A stretch of DNA of 64,000 nucleotides, from assembly GCA_016180425.1 (NCBI GenBank), contig JACPBF010000002.1, positions 1 to 64,000 on the forward strand, read 5' to 3'. A program made the position numbers and the translations under genes. The stretch is from Elusimicrobiota bacterium (GTDB taxonomy: Bacteria > Elusimicrobiota > Elusimicrobia > 2-02-FULL-39-32). How positions within the stretch are numbered: the first letter of the stretch is position 1; every line of letters begins with the position of its first letter. This document shows positions 1 through 64,000 of this stretch, piece after piece. The notes beneath the pieces are model-generated. The model searched no databases and was not told the origin of the DNA. It saw only the letters and a program-made list of their open reading frames with translations.

Positions 1-2
1 AC

Positions 3-2804
3 TTAAGAAACGAAATCTATGGGATCACACAAGGCAATTTTAATATATGGGGATTGGGTGGGGCGATGAATCAGGAATCAGCTCCCTACTTTCATGGGAC
101 TTATATGAATGCATTGATGGCAGTGTTCCCTGATCTCAATTTGGATCCATTGGGATTCCAATTAGATTGGTCTAATGAAGAAAGAGGAATAGAGTCAGTT
201 AAATATGTGCTTACTAAAGAAGTTCCACAGATCATGCAGCAGTATGAAAGAATCGCTCAGTTAAATGATAGAGAGATTCATGACTTAAGAAATGATATTT
301 ATGGGATTAGCTCGGGACATTTTAAGGTATGGGGATTGGGTGGGGCGATGGATCAACGATTAGCGCCATACTTTCATGGAAGTCATATCACCGCCTTGTT
401 AACGGTCTTTTCTGACCCTAAACTTGGGTTGACTCGTGAAGGGTTTATAGAGAGAGCTGAGAATGGAAGTTCGGGTGCTAGTCTAATGACCGAAGATACA
501 CGCAGGGAAGCTGTAAAGAGAGGAATGAATCCCAATAGTTGGAGTTCTCAACTCTTCTTTGCTCCACATTATGAATTCTTAGATACCTTTAATCCTATTA
601 AGTTTTTTCTAGCTCATAGAGAGCAAACAGTGGGTCAAGTCATAGGTATTCTGCTGATCTGGGGCGCGATGGTAGCAGCCATGATTGGAGCTCCATTTGG
701 GATAGATTTTGTTTTGTCTGGGAGTCCTACTGCACATCTTGGATATGACCTGATAGGGAGTCTCGCCGGTTCTATCTCCATTCTTGCAGGGATAAGACTT
801 AATCAGTTAGCTAGTTACAAGCCAAATCGCACAGAAAAGATTATTTTTTCAATCGCATATCTTACCTATCCAATTAATGTTTTAATTCATCATCTATTTA
901 ATCTTATATCTAATCTTACCCGTCCTCTGGGCAAGTGGAGATTAGCTCCTTTGACAAAAGCTAGGGTAGGAGAAGATCAATACGACTGGGCTACAAGGGA
1001 ACAGGGGATAGAGAATGTACGAGATGGGATCAAAAAGAATCGTCCTGATCTGTTAGAGAGATATGAGAGTTTAGATCAGCTTCCACCTAAGGAAAGAGAA
1101 CAGGAAGAAGAATCATTGAGGGAGGAACTCTATAGGATCACATTAGGACATTTTCAGATATGGGGATTGAGTGGTGCTATGAATCGAAAAGTAGCTCCTT
1201 ACTTTCATGGGAGTTATATGGATGCGTTGATGGCAGTGTTTCCTGATTTAAATTTGAATCCATTGGGATTTCAATTAGATTGGTCTAATGAGGAGAGAGG
1301 AATTGAATCAGTGAGATACGTTCTTTCTAAAGAAGTCCCACATATCATGCAGCAGTATGAAAGGATCGCGGAATTAAGTGATAGAGAAATTCATAACTTA
1401 AGAAATGAAATCTATGGGATCACATCTGGCCATTTTAAGGTATGGGGATTGAGCAGGGCGATGAATCAGGAATCAGCTCCATACTTTCATGGGAGTCATA
1501 TGAATGCGTTGTTAGTGGTCTTTTCTCACCCTACACTTGGTCTCACTCGTGAAGGGTTTGTAGAGAGAGCTGAGAATAGAGGTTCAGGCGCTGGTCAAGT
1601 GACAGAAGATACATCCAATGAAGCTGAGAATAATTCCAGTTTAGATATTTTAGAGCCATTGGTTCAACCTCAAAGTAGGTTTAAAACATGGCAAACCAGA
1701 GTTGCTTATTATCTATTTGTAGGCTCATGGGAAGAATCTTTTTACCGCTGGGGCGCGCTTATCTTGCTTCCTGCTAGCCTAACTGCTCTTGGTCTAGATT
1801 CAACCTTAAGTTCTTTTATTGGATTTTCCATAAGCGCTTTTGGATTTTTGTTTAGCCATACAATTGTTCGCTGGCTGGTTTCTCGTAATTCTGATAAATG
1901 GAAAGGTTGGAAGATTGAAGTTAAAAATGATCTCTTAAGCTCTAAATTAATTTCAACACTTCTTTTAAATACAATCTTTATTACCGTATTAATCTTTTAT
2001 CCCATTTCCCCCTCGCTTGTTCTTTTTCTCACTATTCCTACCCATACTCTCTTTGATTTTTCTAAAGCGCAGGCAAAGGATAGGGTAGGAGAAAAATCAT
2101 TTAATCAAGAGATCAGAGAAGTAGCTCATGCTCTGAATGAACCTGAAGAAGGACTAAATCACTTATTTTTTGAAAACAGGGTTACTTTGAATTCTATTTT
2201 AAACTCAATTTTTAGTTTATGGACAAAAGAGTCCAAGTCTCCTGAACTTTATATCATAGACCTAAATAGTTCAAAAGATTTAGAAAACCGTCTTGCATTA
2301 TTTAGAACCATTCAACAAATTAAGTATTATAAAAAGAGTAATCCTACGGAAAAAATTAAGTGTGTGATTGTAAAGAAAAATGGTCAATCCATTGAAGAGC
2401 TAGAAAAAATATTAGGGCTAAAAGATATTTTGTTTATTGCAAATAGTCCGGAAGAAACAGTAGAAAAACTAAAAGAATTAGTTAAGCAGCAATCTTTCTC
2501 AATAAGGATTGTTACTGTGCCGCAAAATTCAAAAGCATGGCTGGACATTTTAGTTCAGAATTTTAAGTTTATAGAACTAAAGATGATGGTTTTTCAGTTG
2601 TTGGATGTGGGGAGAGAGATTCGCATCAGCCTATCACAACTTGGAACATCCAAGACAGAAATGAATGAATGGATAGAGAAACTCATCCAAGATGGAGAAG
2701 CAGAAATTGAGGGTGAGGAGGCGGTCATTAAAGCTGTTCCTTTTGAACCGCCATCTAAAGAAGAAGAATTAAAAATTGGTCAACTCTTCAACCAACAAGC
2801 ATAA
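3..2804 (+). CDS. Giant repeat protein with CPBP-type intramembrane protease domain (5' end outside window)
   Basis: The frame is open to the first bases, so the true start lies left of the window. At least three imperfect repeats of roughly 80 residues carry the core GHFxxWGLxxAM, APYFHGS, ALMAVFPDLNL and ERGIESVRYVL. Hydrophobic segments lie near residues 190-290 and 555-680 (counted from base 54). In the second block three motifs of the CPBP/Abi metalloprotease family are visible in order: EESFYR near 560 (EExxxR), FLFSH near 598 (FxxxH) and HTLFD near 663 (HxxxD). A C-terminal Rossmann-like region follows at about 720-830. The family role (membrane proteolysis, prenyl-protein processing or bacteriocin immunity) is known only in general; the function of the repeats is unknown. 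It converges on rseP, itself a membrane protease. Confidence 0.7.
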   Translation, partial: LRNEIYGITQGNFNIWGLGGAMNQESAPYFHGTYMNALMAVFPDLNLDPLGFQLDWSNEERGIESVKYVLTKEVPQIMQQYERIAQLNDREIHDLRNDIYGISSGHFKVWGLGGAMDQRLAPYFHGSHITALLTVFSDPKLGLTREGFIERAENGSSGASLMTEDTRREAVKRGMNPNSWSSQLFFAPHYEFLDTFNPIKFFLAHREQTVGQVIGILLIWGAMVAAMIGAPFGIDFVLSGSPTAHLGYDLIGSLAGSISILAGIRLNQLASYKPNRTEKIIFSIAYLTYPINVLIHHLFNLISNLTRPLGKWRLAPLTKARVGEDQYDWATREQGIENVRDGIKKNRPDLLERYESLDQLPPKEREQEEESLREELYRITLGHFQIWGLSGAMNRKVAPYFHGSYMDALMAVFPDLNLNPLGFQLDWSNEERGIESVRYVLSKEVPHIMQQYERIAELSDREIHNLRNEIYGITSGHFKVWGLSRAMNQESAPYFHGSHMNALLVVFSHPTLGLTREGFVERAENRGSGAGQVTEDTSNEAENNSSLDILEPLVQPQSRFKTWQTRVAYYLFVGSWEESFYRWGALILLPASLTALGLDSTLSSFIGFSISAFGFLFSHTIVRWLVSRNSDKWKGWKIEVKNDLLSSKLISTLLLNTIFITVLIFYPISPSLVLFLTIPTHTLFDFSKAQAKDRVGEKSFNQEIREVAHALNEPEEGLNHLFFENRVTLNSILNSIFSLWTKESKSPELYIIDLNSSKDLENRLALFRTIQQIKYYKKSNPTEKIKCVIVKKNGQSIEELEKILGLKDILFIANSPEETVEKLKELVKQQSFSIRIVTVPQNSKAWLDILVQNFKFIELKMMVFQLLDVGREIRISLSQLGTSKTEMNEWIEKLIQDGEAEIEGEEAVIKAVPFEPPSKEEELKIGQLFNQQA

Positions 2805-2830
2805 AGAAGTTTTAAAAATTTTCCAGTTTT

Positions 2831-3883
2831 TTATTTCCAGAAGGGGAGATTCAGGCGGGAGATGTCTTGGCTGGTGGCAAAAATAAAGATGGCTAAAAGA
2901 AAAGAAGCTCCAATGATGTTGGCTGTGCGCACAACGGTTTTGTTCAAGGGTTTATGCAGGATGCCTTCTAATAGGTAGAGAAAAACATGACCTCCATCCA
3001 GCAAAGGTATGGGAAAAAAATTAAATAGTCCAAGAGATAGAGAAATTAGCGCGATTAAACCCATCATTTCTTGAAAGCCTTGTTTTGAAACTTTAGCCAC
3101 AATACTAACAATTCCAATAGGACCCGCAAGTTCAGGTTTTTTTCTTTGAACAATTGCATCCCCCAAATATTTTAAGGTTAATACAGTCCAAAAAACTGTT
3201 TGTTGGGAAGCGTTCTCAACTGAAGCAAGAACCCCTAGTTTTTGCATTTCTACCAGAGGCGAGATGCCGATTACGCCAATCTCTCTTTGTAAATCTTTTT
3301 TAGGCACTACTGCCGCAATTTTGTTTAAAGAATTTCCCTCAACGATCCTCTGAACTAGCATATCAATTGGTTTTTCAGGGTTCAGATGAATTATTTTAGC
3401 TGCCTCTTCCCAAGTCCCAACCTGTTTGCCATTAATCGCAAGAATTTTATCCCCTTTTTCTAAGCCGGCAGTTTGAGCTGGGTAGCCGGTCACTACCTCG
3501 CCAATCACAGGTTGGTTAGAAGGATGGGGCTGTCCCCAGAAAAAAACCAAGAGAAAGAAACAGGTAAAGGCTAAAACATAGTTCATGACAGGTCCTGCCA
3601 AAGCAATCGCAATTCTCTTATACCATGTTTGTCCAAAAAATTCATCCGGAGCTCCAGTTGTTTCTTCTAACTCTTCACCAGCAGGTTTAACATATCCTCC
3701 TAAAGGCAAAAGGCAAAAAGACCATCGGGTACCTTTCCATTCAAAACCAAAAAGCTCTTTGCCAAAGCCAATAGCAAATTTTTCTACCCTGACTCCCAGC
3801 CATTTACAAACTAAAAAGTGTCCTAGTTCATGTATCACTACAACTAAACTAAAAACCAATATCACGCATAATGCAATCCACAT
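2831..3883 (-). CDS. rseP: Site-2 zinc metalloprotease RseP
   Basis: Intramembrane protease that cleaves anti-sigma factors or leftover signal peptides. The zinc motif HELGH lies at residues 18-22 in the first membrane helix, a PDZ domain follows in the middle, and the C-terminal LLDGGH supplies the third ligand in place of NPDG. I chose the ATG at 3883: an AAGGA box precedes it, and translation then begins straight at the first membrane helix. A longer frame from a TTG at 3928 would overlap dxr and add a lysine-rich tail. Last gene of the rpsB-to-rseP run, in the usual order after dxr. Confidence 0.92.
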   Translation of the reverse strand: MWIALCVILVFSLVVVIHELGHFLVCKWLGVRVEKFAIGFGKELFGFEWKGTRWSFCLLPLGGYVKPAGEELEETTGAPDEFFGQTWYKRIAIALAGPVMNYVLAFTCFFLLVFFWGQPHPSNQPVIGEVVTGYPAQTAGLEKGDKILAINGKQVGTWEEAAKIIHLNPEKPIDMLVQRIVEGNSLNKIAAVVPKKDLQREIGVIGISPLVEMQKLGVLASVENASQQTVFWTVLTLKYLGDAIVQRKKPELAGPIGIVSIVAKVSKQGFQEMMGLIALISLSLGLFNFFPIPLLDGGHVFLYLLEGILHKPLNKTVVRTANIIGASFLLAIFIFATSQDISRLNLPFWK

Positions 3884-3905
3884 AGTTTTATTTTTTCCTT
3901 TTTTT

Positions 3906-5084
3906 TTAGTGTAATATTTCTTTTGCAATCATCTCGTTCGCATTGTTCCTTGCCCAAAGGTCTGCCATGAGAATCGCTTTTAAATCAGGGTGAATTATTT
4001 TTTTGTGAAGGCTCAATGTTTTTTCCACAACTTTAGGTATATCCGTAAAAGAGATTTTTTTATTTAAAAAAGCATAGACAGCAATCTCATTAGCGGCAGA
4101 AAGAACCGTGGGCATGGTCCCTCCAGATTTTGCCGCTTCTAAAGCGATCCTAAGGCAAGGGAACTTATGAAAATCCGGATTTTCAAAATCCAATCTTTTA
4201 AATTCTGTAAATTCTAATCTTTTAATTGGGCAGCTTCGCCTTTGCGGATAAGTTAAAGCATATTGAATGGGGAGACACATGTCTGGATGAGAAAGCTGGG
4301 CTAAGATTGAGCCGTCAATAAATTCCACAGCTGAGTGAATAATAGATTGGGGATGAATCACAATTTGAATTTTATCAAAAGGCACGTTAAAAAGATAATG
4401 CGCCTCAATTTTTTCTAAGCCTTTGTTCATTAAGGTCGCAGAATCAATAGTGATCTTTTTCCCCATAACCCAGTTAGGATGGGCCAGAGCTTTTTTTACA
4501 GAGACTTTGGATAAATTCCCTTTAAACCGGTAAAAAGGGCCGCCAGAAGCGGTCAGTATAATTTTATAAACTTCATTCCCATTTTGTCCTTCTAAACACT
4601 GAAACATGGCAGAATGCTCTGAGTCAACGGGTAGAATTTTAGCATTAAATTTTTTAGCAGTTTCTGTTACTAATTCCCCTGCCATGATTAAAGCCTCTTT
4701 ATTGGCTAAAGCTACAGTGCGCCCTAATCGTAAACTTGCAAGGAGTGGTGGAAGTCCTACAGCTCCAACTACGCCAGAAAGCAAAAGATCCGCATCGCCT
4801 TCCACAGCCACTTTTTCTAAAGCGCTTGCTCCAGAATAGACTTTTAAACCCTCTTTGATCCAAGAATTTTTATATTTTTTATAAAAAATTTCATGCGCTT
4901 TTTCATTGATAATAGCAACGCAGTTTGGTTTAAATTTTTTGATTTGGTCTGATAATTTTTGAATATTACTTTCAGTGGAAAGGCCAATAACTTTAAAATT
5001 ACCGTTAGAAGAGTTTAAGACCTTAAGGGCGCTGTCCCCAATTGAACCAGTAGAACCTAAAATCGTTATTTTTTTTATGGGCAT
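3906..5084 (-). CDS. dxr: 1-deoxy-D-xylulose 5-phosphate reductoisomerase
   Basis: Second step of the MEP isoprenoid pathway: NADPH-dependent conversion of DXP to MEP in the cytoplasm. The N-terminus has the NADPH-binding GSTGSIG, and the catalytic region has the ASGGPF and NKG motifs around the metal site. At 392 residues it has the family length. It lies 6 bases after cdsA and feeds the C5 units used by uppS in the same operon and by the polyprenyl synthase at 12.4 kb. Confidence 0.95.
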   Translation of the reverse strand: MPIKKITILGSTGSIGDSALKVLNSSNGNFKVIGLSTESNIQKLSDQIKKFKPNCVAIINEKAHEIFYKKYKNSWIKEGLKVYSGASALEKVAVEGDADLLLSGVVGAVGLPPLLASLRLGRTVALANKEALIMAGELVTETAKKFNAKILPVDSEHSAMFQCLEGQNGNEVYKIILTASGGPFYRFKGNLSKVSVKKALAHPNWVMGKKITIDSATLMNKGLEKIEAHYLFNVPFDKIQIVIHPQSIIHSAVEFIDGSILAQLSHPDMCLPIQYALTYPQRRSCPIKRLEFTEFKRLDFENPDFHKFPCLRIALEAAKSGGTMPTVLSAANEIAVYAFLNKKISFTDIPKVVEKTLSLHKKIIHPDLKAILMADLWARNNANEMIAKEILH

Positions 5085-5090
5085 CTTTTT

Positions 5091-5927
5091 TTACTTTATG
5101 ATAAAGATTACCAAAATATAATAAACAATAGGAGTTGTTAATAAAAAGGAATCAAACCGGTCTAAAATCCCGCCATGTCCTGGAAGAAGAGATCCTGAAT
5201 CTTTGATTTTTAGATTTCTCTTTAAAAGGGATTCAGAAAGGTCTGATATTTGGGCAAGAATTAAAATGATGAATCCCAATAAAAGCGCGCTTTTAAGTGT
5301 TAGTGAATTTAAAAAAGTAAACTTGCATGCCGCTGCGCTGATTAAAGCAAGTAAAGATCCAAGAAAAGCGCCTTCCCATGTTTTTTTAGGACTGATAAAT
5401 TCACTTAATCTTTTTTTGCCGAATTGTTTGCCGCCAATATAGGCGCCAATATCCAAAGACCAAATAATAATGAAAAGGAAGAAAGTATAAAGTTTTCCAT
5501 CGGGCCTTAAATTGCGCAGCAAAAAAAGGTGCGAAAAAGGCCAGACAATGTAAAAGAGAGGCAGCCAGGTTAAAGCGATTCCAAAAAAGGCGTTTTCCCG
5601 GTTTTTATAAAAAAAAGCGGCAAGAGTAAACATTAAAAAAAATAGGGTTATTAAAAGCGGCAGAACTATTTTTTCTAAACCTAAAGGTTCTACCCAATTG
5701 GTTTTTGTTCCAGCTAAAAATAGTCCTAAGGAAAATATTGATCCGGATAATATTCCAATTTTTCCAAAAACAGGCAGACCAGCTTCCTCTAATAAAGAGT
5801 AGTATTCATAGAGCGATAAAACAATAATCCCAAAAGTTAAAATTAAAAATGGGATTTGTCCCCACCAAACTGAAATTAGTAAAAGCGGAATGCCAACTAA
5901 AGCTGTTAAAAAGCGAGGCAAGAGCAT
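5091..5927 (-). CDS. cdsA: Phosphatidate cytidylyltransferase
   Basis: Makes CDP-diacylglycerol from phosphatidate and CTP in the inner membrane. About eight hydrophobic segments are visible, and the C-terminus has the CDP-alcohol signature around LLPGHGGILDRFDS. At 278 residues it has the usual length. It sits tightly between uppS (6-base gap) and dxr, the conserved envelope-lipid order found downstream of frr in many bacteria. Confidence 0.94.
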   Translation of the reverse strand: MLLPRFLTALVGIPLLLISVWWGQIPFLILTFGIIVLSLYEYYSLLEEAGLPVFGKIGILSGSIFSLGLFLAGTKTNWVEPLGLEKIVLPLLITLFFLMFTLAAFFYKNRENAFFGIALTWLPLFYIVWPFSHLFLLRNLRPDGKLYTFFLFIIIWSLDIGAYIGGKQFGKKRLSEFISPKKTWEGAFLGSLLALISAAACKFTFLNSLTLKSALLLGFIILILAQISDLSESLLKRNLKIKDSGSLLPGHGGILDRFDSFLLTTPIVYYILVIFIIK

Positions 5928-5933
5928 GTTTTT

Positions 5934-6653
5934 TTAAGACCTCCCAAACCTGCGTTCTCTTTTTTGATAATCCTGAATCGCGCAGTAAAGTTCTAATTTT
6001 CTAAAATCTGGCCAAAGAACAGGGGTGATGTAAAGCTCTGCATAGGCTATTTGATAGAGCAGGAAATTAGAAATTCTATATTCTCCAGAGGTGCGGATCA
6101 ATAAATCTGGATCCGGCAAAGAAGCAGTATAGAGATAATTTTTAAAACTGGTTTCATCCACTGATTTAATTCCTAAAGCTAATATTTTGTTTACAGCGTC
6201 TAAAATTTCTTGTCTCGCTCCATAATTTAAAGCTAAATTTAAAATTAAGCCGGTATTGTTTTTTAGCTTATCAATAGATATCTGAAGTTCATTATTTACT
6301 TTTTCAGGGAGTTCATTGATCTTACCGCTCACTCTTAAAAAAACATTATTTTTATTAAGATTTTCAGTTTCCTTTTTTAGCATGGCGCAGAGAAGATTCA
6401 TCAGCCCATTGATCTCATTTTTAGGACGCGACCAATTTTCAGTAGAGAAGGTATAAAGAGTTAGAACTTGAATTCCCAGTTCCCCGCAGCTTTGCACAGC
6501 TTCGCGCACGCTTTCAGCCCCTTTTTGGTGACCTACAATTCTGGGCAACCCTCTTTTTTTAGCCCAACGGCCGTTTCCGTCCATAATAATAGCTATATGG
6601 CGGGGTAAAGGTTTTTTAACAAGTTCCTGAAATAAAAGCTCTTCTTTTTTCAC
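5934..6653 (-). CDS. uppS: Undecaprenyl diphosphate synthase (cis-prenyltransferase)
   Basis: Elongates farnesyl diphosphate to the C55 carrier lipid for peptidoglycan and cell-wall glycans. The catalytic MDGNGRWA motif lies near residue 24, followed by the conserved TLYTFSTENW and, near the C-terminus, DLLIRTSGEYRISNF. At 239 residues it is a normal length. Lies between frr and cdsA in the operon. Confidence 0.95.
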   Translation of the reverse strand: MKKEELLFQELVKKPLPRHIAIIMDGNGRWAKKRGLPRIVGHQKGAESVREAVQSCGELGIQVLTLYTFSTENWSRPKNEINGLMNLLCAMLKKETENLNKNNVFLRVSGKINELPEKVNNELQISIDKLKNNTGLILNLALNYGARQEILDAVNKILALGIKSVDETSFKNYLYTASLPDPDLLIRTSGEYRISNFLLYQIAYAELYITPVLWPDFRKLELYCAIQDYQKRERRFGRS

Positions 6654-6675
6654 AGCTTAAAATGGCGGGGGATTT

Positions 6676-7227
6676 TTAGGATTCTAGAATGTCTTTTTCT
6701 TTGGCAAGAATAAGATCTTCAATGTTTTTAATGTATTGATCCGTGCATCTTTGGATATCTTGTTCTCCTCTTTTTAGATCGTCTTGAGAAATTTTTTTAT
6801 CTTTTTCCTGTTTTTTTATCTCTTCCACGCCTTCTCTTCTTAAGTTTCGAATGGCAATGCGAAAGTCTTCTGCCTGTTTGCGGATCACGCGCACTAAATC
6901 TTTTTTCCTTTCCGTAGTCAATGTGGGCAAAGATAAACGCAAACATTTTCCGTCATTTAAAGGAGAGATTCCTAAATCCGATTTTATAATAGCCTGTTCT
7001 ATATTTTTTAAGGCTTCCTTATCCCAGGGTTTAATCTCTAAGGTTCTGGCGTCAGGCGCTGAAACGCTGGCCACTTGTTGGATAGGAAGAAAGGAACCAA
7101 AATATTCAACTTTAATTCCCTCCAGCATGTGAATATGAGCTCTGCCGGTTCTAAGACTGGCAAAATCGCTTTTTAAGCGATCAATTGTTTTTTTCATTTC
7201 AGACTCTATTCTTTGCAGTTCACTCAT
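6676..7227 (-). CDS. frr: Ribosome recycling factor
   Basis: Splits the post-termination ribosome together with EF-G. The 183-residue tRNA-shaped protein shows the family blocks DFASLRTGRAH, VASVSAPDARTLEIKPWDKEA and NLRREGVEEIKKQEKDK. It follows pyrH by 5 bases, the classical rpsB-tsf-pyrH-frr order. Confidence 0.96.
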   Translation of the reverse strand: MSELQRIESEMKKTIDRLKSDFASLRTGRAHIHMLEGIKVEYFGSFLPIQQVASVSAPDARTLEIKPWDKEALKNIEQAIIKSDLGISPLNDGKCLRLSLPTLTTERKKDLVRVIRKQAEDFRIAIRNLRREGVEEIKKQEKDKKISQDDLKRGEQDIQRCTDQYIKNIEDLILAKEKDILES

Positions 7228-7232
7228 ATGTT

Positions 7233-7940
7233 TTATACTTGCAATAAGGTGCCTAATTTTTTGCCGGTAAGGGCCTTGTAAATATTTCCCTCTTCATGCA
7301 GACTAAAAACCCGCACTGGCATTTTATTTTCCTGACATAAAGCCAAGGCAGTAGTATCCATAATTTTTAATTTTTTTTCTATTGCTTCCTGATAGTGGAT
7401 GGTTTTAAAAAATTTTGCTTTTGGATTTTTATGAGGGTCATCTGAATAGACCCCTTCTACCTGAGTGGCTTTTAAGAGAAGTTCAGCTCCAATTTCTATG
7501 GCGCGTAAAGCTGCCGCGGTATCTGTTGAGAAGTAAGGGTTGCCTGTTCCTGCTGCAAAAATAACAAGCCGCCCTTTTTCCATGTGGCGAATGGCGCGCC
7601 TTCTAATAAAAGGCTCAGCTACTTTTGCCACTTCTACCGCTGAAAGCACCCTGGTTTTAATTCCGTTTTGTTCACAGGCATCTTGCAGGGCTATGGCATT
7701 GATAATAGTGGCGAGCATTCCCATGTTGTCTGCCATAATTCTATCCAGCTTAAGTCCTTGATCTCTTCCCCCTCTCCAAATATTGCCGCCTCCTACCACC
7801 ACGCCAATTTGAATATTATGTTGTTGGGCTTTGAAGAGCTCTTTTGCTATTCTAAAAAGGGCTTTAAGGTCTATTCCCCATCCAAGGGAACCTGCTAGAG
7901 ATTGGCCTGAGAGTTTAAGTATAACTCGGCGGGCAGCCAT
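7233..7940 (-). CDS. pyrH: UMP kinase
   Basis: Phosphorylates UMP to UDP in pyrimidine nucleotide synthesis. Amino-acid-kinase fold with KLSGQSLAG at the N-terminus, VVVGGGNIWRG in the nucleotide-binding loop, and the C-terminal block KIMDTTALALC. At 235 residues it is typical. A 66-base gap separates it from tsf upstream, but no terminator is visible there. Confidence 0.96.
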   Translation of the reverse strand: MAARRVILKLSGQSLAGSLGWGIDLKALFRIAKELFKAQQHNIQIGVVVGGGNIWRGGRDQGLKLDRIMADNMGMLATIINAIALQDACEQNGIKTRVLSAVEVAKVAEPFIRRRAIRHMEKGRLVIFAAGTGNPYFSTDTAAALRAIEIGAELLLKATQVEGVYSDDPHKNPKAKFFKTIHYQEAIEKKLKIMDTTALALCQENKMPVRVFSLHEEGNIYKALTGKKLGTLLQV

Positions 7941-8006
7941 TTTATATTCTAGTCTCCATCTTTGGAGTCCTTAAAATGAGGTTGAAAACTTGTTTTTGAG
8001 GTAGAG

Positions 8007-8900
8007 CTATTCTTCACCTAATTTAAATCTAGAGAATTTTTGGATGGATATGGCAGCGCTAAAGTTTTGAGCCGTATTATTAATAAAGGATTGAACTGAA
8101 GTCTTGCCAGAAGAATCCCGAACATGATTTTGCTCTAAAAGACAAAACTGTTTATAAAAATCTTTAAGCTTACCCTCAATAATCTTTTCCCAAGCGGCTT
8201 CTGGTTTTCCAGATTCTTTGCACTGTTGCTTATAAATTTCTTTTTCTTTTTGCACTAATTCAGCCGGCACATCTTCTTTTTTAACCCAGCGCGGGTTAGT
8301 GGCTGCCACCTGCATGGAAAGCTCTTTTGCAATTTTAGAAAGTTCAGCGGCATTTTTAAGGTTTGAGGCTAGTTCCATTAAAACCCCTAAACGTCCGCAT
8401 TCTTGGGAAGAATCGTAAGGAGCGTGAACATAACTTCCAACCACGATACCATCTCCTCCTAAAGATATTGCTTTTTTTATAATGATATTTTCACCCAGCT
8501 TACCTACTTTTTCTTTTAGAACTGAGTCTATAGTTTCTTCGCTTCCTTTTAATTTTTTTGATTTTAAATCTTCGCTGGAGATAATTTTTTGTTCCGCAAC
8601 TTGCTGCGCTAAATTTTTCGCCAAATTTTGAAATTCTTTGGTCCTTGCCACAAAATCTGTTTCGCAATTAAGTTCCACCATGCCTCCATTTTTTCCTTCA
8701 GAAGCTATCCAAACGCAAACAACCCCTTCTTTGGCGGAACGCTCTGCTTTTTTAGCAGCAGAAGCTTTGCCTTTTTCCCTTAAAAATTGAATTGCCTTGT
8801 CTTGGTCCCCATTGGAAGATTCCAGAGCTTTTTTACAATCTAAGATACCGGCGCTGGTTATTTCTCTTAATTTTTGAACCGCTTGAGCAGAGACGCTCAT
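8007..8900 (-). CDS. tsf: Translation elongation factor Ts
   Basis: Guanine-nucleotide exchange factor of EF-Tu. The N-terminal UBA-like domain is followed by the invariant NCETDFVARTKEF block, then the dimerisation domain. I start at the ATG at 8900 (MSVSAQAV): it follows the rpsB stop by one base, has a GGAG box nine bases upstream, and matches the family N-terminus. An upstream in-frame start at 8942 would lie inside rpsB. The product is 297 residues, the usual size. Confidence 0.95.
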   Translation of the reverse strand: MSVSAQAVQKLREITSAGILDCKKALESSNGDQDKAIQFLREKGKASAAKKAERSAKEGVVCVWIASEGKNGGMVELNCETDFVARTKEFQNLAKNLAQQVAEQKIISSEDLKSKKLKGSEETIDSVLKEKVGKLGENIIIKKAISLGGDGIVVGSYVHAPYDSSQECGRLGVLMELASNLKNAAELSKIAKELSMQVAATNPRWVKKEDVPAELVQKEKEIYKQQCKESGKPEAAWEKIIEGKLKDFYKQFCLLEQNHVRDSSGKTSVQSFINNTAQNFSAAISIQKFSRFKLGEE

Positions 8901-8901
8901 T

Positions 8902-9735
8902 TTAGATAGCTCCTTCAACAGCAGAACTATTTTCAGGAACATTTACCTGCGAGTTTTGTGCATTCTCCTCCAATTTTTCCGATCCTACACTTGCGGGGAT
9001 TTCAGGGCTGCTTTCAGGTTGTCCCCCATTTTCATCCGCTTCAATCTTTTGAGCTATCTGTTTTCCCTCCAAAATAGCATCTGCCGCATAATTACAGAAA
9101 AGCTTTATAGATCTAACAGCATCGTCATTTCCAGGGATAGGATAGTCAATTAAATCAGGATTGCAGTTGGTGTCGCACACGGCCACAATAGGGATTTCTA
9201 GTTTTCTTGCTTCCATGATCGCGGTAATTTCTGACATGGGATCAATCACAAAAAGAATAGAGGGCAGCTCTGCCATTTCTTTTATTCCAGAGAGAGATTT
9301 TTCCAAACGAAATTTTGCTTTGGCAAGTCTTGAATTTTCTTTTTTGGAAAGCACATCTAAAATTTTTTCCTCTTTCATTCTTTCCAATTCCTTTAAACGT
9401 TCAATGGATTTTTGAATGGTAGTGAAATTAGTCAGGGTGCCGCCTAACCAGCGTTCATTTACATAAGGCGAGCCTGAGCGGACGGACGCTTCCTTAATCG
9501 CCTCTTGAGATTGTTTGGTGGTTCCCACAAACAAACATACTTTAGATTCTTGAGATGCCTCTTTTAAAAATTTTAAAGCTTTTTTTAATTCCTTAACAGT
9601 TTTAGATAGGTCAATGATATGAATGTTATTTCTAGATCCATAAATGTATTTTGCCATTTTGGGGTTCCATACCCTGGTTTGATGGCCAAAATGCACGCCT
9701 GCTTCTAGCAGGCTCTTCATAGAGATATTGCTCAT
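8902..9735 (-). CDS. rpsB: 30S ribosomal protein S2
   Basis: Small-subunit protein of the ribosome. The blocks SLLEAGVHFGHQTRVWNPKM, NERWLGGTLTNF and IVAVCDTNCNPDLIDYPIPGNDDA are diagnostic. The ATG at 9735 has AAGGA six bases upstream and fits the family. Beyond about residue 225 there is a non-conserved acidic, Glu/Ser/Asn-rich tail of some 45 residues, longer than in most S2 proteins. First gene of the operon; its promoter is given separately. Confidence 0.96.
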   Translation of the reverse strand: MSNISMKSLLEAGVHFGHQTRVWNPKMAKYIYGSRNNIHIIDLSKTVKELKKALKFLKEASQESKVCLFVGTTKQSQEAIKEASVRSGSPYVNERWLGGTLTNFTTIQKSIERLKELERMKEEKILDVLSKKENSRLAKAKFRLEKSLSGIKEMAELPSILFVIDPMSEITAIMEARKLEIPIVAVCDTNCNPDLIDYPIPGNDDAVRSIKLFCNYAADAILEGKQIAQKIEADENGGQPESSPEIPASVGSEKLEENAQNSQVNVPENSSAVEGAI

Positions 9736-9776
9736 GCGGGGTCCTTCCAATATTTTTCTTGTTTCATAAGTTTGTT

Positions 9777-9804
9777 ATTATATCATAAAAAAATTTTTTA
9801 ACAA
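9777..9804 (-). promoter_or_regulatory. Promoter of the rpsB operon
   Basis: On the minus strand TTGTTA (9799-9804) and a perfect TATAAT (9777-9782) are separated by 16 bases of A/T-rich sequence, ending about 40 bases before the rpsB ATG. It lies in the only sizeable gap upstream of rpsB and faces the operon. Confidence 0.6.
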
Positions 9805-9830
9805 ATAGGTGAAGATAAATGTAAGGGAAA

Positions 9831-10535
9831 TTAAAAATTTGGGCGATTGGCTAGTTTTGCAGTTAAGATAGAGCATTCATAAAGGAGATAGGAGCATAAG
9901 GCAAGAAGGAGCGAACTGATAGGGTCAGGGCCTGGGGTTAGAACAGCGCTGGCAATATAAATGATTAAAACCGCAATTTTTCTTTTTTCAGATAATGTTT
10001 CCCAGTTTAAGACGCCTAATTTCGCAAGAAAAAATGTGAGGAGAGGCATTTGAAATATCCCTCCAAGCGTAAGACAAATCATTCCCAGAAAACTAATATA
10101 AGCATCAATGGAAATTTGAGGCGCTAGAACTCCTGAGCCATAACTTAAAAGAAATTTTATGGCTAAGGGCACAAGAAGAAAAAGGCCAAGGCTAAACCCC
10201 AGGGTAAAAAGAATATAAGAGCTGGGCAGAATCCAAAATAGAGATTTTTTCTCTTTTGGGGTCAGGGCGATCAGTATGAATCTCCAAATTTGGATTAAAA
10301 TAAATGGCATGGTTAAAAGCACGCCAGAAACCAAAGCGATTTTTAACCGCGCCATAAAGGCTTCCATAGGTTGAATGAAAATAAATTTCCCCACAGGTTT
10401 TGAAATAAAAAAAAGTATTTTATCCACAAATTGGTAGCTTATGACTAGACCCAGGACAACGGCTAGAAGAGACCAAAAAATTCTTTTTCTTAGCTCCTCT
10501 AAATGATCAAAGAATGGTTTAGGGACATCTTCCAT
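9831..10535 (-). CDS. tatC: Sec-independent protein translocase TatC
   Basis: Receptor and core of the twin-arginine exporter for folded proteins in the inner membrane. Six hydrophobic helices are visible. The N-terminus has the family motif FFDHLEELRKRI with the conserved glutamate in the first cytoplasmic segment. At 234 residues it is typical. Lies 15 bases downstream of tatA. Confidence 0.93.
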   Translation of the reverse strand: MEDVPKPFFDHLEELRKRIFWSLLAVVLGLVISYQFVDKILFFISKPVGKFIFIQPMEAFMARLKIALVSGVLLTMPFILIQIWRFILIALTPKEKKSLFWILPSSYILFTLGFSLGLFLLVPLAIKFLLSYGSGVLAPQISIDAYISFLGMICLTLGGIFQMPLLTFFLAKLGVLNWETLSEKRKIAVLIIYIASAVLTPGPDPISSLLLALCSYLLYECSILTAKLANRPNF

Positions 10536-10550
10536 ATTTTTAGTTTTTTT

Positions 10551-10751
10551 TTAACTTATTGGCGGGGTTTGATTATCTTTTTTGTCCTCATTACTTTTAA
10601 GATCATCCTCACCCTCTTTTAATCCTTTTTTAAAAGTAGAAATCGCTTTTCCTATTGAGCGGCTTAACTCCGGCAGTTTTTTTCCGCCAAATAAAAGAAG
10701 AACAATGAAAAGAATAATTAACCAATCCCAGGTTCCTAAATTTTGAAACAT
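10551..10751 (-). CDS. tatA: Twin-arginine translocase subunit TatA/E
   Basis: Pore-forming small subunit: one N-terminal hydrophobic helix, the FGGKKLPELSRSIGKAISTFKKG hinge and amphipathic helix (residues 22-44), then a charged tail. At 66 residues it is a normal TatA/E. An AAGGAGGGG ribosome site precedes the ATG. Forms a two-gene unit with tatC. Confidence 0.92.
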   Translation of the reverse strand: MFQNLGTWDWLIILFIVLLLFGGKKLPELSRSIGKAISTFKKGLKEGEDDLKSNEDKKDNQTPPIS

Positions 10752-10817
10752 ATTCTTACCCCTCCTTTAAACCCGAATTTTGCATTAGTTGTCATGAGCT
10801 GGTGCGCACTCTGAAGC

Positions 10818-10858
10818 ATGAAAATACGTAATAGTAATGACTTATTGCCTATTTTCAT
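10818..10858. other. Long imperfect hairpin between the TPR gene and tatA
   Basis: Nine-base perfect arms ATGAAAATA and TATTTTCAT enclose a further mostly paired inner stem. There is no T-run on either strand, so it does not look like a factor-independent terminator. It lies in the 178-base gap upstream of tatA, which otherwise shows nothing recognisable except the tatA ribosome site. Confidence 0.4.
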
Positions 10859-10929
10859 AACAGACTATAAAGACTATGGAATCTCCGCATCTATTTAGAG
10901 CTTTATCCATATTATGTAGAGTACAAATT

Positions 10930-12180
10930 TTAATTGCCAATAAAATGAGCTTCTTCTTTTCTGGAAAATTTTTCCTTACAGGGGGAATTTGAGTCTGAGG
11001 TTTGAACAGTTAGCTTTTTACCATCCAAAATTCCTTCCTTATATTCTCCATAGAAAAAAGTCATCTGTTTGATGGAACAACCATTTTCTTCTTTCCAATT
11101 TAAACTCCCAAGAACAAACCATTTTCCATAGCAAAACCCAGTATATTTATTGAAAAGATTGTCCGTTGCATGAATCATATTACTATTTTGCATGGCATAA
11201 AGGGGCTGTGAAATATCTTTTTCTCTAGTTTTAGAATCTTCTGAAGGTTTTATTTTTTTATCTTCATTTTTAATTTTTATTTTCCATAGTCCATCAAAAG
11301 GCTTATCTTTTGATAAAGGATCCTTTAAAATGTTCATGCCAACCGCGGATTTTAATAATTCTATTTTTTTTAGCTCGAACTCAATTACTTCCCGCCTCAT
11401 TAATAACTCTCTAGAACCTCCTTTTTTTAGGGCTAAGAGATAATTTGTTTCAGCCTCATAAAATTTGCCTATGCCGCAATAATTTAGGGCAAGACGGGCA
11501 AGGATTTTTGGCGAGTAATCCCGCAGCATGAGATTTTCTAAGATTAAAACAGCGCCTTTATAATCTCCCAGCATTTCATCAATGGTTGCCAAATAAAAAA
11601 GAGCTTCGTCAAATTTATGGTCTAATTCAAGCGCTTTTCTCATCTCCCAAAAAGCGATCTCAATCGCCTGATATTGTTCTTTTTCCCCTCGTAAGATTCT
11701 TCCTCCTTGGGTAGAAACAATTGAGGTGGGAGTGATCAGAGCTTTAAAGCGGTAGAGTCTGCCAAGATAAAAGTAGAGCTTGGCAGCGTCTTTTTCTTTG
11801 GTTTTATAAACTTCTTTTTCAAAGTTAGACAGGGCTTGGATAAATTGAGGAGCTTCGACCAGAGGTTCTGATTCATTAAAAACGCTTAAGTTAACCTCTA
11901 ATTTATCTAACCTCATTTCAATGGAATCGAAGATTTTAAGAGCTCTTTCCAAATCTCTTCTAGTTAAAGCCTTAACCCCATCAAAAAATAAATCATTGAT
12001 TTGCTCTTTAGTGGAAGTAACATTAATTTCTTGAAAGCCTTTGTTTGTGATCACCCAATCCTGTTCATTCTTTTTTTCATTCTCTTTTGATTTGTTAAAA
12101 GGAAGAAAGTCCCAGAGATAGAGAGCAGCTACACACAAAATTAGAAAAAATAACAATGTAAAAATAATTTTTTTCAACAT
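10930..12180 (-). CDS. Membrane-anchored TPR-repeat protein, function unknown
   Basis: An N-terminal signal-anchor helix (residues 1-22 from the chosen start) is followed by a charged linker and TPR-like helix pairs at roughly 130-290, including ALFYLATIDEMLGDY and LNYCGIGKFYEAETNYLLAL. A non-repeat C-terminal domain has several cysteines and tryptophans. I chose the ATG at 12180 because it places the hydrophobic helix at the N-terminus. The frame stays open to an ATG at 12234, whose extra residues come from a dispersed repeat (see 12203). No ribosome site decides between them. Probably a periplasm-facing scaffold; no specific function is claimed. Confidence 0.65.
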   Translation of the reverse strand: MLKKIIFTLLFFLILCVAALYLWDFLPFNKSKENEKKNEQDWVITNKGFQEINVTSTKEQINDLFFDGVKALTRRDLERALKIFDSIEMRLDKLEVNLSVFNESEPLVEAPQFIQALSNFEKEVYKTKEKDAAKLYFYLGRLYRFKALITPTSIVSTQGGRILRGEKEQYQAIEIAFWEMRKALELDHKFDEALFYLATIDEMLGDYKGAVLILENLMLRDYSPKILARLALNYCGIGKFYEAETNYLLALKKGGSRELLMRREVIEFELKKIELLKSAVGMNILKDPLSKDKPFDGLWKIKIKNEDKKIKPSEDSKTREKDISQPLYAMQNSNMIHATDNLFNKYTGFCYGKWFVLGSLNWKEENGCSIKQMTFFYGEYKEGILDGKKLTVQTSDSNSPCKEKFSRKEEAHFIGN

Positions 12181-12202
12181 AGTGAAATCATCTGATGCAA
12201 AT

Positions 12203-12240
12203 AATTTGGTTGATTGTGAAAACTCCATGGACATTAGTTG
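12203..12240 (-). repeat. Imperfect dispersed repeat, copy 1
   Basis: About 36 bases resembling 13323-13362, with matching blocks GTCCAxGGA, TTTTCA and CAACxAAAT in the same order and spacing. It lies just upstream of, or in the first codons of, the TPR gene. The surrounding gap 12235-12350 holds nothing else recognised. Confidence 0.35.
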
Positions 12241-12350
12241 GAGAAGGCATCACGAAAAAAATCATCTTTTGATCACTTTATGTAATCTAACCTTTTTGAC
12301 TTAGTTGTGAGAAGCCTGATGAAAAAGAATAGAATTGGCAAAGCCAAAGT

Positions 12351-13514
12351 TTAATAATCGCGATGGATAATAAAATGGGAAAGATCTTGCAGGGATTTTT
12401 TAAAAGAAGGCTCAAAAATTTCCAGAGAACTCATGGCTTTAGCAAAAAAATCATCCGCAAAATTTTTAGTCTGCTCTATGATTTTTTTCTCCTTTAGCAA
12501 GGGGTCAATCATCTCCCAATTTATTTTTGTGGTTTGAAAATCAGAACGCAATTTTTTTTTCTCATTTTCATTCATTGAGGCTAGAAGAAGGATTAAGGGA
12601 AGAGTCATTTTTCCATTGCCTGTGTCATTTTTCAAAGATTTACCGCATTTTTTTTCAGAGCCAATCACGTCTAAAAGGTCATCCACAATCTGATAAGAAA
12701 TTCCAATGTTTAATCCAAAATTAGCTAAGGATTCCTCTAATTCTTTTGGCAGGCCAGCCAAACGAGCGCCTGCTCTTGCGCATACAGAAATTAAAGAGGC
12801 TGTTTTGCGTTCTATAAAGGATAGGTACTCATTTAATGAGAGGTCAGAGCGATAACGATGTTTGAGCTGGTCTAACTCTCCCTCGCACATGCTTTGAGTG
12901 GTTCGCGCGACCTCAAGCGTTAATTGGTTATCCCCAACAGTAGAGACAAGATGAAAAGCTTTGCTGTAAAGATAATCTCCTAAGAGCAAGGCAACTTCTT
13001 CTCCAAATTGAATATTGGGGGTTGGTTTTAAACGTCTTAAAACAGAATGATCAATAATATCATCATGCACTAAGGTTGCCGCATGAATTAACTCAACTGA
13101 AACCGCGGCATCAATAACAGCTTTTTTTCTTTTAAATCCTTGAGATGTGCTTAATGCGCAAAGAATCACTAAAGAAGCGCGCAGCCTTTTTCCTCCAGCA
13201 GACAGCACATAGCTGGAAGATTCTTTTAAAATCCCATTGCTCTCATTTGCAATTGCTTTTAAGCGATCTTCAACCTGGTTTAAAAAAGGAAGGATGGGTC
13301 TTATAAGTTTTTGAAGCGGTAACCCAAAACATTTAGTTGGTTCTGAAAATTCCTTGGACGTTGTCCCTTCACTCCGCGCTTTTACTCCGCTCTGGATAGG
13401 CGGAGGATAGGTTTGTGACAGGCGAGAGGAAAAAGAGAAAGGATTCTTCACGGAAGAAATGGAGCGCTCCCTTTGATCCAGCAAATAAGTTGTTCTGGAA
13501 AAATTCCAAAGCAA
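12351..13514 (-). CDS. Polyprenyl diphosphate synthase (trans-prenyltransferase)
   Basis: Builds the isoprenoid side chain of quinones from IPP and an allylic primer. The first aspartate-rich motif LVHDDIIDHS and the second QIVDDLLD flank the all-helical core; GGKRLRASL binds IPP. The recognisable enzyme starts around residue 65 of the frame. The preceding stretch is unlike the family and overlaps nuoN by 67 bases, so the true start is unclear: possible starts are a TTG at 13514 or a GTG at 13452, and there is no in-frame start closer to the domain. Its position after nuoN, with ubiE before nuoA, suggests a role in menaquinone synthesis. Confidence 0.85.
   Translation of the reverse strand: MLWNFSRTTYLLDQRERSISSVKNPFSFSSRLSQTYPPPIQSGVKARSEGTTSKEFSEPTKCFGLPLQKLIRPILPFLNQVEDRLKAIANESNGILKESSSYVLSAGGKRLRASLVILCALSTSQGFKRKKAVIDAAVSVELIHAATLVHDDIIDHSVLRRLKPTPNIQFGEEVALLLGDYLYSKAFHLVSTVGDNQLTLEVARTTQSMCEGELDQLKHRYRSDLSLNEYLSFIERKTASLISVCARAGARLAGLPKELEESLANFGLNIGISYQIVDDLLDVIGSEKKCGKSLKNDTGNGKMTLPLILLLASMNENEKKKLRSDFQTTKINWEMIDPLLKEKKIIEQTKNFADDFFAKAMSSLEIFEPSFKKSLQDLSHFIIHRDY
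13323..13362 (-). repeat. Imperfect dispersed repeat, copy 2
   Basis: Partner of the element at 12203-12240, in the same orientation. It falls inside the anomalous N-terminal coding stretch of the polyprenyl synthase, so it may be inserted sequence that remained in frame. Confidence 0.35.
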
Positions 13515-14890
13515 AGGATTAAAAACGCGGCAAAACCTGTGGCTATTGTTAAACTAGTTTGATTTAGATTTTTTGGGATTGGAGTCAAATTTTCTATTGG
13601 CTCTTTAAAAAACATGGCATGAACAATCTTAAAATAGTAATAAACCGCTATCACGGAATTTAAAAGTCCCACAGCCACTAAAACAAACATTTTGGATTGT
13701 ATGGCTGCCGCAAACACATAGAATTTTCCCCAAAAACCAAGAAATGGCGGAATGCCTGACAGGGACATGAGAAAAATAAGCATTAAAAAAGCTAATGGAA
13801 AATTTTGACGAGCCAGCCCTTGAAAAGCTAAAAGTTCTTCTGATTTGCGAATTTGAGAAATGACAATCACAACTGCAAAAGCTCCTAAACTCATTAAAAA
13901 GTAAGCTAAACTATAGAGCATCACTCCTTCCCGTCCTAATGTGTTTCCCGCAACCAGCCCGATAAAGATTGTGCCTGCATGGGCAATGGAAGAATAAGCC
14001 AAGAGTCTTTTTAAGTTTTCCTGTTTAAGAGCCGCAATATTTCCTACGGTCATGGTCAGTATGGTAAGTAATGTGAAGAATTCATTTAATCCTATGAGGG
14101 ACTGATTCGCAAAGTCATTAAAAAATCGTAACATCACTACAATCACGCCTGCTTCTCTGGAAACAGAAAAAAAAGCGGTAATGGGTGTGGGAGAGCCTTC
14201 ATAAGTGTCTGGAGTCCATTGATGAAAAGGAACCAGGGAGAGTTTAAAACCTAAACCCACAAGAATAAAGATGAGCGCTAAAATAAATAGGGTTTTGTCT
14301 TGAGGGATCCCAGAGGTTAAATTTATATACTCCCGCACAGCGCTAAAATGAGTGGAACCGCATAAACCATAAATAAGAGAAATGCCGTAAAGCATAATGC
14401 CAGTAGAAAATGCTCCCACCAGAAAAAATTTAATGGCTGCTTCCGATGATTTTAGTTCTTTTTTAGCGAAACCGCTTAAGATAAATAAAGGAATGGTGGT
14501 TAATTCCAGCCCTACAAAAAGCATAAAGAAATCTTGCACAGAGCTTAAAAATAAGGTGCCGACCGAGGATAAAATTAGAAGCGAAAGATAAACGCCTGGC
14601 TGCTCGCCCATTAAAATCGAGTCTTTAGAGGAAATTAAAACAACTAAAATGCAGCTTAAAACAGTAAGGGTTTTAAAAAAAGATGAGAATGGATCTATAG
14701 CCAACATTTGAAAAGAGATCCCATGTTCTGAAACTCCAATTAAAAAGAAACAAAAAAATAGGCTGAAAAGCGCGATCGGGTATGCCCAGCGCTTAATTTG
14801 AACCTCTTTCGCGGTGTCTAAGAGCAATAAAAATATCGCAATCCCGCTTAAAAATATTTCTGGTAAAAGAAGTTTAATACTTAAAATCAT
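13448..14890 (-). CDS. nuoN: NADH-quinone oxidoreductase subunit N
   Basis: Antiporter-like proton-pumping membrane subunit of complex I. Some 13-14 hydrophobic helices; the conserved VGLELTTIPLFIL and, in the middle, SLVPFHQWTPDTYEGSPTP are diagnostic. At 480 residues it is a normal length. Last nuo gene; only 3 bases after nuoM. Confidence 0.94.
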   Translation of the reverse strand: MILSIKLLLPEIFLSGIAIFLLLLDTAKEVQIKRWAYPIALFSLFFCFFLIGVSEHGISFQMLAIDPFSSFFKTLTVLSCILVVLISSKDSILMGEQPGVYLSLLILSSVGTLFLSSVQDFFMLFVGLELTTIPLFILSGFAKKELKSSEAAIKFFLVGAFSTGIMLYGISLIYGLCGSTHFSAVREYINLTSGIPQDKTLFILALIFILVGLGFKLSLVPFHQWTPDTYEGSPTPITAFFSVSREAGVIVVMLRFFNDFANQSLIGLNEFFTLLTILTMTVGNIAALKQENLKRLLAYSSIAHAGTIFIGLVAGNTLGREGVMLYSLAYFLMSLGAFAVVIVISQIRKSEELLAFQGLARQNFPLAFLMLIFLMSLSGIPPFLGFWGKFYVFAAAIQSKMFVLVAVGLLNSVIAVYYYFKIVHAMFFKEPIENLTPIPKNLNQTSLTIATGFAAFLILCFGIFPEQLICWIKGSAPFLP

Positions 14891-14893
14891 GTT

Positions 14894-16399
14894 TTATTTC
14901 ACGCCATTAATAAAGTTCACTAAAGAGCTCATGGTGCTATCCATTAAGGAGATGAGCCAATGCGGCCATATCCCAATTAAAAGTGTAAGCGCAGTCAATG
15001 GAACCACGCTTACAAGTTCCCTAAAAGTCATGTCTTTTAAATCTGACCATTTTTCATTAAAGGGACCAAGAAAAACTTTTTGAATCATCCGTAAGAAAAA
15101 AGCAGTGGTTACTAATATGCCGATCACTGAAAGCGCGGTAAAAAATTTAAAAGTAGAGATTGAGCTAAAAATTTTGTGCTGGCTATTCGCGGAATAAGCT
15201 CCTAAGAAACATAAAAATTCGCTTATAAATCCCGCAAGAGCCGGCAATCCTAAAGAAGCCATGGAGGCTACTGTCATAATGCCGGTATAAATTGGAAGTT
15301 TTGCTCCTAAACCGCCAAAAGCATTAATTTCTCTGGTGTGAGCTCGGTCATAAATAACGCCCACAAGCAAGAATAGGGATCCTGTAATAATCCCATGGTT
15401 AATCATTTGTAAAAGAGCGCCATTAAAGCCGGTTAAAGTAAAAGCTGCCATGCCTAGAAGCGCGTATCCCATATGATTAATGGATGAGTAAGCTACCATT
15501 TTTTTCATGTCTGTTTGGGCCATGGCAACCAGAGCGCCATAGATAATATTGATAAAAGCAAGGATCAACAATGGAATGGAAAACCAGAGCGCTGCTTCCG
15601 GGAACATGGGGAAGGAGATTCTCATTAAACCATAAGTGCCCATTTTAAGAAGCACGCCGGCTAGTATCACAGAAACCGCAGTGGGCGCTTCGACGTGAGC
15701 TAAAGGCAGCCATGTGTGAAATGGGAAGATAGGCACTTTGATTGCGAACCCTACGAATAAGAGTAAAAAAACAATAAATTGAAATTTTCCAATAAACTGA
15801 CGATTATTTTGAATCAGTTGCAAAATGTCAAAAGTATGAGGAGTGGAACGGAAATATAGGGCTAGAATTCCAATCAGGATAAAAACAGAGCCAAAAAGAG
15901 TATAGAGGAAAAATTTAATAGCGGCGTATTCTTTTTTTGGCCCCCCCCAGATGCCGATTAAAAAGTACATTGGAACCAGCATCACCTCCCAAAAAATATA
16001 GAATAGGAAAAAGTCTAAGGATACAAAAACTCCGACCATGCCTGTTTCTAATAGTAAAAACCAGAAAAAATATTCTTTAACACGGGTTTCAATTTGAAAG
16101 GAGCCAATAATGGATAAGACAGAAAGCAAGGCTGTTAAAAGAATTAGAGGGTAGGACAATCCATCAATTCCAACATGGTAACTAATCCCAAACTGAGGTA
16201 TCCAAGAAAATTTTTCTACAAACTGCATTCCAGGATTTTGCCGGTCAAAATGGCAAAATATGGAAAGAGTTAAAAATAAGGAAAATAAAGAGAACACTAA
16301 AGCGATTAGGCGATGCGTATTTACTTTTTCTTTAGGAACAAACAGTAAAAGAAGAGCTCCTAAGAAAGGGATGAATGCGATTAAACTTAAAAAAGACAT
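14894..16399 (-). CDS. nuoM: NADH-quinone oxidoreductase subunit M
   Basis: Second antiporter-like pump subunit. Shows FYIFWEVMLVPMYFLIGIWGG and KVPIFPFHTWLPLAHVEAPT with the functional glutamate and lysines of the proton channel. 501 residues, the family length. Separated from nuoL by 30 bases. Confidence 0.94.
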   Translation of the reverse strand: MSFLSLIAFIPFLGALLLLFVPKEKVNTHRLIALVFSLFSLFLTLSIFCHFDRQNPGMQFVEKFSWIPQFGISYHVGIDGLSYPLILLTALLSVLSIIGSFQIETRVKEYFFWFLLLETGMVGVFVSLDFFLFYIFWEVMLVPMYFLIGIWGGPKKEYAAIKFFLYTLFGSVFILIGILALYFRSTPHTFDILQLIQNNRQFIGKFQFIVFLLLFVGFAIKVPIFPFHTWLPLAHVEAPTAVSVILAGVLLKMGTYGLMRISFPMFPEAALWFSIPLLILAFINIIYGALVAMAQTDMKKMVAYSSINHMGYALLGMAAFTLTGFNGALLQMINHGIITGSLFLLVGVIYDRAHTREINAFGGLGAKLPIYTGIMTVASMASLGLPALAGFISEFLCFLGAYSANSQHKIFSSISTFKFFTALSVIGILVTTAFFLRMIQKVFLGPFNEKWSDLKDMTFRELVSVVPLTALTLLIGIWPHWLISLMDSTMSSLVNFINGVK

Positions 16400-16429
16400 G
16401 GTTTCTTTCTCCTTTTTTACAAATGCTTT

Positions 16430-18397
16430 TTATCTTAACAATTCAATAAAATTAATTTTTAGCTGCCAGACCATTAAAAGTCCAAATCCAAAGAGTATAA
16501 ATAAAATATAATTTTGCACTAACCCTGTTTGGAATTTGCGTAAAATAGAGCTGCCTAATAGCGAAAGTTTCCCCCAGATGTCAACTAAATTATCTATGAT
16601 GTTTTGATCAAACCAATCCTGAATTTGGGAAAGTTTCACTGTAAGGAATCCAATCCCATCTACCCCTAACTGATCAAAAATATGAGTATCAAAAAGCGCT
16701 AGTTTTTGAGCCAGCCAATCCGCTGGTTTTATAATACAGTAAATGTAAAATTCATCAAAATTATATTTTTTTAAAAGTAGGCGATAAGGCCAGCTAAAAG
16801 TGGAAGCGATTTTCTCCGCAGAAACTGCTTTTAACCAATAGATTAAATAGGAAAGAAAAATTCCTAAAAGCGCGGCTGCGCTGGAAATTGCAGGCACTAG
16901 CCAATGAGGATAGGTGTGGGCGCTTGAGGCATGCGCGTTCAGCGGCAGCGCTTGCGAGGATAAGAGTAAGGGCACTGAATGCTCTAAAAGAAAACCTGCG
17001 ACCAAAGAGAGTAAAGCTAAAACTAGCAAAGGGATGGTCATGCTTTTAGGGGATTCATGCGCATGATTATAAATTTCTTTATCCTTAGGTTCAGCAATAA
17101 AAACTAACAAGTAAAGACGAGTCATGTAAAATGCGGTAAGAAAAGCCACAAAGGTAGCGCACCAAAATAGAAAACTATTGCCAGAGTTTAAAGTAGCTTC
17201 TAGAATCCCATCTTTGCTAAAAAAGCCGGCAAAAGGCCATATCCCTGAAATAGCTAGCCAAGCTGAAGTAAACGCAATAAAAGTTAATTTCATTTTTTTT
17301 GAAAGGCCGCCCATTTCTTCAATATTGTTTGTATGGGTTGCATGGATCACTGAACCAGCTCCTAAAAATAAAAGCGCTTTAAAAAATGCGTGAGTGGTTA
17401 AATGAAACATCCCCTCTGCTCTGCCCCCAACCCCCATACTTAAAATCATGTACCCTAGCTGGCTGACTGTGGAAAAAGCTAAAACTCTTTTAATATCTGT
17501 AGCTACTAATGCCATGGTCGCGGCTAAAAATGCGGTTAACATTCCTACCCAAGCTATGATTTCAAGTGAAAATGGTCCATGCTGAAAAAGAAAATAACTT
17601 CTTGCCACCATATAAACTCCAGCCGCAACCATGGTAGCCGCATGAATTAAAGCTGAGACTGGGGTAGGTCCTTCCATGGCGTCTGGCAGCCAAATATGCA
17701 AGGGAACTTGCGCGGATTTTCCCATAGCTCCGCAAAATAATAAAAGAGCAATGATTCCCGCGGTATTAGCTGAAATAAGACCTTCTTCAATCCTTCCTTG
17801 AACTTGAGCAAAATTAAGAGTTCCTAAAAGCGAAAACAGGCTTAAGATCCCAAGGAAAAAGCCAATGTCTCCTACTTTAGTAGTGATAAAAGCTTTTCTA
17901 CCCGCATTGGAAGCGCTTGTTTTTTCAAACCAAAAACCTATTAAAAGATAAGATGCCAGACCCACTAATTCCCAGCCAATAAACATTTGCAAAAAATTAT
18001 TCGCAACCACAAGCAGGAGCATGGCAAAAGTAAAAAAAGAAAGATAAGCATAGTATCGTTTAAAACGAGGATCATCTTGCATGTATCCTAAGGAATAAAC
18101 ATGCACAAGAAAAGATACAGAGGTAACCACCACTAGCATTAAAGCTGTTAAACCATCTATCAGAAATCCAAATTCAGTTTGATGAATTCCAAACCTAAAC
18201 CAAGGAATGGAAATTTCCGTTATATAAGAAGGGTTTTGAAGCAGCATGCTAAAAATTCCAAGGGAATGGATGAGAGTAATGCCAAGTGTGCAAATTCCCA
18301 GAACCGCTCCTTTTAAAGGAAGGTATCTGCCAAAAAAGAAAATAGTCAGAGCAGAAAGAAGAGGAAGTAAAACAATAAGATAGGAATGTTCAATCAT
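16430..18397 (-). CDS. nuoL: NADH-quinone oxidoreductase subunit L
   Basis: Largest pump subunit at the distal end of the membrane arm. FIGWELVGLASYLLIGFW and VPLHIWLPDAMEGPTPVSALIHAATMV mark the Na+/H+ antiporter-like core; the long amphipathic lateral helix lies in the C-terminal 150 residues. 655 residues, normal. Confidence 0.95.
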   Translation of the reverse strand: MIEHSYLIVLLPLLSALTIFFFGRYLPLKGAVLGICTLGITLIHSLGIFSMLLQNPSYITEISIPWFRFGIHQTEFGFLIDGLTALMLVVVTSVSFLVHVYSLGYMQDDPRFKRYYAYLSFFTFAMLLLVVANNFLQMFIGWELVGLASYLLIGFWFEKTSASNAGRKAFITTKVGDIGFFLGILSLFSLLGTLNFAQVQGRIEEGLISANTAGIIALLLFCGAMGKSAQVPLHIWLPDAMEGPTPVSALIHAATMVAAGVYMVARSYFLFQHGPFSLEIIAWVGMLTAFLAATMALVATDIKRVLAFSTVSQLGYMILSMGVGGRAEGMFHLTTHAFFKALLFLGAGSVIHATHTNNIEEMGGLSKKMKLTFIAFTSAWLAISGIWPFAGFFSKDGILEATLNSGNSFLFWCATFVAFLTAFYMTRLYLLVFIAEPKDKEIYNHAHESPKSMTIPLLVLALLSLVAGFLLEHSVPLLLSSQALPLNAHASSAHTYPHWLVPAISSAAALLGIFLSYLIYWLKAVSAEKIASTFSWPYRLLLKKYNFDEFYIYCIIKPADWLAQKLALFDTHIFDQLGVDGIGFLTVKLSQIQDWFDQNIIDNLVDIWGKLSLLGSSILRKFQTGLVQNYILFILFGFGLLMVWQLKINFIELLR

Positions 18398-18399
18398 TG

Positions 18400-18708
18400 T
18401 TAACCTTTTAAGATATTGATCCTTTCAACATAAAGTGTTTTTAAATTGCGATAAATCGCTAAAACTAAAGAGAGCCCCACCACTGCTTCAGCAGCAGCTA
18501 AAGTAATTACGAAAATTGCAAATCCCTGTCCCCAAATAGCTCTGGGATAACAATAATGGTTAAAAGCCACTAAATTGATATTGGTCGCATTAAAAATAAT
18601 TTCTATTGACATGAGGATGCCAATGATATTCCTGCGGGTTAGAACCCCATAAATTCCAATGATTAAGAGGATTGCGGAAAGGACTAGGTAATGGTGTAAG
18701 CTAACCAT
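18400..18708 (-). CDS. nuoK: NADH-quinone oxidoreductase subunit K
   Basis: Three-helix membrane subunit of 102 residues with the conserved GVLTRRNIIGILMSIEIIFNATN and a second buried glutamate in ITLAAAEAVVGL. Overlaps the end of nuoJ by 8 bases, which implies translational coupling. Confidence 0.95.
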   Translation of the reverse strand: MVSLHHYLVLSAILLIIGIYGVLTRRNIIGILMSIEIIFNATNINLVAFNHYCYPRAIWGQGFAIFVITLAAAEAVVGLSLVLAIYRNLKTLYVERINILKG

Positions 18709-19201
18709 CTATTTTTTCCTTTTTTGAAAAAAGAATCGCTCCCACTAAGGATGCTAGTAAAACCAAAGAAACAACTTCAAAAGGAAGAGCCAATTCTCCT
18801 AAAAGAAGATGTCCTATTTTTTCAGTGGTAGGGTAAAAATGATTTTTTTGTACCCCTGCTTCTAAAAATAAAGAACGCTTTAAAGAAACTAATAATACCA
18901 AAAGAATTCCAAATGAAATAATAAGAGAAGGAAGCCATTGCTCATTGACTTGGGTTTCTCTCTTAGCTTGCTCTACGGAAGAAAGCATGACTGCAAAAGC
19001 TAGAAGTACCAAGATGCCGCCCACATAAAGTAAAATTTGAACAGCAGCTAAAAAATCAGCGTTTAAAAGCACAAAAAGAGCGGCAACCATGGAAAGCGCA
19101 ACCGCTAAATAAAGCGCAGAGGTAAAAACACTTTTTTGCGTAACCACCATAACGCTGGAAAAAAGCAGGAGTAAAGCGATTAAATAAAAAACTAGATCCA
19201 T
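18701..19201 (-). CDS. nuoJ: NADH-quinone oxidoreductase subunit J
   Basis: Five-helix membrane subunit. The block AVQILLYVGGILVLLAFAVML is diagnostic. I start at the ATG at 19201 (MDLVFYLIALL), 8 bases after the nuoI stop. An upstream in-frame start would overlap nuoI and add a polar leader foreign to the family. 166 residues. Confidence 0.93.
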   Translation of the reverse strand: MDLVFYLIALLLLFSSVMVVTQKSVFTSALYLAVALSMVAALFVLLNADFLAAVQILLYVGGILVLLAFAVMLSSVEQAKRETQVNEQWLPSLIISFGILLVLLVSLKRSLFLEAGVQKNHFYPTTEKIGHLLLGELALPFEVVSLVLLASLVGAILFSKKEKIDG

Positions 19202-19209
19202 GTTAAATT

Positions 19210-19689
19210 TTAAATTGGTTTCATGTTTGTTGAACCCGAAGTTGAAGGCTCTGTAGAAGGACTCATCCTTTCCCACTTTACAAACATCTCTTTTCTTTCC
19301 AACATGCCCCATTCATATTGATGCGTGTGGCGCACAGACTTTATTGGCTTTGTGGGGCAGGCTTCTTCGCACAGTCTGCAATAGTTGCATTTTCCAAAAT
19401 CAATTTGGTACCAGCTCACCTTAGCTATTCTTTTTTTTGTAGCAGGATCCACTGCGGGTTCAAGTGAAATGCAGGCTGTAGGACAAGCCTTTACGCATAA
19501 GTTACAGGCAGTGCAGGTTTCTTTATCAAAAGTAAGAGCGCCTCTAAATCTTTCCGGGGTGATTAGTTTTTCATCTGGAAATTGCACGGTAATAGACGGC
19601 TGCCAAAAAGATTTCCAGGTGACTAACATCCCTTGAATTAAAGACTTTCCTACTTTATAGATTGTTTTAAAATAATTAAGCATTGTCAC
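19210..19689 (-). CDS. nuoI: NADH-quinone oxidoreductase subunit I (two 4Fe-4S clusters)
   Basis: Carries electrons to the N2 cluster in the peripheral arm. Two C-x2-C-x2-C-x3-C motifs are intact: CTACNLCVKACP and CNYCRLCEEACP. 159 residues. Lies between nuoH (1-base gap) and nuoJ. Confidence 0.95.
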   Translation of the reverse strand: MTMLNYFKTIYKVGKSLIQGMLVTWKSFWQPSITVQFPDEKLITPERFRGALTFDKETCTACNLCVKACPTACISLEPAVDPATKKRIAKVSWYQIDFGKCNYCRLCEEACPTKPIKSVRHTHQYEWGMLERKEMFVKWERMSPSTEPSTSGSTNMKPI

Positions 19690-19690
19690 T

Positions 19691-20854
19691 TTAAAAAAGC
19701 AGGATAAATCCTGTTATTAAAATATTTATAAAACTCCAAGGCAGTAAAAATTTCCAGGTAAATTCCATAAGCCTATCCACCCGCAACCTTGGGAATGTCC
19801 AGCGGAACCATAAAAATAAAAAAACCACAGCAAAACTTTTTAATAAAAACCAACTCCAGGATGGCAAAACCGGACCGCTGCCGCCGCCTAGAAAAAGCAC
19901 AGTGGTCAATCCGCTGGAAAGAAAAACATACGCGTATTCCGCTAAAAAGAAAAAGGAAAACTTCATGCCTGAATATTCCGTATGAAAACCAGCAACCAGT
20001 TCAGATTCAGCTTCTGCAATGTCAAAAGGGGTTCTATTGGTTTCAGCCACAGATGAGATCAAAAAAATAAGAAAAGCTATTTGTCCAACTATTGGATAAA
20101 AAATAAACCATCTAGGTAAGAGAGGGATTCCAGCCAAGCGCCAAAAACCAGTTTGAACATTTGCAATTGAGGTTAATTTAAGGGAGCCCACCATCATCAG
20201 GATTGGGACCACAGACAAAACTCTGGGAATTTCATAAGATACAGACTGCGCAGCTGACCTTAATCCTCCTAAAAGGGAATATTTGTTGCCAGAACCCCAG
20301 CCCGCCATAACAATGCCTAAAACTGAAAGTCCGGAGATTGCAAAAATATAAAGAATGCCAATATCTAAGTCTGCAGAGATTAAGCCCTCTCCAAAAGGAA
20401 GCGCCGCATAACAGAGGAATGCAGGCACAAATGCAACAATTGGAGCTAAGCGATGGACCCAGGGTTTGGCTTCAGCAGGAATAATATCTTCTTTTAATAA
20501 AAGTTTAATGGCATCCGCAATGGTTTGCGCCCATCCATGCCAGCCTCCGGTAAACATGGGTCCTAAACGATTTTGCATATGAGCAGAAACTTTTCTTTCC
20601 CACCACACCATAAACATGACCGCACCAGATATAAAACCTATCAGGATAGAACATTGGATAATCATGGAAAGAGTCGTGAGTAGAGCGGTTGGTATAGAAT
20701 TTTTTAAAGCAAAAGAAGATAGACATTGCCAAATTTTTGAGAAACGAGCGCCTATTTCGCCAATCGCTATGGAAATTCCAGCGCCAGCGCTTGCAATCCC
20801 AAAAAGTATTAAAGCGCTTCTTTTTTGGCTCTCATTCCAAACAGGAAGGATCAT
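19691..20854 (-). CDS. nuoH: NADH-quinone oxidoreductase subunit H
   Basis: Membrane subunit forming the quinone chamber. ERKVSAHMQNRLGP in the first loop and AEAESELVAGFHTEYSGM in the later loop are invariant signatures. About 60 residues precede the conserved region, including one extra hydrophobic segment, so the protein (387) is longer than the shortest homologues. Confidence 0.94.
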   Translation of the reverse strand: MILPVWNESQKRSALILFGIASAGAGISIAIGEIGARFSKIWQCLSSFALKNSIPTALLTTLSMIIQCSILIGFISGAVMFMVWWERKVSAHMQNRLGPMFTGGWHGWAQTIADAIKLLLKEDIIPAEAKPWVHRLAPIVAFVPAFLCYAALPFGEGLISADLDIGILYIFAISGLSVLGIVMAGWGSGNKYSLLGGLRSAAQSVSYEIPRVLSVVPILMMVGSLKLTSIANVQTGFWRLAGIPLLPRWFIFYPIVGQIAFLIFLISSVAETNRTPFDIAEAESELVAGFHTEYSGMKFSFFFLAEYAYVFLSSGLTTVLFLGGGSGPVLPSWSWFLLKSFAVVFLFLWFRWTFPRLRVDRLMEFTWKFLLPWSFINILITGFILLF

Positions 20855-20856
20855 GG

Positions 20857-21987
20857 TTAGCGGTCCACCTCTCCTAAAACAATATCTATGCTGCCTAAAA
20901 TTGCAATCACATCCGCTACCTTCATTCCTACTAAAATTTCTTGTAATACAGCCAAGTTAATAAAGGAAGGAGGTCTTACATGCACACGGTAAGGTTTATC
21001 TCCTCCATCAGATACTAGGTAAATCCCTAACATGCCTCTGGGAGCTTCAATTTGCGCGTAAACCTCTCCCATGGGCGGGCGGATGATTCTTGGCACCTTT
21101 GCATTACATTCACCTTCTGGCAATAGGTCAAGAGCTTGTTCAATAATTTTTACAGATTCTTTCATCTCCTCTATCCTTACCCAATACCGGTCCCAGCAAT
21201 CCCCATTTTTTCCTGTAGGAATGGAAAAATTAAATTTTTCATAAAGGCAGTAAGGCGCATCTTTTCTTAAATCAAAGCGGTAGCTGCTGCCGCGCAAATT
21301 CGGGCCGGAAATGCCATAACTGATTGCCAATGGTTGTGGAAGGATGCCAATATTTTTTGTCCGATCCTGGAATATTGGGTTTTCTGTGAGCAGCGTGTCA
21401 TATTCTATAAATCTAGGCTTCATCCATTCTAAAAAAGAACGACATCTTCCAATCCAATCCTTGGGCAAATCTGCCATGACCCCGCCAATCCGTATATAGT
21501 TATAGGTCATTCTTGCGCCGGAAACTTCTTCAAAAAGATCCAAAATTTTTTCTCGTTCTCTAAAGGCATAAAGAAAAGGGGTGTAAGCTCCAATATCAAT
21601 TCCATAGGTTCCAAAAAATACAAGGTGTGAGGCGATCCTATTGAGCTCTACCATAATCACTCTTAAAATTTGACCTCTGGCTGGGACCTCAATTTGCATT
21701 AATTTCTCAACAGCTAAAGCCCAGACTAAATTGTTAGACATAGCCGCAAGATAGTCCCAACGGTCAGAAATCACCAGCATTTGCGGATAAGTTCTATTTT
21801 CAGCTAGTTTTTCAGTGCCGCGATGCAGGTATCCCACATCTGGCTGGGCTGAAGTAATGACTTCTCCATCCATTTTAAGGATAACGCGTAAAACTCCATG
21901 GGTAGAAGGGTGCTGGGGTCCAAGATTTAATATCATCTCTTCTGTTTTTGAATCTTGACCTTGTATTCTTAAAATTTCTGTATTCAT
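20857..21987 (-). CDS. nuoD: NADH-quinone oxidoreductase subunit D
   Basis: 49-kDa-type subunit that binds quinone against NuoB. NLGPQHPSTHGVLR at the N-terminus and YLHRGTEKLAE carry the conserved histidine region; GSSYRFDLRKDAPYCLY follows. 376 residues, not fused to nuoC, which is a separate gene upstream across an unusual 118-base gap. Confidence 0.95.
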   Translation of the reverse strand: MNTEILRIQGQDSKTEEMILNLGPQHPSTHGVLRVILKMDGEVITSAQPDVGYLHRGTEKLAENRTYPQMLVISDRWDYLAAMSNNLVWALAVEKLMQIEVPARGQILRVIMVELNRIASHLVFFGTYGIDIGAYTPFLYAFREREKILDLFEEVSGARMTYNYIRIGGVMADLPKDWIGRCRSFLEWMKPRFIEYDTLLTENPIFQDRTKNIGILPQPLAISYGISGPNLRGSSYRFDLRKDAPYCLYEKFNFSIPTGKNGDCWDRYWVRIEEMKESVKIIEQALDLLPEGECNAKVPRIIRPPMGEVYAQIEAPRGMLGIYLVSDGGDKPYRVHVRPPSFINLAVLQEILVGMKVADVIAILGSIDIVLGEVDR

Positions 21988-22050
21988 ATTTTTATAAAAA
22001 TAATGGTCTCATTACTATTTTTTTGTCGGACACTGATGCCTTGAGAGGAT

Positions 22051-22078
22051 ATTATATCTATTTAATTCATTTGTAATA
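22051..22078 (-). promoter_or_regulatory. Possible internal promoter between nuoC and nuoD
   Basis: The 118-base gap 21988-22105 is the only real break in the nuo run. A perfect TATAAT (22051-22056, minus strand) has TATTAC 16 bases upstream, which is only a weak -35. It could give the nuoD-N segment extra transcription. Confidence 0.3.
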
Positions 22079-22105
22079 GGCGCGATTTTCATAGTAGGTA
22101 TTTTT

Positions 22106-22630
22106 CTAATCATCATACCTGTCTGGGATATGCACATAATCTTTGCGCAAAGGCCAGCCCGGGAAACCTTCCCACATTAGGATTCTAGAACAATTAGGAT
22201 GGCCCTCAAATTTAACTCCAAACATGTCATACACTTCTCTTTCCTGCCAATCACTTGTCTTCCAAACTTGAATGACTGAACTTAAAACCGGATTTTCTCT
22301 CTGAAGAGAGATTTTAACCACAATCGAGTGGCGGTGTTTGAAAGAATAAAGATGATAAACAACCTCGATCCTAATGGGTTCTTGCGGATTAACTTTAGCG
22401 TAATCCAAGGCTGTAACAAAGGTTAAATAATCAAAAGAAAGGTTTTCCTCATTTTTCAAAAAATTTGCAAATTCAAGCCAGAGTTCAGAAGGGCACTGAA
22501 GATAAAGATGAGGATCTCTATAAGGTTTACCCTCATGAGCCGGAGCTGCATGCGGACTTTGAGGATAAGGAATCTCTGTAATATTTTTATATTGCGCTTG
22601 AATAATTGAAAACATCTCTTGCGGAGTCAT
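22106..22630 (-). CDS. nuoC: NADH-quinone oxidoreductase subunit C
   Basis: 30-kDa-type peripheral-arm subunit. The C-terminal signature [16 protein letters not shown] and the following [11 protein letters not shown] are diagnostic. 174 residues. Follows nuoB by 8 bases. Confidence 0.94.
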
Positions 22631-22638
22631 TTTTTAGA

Positions 22639-23178
22639 TTAGTCTCTTACTTTGGATAAGGGAGGAAGTTCAATATTTTTAAGAATTGACATTTTTTCTA
22701 TTTTTTTTTGCAGCTCGATTAAGCCATATTGCAGCGCTTCTGGCCTGGGCGGGCATCCTGGGATATAAATGTCCACTGGAATAATTTTATCCACCCCTTT
22801 ACAGACTGAATAGGAATCATAATAAGGTCCGCCTTTATTGGCGCAAGCTCCCATGGAGATCACCCATCTGGGAGCAGGCATTTGGTGGTACAGTCTCTCA
22901 ATCATTGGAGCCATTTTTTTTACCACAGTTCCCGCAATAATCATTAAGTCAGATTGTCTGGGAGTGGGTCTTGGGATCACTCCAAACCGGTCAAAATCAA
23001 AACGGCTGGCATAAGAGCCCATCATTTCTATGGCGCAGCAGGCCAAGCCAAAGGTCATTGGCCATACAGAAGATTTTCTTGCCCAGTTAATAAAATAGTC
23101 AACAGTGGAAATAACTAATTTTCCCCCAGGCATATTAAAAACTGTGCTTGGCAATTTTTCTAAAAATCTTTGATTCAT
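22639..23178 (-). CDS. nuoB: NADH-quinone oxidoreductase subunit B (N2 cluster)
   Basis: Binds the terminal 4Fe-4S cluster N2 with the adjacent cysteines of [11 protein letters not shown], the cysteine of [10 protein letters not shown] and that of [12 protein letters not shown], all present. I start at the ATG at 23178, 4 bases after nuoA stops; an earlier in-frame start would overlap nuoA. 179 residues. Confidence 0.94.
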
Positions 23179-23182
23179 GAAT

Positions 23183-23563
23183 TTATTGTTCCCATTTAAG
23201 AGCGCTTTTTCTCCAAGCATAGATTAAACCTATAAAAAGAATCGCGATAAAAAGCACCATTTCAAAAAAACCAATGACTCCTAAACTTTTGTAAGCCACT
23301 GCCCAAGGATAAATAAAAAGAGTTTCCACGTCAAAAATTACAAATAGCAAGGCAAATAGATAAAACCGGACATTCATCTGCGCAAAAGAGCTGCCTATGG
23401 GTTCAGAACCGCATTCATAAGTGGTTGGGAATAGAGGATCATTATTGCGCGTGCGCAAGAGCCAAGCAAGAAAAAGAGAAAATGACGCAAAAAATAAGCC
23501 AAATAAGAGGAAGACTCCTATTTGTCCATAATCTTTTAAATAGGGAAACTGATTTGGAATCAT
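23183..23563 (-). CDS. nuoA: NADH-quinone oxidoreductase subunit A
   Basis: Three-helix subunit of 126 residues with the conserved [21 protein letters not shown] loop and [16 protein letters not shown]. First gene of the complex I run, 4 bases after the quinone methyltransferase. Confidence 0.94.
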
Positions 23564-23567
23564 TTTT

Positions 23568-24302
23568 TTAATTACTCGCCATATGAATAACCGCCATTCC
23601 TTTAGTTAAACTCATGTAAGAGACATCCTTGAATTTTGCTTCTCTTAAAATTTTAGAAAAATCCTCTGGTTTTCCAAACTGCAATATTGTTTCAGACAAA
23701 TAATCCTTTGACCAAGAACTTTTAAAAATGGTTTTGCCCGCTAAGGGCAGCAGGGTCTTTAGGTAAATTTTATGCAAGATAGGAAGGAAAATGCCCTCTG
23801 GGGCAACCAGTTCCAAGAGAAAAATTTTTCCTTCCGGCTTTAAGATTCTTTTAATTTCAAATAGAACTTCTTTCATCACTTTTTTTACGTTCCTTAGTAA
23901 AAACGCGCTGATCACAAAGTCTATTGAATTTGAAGAACATGGCACCTTAGTTCCATTTGCCTGAAGCAATTGGATGCGCGCTTCAGACGGGTTCAATAAA
24001 AGTTTCTTTTTTGCTTTATTTAACATGGGTTGGGATAGATCAATGCCTAAAAAAACAGGATGATTTTTTCCCAAACCAGTCCTCAAACAATCAAAGATCA
24101 AATCCCCGGTGCCAGTGCCCAGGTCTAGAATTTTTTTATCTTTAAGCTCAAACTTATTTAAAAGTTGGATCAGAGATTTTCTCCAGAGCTGATCCAATCC
24201 CAACGACGCTATTTTATTAAAGCTATCGTACCTTTCTGCTAATCCATCAAAAAGGATTTTAACCTTTTCAGGATCTGGAGAACTAGGGGAAGGGTGGTTC
24301 AA
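23568..24302 (-). CDS. ubiE: Demethylmenaquinone/ubiquinone C-methyltransferase
   Basis: SAM-dependent methyltransferase that finishes the quinone ring. The UbiE/MenG signature YDSFNKIASLGLDQLWR opens the enzyme, motif I is DLGTGTGDLIFD, and later FVISAFLLRNV and RILKPEGKIFLLE. 244 residues. In front of the nuo genes, it ties quinone synthesis to the quinone-reducing complex; menaquinone is the likelier product in such organisms (inference). Confidence 0.9.
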   Translation of the reverse strand: MNHPSPSSPDPEKVKILFDGLAERYDSFNKIASLGLDQLWRKSLIQLLNKFELKDKKILDLGTGTGDLIFDCLRTGLGKNHPVFLGIDLSQPMLNKAKKKLLLNPSEARIQLLQANGTKVPCSSNSIDFVISAFLLRNVKKVMKEVLFEIKRILKPEGKIFLLELVAPEGIFLPILHKIYLKTLLPLAGKTIFKSSWSKDYLSETILQFGKPEDFSKILREAKFKDVSYMSLTKGMAVIHMASN

Positions 24303-24368
24303 GGTTCCAAAGTCGTCCCTAAAAGGGCGCTGAAAGATGATAGAGAAGAGAACAGTTTATACTATTGT

Positions 24369-24548
24369 TTAAAGATCTTCAGCTCCTAGAGTTTTTTTCC
24401 CTCCAGCAGCCTTAACCTTTTCTATTGACTCTTTTACAATAGTCTCTACCTTAACGGAAAGAGAATTAATATAGTCCATCCCTGTTCGGTATCCGGATTC
24501 TTTTACTAATTTTTTTATTTTACTTACCACAATATAATTTTCTGCCAT
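24369..24548 (-). CDS. Single-domain bacterial histone-fold protein
   Basis: A 59-residue frame with an ATG preceded by a GAGGTGGTG ribosome site. The sequence opens with VVSKIKKLVKESG, continues as a central helix DYINSLSVKVETIVKESI and ends with the GGKKTLGAEDL segment. From memory this is the layout of bacterial histones of the Bdellovibrio Bd0055 type: short helix, long helix, and an R/KKT-L-x-x-x-D-L end equivalent to the DNA-contacting loop and last helix. No paired second fold is present, so it would dimerise. It lies alone between sir and ubiE. Alternative: another small ribbon or helix DNA-binding protein. Confidence 0.7.
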   Translation of the reverse strand: MAENYIVVSKIKKLVKESGYRTGMDYINSLSVKVETIVKESIEKVKAAGGKKTLGAEDL

Positions 24549-24602
24549 TTTAAATCACCACCTCTTTATTAATTTTTTACATCATACATGATCTGATAAA
24601 AA

Positions 24603-26381
24603 TTAAGCTGCGCATTCTCCTTTGCCAAGGTTGAGTTTAAATTCTCCCGGCTCGCCCCAATCAGAATAGAATTGAGCGTCTAGTGTTTCTGGCAGGCGGC
24701 TGAGAGGCTCTAAATTAAGGCGTAAAAAATCTAATCCCACTCTTCCCACAAAGTCTTTAAATTTTTCATTATTTTTTTTATTTTGTTTATAGAGTTCCAG
24801 CAATTTTTCCACAACCAAAGGGATTTTTTTAGCAGGCACTCTTAAAAATTGTGATGCGTATTTTGTCTCTTCCAGATTAAGATTGCCGCCCAGGAGCATG
24901 GTGTAGGTGGGCACTTGATGGCCGCCCACTGCTTTAGAGCCTCCGTAAAATCCTATATCTGCAATATGGTGCTGCCCGCAGGAATTTGGACAGCCTGATA
25001 TTTTAATTTTAAGTTCTTTTAAATCCGCATCTTGGGCAAGGCCATTATTAAAAAGTTTACCTAAGGCAGTGGCCAGTCCTCTTGAGGAAGTAATCCCTAA
25101 CTGGCAGGTATCTCCTCCTGGACAGCAGGTAATATCCGCCAGTCTTTCCGCTGAAGCCAGGTGAATGCCGGCATTTTTTAAACCTTGATAAAAAGTATAG
25201 AGGAGCTCATCTTTGATCCAGCGCGCAATCAGATTTTGTTGAACTGTGGTATAAAGTAAACCATTGCCAAATTTTTCAACCAGTTCAGCTAAGGCGCTCA
25301 GTTGGGAAGAATGAATATCCCCCAAAGGCAATCTAATCGTTACAATGTTATAGCCTTTTTGTTTTTGCCCAATAACATTTGTAGATTTCCAACGCAGATA
25401 ACTAGAGTCTGGTGTTTCTGTAAGATACGGGCTGGAAGTTTGCGGTTGGGGCTCTTCAAAGAGTTCAATTTCTGGATAATTATTATTTTTAAAAGTTTCT
25501 CTTATCGCTAGAACTCGTTTTTTAAATTCATCTAAACCGATTTTTTCAATCAGAAATTTGATTCGCGCCATGTTTCTATATTTTCTGCCATAATCCCAGT
25601 CTCGGTTAAAAATAAAAATAGCAGCATGGATGGTTCGCAAGAAATCGCTAATCGGAGTAAAATCTTCTAAGAGTCTAGCCACTTTAGGATAAGAGCCTAA
25701 CCCGCCTCCCACATAGATCTTAAATCCGCGAATTTCTTTTCCGTTAATTTTTTTTATCTCTGCTAAGCAGCCTAAGTCATGCATGGGGATGAGTCCCCTG
25801 TCAGCCTGGCTTGCAGAAAACGCTATTTTAAATTTACGAGGCAGGTTTTGACATACAGGATTTCTTAAAAAAAATCTGGAGCAGGCTTCAGCGTAAGGGA
25901 AAACATCAAAAATTTCATCTTGCGCTACTCCAGAAAGAGGATCTGCGGTAACATTGCGCACTGTATTAGCGCAGGCTTCTCTTGTGGTCAGGCCAGCCTC
26001 CGCCAAACGAGACATGCATTCAGGAATTTTTTCTAGTTTGACAAAATGAAACTGAATGTCTTGGCGGGTTGTCACATGGCTGATTCCTACCCGATCTTCT
26101 CCAGCAACTTGATCTGAAAGTTCCGCTAAAACCAAAGCTTGATCTTTTGTCAATCTCCCCCAAGGGATTTTAACCCGAACCATTTGAATGTTTGGTTTTT
26201 GCTTTTGGCCATAGATCCCTCTTTGCAGGCGATATTTTTTAAAGTCATCTTCAGAAACTGTTCCTTGACGGAGTTTCTCAATCTCATTTGTCATTTCTAA
26301 AATATCTGCTTGATATTTTGGAATTTCACTAACCGCGCCTGAAGTTAGATTCTTTAATTTTGAATCAGTCTCTAATGCCAT
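24603..26381 (-). CDS. Siroheme sulfite/nitrite reductase, ferredoxin type
   Basis: Six-electron reduction of sulfite to sulfide, or nitrite to ammonia, using siroheme coupled to a 4Fe-4S cluster. The cluster ligands are visible as TCCPGGDTC and ISGCPNSCGQH; the duplicated ferrite-reductase half-domains and the VTTRQDIQFHF block are also present. 592 residues. With cysD, cysN and a ferredoxin gene close by, sulfite is the likelier substrate, but the family includes nitrite reductases that cannot be told apart by eye. Confidence 0.85.
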   Translation of the reverse strand: MALETDSKLKNLTSGAVSEIPKYQADILEMTNEIEKLRQGTVSEDDFKKYRLQRGIYGQKQKPNIQMVRVKIPWGRLTKDQALVLAELSDQVAGEDRVGISHVTTRQDIQFHFVKLEKIPECMSRLAEAGLTTREACANTVRNVTADPLSGVAQDEIFDVFPYAEACSRFFLRNPVCQNLPRKFKIAFSASQADRGLIPMHDLGCLAEIKKINGKEIRGFKIYVGGGLGSYPKVARLLEDFTPISDFLRTIHAAIFIFNRDWDYGRKYRNMARIKFLIEKIGLDEFKKRVLAIRETFKNNNYPEIELFEEPQPQTSSPYLTETPDSSYLRWKSTNVIGQKQKGYNIVTIRLPLGDIHSSQLSALAELVEKFGNGLLYTTVQQNLIARWIKDELLYTFYQGLKNAGIHLASAERLADITCCPGGDTCQLGITSSRGLATALGKLFNNGLAQDADLKELKIKISGCPNSCGQHHIADIGFYGGSKAVGGHQVPTYTMLLGGNLNLEETKYASQFLRVPAKKIPLVVEKLLELYKQNKKNNEKFKDFVGRVGLDFLRLNLEPLSRLPETLDAQFYSDWGEPGEFKLNLGKGECAA

Positions 26382-26469
26382 ATTCTTTCCTTATATAAGG
26401 GTCGCTCGCACCTTACTTTTATTGAAAGGTTTTCCAAAAAGAAGATGATGAACTAAAAGGTTCGAGGAT

Positions 26470-26730
26470 TTACTTTTTGAAGTAGTTCGCGTTAATATCT
26501 ATGAAGTTTTTCCACTGATCTGGAACTTGTTCATTTGGATAAATCGCTGTGACTGGACAAACCGCTTGGCAAGCGCCGCAATCTATGCAAGTATTTGGAT
26601 CAATATAAAGCTGTTCAGCGCTGGCAAATGTCCCTTCATTTTTTGTGGGATGAATACATTCTACTGGGCATACTTCTACGCATGCGGTATCTTTTACTCC
26701 TACACAAGGTTGAGCAATTGTATAAGCCAT
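26470..26730 (-). CDS. Seven-iron type ferredoxin
   Basis: Small electron carrier. N-terminal CVGVKDTACVEVCPVECI has the spaced cysteines of a 3Fe-4S plus 4Fe-4S ferredoxin, and the second motif is CIDCGACQAVCP. 86 residues; an AAGGAG site precedes the ATG. Probable electron donor for the reductase encoded just downstream. Confidence 0.88.
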   Translation of the reverse strand: MAYTIAQPCVGVKDTACVEVCPVECIHPTKNEGTFASAEQLYIDPNTCIDCGACQAVCPVTAIYPNEQVPDQWKNFIDINANYFKK

Positions 26731-26800
26731 TGGTTACGCTCCTTATTTTTACTAGAGTTAAGATGCCATAACATTTTTAAATTATGAGGCATCATGAAAA

Positions 26801-27307
26801 TTATTCTACTAAAATTTCTTCTGGTTGAAAAGGGGAATCTTCTTTTTCTCTGAACCAAGAGCAAGCTTCTTTAAATTGCCTTTGGTTCACAGCCACAATC
26901 AGATTAGACCAGCCGGCTAAATAAGGCTGAGAAGCGTCAATGGCGCTGGGTTTGGCCGGATGATCCGGATGTGAATGAAAAAGCCCAACCTGTTCTAACC
27001 CCTCTTTTTCCGCCAGAGCTATTTTAGAAAAATGTTCTTTTGGATCAATTAAAAATTCGTAACTTCCCCCTTTAAAAATTCTTTCTTTTGGCAGAGTTAC
27101 AACCCCAGCTGCCATTAGCTCTTTTAAACGAGCAGAATGTTTTTCATCTAAAATATTTTCCAAAGGCTCTAGTTTTGTAACTTTTGCTGTTTTTTGATCT
27201 AGCATGGTTCCAAAAAGAAGCCCGCAAACTTCTTTTGGATAACCTTCTTCGCACAGGTTTTTAAGTTTATTCCACTCTTTACGATCAAATATTAATTTTC
27301 TAGGCAT
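26801..27307 (-). CDS. JAMM/MPN+ metalloprotease (Mec-like)
   Basis: Zinc peptidase of the JAB/MPN family. The catalytic glutamate is in KEVCGLLFG (residue about 26) and the zinc motif HSHPDHPAKPSAID gives H-x-H-x(n)-S-x2-D. Bacterial members of this type release cysteine or trim sulfur-carrier proteins; a place between DUF971/Mrp and ferredoxin/sulfite reductase fits sulfur metabolism. Its start overlaps the end of the DUF971 gene by 16 bases. No ThiS/MoaD-type carrier gene is seen here. Confidence 0.78.
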   Translation of the reverse strand: MPRKLIFDRKEWNKLKNLCEEGYPKEVCGLLFGTMLDQKTAKVTKLEPLENILDEKHSARLKELMAAGVVTLPKERIFKGGSYEFLIDPKEHFSKIALAEKEGLEQVGLFHSHPDHPAKPSAIDASQPYLAGWSNLIVAVNQRQFKEACSWFREKEDSPFQPEEILVE

Positions 27308-27636
27308 AGTTTACAGGAACATATTTTTCTCAATAATTTAAAAGGATAAATGCCTGTGCTGTGGCCATCCTCAAATATAATACTCAAGGCATAGTTTCCT
27401 ATAATATTTACGTTTAATCCTTGAATAAGAGGCGCAACCTGTTTAGAATCAAGTACCTTTTTTCCAGAAAGCTCATCCACGCAAGCTGCGCAAGGACAGT
27501 GAATTCTAAGACGATAAAAAGTGTATTCGCTGATATGATCATCGGACCAGACAATATTTAAGCTTTTATTGCCAAGTTTTCTTATCTGTTTAGGTTCAGC
27601 TTCTTTTTTGTCTTTATAGTTTTGAATCATATTCAA
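27292..27636 (-). CDS. DUF971-domain protein
   Basis: 114 residues with the family pattern: SLNIVWSDDHISEYTFYRLRIHCPCAACVDEL at 30-61, then IGNYALSIIFEDGHSTGIYPFKLLR and a final cysteine pair CSCKLC. DUF971 proteins resemble the N-terminal domain of gamma-butyrobetaine hydroxylase and often neighbour Mrp, as here. Four cysteines in two C-x-C/C-x2-C groups suggest metal or Fe-S binding. Function not established. Confidence 0.8.
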   Translation of the reverse strand: MNMIQNYKDKKEAEPKQIRKLGNKSLNIVWSDDHISEYTFYRLRIHCPCAACVDELSGKKVLDSKQVAPLIQGLNVNIIGNYALSIIFEDGHSTGIYPFKLLRKICSCKLCLEN

Positions 27637-27642
27637 CGCGCT

Positions 27643-28722
27643 TTATGCTGGTTCTTCCACAATCTCTAATTTTTTTGATGTGAAATTCGCGATACTGATT
27701 TGCGCCGCAAGATTTCTTGCGATTTCAAGATAGATCTTAGCCGCAGGGGATTCAGGCTTAGCTAAGACAATAGGGTTTCCCTTATCTGCCTGCTCACGTA
27801 TGGAAGTTTCCAAAGGAATTTCTCCTAAGAATGGAATTCCTAGATTTTTACTGGCAGCTTTTACCCCTCCATAACCAAAAATCTCCTCTCTAGAGCCGCA
27901 ATGAGAGCAGAGGTGGTAACTCATGTTTTCAATGATTCCTAAAAGTTTTACATTGGTTTGTTGCAGCATCCTTAAGGTTTTCATGGAAATCATTAAACCC
28001 ACGTCCTGAGGAGTGGAAACAATCACAGCTCCTGCAAGAGAAACAGTTTGCACTAAAGTTAAATGCACATCCCCTGTTCCAGGAGGCAGATCCACAACTA
28101 GATAATCTAGTTCCCCCCACTCTACATCCACTAGAGACTGTTCCAAAGCCCTGTGAGCCATGGGACCTCTCCAAATAAGGGGCTGATCCCCTTGAGCGAA
28201 AAAACCCATGGACATGAATTTTATGCCATGAGCGATTTTGGGTTGTATTAAATTTTCACGGATCATGGGTTCACCCTGCTTGCCCATCATAATAGGAATG
28301 GAAGGTCCATAGATATCCGCATCCAAAAGACCCACCCTTGCCCCTTCCTTAGATAAAGCGCAGGCTAAATTAACGCTGACTGTGGACTTCCCCACTCCCC
28401 CTTTTCCTGAACCAATCGCAATAATGTTGCGAACATTTTTTAAAGCGTTTTTATTTAAAACTTGAGAAGCTCTAACCTCTGCTTTCATGGTTACTGTCAC
28501 CTGATCCACGCCTGAAAGAGCTTTTACTTTGTCCTGCGCTTCTTTTTGCAATAGATCTTTTACTGGACAAGCAGGTGTGGTTAGATGAATTTCAAATGCA
28601 ACATTTCCCTCACAAATCCTTAAATCTTTTATAAATCCCAAAGTAACAATATCCTTGTGCAGATCTGGATCTTGCACGGTTTTTAATGCTTCTAGAACTT
28701 GTTCCTTTGTCACCTGTCCCAT
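27643..28722 (-). CDS. mrp: Fe-S cluster carrier Mrp/ApbC with N-terminal MIP18 domain
   Basis: P-loop NTPase that carries and inserts Fe-S clusters. Residues 1-90 form a MIP18/DUF59 domain (VQDPDLHKDIVTLGFI, TTPACPVKD). The deviant Walker A GSGKGGVGKST lies near 108, and the C-x2-C cluster-binding pair near 273 is in HLCSHCGSREE. 359 residues. Placed directly after the suf genes, so it acts on clusters made by them. Confidence 0.92.
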   Translation of the reverse strand: MGQVTKEQVLEALKTVQDPDLHKDIVTLGFIKDLRICEGNVAFEIHLTTPACPVKDLLQKEAQDKVKALSGVDQVTVTMKAEVRASQVLNKNALKNVRNIIAIGSGKGGVGKSTVSVNLACALSKEGARVGLLDADIYGPSIPIMMGKQGEPMIRENLIQPKIAHGIKFMSMGFFAQGDQPLIWRGPMAHRALEQSLVDVEWGELDYLVVDLPPGTGDVHLTLVQTVSLAGAVIVSTPQDVGLMISMKTLRMLQQTNVKLLGIIENMSYHLCSHCGSREEIFGYGGVKAASKNLGIPFLGEIPLETSIREQADKGNPIVLAKPESPAAKIYLEIARNLAAQISIANFTSKKLEIVEEPA

Positions 28723-28802
28723 ATTTTCTCCTTAAACTTGAATTATTCAGATCAATGCGATAGTGTTTCCAAAATTTTTTTATCCTCACCCATTTCTTTT
28801 AC

Positions 28803-29147
28803 TTATAACATGCCTAACTGAAGTTTGGCTGCGTCGGTCATTTTATTCGGCTCCCAAGGCGGATCCCAGACAACTTCTACTCTTACTTCAGATACGCCCT
28901 CAATGGTTTTTACTTTTCGTTCCACTTCCGGCGGTAAAGAGCCAGCCACAGGGCATTGGGGTGAAGTAAGAGTCATTTCTATATTTACTTTTCCAGAAGG
29001 GTCTGTTTGAATTTTATAAATCAGGCCAAGCGCATAAATATCCACTGGAATTTCAGGATCATAACAGGATTTCAAAATCTCAATGACTTTCGATTCCAAA
29101 TCATTCTTACTTGTTTTTTGAGGTTCACTCTCTTGCATTGGATCCAT
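28803..29147 (-). CDS. sufT: MIP18-family Fe-S assembly protein SufT-like
   Basis: 114 residues consisting of one MIP18/DUF59 domain: SCYDPEIPVDIYALGLIYKI, EMTLTSPQCPVAGSLP with the conserved cysteine, and the C-terminal VWDPPWEPNKMTDAAKLQLGML typical of SufT/PaaD-like proteins. Lies between sufU and mrp. Helps mature Fe-S proteins; the exact partner cannot be read from sequence. Confidence 0.85.
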   Translation of the reverse strand: MDPMQESEPQKTSKNDLESKVIEILKSCYDPEIPVDIYALGLIYKIQTDPSGKVNIEMTLTSPQCPVAGSLPPEVERKVKTIEGVSEVRVEVVWDPPWEPNKMTDAAKLQLGML

Positions 29148-29252
29148 ATTTTCTTTTTAGTCTCCTAATTATTTTATTTATTAATCATTTTTGCTTTGGC
29201 ACTCATCTTGGTTATGAGTATCTTTCTTTGTTGGATATCAAATTACGGCATG

Positions 29253-29705
29253 TCATTCCGTAGAAATTTTACCATTCTTTTTTTCAATGGCTGCAAGCAA
29301 TGTATGCCAAGGAAGACTCGCGCATTTTACCCTGACTGGAAACTCTTTTACCCCTTTAAAAACTTGTAGTTTTCCTAAACTTTCTAAATTAGTTCCCTGG
29401 TTATTTTCTCCCCTAACCATTTGAACAAATTTATTAAAAAAACTAAAAGCGTCTTTTGTAGTTTTATTTTTAAGAGCAGTGGTCATTAAAGAGGCAGAAG
29501 CTTTAGAAATTGCGCAGCCAGAACCAAGAAAGCTAATATCCTGAATTAAATCTTTTTCCAGTTTTAAATAGACTGTAATTTGATCTCCACAAAGAGGGTT
29601 AAAACCTTCCGCAGAATGATTACAATTCAAAATTTTTTTAAAATTTCTTGGGTTTTTGCTGTGATCTAAAACCAATTCCTGATAAAGGTCATGTAATTCT
29701 TCCAT
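29253..29705 (-). CDS. sufU: Fe-S scaffold / sulfur acceptor SufU
   Basis: Zinc-containing partner that accepts sulfur from SufS. Conserved cysteines C39 (NPLCGDQ), C64 (GSGCAIS) and C128 (VKCASLPW) plus D41 are present, and the insertion between C64 and C128 is of the SufU rather than the IscU length. 150 residues. Its ATG overlaps the last base of sufS. Confidence 0.9.
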   Translation of the reverse strand: MEELHDLYQELVLDHSKNPRNFKKILNCNHSAEGFNPLCGDQITVYLKLEKDLIQDISFLGSGCAISKASASLMTTALKNKTTKDAFSFFNKFVQMVRGENNQGTNLESLGKLQVFKGVKEFPVRVKCASLPWHTLLAAIEKKNGKISTE

Positions 29706-30961
29706 TAACCCAGCACCTCAAGAGTTTTTTGTAGAGCTTTAAATAAAGAGTCCACATCTTCTTTTGTGTTGTAAACCGCAAAAGAAGCTCTGCAGGTAGC
29801 CTCTAACCCAAGCCGTTTCATTAAAGGCATGGCGCAATGGTGACCTGCTCTAATAGCAACCCCATGACGATCTAAAACCGTGCCAACATCATGCGCATGC
29901 AGTTGAGCCAAATTAAAAGAGATAACTCCTGCTCTATCCAAAGGCTGGCCAATAATTTGGAGATCAGGCATTTCAGAACTCTTTTCAAGCGCATAGGATA
30001 CAAGCTCATTTTCATATAGAGCGACTTTTTCTAAATCAAGAGATTTTAAGTAATCCAGAGCTACTCCTAATCCAATGGCTCCGGCAATGTGCGGGGTGCC
30101 AGCTTCAAATTTAAACGGCAAAATATTATATTCAGTTTTTTCAAAAGTAACAGAGCTGATCATGTCTCCCCCTCCTTGATAAGGAGGCATGATCTCCAAA
30201 AAATTTTTCTTTCCATAAACTACCCCAATTCCAGTAGGGCCATAGACCTTATGTCCTGAAAATAGGTAAAAATCCGCATCCAGCTCTTGTACGTTTACTT
30301 TTAAATGCGGGATCGCCTGGGCGCCATCCACTACCACTGGAATATTTTGCTCATGAGCGATTTTAATAATCTCTTTTAAAGGCACAATGGTTCCCAAAGC
30401 ATTGGAAACATGAGTGATCCCGATTAATTTTGTTTTTGCATTAATGATTTTTTTTAGATCTTCAATTAAGAGTTCCCCTTTGTCGTCAATCGGGATGACG
30501 CGCAGTTTTGCTCCAACTTGCTCGCACAATATTTGCCAAGGAACAATATTGGAATGGTGTTCTAATGTGGAAATAACTATTTCATCTCCAGAGCCAATAA
30601 ATTTTCTTCCATAGGTTTGGGCGATCAGATTAATACCCTCTGTGGCCCCGCGCACAAAAATAATTTCAGAAGTTTCTTTCGCCCCTATAAAATCTCGTAT
30701 TTTTTCCCGGGCTCCTTCATAAGCAAGGGTAGCTTGCTCGCTTAAATAATGAACACCGCGGTGGATATTAGAATTTTCACTTGAGTAATAATGATGGATC
30801 GCCTCAATGACTGCTAAAGGTTTTTGGGTTGTAGCCGCATTATCCAAATAAACTAAAGGTTTGCCGCGAATTTTTCTATTTAAAATAGGAAAATCCTTTC
30901 TTATTTTTTCAGGATCTAAAACACTTTTTTCCTCTTGTAAATTTAAGCGCGAGGTTTTCAT
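29705..30961 (-). CDS. sufS: Cysteine desulfurase SufS
   Basis: PLP enzyme that takes sulfur from cysteine for cluster building. VYLDNAATTQKP at the N-terminus, the PLP lysine in DFYLFSGHKVYGPTGIG, and the catalytic cysteine in IRAGHHCAMPLM are all intact. 418 residues. Starts right after sufD ends. Confidence 0.95.
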   Translation of the reverse strand: MKTSRLNLQEEKSVLDPEKIRKDFPILNRKIRGKPLVYLDNAATTQKPLAVIEAIHHYYSSENSNIHRGVHYLSEQATLAYEGAREKIRDFIGAKETSEIIFVRGATEGINLIAQTYGRKFIGSGDEIVISTLEHHSNIVPWQILCEQVGAKLRVIPIDDKGELLIEDLKKIINAKTKLIGITHVSNALGTIVPLKEIIKIAHEQNIPVVVDGAQAIPHLKVNVQELDADFYLFSGHKVYGPTGIGVVYGKKNFLEIMPPYQGGGDMISSVTFEKTEYNILPFKFEAGTPHIAGAIGLGVALDYLKSLDLEKVALYENELVSYALEKSSEMPDLQIIGQPLDRAGVISFNLAQLHAHDVGTVLDRHGVAIRAGHHCAMPLMKRLGLEATCRASFAVYNTKEDVDSLFKALQKTLEVLG

Positions 30962-32296
30962 TTAATTTTTTCCCATAAGGATGTTAAATAAAATAGGGGT
31001 TAGTTGGTTTTGGAATGTTTCTATATGGATCTGGTCAATAATCTCGCTGGCAAAAGCATAGATCAAGAGTTTTTGAGCTTCCTCTTTAGGAATGCCGCGG
31101 GACCTTAAATAAAATAATACATCCTGATCCATCTGGCCAACAGTAGCCCCATGCTTACATTTAACATCATTGGCAAAAATTTTAAGTCCTGGTTTTGTAT
31201 GAATCTGGCAATCTTGTGAAAGCAATAAATTTTTATTTGTTTGCAGAGCATCTGTTTTCTGGGCATTGGCATGCACTAAAATAGAGCCGTTAAACACAGC
31301 TTTAGACTTTCCATTTAATATGCCTTTATAAAGTTCCCTGCTTGTGGTGTGGGGTTTAAGGTGATCAATTTGAGTATGGTTATCAATCAGTTCCTGTCCG
31401 CTCGCAAGATATAAGCCATTTAATACGCATTCTGCCCCTTCTTCAGCTAGAGCAACATTTAAGTTGTTTCTTACCAGGCTGCCGCTTAAAGCAATAGAAT
31501 GAGAATAAAACCGGCTATTCCTTTGAAGTTGCGCTCTAATTTTTGCCAGATGAAATCCAGATCTAGATTCTTTTTGAACTTTACAATAATTAATTTTAGA
31601 ATTTTCAGCGCAAATCAACTCTGAGGCGCTTAGAACAAGATAGTTAAGAGGAATTTCCCCAAGGTTTAGCTCTACTAAATTTAGTTCAGAATCCCGATCC
31701 GCAAAACAAAGGAGACGTGGATAGACCACATGGTCTTTATGAGAAGATTGAGTTATGAAATTTAGATAGATTTCATCTTTAAGAACCACGCCTTTAGCTA
31801 AGGAAATAAACAAACCATCATTAAAAAAAGCGTCATTCAGCAGGCTGAACCCGTCAAAATCCCGGCGTTCAAATGAGTCAAAGTATTTTTCAAGGGTTTC
31901 AGGTTCATCTTTTATCATGCTTTTAAAATTTTTTATTTTAAGACCAGAAGGAAGGTTCTTAATATTTTTGGAGAACTCCTCTTTAAAAGACCCATTTATA
32001 AAAGTTAGCTGAATTTTATTTGGGCCACAATCATCTAGCAGAGAATCGTGGCTTTCAGTTTTCTGATAGTCTGTTTCATCTTTGGCTGGCAGATCAAATT
32101 TTTTATTTGTTATGTTTTCAATGTTAGTAAAGCGCCAATCTTCATCTTGGGCTGAAGGAAAGCCAAGGTTTTCAAATTGAGCAATCGCTTGAGCCCGAAA
32201 TTGTCTTAAGAATGGGATTTCGTTTCCCAGCAAAGAATTCTCAACCTTTTGAAAGGCATGTAAATAATGGGAAATTTTTTGATTTGTAGAGATCAT
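30962..32296 (-). CDS. sufD: Fe-S assembly scaffold subunit SufD
   Basis: Beta-helix partner of SufB. The C-terminal half has the family core ELIDNHTQIDHLKPHTTSRELYKGI, then KTDALQTNKNLLLS, IFANDVKCKHGATVGQ and FYLRSRGIPKEEAQKLL. I prefer the ATG at 32296 because homologues begin near there. The frame is open to an ATG at 32359, and neither start has a good ribosome site. The 134 bases up to sufC hold nothing else recognised. Confidence 0.88.
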   Translation of the reverse strand: MISTNQKISHYLHAFQKVENSLLGNEIPFLRQFRAQAIAQFENLGFPSAQDEDWRFTNIENITNKKFDLPAKDETDYQKTESHDSLLDDCGPNKIQLTFINGSFKEEFSKNIKNLPSGLKIKNFKSMIKDEPETLEKYFDSFERRDFDGFSLLNDAFFNDGLFISLAKGVVLKDEIYLNFITQSSHKDHVVYPRLLCFADRDSELNLVELNLGEIPLNYLVLSASELICAENSKINYCKVQKESRSGFHLAKIRAQLQRNSRFYSHSIALSGSLVRNNLNVALAEEGAECVLNGLYLASGQELIDNHTQIDHLKPHTTSRELYKGILNGKSKAVFNGSILVHANAQKTDALQTNKNLLLSQDCQIHTKPGLKIFANDVKCKHGATVGQMDQDVLFYLRSRGIPKEEAQKLLIYAFASEIIDQIHIETFQNQLTPILFNILMGKN

Positions 32297-32430
32297 ATTA
32301 AATTTATTACCGCTTTCCTTTGTCAGATACCGAACTCCTTCCTGGGTGTGGAGTATCATTTGAAGGATAGTTATTTCATTTTTTCAAAAAACTATTAGGA
32401 AGCAATCCTTTCAATTTATCTTTAGTTATT

Positions 32431-33174
32431 TTAAGATTCTAAAATCCAGCCATACCCATGCTTTTCAAGTTCAAGGGCAAGCTCTTTTCCGCCAGATTTT
32501 AAAATTTTTCCATTGTAAAGCACATGCACAAAATCCGGTTCGCAATAATTAAGAAGCCTTTGATAATGGGTAATGAGAATGATTCCTCGATTTTTGGATC
32601 TGGTAGCATTAATGCCCTTGGAAACCACTTTTAAAGCATCAATATCTAAGCCGGAATCTGTTTCATCCAGAATACAGAGTTTTGGCTCTAACACAATCAT
32701 CTGTAAAATTTCATTCCGTTTTTTTTCACCGCCAGAAAAACCCTCATTCACCGGACGTGTCAGAAAAGATTCATTCATCTCCACTAGTTTTGATTTTTCT
32801 TTAACTAATTCCATAAAATCAACAGCATCCAGCTCTTCTTCCCCTCTTTTCTTTCTTAAAGCATTATAAGCGGATTTTAAAAAATAGAGATTGCTAACTC
32901 CGGGAATTTCTACAGGGTATTGAAACGCGAGAAAAAGCCCAAGGCTTGCCCGTTCTTCTGGTGAAAGCGTAAGTAGATTTTTTCCCTCAAATAGAACTTC
33001 CCCGCCATCTAAAGTATAACCTTCTTTGCCTGCGAGCAATTGGCTTAAAGTGCTTTTGCCTGAACCATTTGGACCCATAATCGCATGCACTTCTCCAGCT
33101 TTAACTTCCAGATTTAAATCTTTTAATATTTTTTTGTTATCCACAGAGGCGCTAAGGTTTTTAATTTGCAGCAT
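32431..33174 (-). CDS. sufC: Fe-S assembly ATPase SufC
   Basis: ABC-type ATPase of the SufBCD scaffold. Walker [10 protein letters not shown], the signature [14 protein letters not shown] and Walker [17 protein letters not shown] are intact. The ATG at 33174 follows the sufB stop by one base and gives the standard N-terminus MLQIKNLSA; an in-frame start 12 bases further up would overlap sufB. 247 residues. Confidence 0.95.
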
Positions 33175-33175
33175 C

Positions 33176-34624
33176 TTATCCCACACTCCCTTCTAAACTC
33201 ACATTCAGCAGTTTTTGAGCTTCAACCGCAAACTCCATTGGCAACTCCTTAAAAACTTTTTTACAAAAACCATTGACAATAAGGCCAACTGCATCCTCCT
33301 GACTTAAACCCCTTTGCCTGCAGTAAAAAAGCTGATCCTCTCCAATCTTTGTTGTGGAAGCTTCATGCTCTACCTGGGCTGAGGTATTATTCACTGAAAG
33401 ATAGGGAAAGGTATGCGCTCCGCAAAGCTCTCCAATTAAAAGTGAATCGCATTGCGAGTAATTGCGTCCATTTTCAGCGCTTTTTTGTATGGTAACAGCT
33501 CCCCGATAGGTATTTTGCCCATGGCCAGCTGAGATGCCTTTAGAGATAATGGTGCTTTTTGTATTCTTACCAATATGAATCATTTTTGTTCCAGTATCTG
33601 CCTGCTGGAAATGATTGGTGAGCGCCACAGAATAAAATTCTCCAATAGAATTATCTCCTTGTAAAATACAGCTTGGATATTTCCAGGTAATAGCTGAACC
33701 TGTTTCCACTTGGGTCCAGGATATTTTTGAATTCTGACCCTTGCATTTACCCCTTTTGGTTACAAAATTATAGATCCCGCCCTTGCCTTCCTTATCCCCC
33801 GGATACCAATTTTGAATGGTGGAATATTTTATTTGCGCGTTATCCAGCGCAACCAGCTCCACGACTGCCGCATGCAATTGGTTGGTGTCGCGGATGGGCG
33901 CTGTGCAGCCTTCAAGATAGCTTACGCTGCTTCCTTCATCCGCAATAATTAAGGTGCGTTCAAACTGTCCTGTTTCCTGGGTATTGATGCGAAAATAGGT
34001 TGACAGCTCCATGGGACAGCGCACCCCTTTAGGAATATAGACAAAAGAGCCGTCGCTAAAAACCGCTGAGTTTAAGGTTGCAAAAAAATTATCTGAATAA
34101 GGAACCACAGAACCCAAATATTGCTGCACTAATTGAGGATGATTCTTTACCGCGTCTGAAAAAGAGCAAAAAATAATTCCAAGAGCCCCAAGTTTTTCTT
34201 TGAATGTTGTGGCAACAGAGACGCTGTCTAACACGGCATCTACGGCAACCCCAGAAAAAAGTTTTTGCTCTTCTAATGGAATGCCTAATTTTTTAAATGT
34301 CGCTAAAATTTCCGGATCCACTTCTTCCAAAGTTTTTGGCCCGGATTTTTTAGATTTTGGCGCGGCATAATAGCTGATTTTTTGAAAATCAATGGGTGGG
34401 TAATGCAAGTTGTGCCAAGTGGGTTCTTTCATTTTTAACCATTGGCCGTAGGCTTTTAATCTCCAGTCCAGCATAAAAGAAGGCTCTTCTTTTTTGGCTG
34501 AAATTAAGCGAATAACATCTTCATTTAAACCGCAGGGCACTTTATCCATTTCAATATTGGATACAAAGCCATATTTGTATTCCTTTTGCGTGAGTTCCTC
34601 AATTGAATGGTTTTTAGTTTTCAT
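33176..34624 (-). CDS. sufB: Fe-S assembly scaffold subunit SufB
   Basis: Main cluster-building scaffold. [39 protein letters not shown], and the C-terminal [21 protein letters not shown] are diagnostic. 482 residues. Its ATG directly abuts the stop codon of the Rrf2 regulator, so the two are one transcript. Confidence 0.96.
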
Positions 34625-35155
34625 TTAAGATTCGACCTCCCCTGCCATTATGGGTTCTTCATTAATTTTAAAGGCTGGAGTCTGGTTTTTTGAAAGTGTG
34701 TTTAACAACCGTTGTTGCACAACTGTTTCAGTGCCTAAAAGATCAGAAAGAGTAATTTTATTCAAATGATTAAATATCTGAATAATCACCATGGACCACA
34801 TTTGACGAACAGCGCATCCTCGTAAATGAACACAGGCATTCTGATTTCCTGGGAATTGGCCGCAAAGATCCCGTTTAATGTGATTGAGTTGAATTGGTTT
34901 TTCAGTTAAGGCTCTAAAGGCTTGGCTTAAATAGATTTTTTCTGGTTTATGGCTTAAAATATAGCCTCCATTTAATCCCCGCACACTTTTTACAAGCCCT
35001 TCTTTTCTTAGACGAGTTAAAATTTTTTCCACGTAATCCACGGATAAGGCTTCCATGCTTGCAATCATTCTAGTGCGCACAGGACGATCTGATTGTCTCT
35101 CTGCTAATTGCAAAAGGATCCTTACTCCATATTCTTGTAATGCTGTAATTTTCAT
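34625..35155 (-). CDS. Rrf2-family Fe-S-responsive regulator of the suf operon
   Basis: Winged-helix DNA-binding protein; the N-terminus MKITALQEYGVRILLQLAE and the recognition segment IASMEALSVDYVEKILTRLRKEGLV match Rrf2/IscR. Three cysteines in RDLCGQFPGNQNACVHLRGC (residues about 98-115) are placed like the cluster ligands of IscR, so it can sense Fe-S supply. 176 residues. First gene of the suf operon; an IscR-like operator overlaps its promoter. Confidence 0.9.
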   Translation of the reverse strand: MKITALQEYGVRILLQLAERQSDRPVRTRMIASMEALSVDYVEKILTRLRKEGLVKSVRGLNGGYILSHKPEKIYLSQAFRALTEKPIQLNHIKRDLCGQFPGNQNACVHLRGCAVRQMWSMVIIQIFNHLNKITLSDLLGTETVVQQRLLNTLSKNQTPAFKINEEPIMAGEVES

Positions 35156-35249
35156 AAAAACCTTCTTTTTTTGATTATCTTTTAGAAAAATTATCCTTTA
35201 AAATGACTCATGGGAGTATATAACTTGGAAGGATAACTCTGCCCTATTA

Positions 35250-35281
35250 ATTATAACATACCCGACTTTTTTGTCAAGTAT
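35250..35281 (-). promoter_or_regulatory. suf operon promoter with IscR-like operator
   Basis: Minus strand: TTGACA (35272-35277), 16 bases, TATAAT (35250-35255), about 95 bases before the regulator's ATG. An inverted repeat ATACTTGAC-N6-GTCGGGTAT (35258-35281) covers the -35 and spacer. It matches the half-sites of the IscR type 1 consensus (ATASYYGAC...GTCRRSTAT), with a spacer one base shorter. Autoregulation by the adjacent Rrf2 protein is the simplest reading. Confidence 0.7.
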
Positions 35282-35349
35282 ATATAAAAATTCATTGCAG
35301 TGCAGACAGTATGCGGAAGTTTCATAACTGATTTTTTGGAAAAACAGAA

Positions 35350-37194
35350 CTAAGAGATGATGATTTGATTTTTGCGCAGGAGTTCAGATATTTTTTCAAC
35401 CACCTTAGATTCTTTCTCCTGGCCTGTTAGCGTTAAATCAGATGCAGATATGGTTTGACTGCCGGGGTCAATGCTGATAATCATAATTGGGAAATTTGGA
35501 AGCAGAGCCTGAACTTGGGCAAAATCTGCCAGGCCAATAGCGTTTGTGGTTGAAATCACAATATGACCCGCATCCAAAAGAATGCGCGCCACTTCTGCGA
35601 AACGGCGCACGAGTTCCCTTTGGGTAGCCTCTATCCAAACCAAGTCCGCATCCACCCCTAAAAGAATATTAGTGCCATCCAACATATAAGAAGAGACGCC
35701 GGATTCAAACAAAGATTTTTCAACTGCGCGCGCAAGTTTATGTTTTCCAACCCCTGCCTTTCCTACAAACATGACTAAGGCTGCATGGTGTTTTAAACGT
35801 TGGGCTCTTGACTCCTGGTTCACTCCCCCTTTAATCCAATTAAAATCTCTTAACCGCGCCTCTGCCCTAAAATCTTCCTGATTATCTTTTTCAGCAGAAA
35901 CAATAATTCCTCCACCGGCAATGTCGTAGCCATCTACAATCACAAATCTTCCAGTAGCTTCATTTTTCTGAATAGTGTCAAATGCAATGGGAGTCCTGGT
36001 TTCTAAAATCAGTTCCGCCACATCATGCCGGTCCACTTGTTTTTTTTCTTTTGAACTCCCAGCTTTGGATGCATCTATAATTTTTACAATCTTAAGAATT
36101 CGCACCGGCTCTTGAGTCGTATGTATTTTTAATTTGTACTCTTGTTCCATTAAAAATGGTTTTTTACTTAACCAGATCAGGTTAGCTCGAAATCGCGTGC
36201 TTACAGATGGGCCATTTGTCTCATGGCTAATAATCTGGCCGCGGGTAATAAAAATTTCCTCATTTAAAGTGATGCCAGTTGACCAACCCGCAGAGATTTC
36301 AGTTTTTTTAGGGCTATTAAAAGCTTCAATGCTTTTTACTGCGCTAATTTTATTGGAAGGATAAAAAATAACTTTATCTCCAACTTTTATTTTTCCAGAC
36401 TCTACTCTGCCGGCAATAATTCTGCGATCATCTCCCTGATCAGTAAATTTATAAACCGCCTGCACAGGCATGCGCAGCTCTTGATCGTTTTTAGGAGGAG
36501 CTTTTTTAAAGGAATCTAGAGCTTCCAGCAGAGTTGGCCCGCGATACCAATTCATTGAAGAACTTTTGGATTCCAGGTTTTCCCCATGGAGCGCGCTAAC
36601 AGGAATAAAATAAAGAGGAGGGCTTGAGCCAATCTCAGATAGAAATTTTTTATATTCTTTTTCTATTTTTTGAAAAAGGGTTTGACTCCTTTCCACTAAA
36701 TCCATTTTATTGATGCAAACCACGATTTGATTGATGCCAAGCATGGCAAGAAGATACCCATGCCTTCTTGAATTTTCACGCACCCCTTCTTTTGCATCAA
36801 TCACTAAAACTGCTGCCTCTGCCCGGGCCGCTCCTGAAATCATGTTTTTTAAAAATTCAATGTGTCCGGGCGCATCAATAATGATGTAATCCCTTTTTTT
36901 AGTTTTAAAAAATGAGCGGGCTGTATCTATGGTGATCCCTTGATCTTGTTCATCAGAAAGCGCATCTAGGAGAAACGCGTATTCAAATGGTTTTCCTGTG
37001 CGTTCACATTCTTTTTTTACAGCTTGCAATTTTCCTTCAGGCAAAGAATGAGTATCTGCCAAAAGCCTGCCAACCAACGTGCTTTTTCCATGATCCACAT
37101 GGCCTACAATCACAATGTTCATCTGCTCTTTTGGGGAGGCGCTGGGTAAAGAACGGGAACTAACACTTTTTGTAGATGAGGTTTTAGATTCCAT
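35350..37194 (-). CDS. cysN: Sulfate adenylyltransferase GTPase subunit fused to divergent APS-kinase domain
   Basis: The EF-Tu-like GTPase drives ATP-dependent sulfate activation by Cys[22 protein letters not shown] and NKMD mark the G domain (residues 30-170), beta-barrels follow to about 440, and the last 150 residues resemble APS kinase (CysC). In that domain the P-loop reads GKAGVGKHK, with histidine where the Ser/Thr of GKS/T is expected, and the usual DGDNVR reads DGTNIL; the [10 protein letters not shown] helix is kept. The kinase half may therefore be weak or inactive. 83 bases after cysD, the reverse of nothing unusual in order (cysD-cysN). Confidence 0.88.
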
Positions 37195-37216
37195 TAGGTT
37201 CCATAGGTTCCATCAT
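37184..37216 (-). other. Overlapping mini-ORF at the cysN start
   Basis: Upstream of cysN, ATGs at 37216, 37213 and 37204 sit in a tandem ATGGAACCT repeat and share one frame that ends in TAA at 37184, overlapping the real cysN ATG (37194) in another frame. It would encode a 10-residue peptide. No ribosome site is seen for either frame. The rest of the 83-base gap is very A/T-rich. Confidence 0.3.
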
Positions 37217-37277
37217 TTATTGTTGTAAATATTTTTTATAAAATTTTTTTAAACTTTTTTGATTTTATCATTATAAA

Positions 37278-38180
37278 TTACATGTAACCTTCACGTCTTA
37301 ATTCTTCCAAGCCATGCTTGCCATCTTGCAGCCTGCCAGAACGTTCTGCAATATTTTTAAGTTTACCGCTTTTCAACTCAGCTATAATTTCATCTACATT
37401 TTTTGCTGTGCTTTTAATTGGGGACTGGCAAGGAGCGCAGCCTAAACTGCGGTAGCGTGTGCCATTGCCCTGATCATAATAAAGAGAAACTGTAGGTATC
37501 TTTTCCCTTTTGATGTATTCCCAAATATGGAGTTCAGTCCAATCTAACAAAGGATGAATACGCACATGCGTGCCCGGAGCGAAATCTGTTTTAAACTGAT
37601 TCCAAAATTCTGGCGGTTGATCCCCAATGTCCCAAAGGCTATTCTTGTCCCTAGGTGAAAAATAACGTTCTTTGGAACGGCTTCCCTCCTCATCCGCGCG
37701 CGCTCCTACAATGACCCCATGGTAGGGCTGTTTATCTGGATCTATTTCATATTGACCGGTCTTTAAATTTAATTTTTTTCTGGGCCACGCGCCATTTAAA
37801 GTATTGGCAAGAGCATCTTTTTTAAGTAAACCACAGCACTCAACCCGGCTAATTTTATTGGGATCCCCTTCAGGAAGCGCTTGAGTTGCTGGAAAAGTTT
37901 TTCCAAACTCCAAGGCTTTTACATTTTGACCCACAATCATGGTTAGTTTATATTCCATGCTTAAACGGTCGCGATAGGCGATCATCTCAGGAATTTTATA
38001 GCTGGTATCAATGTGCACCAAAGGAAAGGGAACATGACCAAAAAAAGCTTTGCGGGCAAGCCATAGCAATACAGTAGAATCTTTGCCAATAGACCATAAC
38101 ATGCATAACCTCTCAAAATGGCGGAAAGATTCGCGTAAGATATAAACGCTTTGTTGTTCTAACTGATCTAAAAGTTCCAT
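37278..38180 (-). CDS. cysD: Sulfate adenylyltransferase catalytic subunit CysD
   Basis: Makes APS from sulfate and ATP with CysN. N-terminal [16 protein letters not shown]-loop [18 protein letters not shown], and the C-terminal [11 protein letters not shown] are family signatures. 300 residues. The ATG lies only 19 bases beyond the 3' end of tRNA-Lys, with T-rich sequence and no ribosome site or room for a promoter between, so transcription probably comes through the tRNA gene. Confidence 0.95.
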
Positions 38181-38199
38181 ATAAAAAATAAAAAAATTA

Positions 38200-38272
38200 T
38201 GGGCTGTCCGAGAATCGAACTCGGAACCTAGCGATTAAGAGTCGCTTGCTCTGCCAATTGAGCTAACAGCCC
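38200..38272 (-). tRNA. tRNA-Lys (anticodon CTT)
   Basis: 73 nt, no encoded CCA. Acceptor GGGCTGT pairs with ACAGCCC; D stem GCTC/GAGC; anticodon stem AGCGA/TCGCT with loop CTCTTAA, anticodon CTT; T stem CCGAG/CTCGG with TTCGATT loop; discriminator A. The 5' half is also the left attachment site of the island and encodes the last codons of the integrase. Confidence 0.95.
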
Positions 38273-39349
38273 GCTCGTCGATAAACTTGCAATAACCGGT
38301 AAAATGAAGGTGTGCTGTGTCCTAAATTGTGTCCCAAAATCCAGCTTTTTCACCGCCTGGTGCCGGTAACTGGGCGATAAATGCGCATAGATTTCCGTGG
38401 TCTTTACGCTGGAATGCCCCAACAAATCCCGCACAGTTAAAAGATCCGCGCCGCTCATCACCAAGTGGCTTGCAAAGGTATGCCGCAAATCGTGAATACG
38501 GCACTTTTCGATTTCCGCTTTTTTGCGATACGCTTGAAACTTGCGCTCTATCCTTCTTATTAAGGTAGGAGTATTATTCCCATCATGGAAGATGTATCCA
38601 TCTCTTGGGTTCCCCGCCTCTTTATTCATTTGCCACAGCATTCGTTCTAAATCCGGATGCATAGGAATCTCTCGCATCTCATTATCTTTAGGCGCCCATT
38701 CATGATCGGTTTGCAATATGATAACTTTCCGCCCCCAATTAATTTGGCCCCACTTTAAATGTAAAAATTCTCCTAACCTTAATCCCGTACAAATCATAGT
38801 ATAAAACATTCTCCACCAGCGAATGGGCATGACCTTACTCAATTTTTCGATTTCCTCTTTGCTTAAAAATCTGGGAAGTTTTTTTAGTTGTTTTAATTGT
38901 TTAACGCCGGCAATTTGCCTTTGATCCATAAGTCCCCACTCGACCGCTTTATGAAAACATGCTTTCAGATGGCGCAGTTCTATATTTACGGTTGTGGGAC
39001 TTACTTCTTTTAACCGATGCGCCTTCCATCCTTCTAGTCTTTCGCGGTTAACATCGCCCGTAGTATGCGGCTGAGCGAAGTTAGCAAACAGCTGAATCGC
39101 TTTTGAATCTAATACATACGTGCGAATTCTTTTTTCAACTTTGCTATAGGCCAGATATTTTTCAATGAACTTTTGCCAAGAGTATTTTTCAACAGGCAGT
39201 CCAAAACTTTTCCGCGCAAGCTGAATTTCCAAATGCGCTCTATACTCTGCCGCAGTTTTTTTATCCCTGCAAACCGCTTTTCGAACCGGTTTGCCGTTGG
39301 AGTAGTACTTTACATACCAGCTCTTCCCGCGTTTAAATAAACTAGCCAT
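38228..39349 (-). CDS. Tyrosine recombinase (island integrase)
   Basis: Phage-type integrase of 373 residues with an N-terminal arm-binding AP2-like part ([21 protein letters not shown]), a SAM-like core-binding domain and a C-terminal catalytic domain. The catalytic residues are in [13 protein letters not shown] (Arg), [11 protein letters not shown] (His-x-x-Arg), and [14 protein letters not shown] (His, Tyr). The last 14 codons are read through the 5' half of tRNA-Lys and the TAG stop lies in the tRNA anticodon stem. Reading across the right junction instead, as in an excised circle, would extend the frame by 14 residues. Confidence 0.93.
38232..38273. repeat. Island attachment site, left (42-bp direct repeat)
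   Basis: Exact 42-base match to 55949-55990 in the same orientation. It covers the tRNA-Lys 5' end through the anticodon loop plus one flanking base. The 3' half of the tRNA is unique, so crossover happened in the 5' half or anticodon loop and the functional tRNA is kept at this end. Confidence 0.9.
38316..38334 (-). repeat. Integrase arm-like site, copy D (GGACACA-N5-GGACACA)
   Basis: Two GGACACA heptamers 12 bases apart on the minus strand, 43 bases from the left attachment core and inside the integrase 3' coding region. Three further copies in the same orientation lie at 55789, 56070 and 59704. Confidence 0.5.
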
Positions 39350-39421
39350 GCTGTTATCTCCTTATATCGCGATTAATTATACCAAAATAAATAATCGACT
39401 ATTGTTTTTAATACTCACTGC

Positions 39422-39658
39422 TTATTTTACCGGAATCATTACATCCGGAATTCTGTTCTGCCTTCCCGAGGTAGAACGTTTGTTAAGCCAACTATCCAAA
39501 TCCTTTTTTCGGTAACGAACCATTCTTTGGCCTATACGCACGTGCGGAATAAATCCACTTGATGTCCACCTACGGATCGTGATTACGGACACCTTCATCC
39601 ATTCCGCTATTTCTTCGGCTAATAATAGGTCATCAATCTCTTCGTTCACCTTAACCAC
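39422..39658 (-). CDS. Excisionase-like HTH protein
   Basis: About 78 residues with a MerR/HTH_17 fold: LLAEEIAEWMKVSVITIRRW, then IPHVRIGQRMVRYRKKDLDSWL, as in excisionases and recombination directionality factors. The start is ambiguous. There is no ATG; a TTG (39667) and GTGs at 39658 and 39649 all fall inside a GGTTAAGG repeat, whose AAGG also serves as the ribosome site. I chose 39658 on spacing; 39649 is equally possible. 72 bases upstream of the integrase. Confidence 0.8.
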   Translation of the reverse strand: MVKVNEEIDDLLLAEEIAEWMKVSVITIRRWTSSGFIPHVRIGQRMVRYRKKDLDSWLNKRSTSGRQNRIPDVMIPVK

Positions 39659-39873
39659 CTTAACCAACCTTAACCAGCTAAAAATTCTTTAAAATGTTTA
39701 TTATTTAAATATTTTTAAAATTGGTTAAGATAGATCATACTTTTCTAAATCTTTTACTATAATCCCCGGGGTAAAACTTTTGAAAACACCTTAACTACCT
39801 TAACCATAATGGTATTTGTAGTCGATAAAAGCGCGGTTAAGGTCGCGTAAAAGGTTGGTTAAGATGGTTAAGG
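39649..39873. repeat. Array of nine GGTTAAGG-type repeats
   Basis: Copies of CCTTAACCA or its inverse at 39649, 39658, 39668, 39723 (inverted), 39789, 39798, 39835 (inverted), 39856 (inverted) and 39866 (inverted). The first three overlap the start of the excisionase gene. The layout (clustered direct copies facing inverted copies) looks like binding sites for the HTH protein or iterons of a replication/excision control region. Confidence 0.7.
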
Positions 39874-39994
39874 TTCTCAATTTTTCTGACATATAAACTC
39901 CAATTAAAAAATTTGAGGCCCAGCACAAAATGCGCTGGAACAGAGCAAATATAAGCATTACAACCTTTAGTGATAGATACGTTAGAATGGCAAA

Positions 39995-40123
39995 TAAAAA
40001 AGGAAGAAGGCTGGCAACCTTTTAATTGCCAATCTTCTTCCTCCTTTTTATGACTGACCGCGCCGTTCTTCTCAGCGCTTACTGCATTACTGCATGCTCA
40101 GACCCGAGCATTTGCTTCAATTA
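39995..40123 (-). ncRNA. Candidate structured RNA with terminator, next to the RT operon
   Basis: On the minus strand, following a promoter-like sequence, lie in order: a perfect 6-bp hairpin with arms ATGCTC/GAGCAT (40094-40111), a tandem ATGCAGTA repeat, a GCGC/GCGC stem, and a strong hairpin (arms 40001-40017 and 40026-40042, 15 pairs with a 2x2 bulge) followed by TTTTTT, a textbook intrinsic terminator. It is GC-richer than its surroundings. It may be a free RNA of about 125 nt or simply the 3' end of the operon. Beyond it, up to 40344, I see no gene. Confidence 0.4.
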
Positions 40124-40129
40124 GATATA

Positions 40130-40158
40130 TTTCTAGCAGATGAGAAAAAGTTTGTCAA
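40130..40158 (-). promoter_or_regulatory. Possible promoter of the structured RNA
   Basis: TTGACA (40153-40158) and TAGAAA (40130-40135) are 17 bases apart on the minus strand. The -35 is perfect and the -10 matches four of six positions. Confidence 0.35.
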
Positions 40159-40344
40159 GTACCACCGGCAAAAATTTTATATTTACTATCCGATTTATTT
40201 TAAATTTCATTTGGTGCCCCTACTATATAATGCCGAGCAGAAACTGTTTTTTGGATAATAATTCGCATAAAAAATTTTGACCGTTAACCTTCAGGTTTAT
40301 ATTTTTGGAGTATTATACTTGTCATCAATACTAATGTTCCTTAG

Positions 40345-41103
40345 TTAAAGAACCTGCTCTACCGAATCACGATACAAACAGTAGTCACAGTCGGGAGCAG
40401 CATTGGGAACCGTTTCTGACATCAAACATTTGTAAGCACCCATAACAGCTGGTTCCACCCATGAATCATTCCCTTCGTAGGGGATTAGCTTGACATCAAA
40501 TTCTAGTTTTCCATCAAACGATTCCTTACTTGTATCTCCGTTACAATAAACAAAATAGCCGGTCTTCGAAACCTTAAAACCGTTCTTCCGAAAAAGCCAC
40601 TGATATATCTCAATCTGGCGCTTATAGGCAATTTGCCAATCCGCGTCCAGATTTACCTCTTCCTCTTTCGAAGTTGCCTTGTAATCTGCAATCAGTAACT
40701 CCCCTTTTCGGTTCACCCAAATGTCATCAATACCGCCAGAAATCTGAAGGTTGGTAGCTGGCTGCAAATATGAGATTCCTCGACGCATCGCATCCCGCCA
40801 TTCCTCCAACTTTTCATGCTGAAAAGGAACCGCATCAATTCCATACTGGGTCATTAGTGGATGGGGTGTTTGTGCGGCTCGGTGAGCATCAAATTCTTTT
40901 TTGAGGAGTATATCTACGGCAGAGTTCAGGCTAAAAGGGAATCCGGGTGGACGGTCTACTCCAAGCCTGCGGTCGATATAAAAACAACGTGGACATTCCA
41001 AAAACATCGAAAGTCTCGTTCTGCTTAACTTGAACGGTGATGTGCTTTTGGGATCAAAAATATTCTGCTTTCTTTTTCCTCGATAATATTTAGACATATT
41101 CAA
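40345..41103 (-). CDS. Cas4/RecB-like PD-(D/E)XK nuclease with probable Fe-S cluster
   Basis: 252 residues. GGIDDIWV (near 123-130), LLIADYKAT (near 137-145) and KRQIEIYQWL supply the acidic, D-x-K and glutamine motifs of RecB-family nucleases. Cysteine pairs CPRC (37-40) and CDYC (239-242) sit at the two ends as in Cas4/AddB iron-sulfur nucleases. No CRISPR repeats or other cas genes are present. It is the last gene of the RT operon, 39 bases after the nitrilase, and probably degrades or trims DNA for that system (inference). Confidence 0.82.
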   Translation of the reverse strand: MNMSKYYRGKRKQNIFDPKSTSPFKLSRTRLSMFLECPRCFYIDRRLGVDRPPGFPFSLNSAVDILLKKEFDAHRAAQTPHPLMTQYGIDAVPFQHEKLEEWRDAMRRGISYLQPATNLQISGGIDDIWVNRKGELLIADYKATSKEEEVNLDADWQIAYKRQIEIYQWLFRKNGFKVSKTGYFVYCNGDTSKESFDGKLEFDVKLIPYEGNDSWVEPAVMGAYKCLMSETVPNAAPDCDYCLYRDSVEQVL

Positions 41104-41142
41104 ACCTCATTTCTTCAAAAAGTGATAAATAATCCTCACCTA

Positions 41143-42015
41143 TCAACTAAACACTCCTGGAGGTCGTGCTTTAAATTTTGGTTCCTTATAAACGTACTCG
41201 GCAGATTCTCCTTTCTTAGCTCGTTCAAGATCATCTACAGGTAATGCTACAGTTTGAAATGTAAATAAATCCCTACCCTCATGTCTATAAATAGTTCTCA
41301 TTTTGGGATGATAATAAGGGGCAACGGCAACAGAACCACCAAAATGTCCCGTATTGCATACCACCACATTGCAATAAACTGTTCTTGTTATGGTTTCAGC
41401 GATATGATAGAAAGAATCAATATCTTTATTGTATGCTAAAACAAATAGGTGATGAATTCTATTTCTGTACATTATATATCGTTCAACATCCATAAAATCA
41501 TAACAGATACACACCGCAAAACGACCATAAGTTTCTGTATCAAATAACCACAATCTTGAATCTCCCTCAAATTTCCACTTGTTTTTTCCCTGTTCCAATT
41601 TTTTTATTTCTCCGGGAGATCCGTATGTTTTTCCAAAATAAAACTCTCTTGCACCTCTCGAACACACTTTTTTAGGCCACTTTTGAGGAATGAATACAAC
41701 TGCTTGATTCATAACTACTTTTCGAGCATAATCTTTCTTATAATCAATTCCTGCAATAATAATTGATCCGATTTTGCAGCTCAATTTTTTTAAATCCCCA
41801 ATATAACCTCTCGGTAGAGAGAGTTCCGGCATAAGAATTATCTCTGGTTTATTAGGACCCCGAGACAGTGATCTTAATCCTGTCTTTACCTGTTTCCAAA
41901 CATATGTTTCTTCATTTGGAGCAATTGTAGGATTATTCCTCCAAGCTACACGATCATCTAAGGAAGTTTGTATAATCCCAACTCTTAAATATTTTTCAAG
42001 ACTTCGTTTAGTCAA
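41143..42015 (-). CDS. Stand-alone nitrilase-family hydrolase of the RT system
   Basis: 290 residues with a complete Glu-Lys-Cys triad: E64 in LMPELSLP, K129 in FYFGKTYGS and C171 in CICYDFMD. It begins 6 bases after the reverse transcriptase ends, so the two are translated from one message. Class 1 defence-associated RTs (DRT type 1, UG1) carry a nitrilase domain fused to the RT; here it is a separate gene. Substrate unknown. Confidence 0.85.
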
Positions 42016-42021
42016 ATCTAA

Positions 42022-45000
42022 TTACTCCTCTTCATTTTCAGCTATTAAAATATTTTTCTTTAACTGACTTATTCTCACAGGCGTTAATTGTCTCGGTAAA
42101 TTTTCTTGTACAGATACTTGATGCTTTTCCAATTTTTTCATAGTTATTTCCAGCTCTTTCTCAAGATCATCTATAGAGGCAATTATTGGTGGATCATCAT
42201 TCATATCATCAGGAGTGTAATTTGTAAATAGTTCTTTCTGCCATGTTTTAATACTAAGATTTTCTCTAACTCGCGGTAATAGACATGATTCTATGACTAT
42301 TTCAGTCCATGATGAACATGCCGTTTCTTGCAAGAGTCTTCTTACGATATGCTCCCATGCTCTACGATGACCTTTAGGATTCCATGCTGCAGGCAATTTA
42401 TAATTGTGCAAAACAAGACCTAATAGGACTAACCCAAGCCCCAGGATAGGTGAAAATTCTTTATTATCTTTTTCAGTATTTGTGAAAATGGGTGTATAAC
42501 GTACATCCAAAATTGGATTTTTTGATAATTGAATCTCAGATTTCATCATTTCTTTCCATTTTTCCCAAGACAAATTCATTTCTTTGAAATTAATCCATTC
42601 AGCTGGAATCCAATAGTTGGCAGGATTGATGTTCCATCGTTTTTCCATATTGGGAATACTTTTTGTATATAATGAGCAAACCTTTCTTGTGAGATTAATA
42701 GCAGTCCATTCACTCAATCTAGGATCGAATAATTGATTATTGAGTTTCAGATTATTAAGAAAATCGATCCATTCGTAAAGATTAACGTAACCTTTCCTTT
42801 GTCCCGTCAAATTTGGAAATATATGTTCGAGATACGGCAAATTATATTTTGATAATTTTTCAATTTTTGCAGCACTCATATTTCTTACATATTCATATAG
42901 TAAACCTTCGTCATTAGTTTCCAGAAAATGGGCATTTCTATCTGTTAGTGACTTGTAAAACCGATTTACATCAGACAGATTATTTGGATATTTTTTGAGG
43001 AGGGGCCAAGTTAATAATGATTTGAGTTTAAGCTTATTCATCACCTTATACCACACAACAGTTGGACTATGTTGAACAGAAAACGCTACTTTTTGTTCCG
43101 CAAACCATGCCCATATTGATAAATCATATTCTGATTCTTTCCCAATCCAATCTTCGCATTTATCAAAGTCTAAATAGTTAAATATTTTTGCACGATCACA
43201 AATAATTTTAATGTTATTTTGTTTAGGAAATGTATTCTGATTTATATCTTTTAAAACCAGTACTACAATCCCAAGAGTACATTCAAATATTTGTTTTGAA
43301 ACAACTTCATAGTATTTTCCATTCTTTTCTGAGTACAAAGCGTGTAAACCGGGGGAATTGAGCAAGCCCAATATAAAATCAATAGATGCATTTCTATGTT
43401 GGGTCAATAAAGACTTATCAGTTATATTTCGCACACATGAACAGAATTGCTTGGCGATCGTTTCCAAAATATGGCTTCTGTAAAAATAATAAGATTCAAT
43501 ATTTTTCTCTTTAATCTGATTTAATTTATCAAAAATGGGATCAATCTCGGAAAATCCAGTATTCCTGCAAAACTCAATAAGTCTCGACCACACTCTTATC
43601 TTTTCGGGATAATCTTCTAAGGTTTTCAATAACAATGCAAAAGTGCGCTTTTTTTCTTTTCTTTCTTCGTCGGTATTCTTTTTCAGCAAAGCGCTCTCTC
43701 TTTTTCTTAAGTCGATAAGTTCTTTTTCTATTGTGTTAATTAACTTTGTAATTTCGGACATCTTTTTACTATTTCTTTTTAAACCCTTCTTACTCTCATC
43801 AAGAGACTCTTTCTCTTGCTCCTTCTGTTGAATCCTATGCGTAAGTTCATATATTTCTGTAGCGCTGTAATGTGGAAATCTAATTGGGGCTAAACGTGCA
43901 ATTTTTGATGCCGCAAAAGATATCCTTGTATCAACCCTCAACTCATGTCCAGGTATGTTTACTAAGAGCAGATGTTCTAAATTCTCTAAAAGTTGCTCTT
44001 GCTCTTTCTCATCTAAAAGTTCAAATTCAACATCGTTGATTGCTGAGACCAGAGCCAAAGTTTTAGTCATTAGTGGTGTAGGAAATTTAGGATCTAGGCA
44101 AGACTGATCACGTGCTTCATTTTCAAGCTTTTTTGTTTCGTCCGACATAGCACTGTCTCGATTAATAATATAATTCTTAAGTTTTTCGGGTTCATATTTT
44201 TCATCGTTTATTACTACGTTTGGCTGGTATTGCATCAACAATTTTTTGTAGTAATCTATCCATTCAACTAATTTTTCAAAACTTGGTGCCAAGATAGTGT
44301 GATCATCCACATAGCGAAAATGTGCAACTTGATTCTTTTTAGCATTTTTTTCTACCTCGCTATCAATTCCCATCATAGCAATGTTTGAAAGAAACCCAGA
44401 AACGAAAAGTCCAGTAGGCAAACCATATAGTTGTCCCCGATTTAAACTATAATTTAGTAGAAGGCGTTCTTTATCAATAAAAATCAAATTTAATTCATTT
44501 TTTGTAAATCCGGTAAGGTCTATGGGAAATGTTAATAAGCTTTTTACTAAATCACCTATTTTGGGATTTTGTTTTACTCCCAAGTATTTTTCAATATTTT
44601 CTTCCACTGAAGATAAAGAGACACTAGGATAGAATCTTTTCAAATCCAAACCTGCCCAATAAACACGGTCAGCTTTTTTATCCCAATAATCCGCCATTAA
44701 ATACTGCAATTTCATTCTTGGATCAGTTAGTTGTTCTTCTCTCTCTAAAATGCGTTTATCGCTTTCATTCAATTCAATATATTTATGGTATTTAGGCTTG
44801 GTCATTTGACGTGATGTTAGATATACTTGCCGTCTATAAAGTGGCCAGCTTTGATTAAACTTCCTATACAAATGTCCCGATGTATTCCGATACCAACCGA
44901 CTTTTAGATCATCTTTATCATCCGCATCCTTTGTTTCATACCACACCGGCCTATAGAGTCGGTAACTATAGCTCCAAGGCGGCATTTTATAATCTAAAAA

Positions 45001-45315
45001 CGGTCCGACAATGTTCACAAATGCAATCCAAGCAACTTGATCTCTAACGGATATATAAAACCATTGACGTAACTCCGGTTCTTGTTGTTCTTTGATTTTC
45101 TTAGGATAGAGAATAGGCCTTAAAGGAGTTATACAATACTTGTTATTTCGAATATCATTTGCAATAGACTCCAATTCAAAATTCAAATTACCCTCAAAGC
45201 GAGCTAATTCACGAAGATCTACCCATGAATCCCCATAAAGAAACATGCGCAGCGCCTTATTCCATGCCCAATAAAGATTATCAGCTGAGGTTATTCGTGT
45301 AATAAAATCAATCAT
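42022..45315 (-). CDS. Large defence-type reverse transcriptase
   Basis: 1097 residues. The RT core is in the first 380: motif A GLDLKRFYPSVS (D224), motif B GLPTGLFVSGFLSN (298-311), motif C FRYVDDHTI (D337, D338), and upstream RDQVAWIAF. All catalytic aspartates are intact. About 700 residues follow, helical and partly coiled coil (460-530, Lys/Glu-rich), with no domain that I recognise. It lacks group II maturase and X/HNH domains and no retron msr-msd is seen. With a nitrilase downstream it fits the unknown-group/Abi RTs. Its start overlaps the primase gene by 8 bases. Confidence 0.85.
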   Translation of the reverse strand: MIDFITRITSADNLYWAWNKALRMFLYGDSWVDLRELARFEGNLNFELESIANDIRNNKYCITPLRPILYPKKIKEQQEPELRQWFYISVRDQVAWIAFVNIVGPFLDYKMPPWSYSYRLYRPVWYETKDADDKDDLKVGWYRNTSGHLYRKFNQSWPLYRRQVYLTSRQMTKPKYHKYIELNESDKRILEREEQLTDPRMKLQYLMADYWDKKADRVYWAGLDLKRFYPSVSLSSVEENIEKYLGVKQNPKIGDLVKSLLTFPIDLTGFTKNELNLIFIDKERLLLNYSLNRGQLYGLPTGLFVSGFLSNIAMMGIDSEVEKNAKKNQVAHFRYVDDHTILAPSFEKLVEWIDYYKKLLMQYQPNVVINDEKYEPEKLKNYIINRDSAMSDETKKLENEARDQSCLDPKFPTPLMTKTLALVSAINDVEFELLDEKEQEQLLENLEHLLLVNIPGHELRVDTRISFAASKIARLAPIRFPHYSATEIYELTHRIQQKEQEKESLDESKKGLKRNSKKMSEITKLINTIEKELIDLRKRESALLKKNTDEERKEKKRTFALLLKTLEDYPEKIRVWSRLIEFCRNTGFSEIDPIFDKLNQIKEKNIESYYFYRSHILETIAKQFCSCVRNITDKSLLTQHRNASIDFILGLLNSPGLHALYSEKNGKYYEVVSKQIFECTLGIVVLVLKDINQNTFPKQNNIKIICDRAKIFNYLDFDKCEDWIGKESEYDLSIWAWFAEQKVAFSVQHSPTVVWYKVMNKLKLKSLLTWPLLKKYPNNLSDVNRFYKSLTDRNAHFLETNDEGLLYEYVRNMSAAKIEKLSKYNLPYLEHIFPNLTGQRKGYVNLYEWIDFLNNLKLNNQLFDPRLSEWTAINLTRKVCSLYTKSIPNMEKRWNINPANYWIPAEWINFKEMNLSWEKWKEMMKSEIQLSKNPILDVRYTPIFTNTEKDNKEFSPILGLGLVLLGLVLHNYKLPAAWNPKGHRRAWEHIVRRLLQETACSSWTEIVIESCLLPRVRENLSIKTWQKELFTNYTPDDMNDDPPIIASIDDLEKELEITMKKLEKHQVSVQENLPRQLTPVRISQLKKNILIAENEEE

Positions 45316-46324
45316 TTTTATTTTTTTGATAAAACTCGGATAAATCCTTCACATCCTGAATTCGAACTGTTTGAACAATTTTTCCTTTATCCAGAAATGC
45401 TTTTTTTATCTTCCTAGCAAAATCACTTCCAGCGGCATCGTTGTCTGGAACAATTACTACATCAAATGGGATAAGCATTTCTACCCATTGTTCGTTGAAG
45501 GAATGTGCACCCAAAACACCAACTGCAGAATACCCCATTTCATTTGCAGCAAGCACATCAGGAATACCTTCACAAATTAGCAGTAAATTACCTTCCTTTA
45601 ATTTATCAATAACATTGGTATTGTACAATGGTTTTGATATCCCCTTTAACCCAAGATATTTGGGTCCAATCTCGCTCAATCTCCGGCCCTGTATGTACAC
45701 GACATCATTGTTCTTATAGAATGGGAATAAAATGATGTAGTCCCACCATATAAATTTTTCAAGTATTTGTTCTCCTTTCTCAACAGTTCTTATTAAACCA
45801 ACTTTTCTTAAAATATCAATCCCATACTGACTTACTAATTTACTAAAAATATTTTTCGGATATTCAATATCTTTAATCCGGAACTTTTCAATTGTCTCAT
45901 CTGAAAAACCTCGCTCTCGCAAATACGATCTTCCTCGATTACTCAACTTTAGCTCATTAATCAATGAGGTATAAACTTTTGGATCTATTTCTGCTTTGGA
46001 TTGAACATTAGCCTTTCGACTAATCTCGATCTTTTTATATTGATTTAACCACTCATTATTATGTTGACCAAGGAATTTGTCCTTTAGCCATAAGATTGCA
46101 TTTCTATTGCTCATATTCTCAACATTCATAACTAAATCAATACTTGAACCCCCAGTGCCACACCCAAAGCAATAAAAAAGATTTTTTGATGGAGTAAAAC
46201 TGAGACTTGCTGTTTGTTTATCATGCCCATTGAAACACATAGCTTTGTTTCGTTTTACCTCTATGCCAAGAAGAGTAGCCACATCAATAATAGGTATTTC
46301 TTTAATCTGATCTATTATATCCAT
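45308..46324 (-). CDS. DnaG-like primase fragment: CHC2 zinc finger plus TOPRIM
   Basis: 338 residues. The N-terminus has a CHC2 zinc-binding site C30-x3-H34-x17-C52-x2-C55 (CFNGHDKQ, FYCFGCGTGG). The later TOPRIM domain has the glutamate of LLICEGIPDVLAANEMG and DND of VIVPDNDAAGSDFA. There is no helicase or DnaB-binding domain, and it is much shorter than cellular DnaG. Overlapping the RT by 8 bases, it is the first gene of the four-gene operon and may prime or process DNA for the RT. No clear ribosome site. Confidence 0.85.
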   Translation of the reverse strand: MDIIDQIKEIPIIDVATLLGIEVKRNKAMCFNGHDKQTASLSFTPSKNLFYCFGCGTGGSSIDLVMNVENMSNRNAILWLKDKFLGQHNNEWLNQYKKIEISRKANVQSKAEIDPKVYTSLINELKLSNRGRSYLRERGFSDETIEKFRIKDIEYPKNIFSKLVSQYGIDILRKVGLIRTVEKGEQILEKFIWWDYIILFPFYKNNDVVYIQGRRLSEIGPKYLGLKGISKPLYNTNVIDKLKEGNLLLICEGIPDVLAANEMGYSAVGVLGAHSFNEQWVEMLIPFDVVIVPDNDAAGSDFARKIKKAFLDKGKIVQTVRIQDVKDLSEFYQKNKND

Positions 46325-46424
46325 CTAATTAGAAAGATAAGTCATTTCTTTTAAGAACAAAATTGCCATAATATTTTGTCTATCAACTATTTCTGAATGA
46401 ATGTTAGCGTTTTCTTATTGATTA

Positions 46425-46919
46425 TTAGGTAGTACGCTTTGGAATACGCTTTGATTCTGACACTGTAGCTGAAAGCTTTTTTAGCTCGGATATTGGAAAA
46501 GACAAAAGAGTTTCGCCAATCCCTTTTCTATGCTTATAATTTCCAAAGATTATTTGCCATGGTCCGTTAAAGACTTCTTCGTAACTACCATCATTGAATA
46601 GCTTGAATCCCAAGTAGTAGTCTGGAATTGTCTTGAATATCAGAGGGTCATTAAACGTTGCTTTTACTTGCACTTTCCTACTATCAGAAGTCTTGCCATC
46701 ATGACGCGCTTGTTGAACTGAATAAATCTCAATATCCTATTCCAGAGCGGCAATAACCTCAACTATATCGCCTACCTGTCGCCCATCAATAGTAAAGGCC
46801 TTCCCCGGAAACGCATCGCTCAGCTGATTGATCCCATTAAAGATATGCGTGAGTGCTATTGAAATTATTTTTTTCTTCTCACCATTAGTGTTTAATGATT
46901 GTTCTTTATTGGTGTTCAT
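46425..46919 (-). pseudogene. DUF6998-like third gene of the R-M-like unit, split by an in-frame TAG
   Basis: An ATG overlapping the methylase stop (ATGA) opens a frame with FTIDGRQVGDIVEVIAAL, then TAG at 46737-46739, then DIEIYSVQQARHDGKT, VQVKAT and LGFKLFNDGSYEEVFNGPW in the same frame to a stop at 46425. From memory this is the DUF6998 pattern (DGR-VGDIGE-IAA-YD-E, GHDA-G-VQIKAT), where the interrupted position is normally an aromatic or histidine, so one base change (TAT/TAC to TAG) explains it. The E...D...IKAT spacing is nuclease-like. Everything after the stop is well preserved, so the break is recent. Confidence 0.75.
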
Positions 46920-49900
46920 TTTCTGCCTTCGATGATTTTGATTTCGGGAATTTCCTGCATTTTTGCCATAGCAATACTCACCGGATGTTTGGGATCGGAA
47001 AGTTCCTTATACACTATATCAATGGTTTTCAGTTTCTTCTCATCGCTCCAGTCGTCTTTCAGTTCAGGCAGATTGTTGAGATGTTTCAGCACTTCGGCAT
47101 CGTCGCTTTCGATTTTTTTGGGAAAGTAGAGCTCGTAAACCATGGCATCGATGAGGCGTTCAAGAAATATGAAATCTAAACCGCTTTGTGAGTTCTTCCT
47201 AATAAAAAGGACATAATCGACTGTTTTTTCAATTAACCTTTGAATTTTAATTGAGACCACAGGAATTGGAAATGTTCTTAGTTCTTTTACTTTAAATTGA
47301 GGGAATATTTTTCTCGTTAACTTTCCAAATTCTTTTGCAAACCATGAACTCATCAAAGAAGAATTTAAAATTCCCAATATGTACTTTATCGTATACCTCT
47401 CATCATCTATAACTTTTATAATCATGCTGTTGTTGTCATTGATGACATGTTCTTGGATATAACAGGCATGTATGCAATAAGGTAATTGTGAAGGAATTTG
47501 CCTCACTAAAATTCTTTTATCAATAAACAGTTCTGCTTCTCGCGGCCTCGAAAGATTTTTGCCATACTTTATGAATTGTCCACTCCATCCCAAACCATAA
47601 CGACTTACATCAACTCCATCTAAATATTTTATCCAATTATTGTTTTCTTTCCTGTCGCTGTGATAAACTCTTTTCTCTTTCATTTCTTCTGTACATATAG
47701 GAGTTCCCTCTCCCACTGTGTATGCTTGGACACCATTTTTAACGATTGCAATTTTTTCAAGAATTTTTACTTCGTTCTCAAAAGGCCATTGTTTAGAATC
47801 TGACAAATTCTCCGAATTGGAAATGATGTATTCTTTGCTGTTTAAATAATAATTTAAATCTTTGATATGTTTAAGAATAGGATTTTTTCCAACCCACTCA
47901 AGATACTTTAAAGTTCTACTACCACCTTTTTTAAACCCAATAACAACGGTATCTACACTTGCACTTTCAAATACATTTGCATAGTTCTGTAAAACAAGAA
48001 TATCTCCAGTATAAGTTAGCAAGAATTTTCTTAGATCAGAATTTGTGTTTAAGGTTAACCAGTTATTTGGAGTAATAAAAAATAGTAACCCTGAAGTGTC
48101 CTTCAAAAGATGGTAACTCCTTTCAATAAAAAGAATGTACAAATTAATCTTGAATTGAGTTAAAGTGTACAATGACTTGTAAATTTTCTTTTCCTCCGTA
48201 GAAATATTCTCTCTTGAGAATACATATGGAGGATTCCCAATCGCAATATCAAAGCAACTCGAAACTCCGAACATCCATTCTGGATCAAAGAAAGGACTGG
48301 ATGCATTCTGGTCATAGGGATCCCAGCCAGCAAGTTGGCGTGCGGTTTCATTATCCCATCCGCTATCAATCAGAATATCTCCCATTTTCTTCCGTAGCGA
48401 CTGGTCATCTTCCCGTAGCTTCCGTTTGGTTGCCGGAGTTTTGGCAGAAAAGAGGCGGTGCCGAACATCTTTCAATTTTTCTTCCAGTTCATTGACTGCT
48501 TTGTTATCAAATAGGCTACCCGCGTAATCTCTTGCTTTAGGGTTTTCAATGCCAATCAGAGTATTTGCGGCCACAAATTTGGTTTCAAGGTTTGGTAGGG
48601 GTCGGATGCCAAAATTGTCTTTGGTTTTATCCGTTTTCTGGTCAACGATGAGAGATATAAAGAAACGGAGCTTGCTGATTTGTGTTGCTATCGGTTGGAT
48701 GTCCACACCGTAGATGCAGTTTTCTATCAGATAGAGCTTGCGTCCGTAGTCCAGTTCGTTACCGGCAAAAGCAGTTTCAATATCAGCTATGAGGTTATCC
48801 CGGATTTCAGGATCATCAATTGCCCGCGCTTTATCAATTTGCCGTTCCTTCCAGAGTTTATTCTGTGGGTCGAGTTTGTGCAAAATATGCACCAGTTTAT
48901 GTAGTATTCCCATCGGGAATGCTCCACTCCCGCAGGCAGGGTCAAGGATTTTACAGGTGTCTATGGCATTGATTAAAACCGCCGTTTGTTTTTCGTCAAA
49001 TAAATGTTCTTTTTCGTTGTAGCCGATAAGAAATTCAAGCCCCGCTTGAGCGTCTTCTGTATTCATACCTGCTTCAGTTTCTAATTTCTGCTTGAGATAC
49101 GCCTTGATGCTTTCATCCACCATGTAATTGACGATTTCGCGCGGTGTATAAAATGAACCGGTTTGCTTGCGGGCGGTGGTTTTAGTTTCCGGGTTGTAGC
49201 TGGCAAGAAGATTTTCAAACACCCTGCCCAGAAGTTCCGGGTCAAGGGCGACTTCTTCTTCAATGGGGGTATTCTCTGTAATGGTAAATTTATATGCCTT
49301 TAGGATATTAATAAGTCCGTTGACAGTGACATCTTTCTGTTTTTTATCGTCCAGCTCCTCACTCAAATCGGTATGTTCCCCAGTCCCGAAAAAGATGTAA
49401 TCAGGAACAGATAGAACATTATCCTTTCTATCGGAGAATCCATCCTCATAGATGATGACATCCCCGCCTTTTTTGCCTTTCTTATCAGGGTCGGGACTAT
49501 CAAGGCACTCGAAAAGTCCGCCGTTCATAAAAGGGACAACATCTTCCACGAGTTTTAAAAACGCCTTTGGATTTTTAAAATAGTTTTCATACCGCATCAT
49601 GTTCGTAACATTCATCTGCTGACCCTCTTTGCGGAATTCCCTTTTCCCTACGGTCTGGTTGAGGGTCGCGAAAAACAGATTTTGCAGGATGGCACGATAG
49701 TATTTGCTCCCCTGCGTTCTATGGTCAAAACTCTTTTTCTTTCGCGGTTCAAAGCCGTCAATAAGATGATCTTTAATATAGTTTTCATCAAACAGTTCGT
49801 CCGGTATAAGGTTCTTCTCTTTAATAAACCATACAAAGAGTATCCGTGTTAAGAGGCGGATCAGATTTTTAGCATTATGTTCGCGGACCTTATCTTCCCG

Positions 49901-50671
49901 TTGATACAAACCCTTTTTGTCCGCTTCCAGAGAGGCCCCGGGGAAAACGACCTCTTTCATTGCCCAGAAATACCAGTTGGAAAGTTCTTTATAAAATTTT
50001 TTGTTGAGTTCTTTGGTATCGAGAGTTTTCTGCCAGGCGTTATGGAGTTCAACAAAATTTGAAAACTTGTGCATATGAGAGAGTTCTTCAAACGAAAGGT
50101 CAAACAAGATTTCAACGTGAGCACGGTGGGGGTTTTCAACAGAAATATCTTTGATGAGGGTCACTTTTTCAAGAACATCCTTGCTTTCGTCCCGTTTGTG
50201 TAGCCGGCGGTTAATGACAGAAAGTGTTAAGCAGTTGCCATGCCTAAACAGTATCATTACAGGCATCGGGAAAAGCTTGTTTACTTCGCGGGCAATTTGG
50301 CTTAGTTTGGTTCGGCTATACTGTTCGCTAGAAAGCTGGATGGCAAAGAAAAGGTAGGATTCAATGACGGTATTGTCAACGCGGCCAGCGTCGAACAGTG
50401 AGTTCTGGTTATCGATCTCACTTTTTGAAATTTGAAACAGCAGGTCAACATATTTCCAATCAGAAGTTAGTGCTTTTTCTTCATTGAACTGGCTGCTACC
50501 ATCAATGTAATTTTCCTTGAAACAGGCGTAGGTCTGTTTTTCAAGAGGGGATTGTCTTGTAGTGTTGTAACCAAGAGTTTTGAAAAGCTTGATCGCTTTT
50601 TCGGTTAGATTAGCATTCTTTAATTCTTTTAGGGCAGATTGAATATTTTGTTTGGACTCGATAGCTGTCAT
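46916..50671 (-). CDS. Large adenine-specific DNA methyltransferase (Eco57I/BREX-like class)
   Basis: 1251 residues. SAM motif I DPACGSGAFPMGILHKL is near 575 and the catalytic NPPY in IAIGNPPYVFSREN near 810, as in N6-adenine methylases of the Eco57I/type IIG group. A YNPETKTTARKQTGSFYTPREIVNYMV block precedes motif I. The N-terminal 250 residues and the C-terminal target-recognition region (from about 950) are divergent. 3 bases after the helicase gene. Modifies host DNA or marks targets for the partner; whether it has nuclease activity of its own is not visible. Confidence 0.85.
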   Translation of the reverse strand: MTAIESKQNIQSALKELKNANLTEKAIKLFKTLGYNTTRQSPLEKQTYACFKENYIDGSSQFNEEKALTSDWKYVDLLFQISKSEIDNQNSLFDAGRVDNTVIESYLFFAIQLSSEQYSRTKLSQIAREVNKLFPMPVMILFRHGNCLTLSVINRRLHKRDESKDVLEKVTLIKDISVENPHRAHVEILFDLSFEELSHMHKFSNFVELHNAWQKTLDTKELNKKFYKELSNWYFWAMKEVVFPGASLEADKKGLYQREDKVREHNAKNLIRLLTRILFVWFIKEKNLIPDELFDENYIKDHLIDGFEPRKKKSFDHRTQGSKYYRAILQNLFFATLNQTVGKREFRKEGQQMNVTNMMRYENYFKNPKAFLKLVEDVVPFMNGGLFECLDSPDPDKKGKKGGDVIIYEDGFSDRKDNVLSVPDYIFFGTGEHTDLSEELDDKKQKDVTVNGLINILKAYKFTITENTPIEEEVALDPELLGRVFENLLASYNPETKTTARKQTGSFYTPREIVNYMVDESIKAYLKQKLETEAGMNTEDAQAGLEFLIGYNEKEHLFDEKQTAVLINAIDTCKILDPACGSGAFPMGILHKLVHILHKLDPQNKLWKERQIDKARAIDDPEIRDNLIADIETAFAGNELDYGRKLYLIENCIYGVDIQPIATQISKLRFFISLIVDQKTDKTKDNFGIRPLPNLETKFVAANTLIGIENPKARDYAGSLFDNKAVNELEEKLKDVRHRLFSAKTPATKRKLREDDQSLRKKMGDILIDSGWDNETARQLAGWDPYDQNASSPFFDPEWMFGVSSCFDIAIGNPPYVFSRENISTEEKKIYKSLYTLTQFKINLYILFIERSYHLLKDTSGLLFFITPNNWLTLNTNSDLRKFLLTYTGDILVLQNYANVFESASVDTVVIGFKKGGSRTLKYLEWVGKNPILKHIKDLNYYLNSKEYIISNSENLSDSKQWPFENEVKILEKIAIVKNGVQAYTVGEGTPICTEEMKEKRVYHSDRKENNNWIKYLDGVDVSRYGLGWSGQFIKYGKNLSRPREAELFIDKRILVRQIPSQLPYCIHACYIQEHVINDNNSMIIKVIDDERYTIKYILGILNSSLMSSWFAKEFGKLTRKIFPQFKVKELRTFPIPVVSIKIQRLIEKTVDYVLFIRKNSQSGLDFIFLERLIDAMVYELYFPKKIESDDAEVLKHLNNLPELKDDWSDEKKLKTIDIVYKELSDPKHPVSIAMAKMQEIPEIKIIEGRK

Positions 50672-50674
50672 TTA

Positions 50675-53600
50675 CTATCTCACTATTAGCCATGTGATTA
50701 GTTCAAAACTCTCCAAGTCATCCACCTGTTTTGTTTTGGGGATCACGAGGGCGCTCCGATCGGAAGTCAGCTTTTGGCTTCCACGCTTTTTAAAGACATG
50801 AACAATTTCTGAAACTGCCTTTTTGAGCAATTCAGAGTATTTTTCCATTTTTTCGCCATTGTTTGTTTCTTCATTAAAAAGCTCGCATAGTCTTTCATAG
50901 GGCTCTTTGCGCCCTTGGCTAATGAGCCGAAATATTTCCAAAATCTGTTTTGCGTTCGTGTAATTGTACCGAACCGTATTGTCGTCACGGATATAAACGA
51001 GAAAATAGGGTTGAAGCGGGTTTACCTCTTCGTTGCCATCCGTATCACCTTTTTGCCTCAGACAGTAAATAACGCCTGGTTTGATGATCTCTTTTTCGGT
51101 TGCCGTAAAATCATGATTAGTAATGAGGCTTGCATGTTCACCTGATGGAGAAGGAACAACCGCATATAAACCGAATGGAGCATTTTCCAGCTTTTGCCTG
51201 TTGCTTTCTAAGTAGGATAAAAGTTCTATACGAAAATCATCAAGAGTAAAATCGGTCAAGGAAACGGATTCATTCATTTCCTCAAGATCAAGGACTTCAT
51301 CACGGAGCTTTTTAAGTTGTTGGTTGCGGTATTTCAGATCATCGGAAATAAGTTCCTCAATCTGTTCTGTGTTAAGTATATTATCCTCGCCTGTGGCGGT
51401 AACATCCACCAGCGCCATACGCGCTTCAACCCGTTCTTTCAGATTGATGTAGTTATCGAGATCCTTGGTGGGCCAAAAATTTACTAGCTGAATAGCATTA
51501 TTTTTGCTTCCTAACCTGTCAATGCGGCCGAAACGCTGGATAATTCGCACCGGATTCCAGTGAATATCATAGTTAATTAAATAATCACAGTCCTGAAGGT
51601 TTTGTCCTTCGCTGATACAGTCCGTCGCTATAAGAATATCAATTTGTCCCTTTAGTGGCGCTATATTCAGTTTTGAACGGTTTTTCGACAGGGGAGAGAA
51701 GTTGGTCAGAATGCTGTCATAATCATTTTTTCCGAAGGTTGTTTGAGAGTATGAACCAGAGACAAGAGCGGATTCAAGTTTTAATTCATCTTTAATCCAT
51801 TCTTTTAAATTCTTATAAAGATATTCAGCGGTGTCCGCAAAGGCGGTAAAAACTACAACTTTTTTATTGTTATTATTAAGCTGATTATTCAATTTTTTCT
51901 GAATAACCTGTTTCAACTCATGTAGTTTAGCATCCCGTTCAGGAGTTACTGCGATGGCATTGTTATAAAGATCAACTAGAGCTTCTTTGTCTGATTTAAG
52001 ATCTTCGAGCCATCCTTTAGCACCTTTAAGATTTAGGTCAGCAAGATCAAACTTCAGTTTTTTTCCCACCTGCCATGCGTCATGATCATCGGAGGATTCT
52101 TCCAATTCTTCTTCGTCTGGTTCCAGTGATTCAAGGGTTTCTTCCTGGTTTTTTGCTTTGCCGGAAAGAAAACTGTTAATTTTATCTTCGAGGTTTTCAA
52201 TCTTTTTAATGGTTCTGTCCAAGGAAATTTCGAACGATTCAATCGAGCTCTCAAGCCGTTTTAAATAGTTAACTTTCATCATGCCGATCAGGAAGTGTTC
52301 ACGGTCACTTTGTTTAAAGGATAGCACTCCCGATGTTGCAGCTAATTTTTCGTATTTGTCTTTCATCTCATCCTTAACATATGCGGAAGGGTTAAAGACA
52401 GACAATTTGTACCTCAGAATTTCTTTGTTCAATCGGTCATAAGTGGGAAATCTGTTTTTCAGATCAATGGTCGGATATACAGAAACGGGTTTGAGTCGTT
52501 CCGGGAACTTTCCTATTTCCTCAATGTTATAGAAAGATTTAATATGCTTCCGACTGCGCGCGATGGTTAACTCGTCCAGCAGTTTAAAGAAAGCTGAATC
52601 AAGTCGATCAAGTAACTGTTTTAGGTTCCTTAATGGATTTTTCTTGGGATCGGCCCAATTCGTAAAATGAGTTTGAGCATTTTTTAGCGTAAAAGCAATA
52701 TCCTTGATACCGCTTGTTAATAGTAAAGCATCGTCTTTGCCTTCAGTTATCAGGGCTATCTGATTCCTCAAATCTCTAAGAGAATTATTCACGGGTGTTG
52801 CCGAAAGCATAAGCACTCTTGTTTTCACTCCAGATTTTATGACTTTTTCCATAAGCCATTTTGCCCGGTTCATTTTGATAGTGCCATCATCTTTAATTCT
52901 TTCCAAAGGGTTACCCCTGAAATTGTGCGATTCGTCTATGACAATAAGATCATACGCTCCCCAGTTGAAATTATCCATCTCAATACCGTTTGCATCTGAT
53001 TTTCCACTGATTCTTCCCATATCGGTATGATAAAGAACCGTATAATTAAATCGATCTTTGACGAAAGGATTTAGAGTATGACCTTGGCTGGCTTGATAAA
53101 TCGTCCAGTTCCCCGACAGTTTTTTGGGGCAAATAACAAGAACCCTCTGATTGAGAAGCTCAAAATACTTTATTACTGCGAGTCCTTCATAAGTTTTGCC
53201 AAGACCCACGCTATCGGCAATTACACAGCCATTATGTTTCAGGATTTTGTTGATAGCACCCTTTACTCCATCCTTTTGAAAGTCATAGAGAGTATTCCAA
53301 ATTTCACTTTCAAAAAATCCGGTTCTTTCATTAAGAAGTCCACCTTTCTTCTGATCATCAAGAAAATCTTTAAATATGTGATAAAGAGTTTTAAAATAAA
53401 TGAACTCCGGTTCATTCTCAGCATATAATTGTGTAATATATTTCAGTACATCCTCTTTTACATCTTGAACAAGCCCAGTATTGTCATTCCACAAAGAATC
53501 AAACCATTGTTTTAAGTCCTGGCGGTCTCGATCACTATCGATAACCAAATTTAGTTCAATATTCTTGCTTCCACCCATGCCAAGCCCGTTGACAGTGAAG

Positions 53601-54022
53601 TTGGAACTGCCGATAATTGCTTTTTCCACACCGCTTGGTTGTTCGATATGGTACATTTTGCCATGCAGAAAATTGGGTTTTACCATAGATTTAATTTCAG
53701 CTTTATTTTTCAGCCATTCGTAGCAATCACGCGCCACCGACTTTTGTTGAAGACGGTTTGCAATGGGAATTACAAGGGTATCGTCTTCAATTTTAAACTC
53801 GCGCTGGTTTTTCTTTTCTGGGTCAAGCACTTTTATAAAGGTGGGCTCACCAAATAGAAAGCGAAGTTTGCTGATAGGATCGAGATTTTTTTTTAAGGAA
53901 TGATACGCATAAATAGTAAAGTACGCTGACACAATCGATAGTTTAGAATCATTTATAATTGCAGACTGCAAGAAATTTCCTACAGTTCCAAAATTATGAT
54001 TGTCTCGGATCGATGTGCTCAT
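50675..54022 (-). CDS. SNF2-family helicase with N-terminal phospholipase D-like nuclease domain
   Basis: 1115 residues. An HKD-type motif FLHGKMYH (H120, K122) followed by GSSNFT marks a PLD nuclease in the first 170 residues. The ATPase has ADSVGLGKT (Walker A), VIDESHNF (DEAH-like), MLSATPVNN (III) and RIIQRFGRIDRLGS (VI). A charged coiled-coil insertion lies at about 600-700. With the methylase it forms a restriction-like pair: translocating nuclease plus modification enzyme. The 139 bases upstream (54023-54161) show no clear promoter. Confidence 0.87.
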   Translation of the reverse strand: MSTSIRDNHNFGTVGNFLQSAIINDSKLSIVSAYFTIYAYHSLKKNLDPISKLRFLFGEPTFIKVLDPEKKNQREFKIEDDTLVIPIANRLQQKSVARDCYEWLKNKAEIKSMVKPNFLHGKMYHIEQPSGVEKAIIGSSNFTVNGLGMGGSKNIELNLVIDSDRDRQDLKQWFDSLWNDNTGLVQDVKEDVLKYITQLYAENEPEFIYFKTLYHIFKDFLDDQKKGGLLNERTGFFESEIWNTLYDFQKDGVKGAINKILKHNGCVIADSVGLGKTYEGLAVIKYFELLNQRVLVICPKKLSGNWTIYQASQGHTLNPFVKDRFNYTVLYHTDMGRISGKSDANGIEMDNFNWGAYDLIVIDESHNFRGNPLERIKDDGTIKMNRAKWLMEKVIKSGVKTRVLMLSATPVNNSLRDLRNQIALITEGKDDALLLTSGIKDIAFTLKNAQTHFTNWADPKKNPLRNLKQLLDRLDSAFFKLLDELTIARSRKHIKSFYNIEEIGKFPERLKPVSVYPTIDLKNRFPTYDRLNKEILRYKLSVFNPSAYVKDEMKDKYEKLAATSGVLSFKQSDREHFLIGMMKVNYLKRLESSIESFEISLDRTIKKIENLEDKINSFLSGKAKNQEETLESLEPDEEELEESSDDHDAWQVGKKLKFDLADLNLKGAKGWLEDLKSDKEALVDLYNNAIAVTPERDAKLHELKQVIQKKLNNQLNNNNKKVVVFTAFADTAEYLYKNLKEWIKDELKLESALVSGSYSQTTFGKNDYDSILTNFSPLSKNRSKLNIAPLKGQIDILIATDCISEGQNLQDCDYLINYDIHWNPVRIIQRFGRIDRLGSKNNAIQLVNFWPTKDLDNYINLKERVEARMALVDVTATGEDNILNTEQIEELISDDLKYRNQQLKKLRDEVLDLEEMNESVSLTDFTLDDFRIELLSYLESNRQKLENAPFGLYAVVPSPSGEHASLITNHDFTATEKEIIKPGVIYCLRQKGDTDGNEEVNPLQPYFLVYIRDDNTVRYNYTNAKQILEIFRLISQGRKEPYERLCELFNEETNNGEKMEKYSELLKKAVSEIVHVFKKRGSQKLTSDRSALVIPKTKQVDDLESFELITWLIVR

Positions 54023-54161
54023 TTAACCACTCCATAGTTGGGCATATTTACTTTTTGTTCCGTTGTAAACATCCGTTAATTACATCTTGATGAAACTGAC
54101 AGTGTTTGCCCACCGAATGCCGGACAGCGAACCTTTCTGCGCAAGTTTATAGATAACAAAT

Positions 54162-54629
54162 TTAAAAATTCTCACATGGCGGGTACTGTTCTGGAGCTTC
54201 CCCAAACTTTTTCAGTACAACGGGTTTTTTGTTTTTCGATCGTTTCCGCACCTCAATCAAATTTACAAAAAATTGCCAGCCATCCCCATAATCAAAGAGA
54301 AAAATTAATTTCTCGCCAGTCGTTTGAAATGCGTCACACACCTTTGACTTTTTAACGCCTCTCGCCCACGGCACGGTGGGTTCTTCTCCCACATCCAAAA
54401 AATATTCAAAAACTATCTTTGCTTCCAGCTTTCTGTCCAACGTATCATAAAAGCCAAAACAATGATCGAAGTTAAAACCAAAGGCCTTCACAATAGTTTG
54501 AGCGAATTTATATAAAGACGCCTGCCCGTTGATTCGAATTACCCGCCGAGCAATGCCTTTATTTCCAACTACAGAAATATCAAAAACATAATCGCTATTG
54601 GCCATTATTGCGCTGGTTTTAGATATCAC
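54162..54629 (-). CDS. pRiA4b ORF-3-like protein
   Basis: 155 residues. VFDISVVGNKGIARRVIRINGQASLYKFAQTIVKAFGFNFDHCFGFYD and the later KLIFLFDYGDGWQFFVNLIEV match the pRiA4b ORF-3-like family, common on plasmids and islands and of unsettled function. The GTG start has GAGGT seven bases upstream. A strong promoter with operator-like repeats lies 50 bases further up. Confidence 0.8.
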   Translation of the reverse strand: MISKTSAIMANSDYVFDISVVGNKGIARRVIRINGQASLYKFAQTIVKAFGFNFDHCFGFYDTLDRKLEAKIVFEYFLDVGEEPTVPWARGVKKSKVCDAFQTTGEKLIFLFDYGDGWQFFVNLIEVRKRSKNKKPVVLKKFGEAPEQYPPCENF

Positions 54630-54679
54630 AGTTTTACCTCAGCAAAAGTTTTAAAAATCAACCGAAAAACCTACCGATA

Positions 54680-54708
54680 ATCGTACCGTAATCGTCGGTT
54701 TCTGTCAA
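54680..54708 (-). promoter_or_regulatory. Promoter with operator-like repeat, copy 1
   Basis: TTGACA (54703-54708), 17 bases, TACGAT (54680-54685). A tandem ACGATTAxxGGT repeat runs through spacer and -10. Nearly the same sequence recurs at 56869-56897. Upstream, 54709-54854 contains short tandem units of the form ATGGACTTGC and no gene. Confidence 0.6.
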
Positions 54709-54854
54709 TAAATTGAGGGTAGAATTAACTATAGATAGATTAAGGTTACTTAAGAGAAATGTTTATTCTTTTTTGAAAATTGACAAGCGCATTTTGGCAA
54801 GTGCGAGTCCATTTTTTGGGCAAGTGTAAATCCATCTTTTCAGTAGGTGCAAGT

Positions 54855-55035
54855 CCATCTTGGCAAGTCCAAGCCCATTCCGGCTTTTCTGTTCACGCTC
54901 GCGCTGAAAATAGGGGTTGGGCGGGAGGAATCCCCCCAAACTTCCCCCCTCAGGAAAAATTAAAGGGATTAATTATTAAATAATAAAAATATTCAGTTTT
55001 CAATGAATAATTACTGTGTTATTTTCAGTAATTAT
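54855..55035 (-). repeat. GC-rich cassette-boundary repeat R1 (long form)
   Basis: Shares about 110 bases with R2 (56965-57075) and R3 (57931-58115). Common parts are CTTGGCAAGTCCAAG (a small hairpin), AAGCCcattccGGCTT (hairpin), CACGCTCGCGCTG, and a G-run/C-run segment GGGCGGGAGG...CCCCCC. R1 and R3 continue for about 75 A/T-rich bases ending in a perfect 10-bp hairpin, ATAATTACTG-N9-CAGTAATTAT (55007-55035). It separates the PIN pair from the pRiA4b-type gene. Confidence 0.8.
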
Positions 55036-55101
55036 ATGAGTTCATTTAAAGAAAGAGGCAGAGATTACAAGAGAATAGCTAGAGAAAAGATAGAAAAAAA
55101 C

Positions 55102-55275
55102 TTATCTGCTTAGATGAATTCTATCTTTTGTATGTAATTTTTTCCAAAGTTCGGTCTTTTGTGTATCTTCGTGGATTTTTCTTAACCGTTCTTCCATAGA
55201 GAATTTTGCATATTTTTTGTTTAATTGTTCCCGCATCTTACGCATGTATTCAACTGATTTAAATCTCTTCTCCAT
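55102..55275 (-). CDS. Small partner of PIN protein 1 (57 aa)
   Basis: The ATG overlaps the last 17 bases of the PIN gene and has AAGGAGG upstream. Lys/Glu-rich helical protein with EYMRKMREQLNKKY and MEERLRKIHED. Equivalent to the products at 57173-57346 and 58525-58686, all coupled to a PIN gene in the same way. Likely antitoxin or regulator, by position; no DNA-binding fold is recognised. Confidence 0.7.
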   Translation of the reverse strand: MEKRFKSVEYMRKMREQLNKKYAKFSMEERLRKIHEDTQKTELWKKLHTKDRIHLSR

Positions 55276-55726
55276 ACAACACCTCCTTGGGAGAATGAAT
55301 GTCTAATAAACGATACCCCTCTTTAACATTAACTCCATTGTAGGCATGAATCCTTCTAATATTTACAATATGTTTGAAATTCCAGCTGACTAAAACATCC
55401 ACATTATGAATCGTTGCAGTTGCAATGTGAAGCGCATCAACCTCTGAGTGGTCCGGAACTGCGCCGGAAGAAATATAGGCTTGGGCAAGAGACTTAGCTT
55501 CCACCGGCAGTGCAATCTGTTCTAAAAATTCATCTGGGATTTGTTCCAAAACGTTTTTAACATGTTCGGGCGCCGGTTCCAATTCCTGAATTGTCAATTC
55601 GGAAATAACAGCAATCATTTTCCCTTGTTTTATTTTTTCAAATAGGGCAATAGAATCTAACTTAAATTCTGGGTCAAAACAGCCCCCAATAACCGAAGTA
55701 TCAATGTATACTCTAAGCTTATGCAT
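55259..55726 (-). CDS. PIN-domain toxin-like RNase 1
   Basis: 155 residues with the PIN acidic set: YIDTSVIGG (D9), TIQELE, HSEVDALHIATA and LVSWNFKH. The C-terminal HSPKEVLYG tail is shared with the two paralogues (SPQEVI, TPEEVI), where the partner gene begins. PIN proteins cut RNA; VapC-like toxin activity is inferred. Lies just inside the right end of the island. Confidence 0.8.
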   Translation of the reverse strand: MHKLRVYIDTSVIGGCFDPEFKLDSIALFEKIKQGKMIAVISELTIQELEPAPEHVKNVLEQIPDEFLEQIALPVEAKSLAQAYISSGAVPDHSEVDALHIATATIHNVDVLVSWNFKHIVNIRRIHAYNGVNVKEGYRLLDIHSPKEVLYGEEI

Positions 55727-55773
55727 GTTCTACTTTTATTATAGCCTCTAATACCTTAGAAATCAATTCATAA

Positions 55774-55831
55774 ACTATACTAGTTGGCTGTGTCCTAAAC
55801 TGTGTCCCATGAAGGGATATTTTGGGATATT
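55774..55831. repeat. 58-base end repeat with arm-like site, copy A
   Basis: About 53 of 58 positions match 59689-59746 in the same orientation. It contains GGACACA-N5-GGACACA (minus strand, 55789-55807), 142 bases from the right attachment core. With copy D at the other side, the excised circle would have one arm-like pair on each side of the core. Confidence 0.65.
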
Positions 55832-55948
55832 TGCTGATCACTTATGATACCTTAAGATTAGTCAAAAATGATGAGCTCTTAGACGGTGAAACCGGATTTT
55901 CTTCAACATCCGACGAAGCTGCGCAAACCTTCAAAAACAGCCAAAATC

Positions 55949-55990
55949 CGATTAAGAGTCGCTTGCTCTGCCAATTGAGCTAACAGCCCG
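55949..55990. repeat. Island attachment site, right (42-bp tRNA-Lys half)
   Basis: Exact copy of 38232-38273. It is a tRNA 5' half without acceptor partner or T arm, so it is not a tRNA gene. The sequence beyond it (55991-56060) should be the original upstream region of tRNA-Lys; TTGTAA and CTTAAT 17 bases apart could be its former promoter. The gap 55727-56108 holds only this and the arm-like sites. Confidence 0.9.
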
Positions 55991-56069
55991 AATGAATTAA
56001 GTTAATGCAGTAAAGATGTTACAAAAAATATATAAGAAGTTCTAGAATCAGATTAAAACAAAACGGAGC

Positions 56070-56088
56070 TGTGTCCTAAAATGTGTCC
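56070..56088 (-). repeat. Arm-like site, copy C
   Basis: GGACACA-N5-GGACACA outside the island, 80 bases beyond the right attachment site. Possible relic of an earlier element at the same locus. Confidence 0.45.
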
Positions 56089-56108
56089 TTCGGTGGGTTT
56101 ATTTTTAG

Positions 56109-56858
56109 CTACACCTTTCCCCATAGATTAGTTTCTAGAAAACGTATTTCCTCAAACGCCAAAATAGCATCTTGAGCCATAAGAAAACATTTCCAAACAA
56201 ATTTATCGCTCATATAAATGATATGGGGATTACCATCTGATTTTGACCAATTAAAATAATCTATCCAGTTTTTATCCTCAATTAATTTTAAAAATCTTAC
56301 CCGCTTATCTTTAGGCCATTCGTAACCGTTGTGAAGGGAAAAATTGCGATAAGTGATTAACGCACCAAGATACTTTAGAAAATCAGCTGGCAATTTAGAT
56401 TCGATTCCCAGCGCGTTTACTAACTGATGTGTACCACGCATAATATTATTGGATGAGTTAATTTGCGAATTTCTATCCAATACTTTACGTGGGTCCCAAA
56501 AATTCATTGGTTCAAGATGCCAACGGTTATGAGAATTAAGTGGTTTACGCGACCGATAGAACACCCTTAAGCATTTGAACTCATGTATAAGAAGGCTTTC
56601 AAAAAAAGAAGCAAGCACCCCAACCATAGCAAGACTACATACAACATCACGAAACTTGGACTCATGCATCATTTCAACATATTCCTCTACATTATGATCT
56701 GTCCAGTTTCCTATAAAAGAAGGTTCCTTTATTTCAGCATTCAGATTATTTCGCCAACTATATATGGAATGTACAAGTCCATGAATTGCAACCAAAGAAT
56801 ATTGGGGATCATAATCCATCGCATCCATCAATTCATTTATTTGAATTTGCTCATCCAT
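56109..56858 (-). CDS. Helical protein with RNxxxH (HEPN-like) motif
   Basis: 249 residues from the ATG at 56858. TYRNFSLHNGYEW near residue 170 fits the RNxxxH motif of HEPN RNases in a mostly helical protein; an SSNNIMRGTHQLVNALG helix precedes it. I reject the longer start at 56900 because those bases form the promoter. The predicted transcription start is about 4 bases before this ATG, so the mRNA would be nearly leaderless. Family otherwise unrecognised; a toxin or abortive-infection role is possible from the motif and the TA-rich surroundings. Confidence 0.55.
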   Translation of the reverse strand: MDEQIQINELMDAMDYDPQYSLVAIHGLVHSIYSWRNNLNAEIKEPSFIGNWTDHNVEEYVEMMHESKFRDVVCSLAMVGVLASFFESLLIHEFKCLRVFYRSRKPLNSHNRWHLEPMNFWDPRKVLDRNSQINSSNNIMRGTHQLVNALGIESKLPADFLKYLGALITYRNFSLHNGYEWPKDKRVRFLKLIEDKNWIDYFNWSKSDGNPHIIYMSDKFVWKCFLMAQDAILAFEEIRFLETNLWGKV

Positions 56859-56868
56859 AGTAGCGATA

Positions 56869-56897
56869 ATCCTACAGCAATCATCGGTCTCTGTCAA
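56869..56897 (-). promoter_or_regulatory. Promoter with operator-like repeat, copy 2
   Basis: TTGACA (56892-56897), 17 bases, TAGGAT (56869-56874). The whole segment resembles copy 1 at 54680-54708 closely, including the GATTATCG block after the -10. Confidence 0.6.
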
Positions 56898-56964
56898 CAA
56901 ACTCTAGCAAGTAATTTGGGTCAATAATAATCAATTTATTTCATAGATTTTGAGAAACGGACGA

Positions 56965-57075
56965 GCCCATCTTGGCAAGTCCAAGCCCATTCCGGATTTT
57001 CTGTTCACGCTTGCGCTGGACATAGTGGTTGGGCGGGAGGAATCCCCCCAAACTTCCCCCCTCAGGGAAAATTTA
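56965..57075 (-). repeat. GC-rich cassette-boundary repeat R2 (short form)
   Basis: Same core as R1 and R3 but without the A/T-rich extension and terminal hairpin; one hairpin arm is altered (GGATT for GGCTT). Lies between the second PIN pair and the HEPN-like gene. Confidence 0.8.
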
Positions 57076-57172
57076 AACAGGTAATATTGATTTTTACAGA
57101 GAGATTTTTAGCGAGATTTAAATATGGGAAAGTGTCGGGCTGCTTGTACAGATAGGGCGTAAAGACTTTATA

Positions 57173-57346
57173 TCAGGTTTTTGAATGTTCAAGTTTTCTT
57201 AGTTTTAGACCTAATCTTTTCTCGGCCTCTTCGGCACTGCGACGAATGGCCTCAAGTTCCTCTTTCGTACTCATATTCTTACGCTCTTCGTATATTTTTT
57301 CTTGAATCTGATGTATCTCTCTCATCGGTCTGGGTTCATTCAGCAT
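57173..57346 (-). CDS. Small partner of PIN protein 2 (57 aa)
   Basis: The ATG overlaps the end of the PIN gene by 11 bases, with GGAGG upstream. Sequence blocks PRPMREIHQIQEKIYEE and STKEELEAIRRSAEEAEKRLG. I recall this type of short helical protein following PIN genes in many genomes. Putative antitoxin; unproven. Confidence 0.72.
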   Translation of the reverse strand: MLNEPRPMREIHQIQEKIYEERKNMSTKEELEAIRRSAEEAEKRLGLKLRKLEHSKT

Positions 57347-57812
57347 CCTCTATTACCTCCTGTGGCGAAACAATCTCCATCTCCTTATAGCCATTTAAAA
57401 GATTTATTCCTCTTACTTCTCTTTTTGTTTTTACTTTAACCATGTGGGAAAAATTCCAACTAACAATCACATCTAAATCATTGACAGTTGCAACAGCAAT
57501 ATGTAAAGCATCGTCCTTATATCTAGGAGGTATAACCCCGTTTTCTACATATTTATTTGCCAACTCCACTGAATCTTCGTTAAGTAACAACTCAACAGCA
57601 TTTAATTTCATTAAAACTTCTTTTAGCTCTATTGCAATAAGTTGTGGAGCGCGGCCAATTTCATCAGTAACGACACTGGATACAAAAACTTCATATTTCC
57701 CTTGTTCAACTTCTCTAAATAACTTTAAGGTAGCATCTTTTTCATTAGGCACATCCGTAGCTATCGCAAAATTCAAAACAGAGGTGTCAAAGTAAAGCTT
57801 TAGCTTCTTCAT
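57336..57812 (-). CDS. PIN-domain toxin-like RNase 2
   Basis: 158 residues; acidic motifs in YFDTSVLNF (D9), VVTDEIGRA, YKDDALHIAVA and IVSWNFSHM. Ends with SPQEVI, the shared tail of the group. Paralogue of the genes at 55259 and 58679. Bounded by repeats R3 and R2, so the PIN-partner pair is a unit of its own. Confidence 0.8.
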   Translation of the reverse strand: MKKLKLYFDTSVLNFAIATDVPNEKDATLKLFREVEQGKYEVFVSSVVTDEIGRAPQLIAIELKEVLMKLNAVELLLNEDSVELANKYVENGVIPPRYKDDALHIAVATVNDLDVIVSWNFSHMVKVKTKREVRGINLLNGYKEMEIVSPQEVIEDAE

Positions 57813-57930
57813 TGGAATATAGCTATTATATCACCTCTATTCTAAAAATAACATCAGAACCATAAATAGTCAATCCCAGTTGTTTATCCTGTTGTTCATG
57901 CCAATTTGGCTCTCTTTTTTGAAAATGGCA

Positions 57931-58115
57931 AGCCCATCTTGGCAAGTCCAAGCCCATTCCGGCTTTTCTGCTCACGCTCGCGCTGGACATAGTGGTTGGG
58001 CGGGAGGGTTCCCCCCAAACTTCCCCCCCTCGGGGAAATTTAAAGGGACCATTATTTAAATAATGAATCTATTCGGTTTAGAATACATAATTACTGTATT
58101 ATTTCCAGTAATTAT
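57931..58115 (-). repeat. GC-rich cassette-boundary repeat R3 (long form)
   Basis: Long form like R1, including the terminal hairpin ATAATTACTG-N9-CAGTAATTAT at 58087-58115. In the C-run segment GGAGGAA is replaced by GGAGGGT while the ability to pair with the following C-run is kept. Lies between the XRE gene and PIN pair 2. Confidence 0.8.
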
Positions 58116-58151
58116 AAGGATTTAAGAAAATGTTTTCAGAAAAATATTTGT

Positions 58152-58427
58152 TTAAGCAGGCACTACCCTGGCATTTTCTGGAACGATCATAAGTTTCGAA
58201 TGCAACACTTTAGCCATTTTCTCGTATGTGCTAATAAGATGATCGGAATCCTTCTTTTCCAAGCGGGAAATATGCGCTTGTTTCAACCTCAATTTAGCTG
58301 CAATTTCTTCTTGAGAAATACCGTAAGCACGCCTGAGTATGGCCATCTGAATCGGAAGCGGTTCATCGGCAATCGCTTCAAAATAAGCTTGCGCATATTT
58401 AGAATCGTGTTTGATTTTATTTTGCAC
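58152..58427 (-). CDS. XRE-family HTH protein, orphan antitoxin-like
   Basis: 91 residues from a GTG. The HTH is QMAILRRAYGISQEEIAAKLRLKQAHISRLEKKDSD, as in HigA-type antitoxins. There is no toxin gene beside it. The only good ribosome site (GGAGG, 58471-58475) lies 7 bases before an in-frame ATA at 58463, not before the GTG. Either translation starts at the ATA, or an ATG mutated and the gene is weakly expressed. Confidence 0.75.
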   Translation of the reverse strand: MQNKIKHDSKYAQAYFEAIADEPLPIQMAILRRAYGISQEEIAAKLRLKQAHISRLEKKDSDHLISTYEKMAKVLHSKLMIVPENARVVPA

Positions 58428-58524
58428 ATCTTTATCAAATGGTGAACTATTTTTATGTTTTATTTTATTACCTCCACCACGTAAAAACTAATTCTCGGGC
58501 AGGAGTAATGATCTAAGGATGAAT

Positions 58525-58686
58525 TTAACGTTTCTTTACACCTTTGTAAGAACTTGGTTCGTCCTTTTGACTCCAATACGCAGCAACTTCTTTAGGAGTT
58601 TTCCCCTTCAATTCATTTGTGATTTCTTCTCGAATTTTGTGAATTTCATCCAAAACTCTAGAATGATGTGTTAAAGTCTTAGACAC
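58525..58686 (-). CDS. Small partner of PIN protein 3 (53 aa)
   Basis: The GTG start overlaps the last 8 bases of the PIN gene, with GGAGG upstream. Contains HHSRVLDEIHKIREEI and TPKEVAAYW, matching the layout of the other two partners. Confidence 0.7.
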   Translation of the reverse strand: MSKTLTHHSRVLDEIHKIREEITNELKGKTPKEVAAYWSQKDEPSSYKGVKKR

Positions 58687-59152
58687 TTTCAATCACCTCC
58701 TCGGGTGTGGCAATATCTATAGCTTTAAAATTCTTCCTTTCATTTAATTCACGAATAGCAATACGGGCTTTAGGGTTTGCTAAGTGTTCCATATTCCAGG
58801 TAACCACAACATCAAGATTGTTTAGAGTTGCAATGGCCACGCGCAATGCATCCGGTTCAAATTTGGCGGGGATAATTTTATGATGAATATATTCTCTCGC
58901 CAACTCCTCACAAGGAGCGGAAACAGGTAGTCTTTCAATCCCATCCAATGCTCTCAATAAATTGTTTCTGTGGCTTTCATTTCGTGTGCGATTAATTTCC
59001 ACAATGACTGCATCCGATGTAAAAACTTCAAATTTATGCAATTTTAAAATGTCAAAAAAACGCTTGGTTATATCCCGTTCTTCAGGCGCATCATCAGCGT
59101 ATACGAAGTTAGGAATTGTGGTCTCAAGATAAATTTTAAGTTTTCTTTCCAT
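58679..59152 (-). CDS. PIN-domain toxin-like RNase 3
   Basis: 157 residues. The first acidic position is Glu, in YLETTIPNF, instead of Asp as in the other two. AVIVEINRT, FEPDALRVAIA and VVTWNMEHLANP follow. C-terminal TPEEVIESV. The partner gene follows with an overlap. Confidence 0.8.
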   Translation of the reverse strand: MERKLKIYLETTIPNFVYADDAPEERDITKRFFDILKLHKFEVFTSDAVIVEINRTRNESHRNNLLRALDGIERLPVSAPCEELAREYIHHKIIPAKFEPDALRVAIATLNNLDVVVTWNMEHLANPKARIAIRELNERKNFKAIDIATPEEVIESV

Positions 59153-59227
59153 AACTTAATGTAACATACAATCGCCGTATTTGCACGGCTTAATTCTTAA
59201 TCCTTGATGTCGCATATGTATCGTAAC

Positions 59228-59384
59228 TTATTCACCAGACGCCTTTCTGATTTTTTCACAAGTGATAGGTCTCATCTTACGCATATATTCAACTGCTTCA
59301 AATATCTTCTCCATACAAAACCTCCTTGGAAGGAACATCGGCTAATTCTTTTTGCGCTCTAGCAGCGATCAGAACTTTATACAT
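59228..59384 (-). pseudogene. Chimeric relic: RelE/ParE toxin start joined to a PIN gene tail and a cut partner gene
   Basis: An ATG at 59384, 8 bases after the RHH antitoxin, encodes MYKVLIAARAQKELADVP, the usual start of a RelE/ParE toxin, then switches to SKEVLYGEDI and stops at 59298; that tail matches the end of PIN protein 1. A second frame (59314-59228, 28 residues) with AAGGAGG in front begins MEKIFEAVEYMRKMR like partner 1 and is then truncated. About 60 bases match 55250-55310. A recombination between two TA loci explains it. Confidence 0.75.
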
Positions 59385-59392
59385 GAAAAACT

Positions 59393-59626
59393 CTAGGCGG
59401 ATTTTCTTTTTTCACTAAAGAATTCAATCGCTTCAACAGCCCGTTTGGGGTTTCTTTTGTGTTCAACTCTGGCCTGCTTTGCCAATTGAATATCTTTAAG
59501 ATCCTCTTTATAGACTCTTTCTACAGCTTCCCTTAATAACTCTGCCATTGATACATTGTGATCCAATGCCATGTACTTCAGGTTTTTATGAACCTCATCG
59601 GGTAAGAAAATAGTTGTGCGTTTCAT
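59393..59626 (-). CDS. Ribbon-helix-helix antitoxin
   Basis: 77 residues with MKRTTIFLPDEVHKNLKYMALDHNVSMAELLREAVERVY, a CopG/RHH DNA-binding fold, and a basic C-terminal tail for toxin binding. AGGAGGTG precedes the ATG. Its toxin, immediately downstream, is the dead chimera at 59228-59384. Confidence 0.82.
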   Translation of the reverse strand: MKRTTIFLPDEVHKNLKYMALDHNVSMAELLREAVERVYKEDLKDIQLAKQARVEHKRNPKRAVEAIEFFSEKRKSA

Positions 59627-59642
59627 TGAGTATCACCTCCTG

Positions 59643-59680
59643 ACTCAAATGAGTATAGCATACATACATATATATGTCCA
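59643..59680 (-). promoter_or_regulatory. Promoter and palindromic operator of the RHH gene
   Basis: TGGACA (59675-59680), 17 bases, TATACT (59652-59657). The palindrome ACTCA-TT-TGAGT (59643-59654) overlaps the -10, and an ACTCA half-site recurs just before the ATG. This fits autorepression by the RHH protein. Confidence 0.6.
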
Positions 59681-59688
59681 TCTAGCGA

Positions 59689-59746
59689 ACTATATTAGTT
59701 GGCTGTGTCCTAAACTGTGACCCATGGAGGGAACTTTTGGGATATT
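59689..59746. repeat. 58-base end repeat with arm-like site, copy B
   Basis: Partner of 55774-55831. Contains GGACACA-like heptamers at 59704-59722, one with a base change (GGTCACA). No tRNA half follows. It marks the right limit of the accessory zone; 59747-59949 shows no gene or other feature. Confidence 0.6.
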
Positions 59747-59949
59747 CAAGGAGTTCTAGAATAGAGAATTGACTGGTTGAGACGTCCGCAGGGATGGTTG
59801 TTTTAAATGGTGCTTTATCTCCTTACTTATTTATGAATTTAATATGGTTAAAATGAATCAGGTTTCTACCATTGATTCTAGCCGGCATACTAACCTTAAA
59901 ATTGGACCTTCTTAAGCACAAAATAAGAAACTGTTAATTAAAAAGAATC

Positions 59950-61086
59950 TTAGAGGATGGTTTTGCCTGACTCAGGGTCAAAGAGATGGATGGTTTCCAT
60001 GTTGAACACAAGGTCAATGTCTTGCTGTTGTTTGGCGGAGTTGTGCGGCTCTACCCTGGCTACAAAATTATTTTTCCCTGTGTTTAAATAAAGATATTTT
60101 TCAGAGCCCATGGGTTCCACCACCTCTATGGTTGCTTTTACTGAGGAACCTTCGCTAAAGCCTCCAGAATGAAAAAGTTTGTCATAGATGTTTTCTGGCC
60201 GTATGCCAAAAATCACTTTTTTTCCAACGTAAGATTTTACAATTTCATTCATTTCTGGAATCAATTTAATTTGCATGCCATTGGAGCTAACTTGCGGATC
60301 GTTTTCTCTTAGCCAAATCCCTTTAGCTTCACCTTGCAATTTTTCTGAAATATAAACTTCCACAAAATTCATAGGCGGAGATCCAATAAATCCAGCTACA
60401 AATCTGTTAGAAGGGCTGTTATAAAGTTCTAAGGGGGCTGCAATTTGCTGCACATCCCCATCTTTCATCACGCAAATTCTGTCCCCCATGGTCATGGCTT
60501 CTACCTGATCATGGGTCACATAAATCATGGTGGTCTGCAAGCGGTCGTGCAGTTTAGAAAGTTCCATTCTCATTTGAACCCGTAGTTTAGCGTCTAAATT
60601 GCTAAGAGGCTCATCAAATAAAAATACTTTGGGTTTTCTTACAATCGCTCGTCCAACAGCCACTCTTTGCCTTTGTCCCCCAGAAAGCTCTTTTGGTTTT
60701 CTATGCATCAGGTTAGACATGTTTAAAATTTCCGCTGCTTCTTTTACCCTGTCCTGAATTTCTTTTTTAGAGTAGCCTCTTAATTTTAAGCCAAAAGCCA
60801 TGTTTTCATAAACTGTCATGTGCGGGTAAAGAGCGTAATTTTGGAAAACCATGGCGATATCTCTATCTTTGGGAGGAACATCATTTACTTTTTTTCCTCC
60901 AATCCAAATCTCACCGTCGCTACCTTCTTCCAGTCCCGCGATCATGCGCAAAGTGGTTGATTTGCCGCATCCAGATGGGCCCACTAGAACAAAAAATTCT
61001 TTATCTGGTATTTCTATATTCACCCCTTTTACAGCAGCTGTTCCGTCATACCTTTTCCAAACATTTTTTAAAATCACTTCTGCCAC
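59950..61086 (-). CDS. Sugar ABC transporter ATP-binding protein, MalK/UgpC type
   Basis: 378 residues. Walker A GPSGCGKST, signature LSGGQRQRVAVGRAI, Walker B VFLFDEPLSNLDAK, then a C-terminal TOBE/regulatory domain (from about 235), as in the shared ATPases of CUT1 sugar importers. AGGGAGGTGAG precedes the ATG. No permease or binding-protein gene is in the window, so it may serve transporters encoded elsewhere. 32 bases after the GH94 gene. Confidence 0.9.
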   Translation of the reverse strand: MAEVILKNVWKRYDGTAAVKGVNIEIPDKEFFVLVGPSGCGKSTTLRMIAGLEEGSDGEIWIGGKKVNDVPPKDRDIAMVFQNYALYPHMTVYENMAFGLKLRGYSKKEIQDRVKEAAEILNMSNLMHRKPKELSGGQRQRVAVGRAIVRKPKVFLFDEPLSNLDAKLRVQMRMELSKLHDRLQTTMIYVTHDQVEAMTMGDRICVMKDGDVQQIAAPLELYNSPSNRFVAGFIGSPPMNFVEVYISEKLQGEAKGIWLRENDPQVSSNGMQIKLIPEMNEIVKSYVGKKVIFGIRPENIYDKLFHSGGFSEGSSVKATIEVVEPMGSEKYLYLNTGKNNFVARVEPHNSAKQQQDIDLVFNMETIHLFDPESGKTIL

Positions 61087-61118
61087 GATTCTCTCACCTC
61101 CCTAAAAATGTATTTTGG

Positions 61119-63560
61119 TTAATTAAAATTAATAATAAAATTTTCTTCTGCCTTTTTTACAATGGATTTAGGGAGTGTATCCCCGGGCAATGTTTTGTCA
61201 TTAAAAATAATAGCCACGCTATTTTTGCCAAGATTTTTGTCTCTTTTAAAATGAAAAGCGCAACTTTTGCCATTGTAAATTCTTTTTACTTTAAACTCGT
61301 CCCAATCTTTAGGAACACAAGGCGCAATTTTTAAACCTTCCCATTCAGCTCTAATTCCAATGATCCATTCTAACATAATTCTATAAAGCCAAGCAGCTGA
61401 ACCTGTGTACCAAGTCCATCCACCCCTGCCATAATAAGGAGAGTCCGGCCCATCCACGTTCCCTGGGGTTACATAAGGTTCAGACATGTATAGGTCTGGA
61501 TCCATTCCCCTTTCTATGGGAGAAATTTTTTTGAACAATTGCCATGCGGTCTGGCTGCGCTTTAAAAAACATTCCATCTGAATTGCCCAAATACCGGCAT
61601 GGGTATAAAGCCCGCCATTTTCTCTTACTCCAGAAGCATAGCGGGTCAAATATCCTATTCGTTCATCCGGTATTTTATAAGCTGGATAAAGCAGCAAGGG
61701 TCCATAATCTTTATAAAGATTTTTTTCCAGAGAATCTAAAAGAGTGGTTAAATTTTTTTCAGGCACCATTTTGTTTAAGACTGCCCAAGTTTGAGGGTTG
61801 AGATGAATTTTTCCTTCTTTAGATTTTTTGCTGCCTATGAGGGAGCCATCATCACAACTTGCAGCCCAGTACCATTGGCCGTCCCAGCCAAATTTGTTTA
61901 CAGCTTCATAGAGTTTTTCCGCTTCTTTTTTATACCTTGCGATTTTTTTACTTTCAGAGGAAGAAAGAGTTTTATTTTTAATGGCTCTGGCAATGAGTTC
62001 GCAAAACTCATTTAAAATTCCATAAAGAAACTGTCCTACCCAAATGCTTTCCCCTTTTTCTTCCCAACCAGCTACAGATAACCCATCATTCCAATCCCCT
62101 GTCCCAATTAAAGGAAGTCCGCGCTTACTTTTGCGCTTAAGAGAATTTTCAATTGCCAAAACACAATGCTGATATACTGAAGCAGGAGACGCTTCTTTTT
62201 TATTTTCCTCTTTAAGAAATGGAGTTTTTTCTTTTAAGATAGAAAAATCTCCTGTTTCTTTTAAATAGTTAATGGCGACAAAGGGGAGCCAGAGCAAATC
62301 ATCTGAATATCTGGATTTATGGCCATCATTGGTGATGGGGTGCCACCAGTGATGCACAATGCCTGAAGAATATTGATGAGAGGCATGGAGGAGAATTTGA
62401 TTTTTGGTTCTTTTGGGCTCAAGGTGAAGAAAGATTTGGCTGTCTTGCAGCTGATCTCTATAGCCAAAAGCGCCCCCTGCCTGATAATAGCCTGTTCTTC
62501 CCCAGATGCGTGCTGAAAGAGCCTGATATTTTAGCCACCAGTTTCCTAAAAGATTAAAGGAAGAATCCGGAGTTTCTACATTAGATTTTTCTAAATAGCT
62601 TTGCCAAAATTGAATGGTATTTTGAAACGCTTGATCTACATTATTTTGCTCTTTATATTTTAAAGCTAGATTTCTCGCTTCATTCTTATTTTTTGCAGCG
62701 CCCAGTGTCCAAAGAACTGTTTTAGTTTCTCCGGGCAAAAGCTCAATTTCAGAACAAAGGCTGGCAATAGAATCGTCCCACTTACCAGTGGTTTTGCCGG
62801 TATAAGAGCCTGTAAGCAAAGCATTTGGGTTTTGAAAACCATGATATTTTCCAATAAAAGAATCTTTATTGCCGGAAGAATCTTTTAAACGCAGGTTAGT
62901 TCCATGCCAGGCTAAATAATCCCAAGATTTATTCCAATGCTGCCCTTTAGCATTGGCAATGGTCCAAAGTCTTTTTGAGGCATAGAGGATTCCATTGTCT
63001 TTATCAGATTCTGTTTCTAAAAAGGTGCGGTGAAATTCTCTATGGCTGTCTGGGGATTCCCCTAAGCACCATTCAAAATAGCTCCAGAGGCTTAAAATTC
63101 TTTTCTGGCTAGAATGATTAGTAATTTTTAGCTGCCAGATTTCTAAAGGCTCTTTAGGAGGGACAAAAATGGTTAGCTCTGAGGAAATGGAAAAATTAAG
63201 AGAGATAAATCGGGTGTAGCCAAAACCATGATGACATTCATAATGTTCTGGTGTATGGCACACAGGCTTCCATGTTGGAGACCAGAACTCTCCAGATTCT
63301 TGATCTCTTATATAAATATATTTTCCCCAATCATCGCAAACTAAATCTTGATTCCAACGAGTAATGCGATTTAAACTAGCATGGGTTCTCCAAGAATAAC
63401 CTGAGCCGGATTGGGTAATGACTAAACCATAATCCCCAGGACAAATGACATTGGACCAAGGACGGGGCGTATCTGGGCGAGTGATGACAAATTCTTTGCC
63501 ATCCTCGCTAAAATAACCATAGTTTGTTTTAAATAATTCTAGCTTTTCCTTCATAAACAT
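61119..63560 (-). CDS. GH94 family glycoside phosphorylase (cellobiose/cellodextrin phosphorylase type)
   Basis: 813 residues. The N-terminal beta-sandwich has GKEFVITRPDTPRPWSNVI; the (alpha/alpha)6 barrel carries the general acid in GTGDWNDGLSVAG near 488, and the later GRGGWTWYTGSAAWLYRIMLEWI block is typical. It splits beta-glucosides with phosphate, saving ATP. Exact sugar unknown: cellobiose, cellodextrin or chitobiose types cannot be told apart by eye. AGGAG lies 9 bases before the ATG at 63560. Probably one unit with the ABC ATPase. Confidence 0.88.
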   Translation of the reverse strand: MFMKEKLELFKTNYGYFSEDGKEFVITRPDTPRPWSNVICPGDYGLVITQSGSGYSWRTHASLNRITRWNQDLVCDDWGKYIYIRDQESGEFWSPTWKPVCHTPEHYECHHGFGYTRFISLNFSISSELTIFVPPKEPLEIWQLKITNHSSQKRILSLWSYFEWCLGESPDSHREFHRTFLETESDKDNGILYASKRLWTIANAKGQHWNKSWDYLAWHGTNLRLKDSSGNKDSFIGKYHGFQNPNALLTGSYTGKTTGKWDDSIASLCSEIELLPGETKTVLWTLGAAKNKNEARNLALKYKEQNNVDQAFQNTIQFWQSYLEKSNVETPDSSFNLLGNWWLKYQALSARIWGRTGYYQAGGAFGYRDQLQDSQIFLHLEPKRTKNQILLHASHQYSSGIVHHWWHPITNDGHKSRYSDDLLWLPFVAINYLKETGDFSILKEKTPFLKEENKKEASPASVYQHCVLAIENSLKRKSKRGLPLIGTGDWNDGLSVAGWEEKGESIWVGQFLYGILNEFCELIARAIKNKTLSSSESKKIARYKKEAEKLYEAVNKFGWDGQWYWAASCDDGSLIGSKKSKEGKIHLNPQTWAVLNKMVPEKNLTTLLDSLEKNLYKDYGPLLLYPAYKIPDERIGYLTRYASGVRENGGLYTHAGIWAIQMECFLKRSQTAWQLFKKISPIERGMDPDLYMSEPYVTPGNVDGPDSPYYGRGGWTWYTGSAAWLYRIMLEWIIGIRAEWEGLKIAPCVPKDWDEFKVKRIYNGKSCAFHFKRDKNLGKNSVAIIFNDKTLPGDTLPKSIVKKAEENFIINFN

Positions 63561-63697
63561 TTACTCAAACTCCTGTTTTGAATCGGTTATCATAAATAGC
63601 TATAGATTTTTTATAGTTTTATTGCCCAGCTATGCGCTAAAATCAAATGATTCTTTTTGATAAAAAAATAAATTAGCCTTAAATCAACCACTTGGAT

Positions 63698-64000
63698 TCA
63701 AGATAAAGTCTTTGCTTTATTTGTTTTCCAGATAAAATATAGTCCTAATCCGCCTAAAATTAAAAATAGAGCCAAGCCCACAAAAAGTTCCATACGCACA
63801 TAATTTAGATCCGTATGAAAAAGCAGCCCCTGTATTTTTGGACCTTCCATTCCATAAGGGTATTGTGAACTTAAAAGATATTTTCCCGGTTTATCAATCA
63901 CAAACTGAAAAAGAGGTATTTGATCTTCTTTTTTATCAGTAGCATACATTTTAGGCGGAAATTTGACAAGTTCTACTACTCTACTTCCTTTTTTTTGAAC
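63698..64000 (-). CDS. C-terminal end of a single-pass membrane protein (start outside window)
   Basis: The frame is open to the last base of the window. An extracytoplasmic segment with FVIDKPGKYLLSSQYPYG is followed by one hydrophobic helix, MELFVGLALFLILGGLGLYFIW, and a short basic tail. Function unknown. The gap 63561-63697 shows nothing beyond the GH94 ribosome site. Confidence 0.6.
   Translation of the reverse strand, partial: VQKKGSRVVELVKFPPKMYATDKKEDQIPLFQFVIDKPGKYLLSSQYPYGMEGPKIQGLLFHTDLNYVRMELFVGLALFLILGGLGLYFIWKTNKAKTLS

Follow-up and report, generated by a model that had tools for sequence, protein, structure and literature searches.

The window analysed here is a stretch of 64,000 nt from an Elusimicrobiota bacterium (assembly GCA_016180425.1, contig JACPBF010000002.1, positions 1–64,000 of the forward strand). 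Four open reading frames follow one another on its minus strand, encoding a DnaG-type primase subunit, a reverse transcriptase (RT), a nitrilase and a Cas4/RecB-like nuclease (Table 1). The initial annotation had described these genes as a closely spaced operon with intact catalytic motifs, and both points were confirmed. The primase and RT genes overlap by 8 bases, the RT and nitrilase genes are 6 bases apart and the nitrilase and nuclease genes 39 bases. The probable start of the nuclease is ATG 41097, since a 58% identical homologue begins there; measured from this start, the gap to the nitrilase gene is 45 bases. Checked residue by residue, the primase has C30, H34, C52 and C55 (CHCC) together with E252, D294 and D296 of the TOPRIM domain, the RT has D224 (motif A) and YVDD at 335–338, the nitrilase has the catalytic triad E64, K129 and C171, and the nuclease has DYK and four cysteines. 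The motif residues of the primase, RT and nitrilase are kept in all homologues found and are thus not due to chance.

Table 1. Features of the island and its ends in the window
Feature	Position	Strand	Basis or size
Attachment repeat 1, within tRNA-Lys (38200–38272)	38232–38273		42-bp perfect direct repeat with 55949–55990
Tyrosine integrase of the island	38228–39349	−	Pfam Phage_integrase, 1.1e-28
HTH_17 (MerR/excisionase-like) protein	39422–39667	−	Pfam HTH_17, 7.5e-12
Cas4/RecB-like PD-(D/E)XK nuclease, neighbour outside the conserved module	40345–41103	−	Pfam PDDEXK_1, 3.2e-12
Stand-alone nitrilase (C–N hydrolase), probable effector	41143–42015	−	290 aa
UG6-group RT	42022–45315	−	1097 aa
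DnaG-type primase subunit	45308–46324	−	338 aa
Type IIG restriction-methyltransferase, same island	46916–50671	−	PADLOC REase_MTase_IIG, 7.6e-67
PLD (HKD) + SNF2 helicase, same island	50675–54022	−	PADLOC C3a139 'HKD+Snf2', 1.1e-128
Attachment repeat 2, distal island end	55949–55990		Copy of the tRNA-Lys repeat

The genes had been placed on an integrase-borne island, and the perfect direct repeats and tyrosine integrase bear this out. The island is about 17.8 kb long and integrated at tRNA-Lys, into which the integrase gene runs. The restriction-modification gene (type IIG) and the PLD-SNF2 helicase that it also carries make it a defence island. The 13-mer GCTGTGTCCTAAA is found in four copies (38314, 55787, 56068 and 59702) near both island ends; these are possible integrase or excisionase sites. 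At or beyond the island edge sit three PIN-like genes in a row (155–158 aa) and a ribbon-helix-helix antitoxin-like gene (55259–59626), likely a toxin-antitoxin cluster. A DUF6998 gene (46425–46920, minus strand) is apparently broken by one in-frame TAG, its second half alone being a listed ORF. A strongly folding RNA candidate (39995–40135, minus strand, z = −5.2) lies in the interval that separates the nuclease gene from the HTH/integrase genes; it has a long hairpin and a T-run at its end, and a TTGACA-like promoter just upstream. It has no Rfam match. It was set aside as a part of any system, as it lies beyond the nuclease and has no counterpart at the other UG6 loci described below.

Profile matches place the RT clearly in UG6, one of the groups of UG/Abi reverse transcriptases: RT_UG6 of PADLOC matches with E = 3.4e-219 and the next profile with 3e-18. 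The Drt1a profile gives 1.2e-14, so that by RT profile the protein is not a DRT1. In a small tree with long outgroup branches the window RT and five others form one clade (support 98/99), with UG1, UG5 and unrelated RTs outside it. The Asp of motif A and (Y/F)VDD are present in all six. UG6 and UG1 RTs also align past the RT core (residues 12–482, E = 1.7e-18). The suggested kinship of the RT with the DRT1/UG1 nitrilase systems, as a defence-type UG/Abi enzyme, is upheld. Group II intron and retron RTs had been named as the types that would speak against it; both profiles fall far below their cutoffs (39 bits against 300, with no maturase domain in Pfam; retron_St85_RT, 41 bits against 235). 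The predicted structure of the RT is poor (pLDDT 56). The priming serine of DRT1, S402, is without an invariant serine at the matching UG6 position, and so DRT1 chemistry may not carry over to UG6. Invariant T419 and S424 are nearby, 81–86 residues past the last Asp of YVDD; in DRT1, S402 is 77 past.

Six independent UG6 loci were located in Elusimicrobiota, Bacteroidota and Bacillota: the window, L017 (Praeruminimicrobium), L032 (Bacteroidales), L033 (Proteiniphilum), L034 (Clostridia) and L041 (genome G686). These were found through the RT alone, hence the partner genes were not preselected; a joined RT-nitrilase query was used in one genome-contig pattern scan, and both patterns searched were taken from the N-terminus of the RT. 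At every one of the six, the RT has a DnaG-type primase (about 340–350 aa) that adjoins it, overlaps it or, in L033, is fused to it. The nitrilase follows the RT, or is fused to it (L017), at all five readable loci; the contig of L041 stops after the RT. The order primase-RT-nitrilase is the same in L017, L032, L033 and L034. The primase is thus a true partner of the RT, as first proposed. The accompanying view, that it was added here, does not survive, the primase being constant among the six loci found and joined to the RT in one of them, the nitrilase in another. The two fusions are on opposite sides of the RT, suggesting that the three proteins may form one physical complex.

The compared trio proteins are 25–42% identical, with invariant catalytic residues. 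Identities co-vary between primase and RT (r = 0.70, Mantel/permutation p = 0.011) and between nitrilase and RT (r = 0.84, p = 0.03), a comparison of few loci that may partly mirror host descent. The full UG6 RT is rare; it was present in 2 of 341 genomes from the phylum to which the window belongs (seven further matches, weak or of another RT type, were left out), 2 of 396 from that of L032 and 1 of 399 from that of L034. Family- and order-level genome searches yielded no additional UG6 locus, and neither single-protein RT scans of genome and viral contigs nor a two-row alignment run against viral contigs gave a match. On the viral side the primase alignment picked up phage primases, at loci where the RT gave no match, and the one viral match to a six-row alignment looked like an RT of the diversity-generating-retroelement type.

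Restriction-modification genes flank four of the five loci with flanks. In L032 (4276–17566) a type I restriction operon surrounds the trio, in the order hsdM, YhcG nuclease, trio, a 281-aa gene, hsdS and hsdR; the PDDEXK gene just upstream of this trio (YhcG family) is unrelated to the window nuclease. Two relatives outside UG6 were also observed. L042 (6948–11052), from the 399-genome sample of the L034 phylum, has a sister RT equally near the UG1 and UG6 profiles, more distant than the UG6 RTs, and a separate nitrilase; it is possibly a further, intermediate RT-nitrilase group. There is no primase at L042, thus a primase is not required by every RT-nitrilase pair. A Leptospira plasmid (L055, 1753–5984) encodes an RT-nitrilase whose RT fits no PADLOC group well, with a 3′–5′ exonuclease 11 bases downstream.

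The primase matches PADLOC RTasDnaG-like (7.7e-87) and comprises the Pfam domains Zn_ribbon_DnaG, DNAG_N and Toprim_2, that is, the CHC2 zinc-binding domain, the DnaG N-terminal core and TOPRIM. It matches NCBIfam dnaG with E = 1.6e-37, yet reaches 129 bits against a cutoff of 284; the helicase-binding C-terminal domain of DnaG is missing. The same genome encodes a separate, longer DnaG elsewhere (G000:C18). The predicted model (pLDDT 78) has Aquifex DnaG (2au3, E = 3.8e-15) as its best fold match, and all significant matches ahead of TOPRIM nucleases are DnaG-type primases or primase-helicases. CHCC and the TOPRIM E/D/D residues are invariant in the six primases.

The nitrilase matches PADLOC RTasNitrilase (2e-101) and also the UG5-nitrilase profile (7e-37). 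Its sole sequence match in the PDB is the nitrilase domain of DRT1 (9yfd, E = 6e-11). The five nitrilases from UG6 loci all keep E-K-C, and their C-terminal P-(P/A)-(G/A) tail aligns with the DRT1 tail that follows the lid residues (PMC13275509). A single continuous alignment of the L017 fusion protein to the Drt1a profile (214–1260 against 179–1170 of 1176) spans the RT, middle region and nitrilase. DRT1 defence requires the active sites of both RT and nitrilase, and DNA synthesis activates the nitrilase (PMC13275509). Class 3 DRTs are described as having RT and nitrilase or phosphohydrolase in one multidomain protein (PMC13275509); the window genes are separate and only the L017 relative has such a protein. 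By analogy, the trio most likely works like class 3, though it is not filed as a strict member.

On sequence and by analogy with DRT1, we consider it probable that the primase, UG6 RT and nitrilase constitute a three-subunit anti-phage system acting by DRT1-like abortive infection. The RT would, with the help of the primase, make non-genomic DNA. The nitrilase would be controlled by this synthesis, or by phage interference with it, and would then destroy or convert an essential small molecule and so stop the cell. The logic of an RT that gates a nitrilase is borrowed from DRT1, whose RT and nitrilase domains are homologous to those of UG6. The primase may provide a primer, or else a short template of RNA, as a substitute for protein priming or alongside it. 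More tentatively, we suggest that the primase supplies primers or short templates to an immune RT whose DNA switches a separate nitrilase toxin, and that the system is neither protein-primed nor ncRNA-templated.

The initial annotation had assembled all four genes into a DNA-synthesis machine in which the Cas4-like nuclease trims the product. The primase, RT and nitrilase hold as a conserved trio; the nuclease lies outside it. Its position on the same strand 39–45 bases after the nitrilase and its intact motif would suit a trimming role, but it is missing after the nitrilase in all four other readable loci (L017, L032, L033 and L034), and RT homologues thus exist without it. Its closest relatives, 58% identical in genome G327 and 46% identical on a Flagellatimonas plasmid, have no RT alongside. 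The GC3 of the nuclease gene (0.417) is also unlike that of the trio (0.23–0.28; Fisher p = 5e-6), that of the integrase (0.45) being nearer. The four-enzyme machine is for these reasons very improbable, and the nuclease appears to be a generic PD-(D/E)XK neighbour brought in by the island. It was not assigned to the Cas4 family (NCBIfam cas4, 27.7 bits against a curated cutoff of 65). We give as little credence to the idea that the trio serves replication or transposition of the integrative island and not defence. It does sit on a tRNA island with an integrase, and mobile elements often carry primases and nucleases; however, other loci have the trio without an adjacent integrase or tRNA, L032 holds it between hsdM and hsdS/hsdR, and in L017 it is next to housekeeping genes. 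Searches of 50,697 phage and 72,556 plasmid records, as well as viral contigs, returned no UG6 match.

The remaining alternatives concern the role of the primase within a defence system. It is unlikely that the DnaG-like protein is a cleaving TOPRIM effector rather than a primer-maker. RT defence does include TOPRIM effectors (retron-Eco2, PMC13275509) and the 338-aa protein is without the helicase-binding part of DnaG, but it retains the zinc-binding domain and DnaG N-terminal core, and the fold search places primases and primase-helicases before TOPRIM nucleases. Somewhat less doubtful is protein-primed, template-free synthesis by the RT alone, as in DRT1, with the primase only sensing phage DNA or ssDNA or serving as a scaffold for it. 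Class 3 DRT1 and DRT5 do prime on protein (PMC13275509), and T419 or S424 could stand in for S402. Against this, S402 itself is not conserved, and the invariance of the TOPRIM and CHC2 catalytic residues in six loci would be needless for a mere scaffold. An ncRNA-templated scheme, as in DRT2, DRT3 and DRT9, is argued against by L032, where spacers of just 13 bases before and 6 bases after the trio leave no room for an ncRNA gene, and by the region upstream of the window primase, which has no structured RNA (z = −0.3). An Rfam search returned tRNA only. The L032 spacers also speak against a retron msr-msd RNA.

Of the trio model we claim no new type. The statement that this was not a described defence type was too strong, as PADLOC-DB 2.0.0 contains RT_UG6, RTasDnaG-like and RTasNitrilase; the type is already catalogued. 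What merits a test is its conserved primase of the DnaG type. The association of UG6 with DnaG-like and nitrilase genes was reportedly described in the Mestre 2022 classification. The literature searched yielded no functional work on UG6; the group is only classified there (PMC8934634), and the 2026 DRT papers searched for it do not mention it. Defence RTs in the literature read use either a protein or an ncRNA to begin DNA synthesis, and the one studied RT-primase case found is DRT7, with a different primase type. The conservation of a DnaG-type primase as partner, in one lineage even within the RT protein, hints at another possible mode of initiation. As a separate protein, the nitrilase would be an effector easy to assay alone, and the trio would also help to find the substrate of DRT1-type nitrilases.

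Compared with the UG6 group, the window RT, primase and nitrilase are all strong matches to the PADLOC models, and a UG6 RT beside a nitrilase was noted earlier (BBI33370.1, PMC8934634); among the UG6 loci found, only the window has a Cas4-like nuclease beside the trio. Bacterial DnaG shares the zinc-binding, core and TOPRIM domains and the best fold match, but has the helicase-interaction domain that the window primase lacks. The UG5-nitrilase RTs are likewise coupled to a nitrilase, to whose profile the window nitrilase is related; the window RT, however, does not match as a UG5 RT, and a UG5 example (L054) has no primase alongside. DRT1 (UG1, 9yfd) has a homologous RT and a nitrilase with E-K-C, the C-terminal tail and extended RT homology; it differs in that the window nitrilase is a separate gene, S402 is not conserved and a DnaG-type primase, absent from the DRT1 description, is present. 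DRT7 (UG10), an RT-primase/polymerase fusion, also pairs an RT with a primase (PMC13213688). Its primase is of the AE_Prim_S (primase-polymerase) type and fused (PMC8934634), whereas the window primase, missing the AEP-type domain and so not a DRT7 member, is of the CHC2/TOPRIM DnaG type and is accompanied by a nitrilase.
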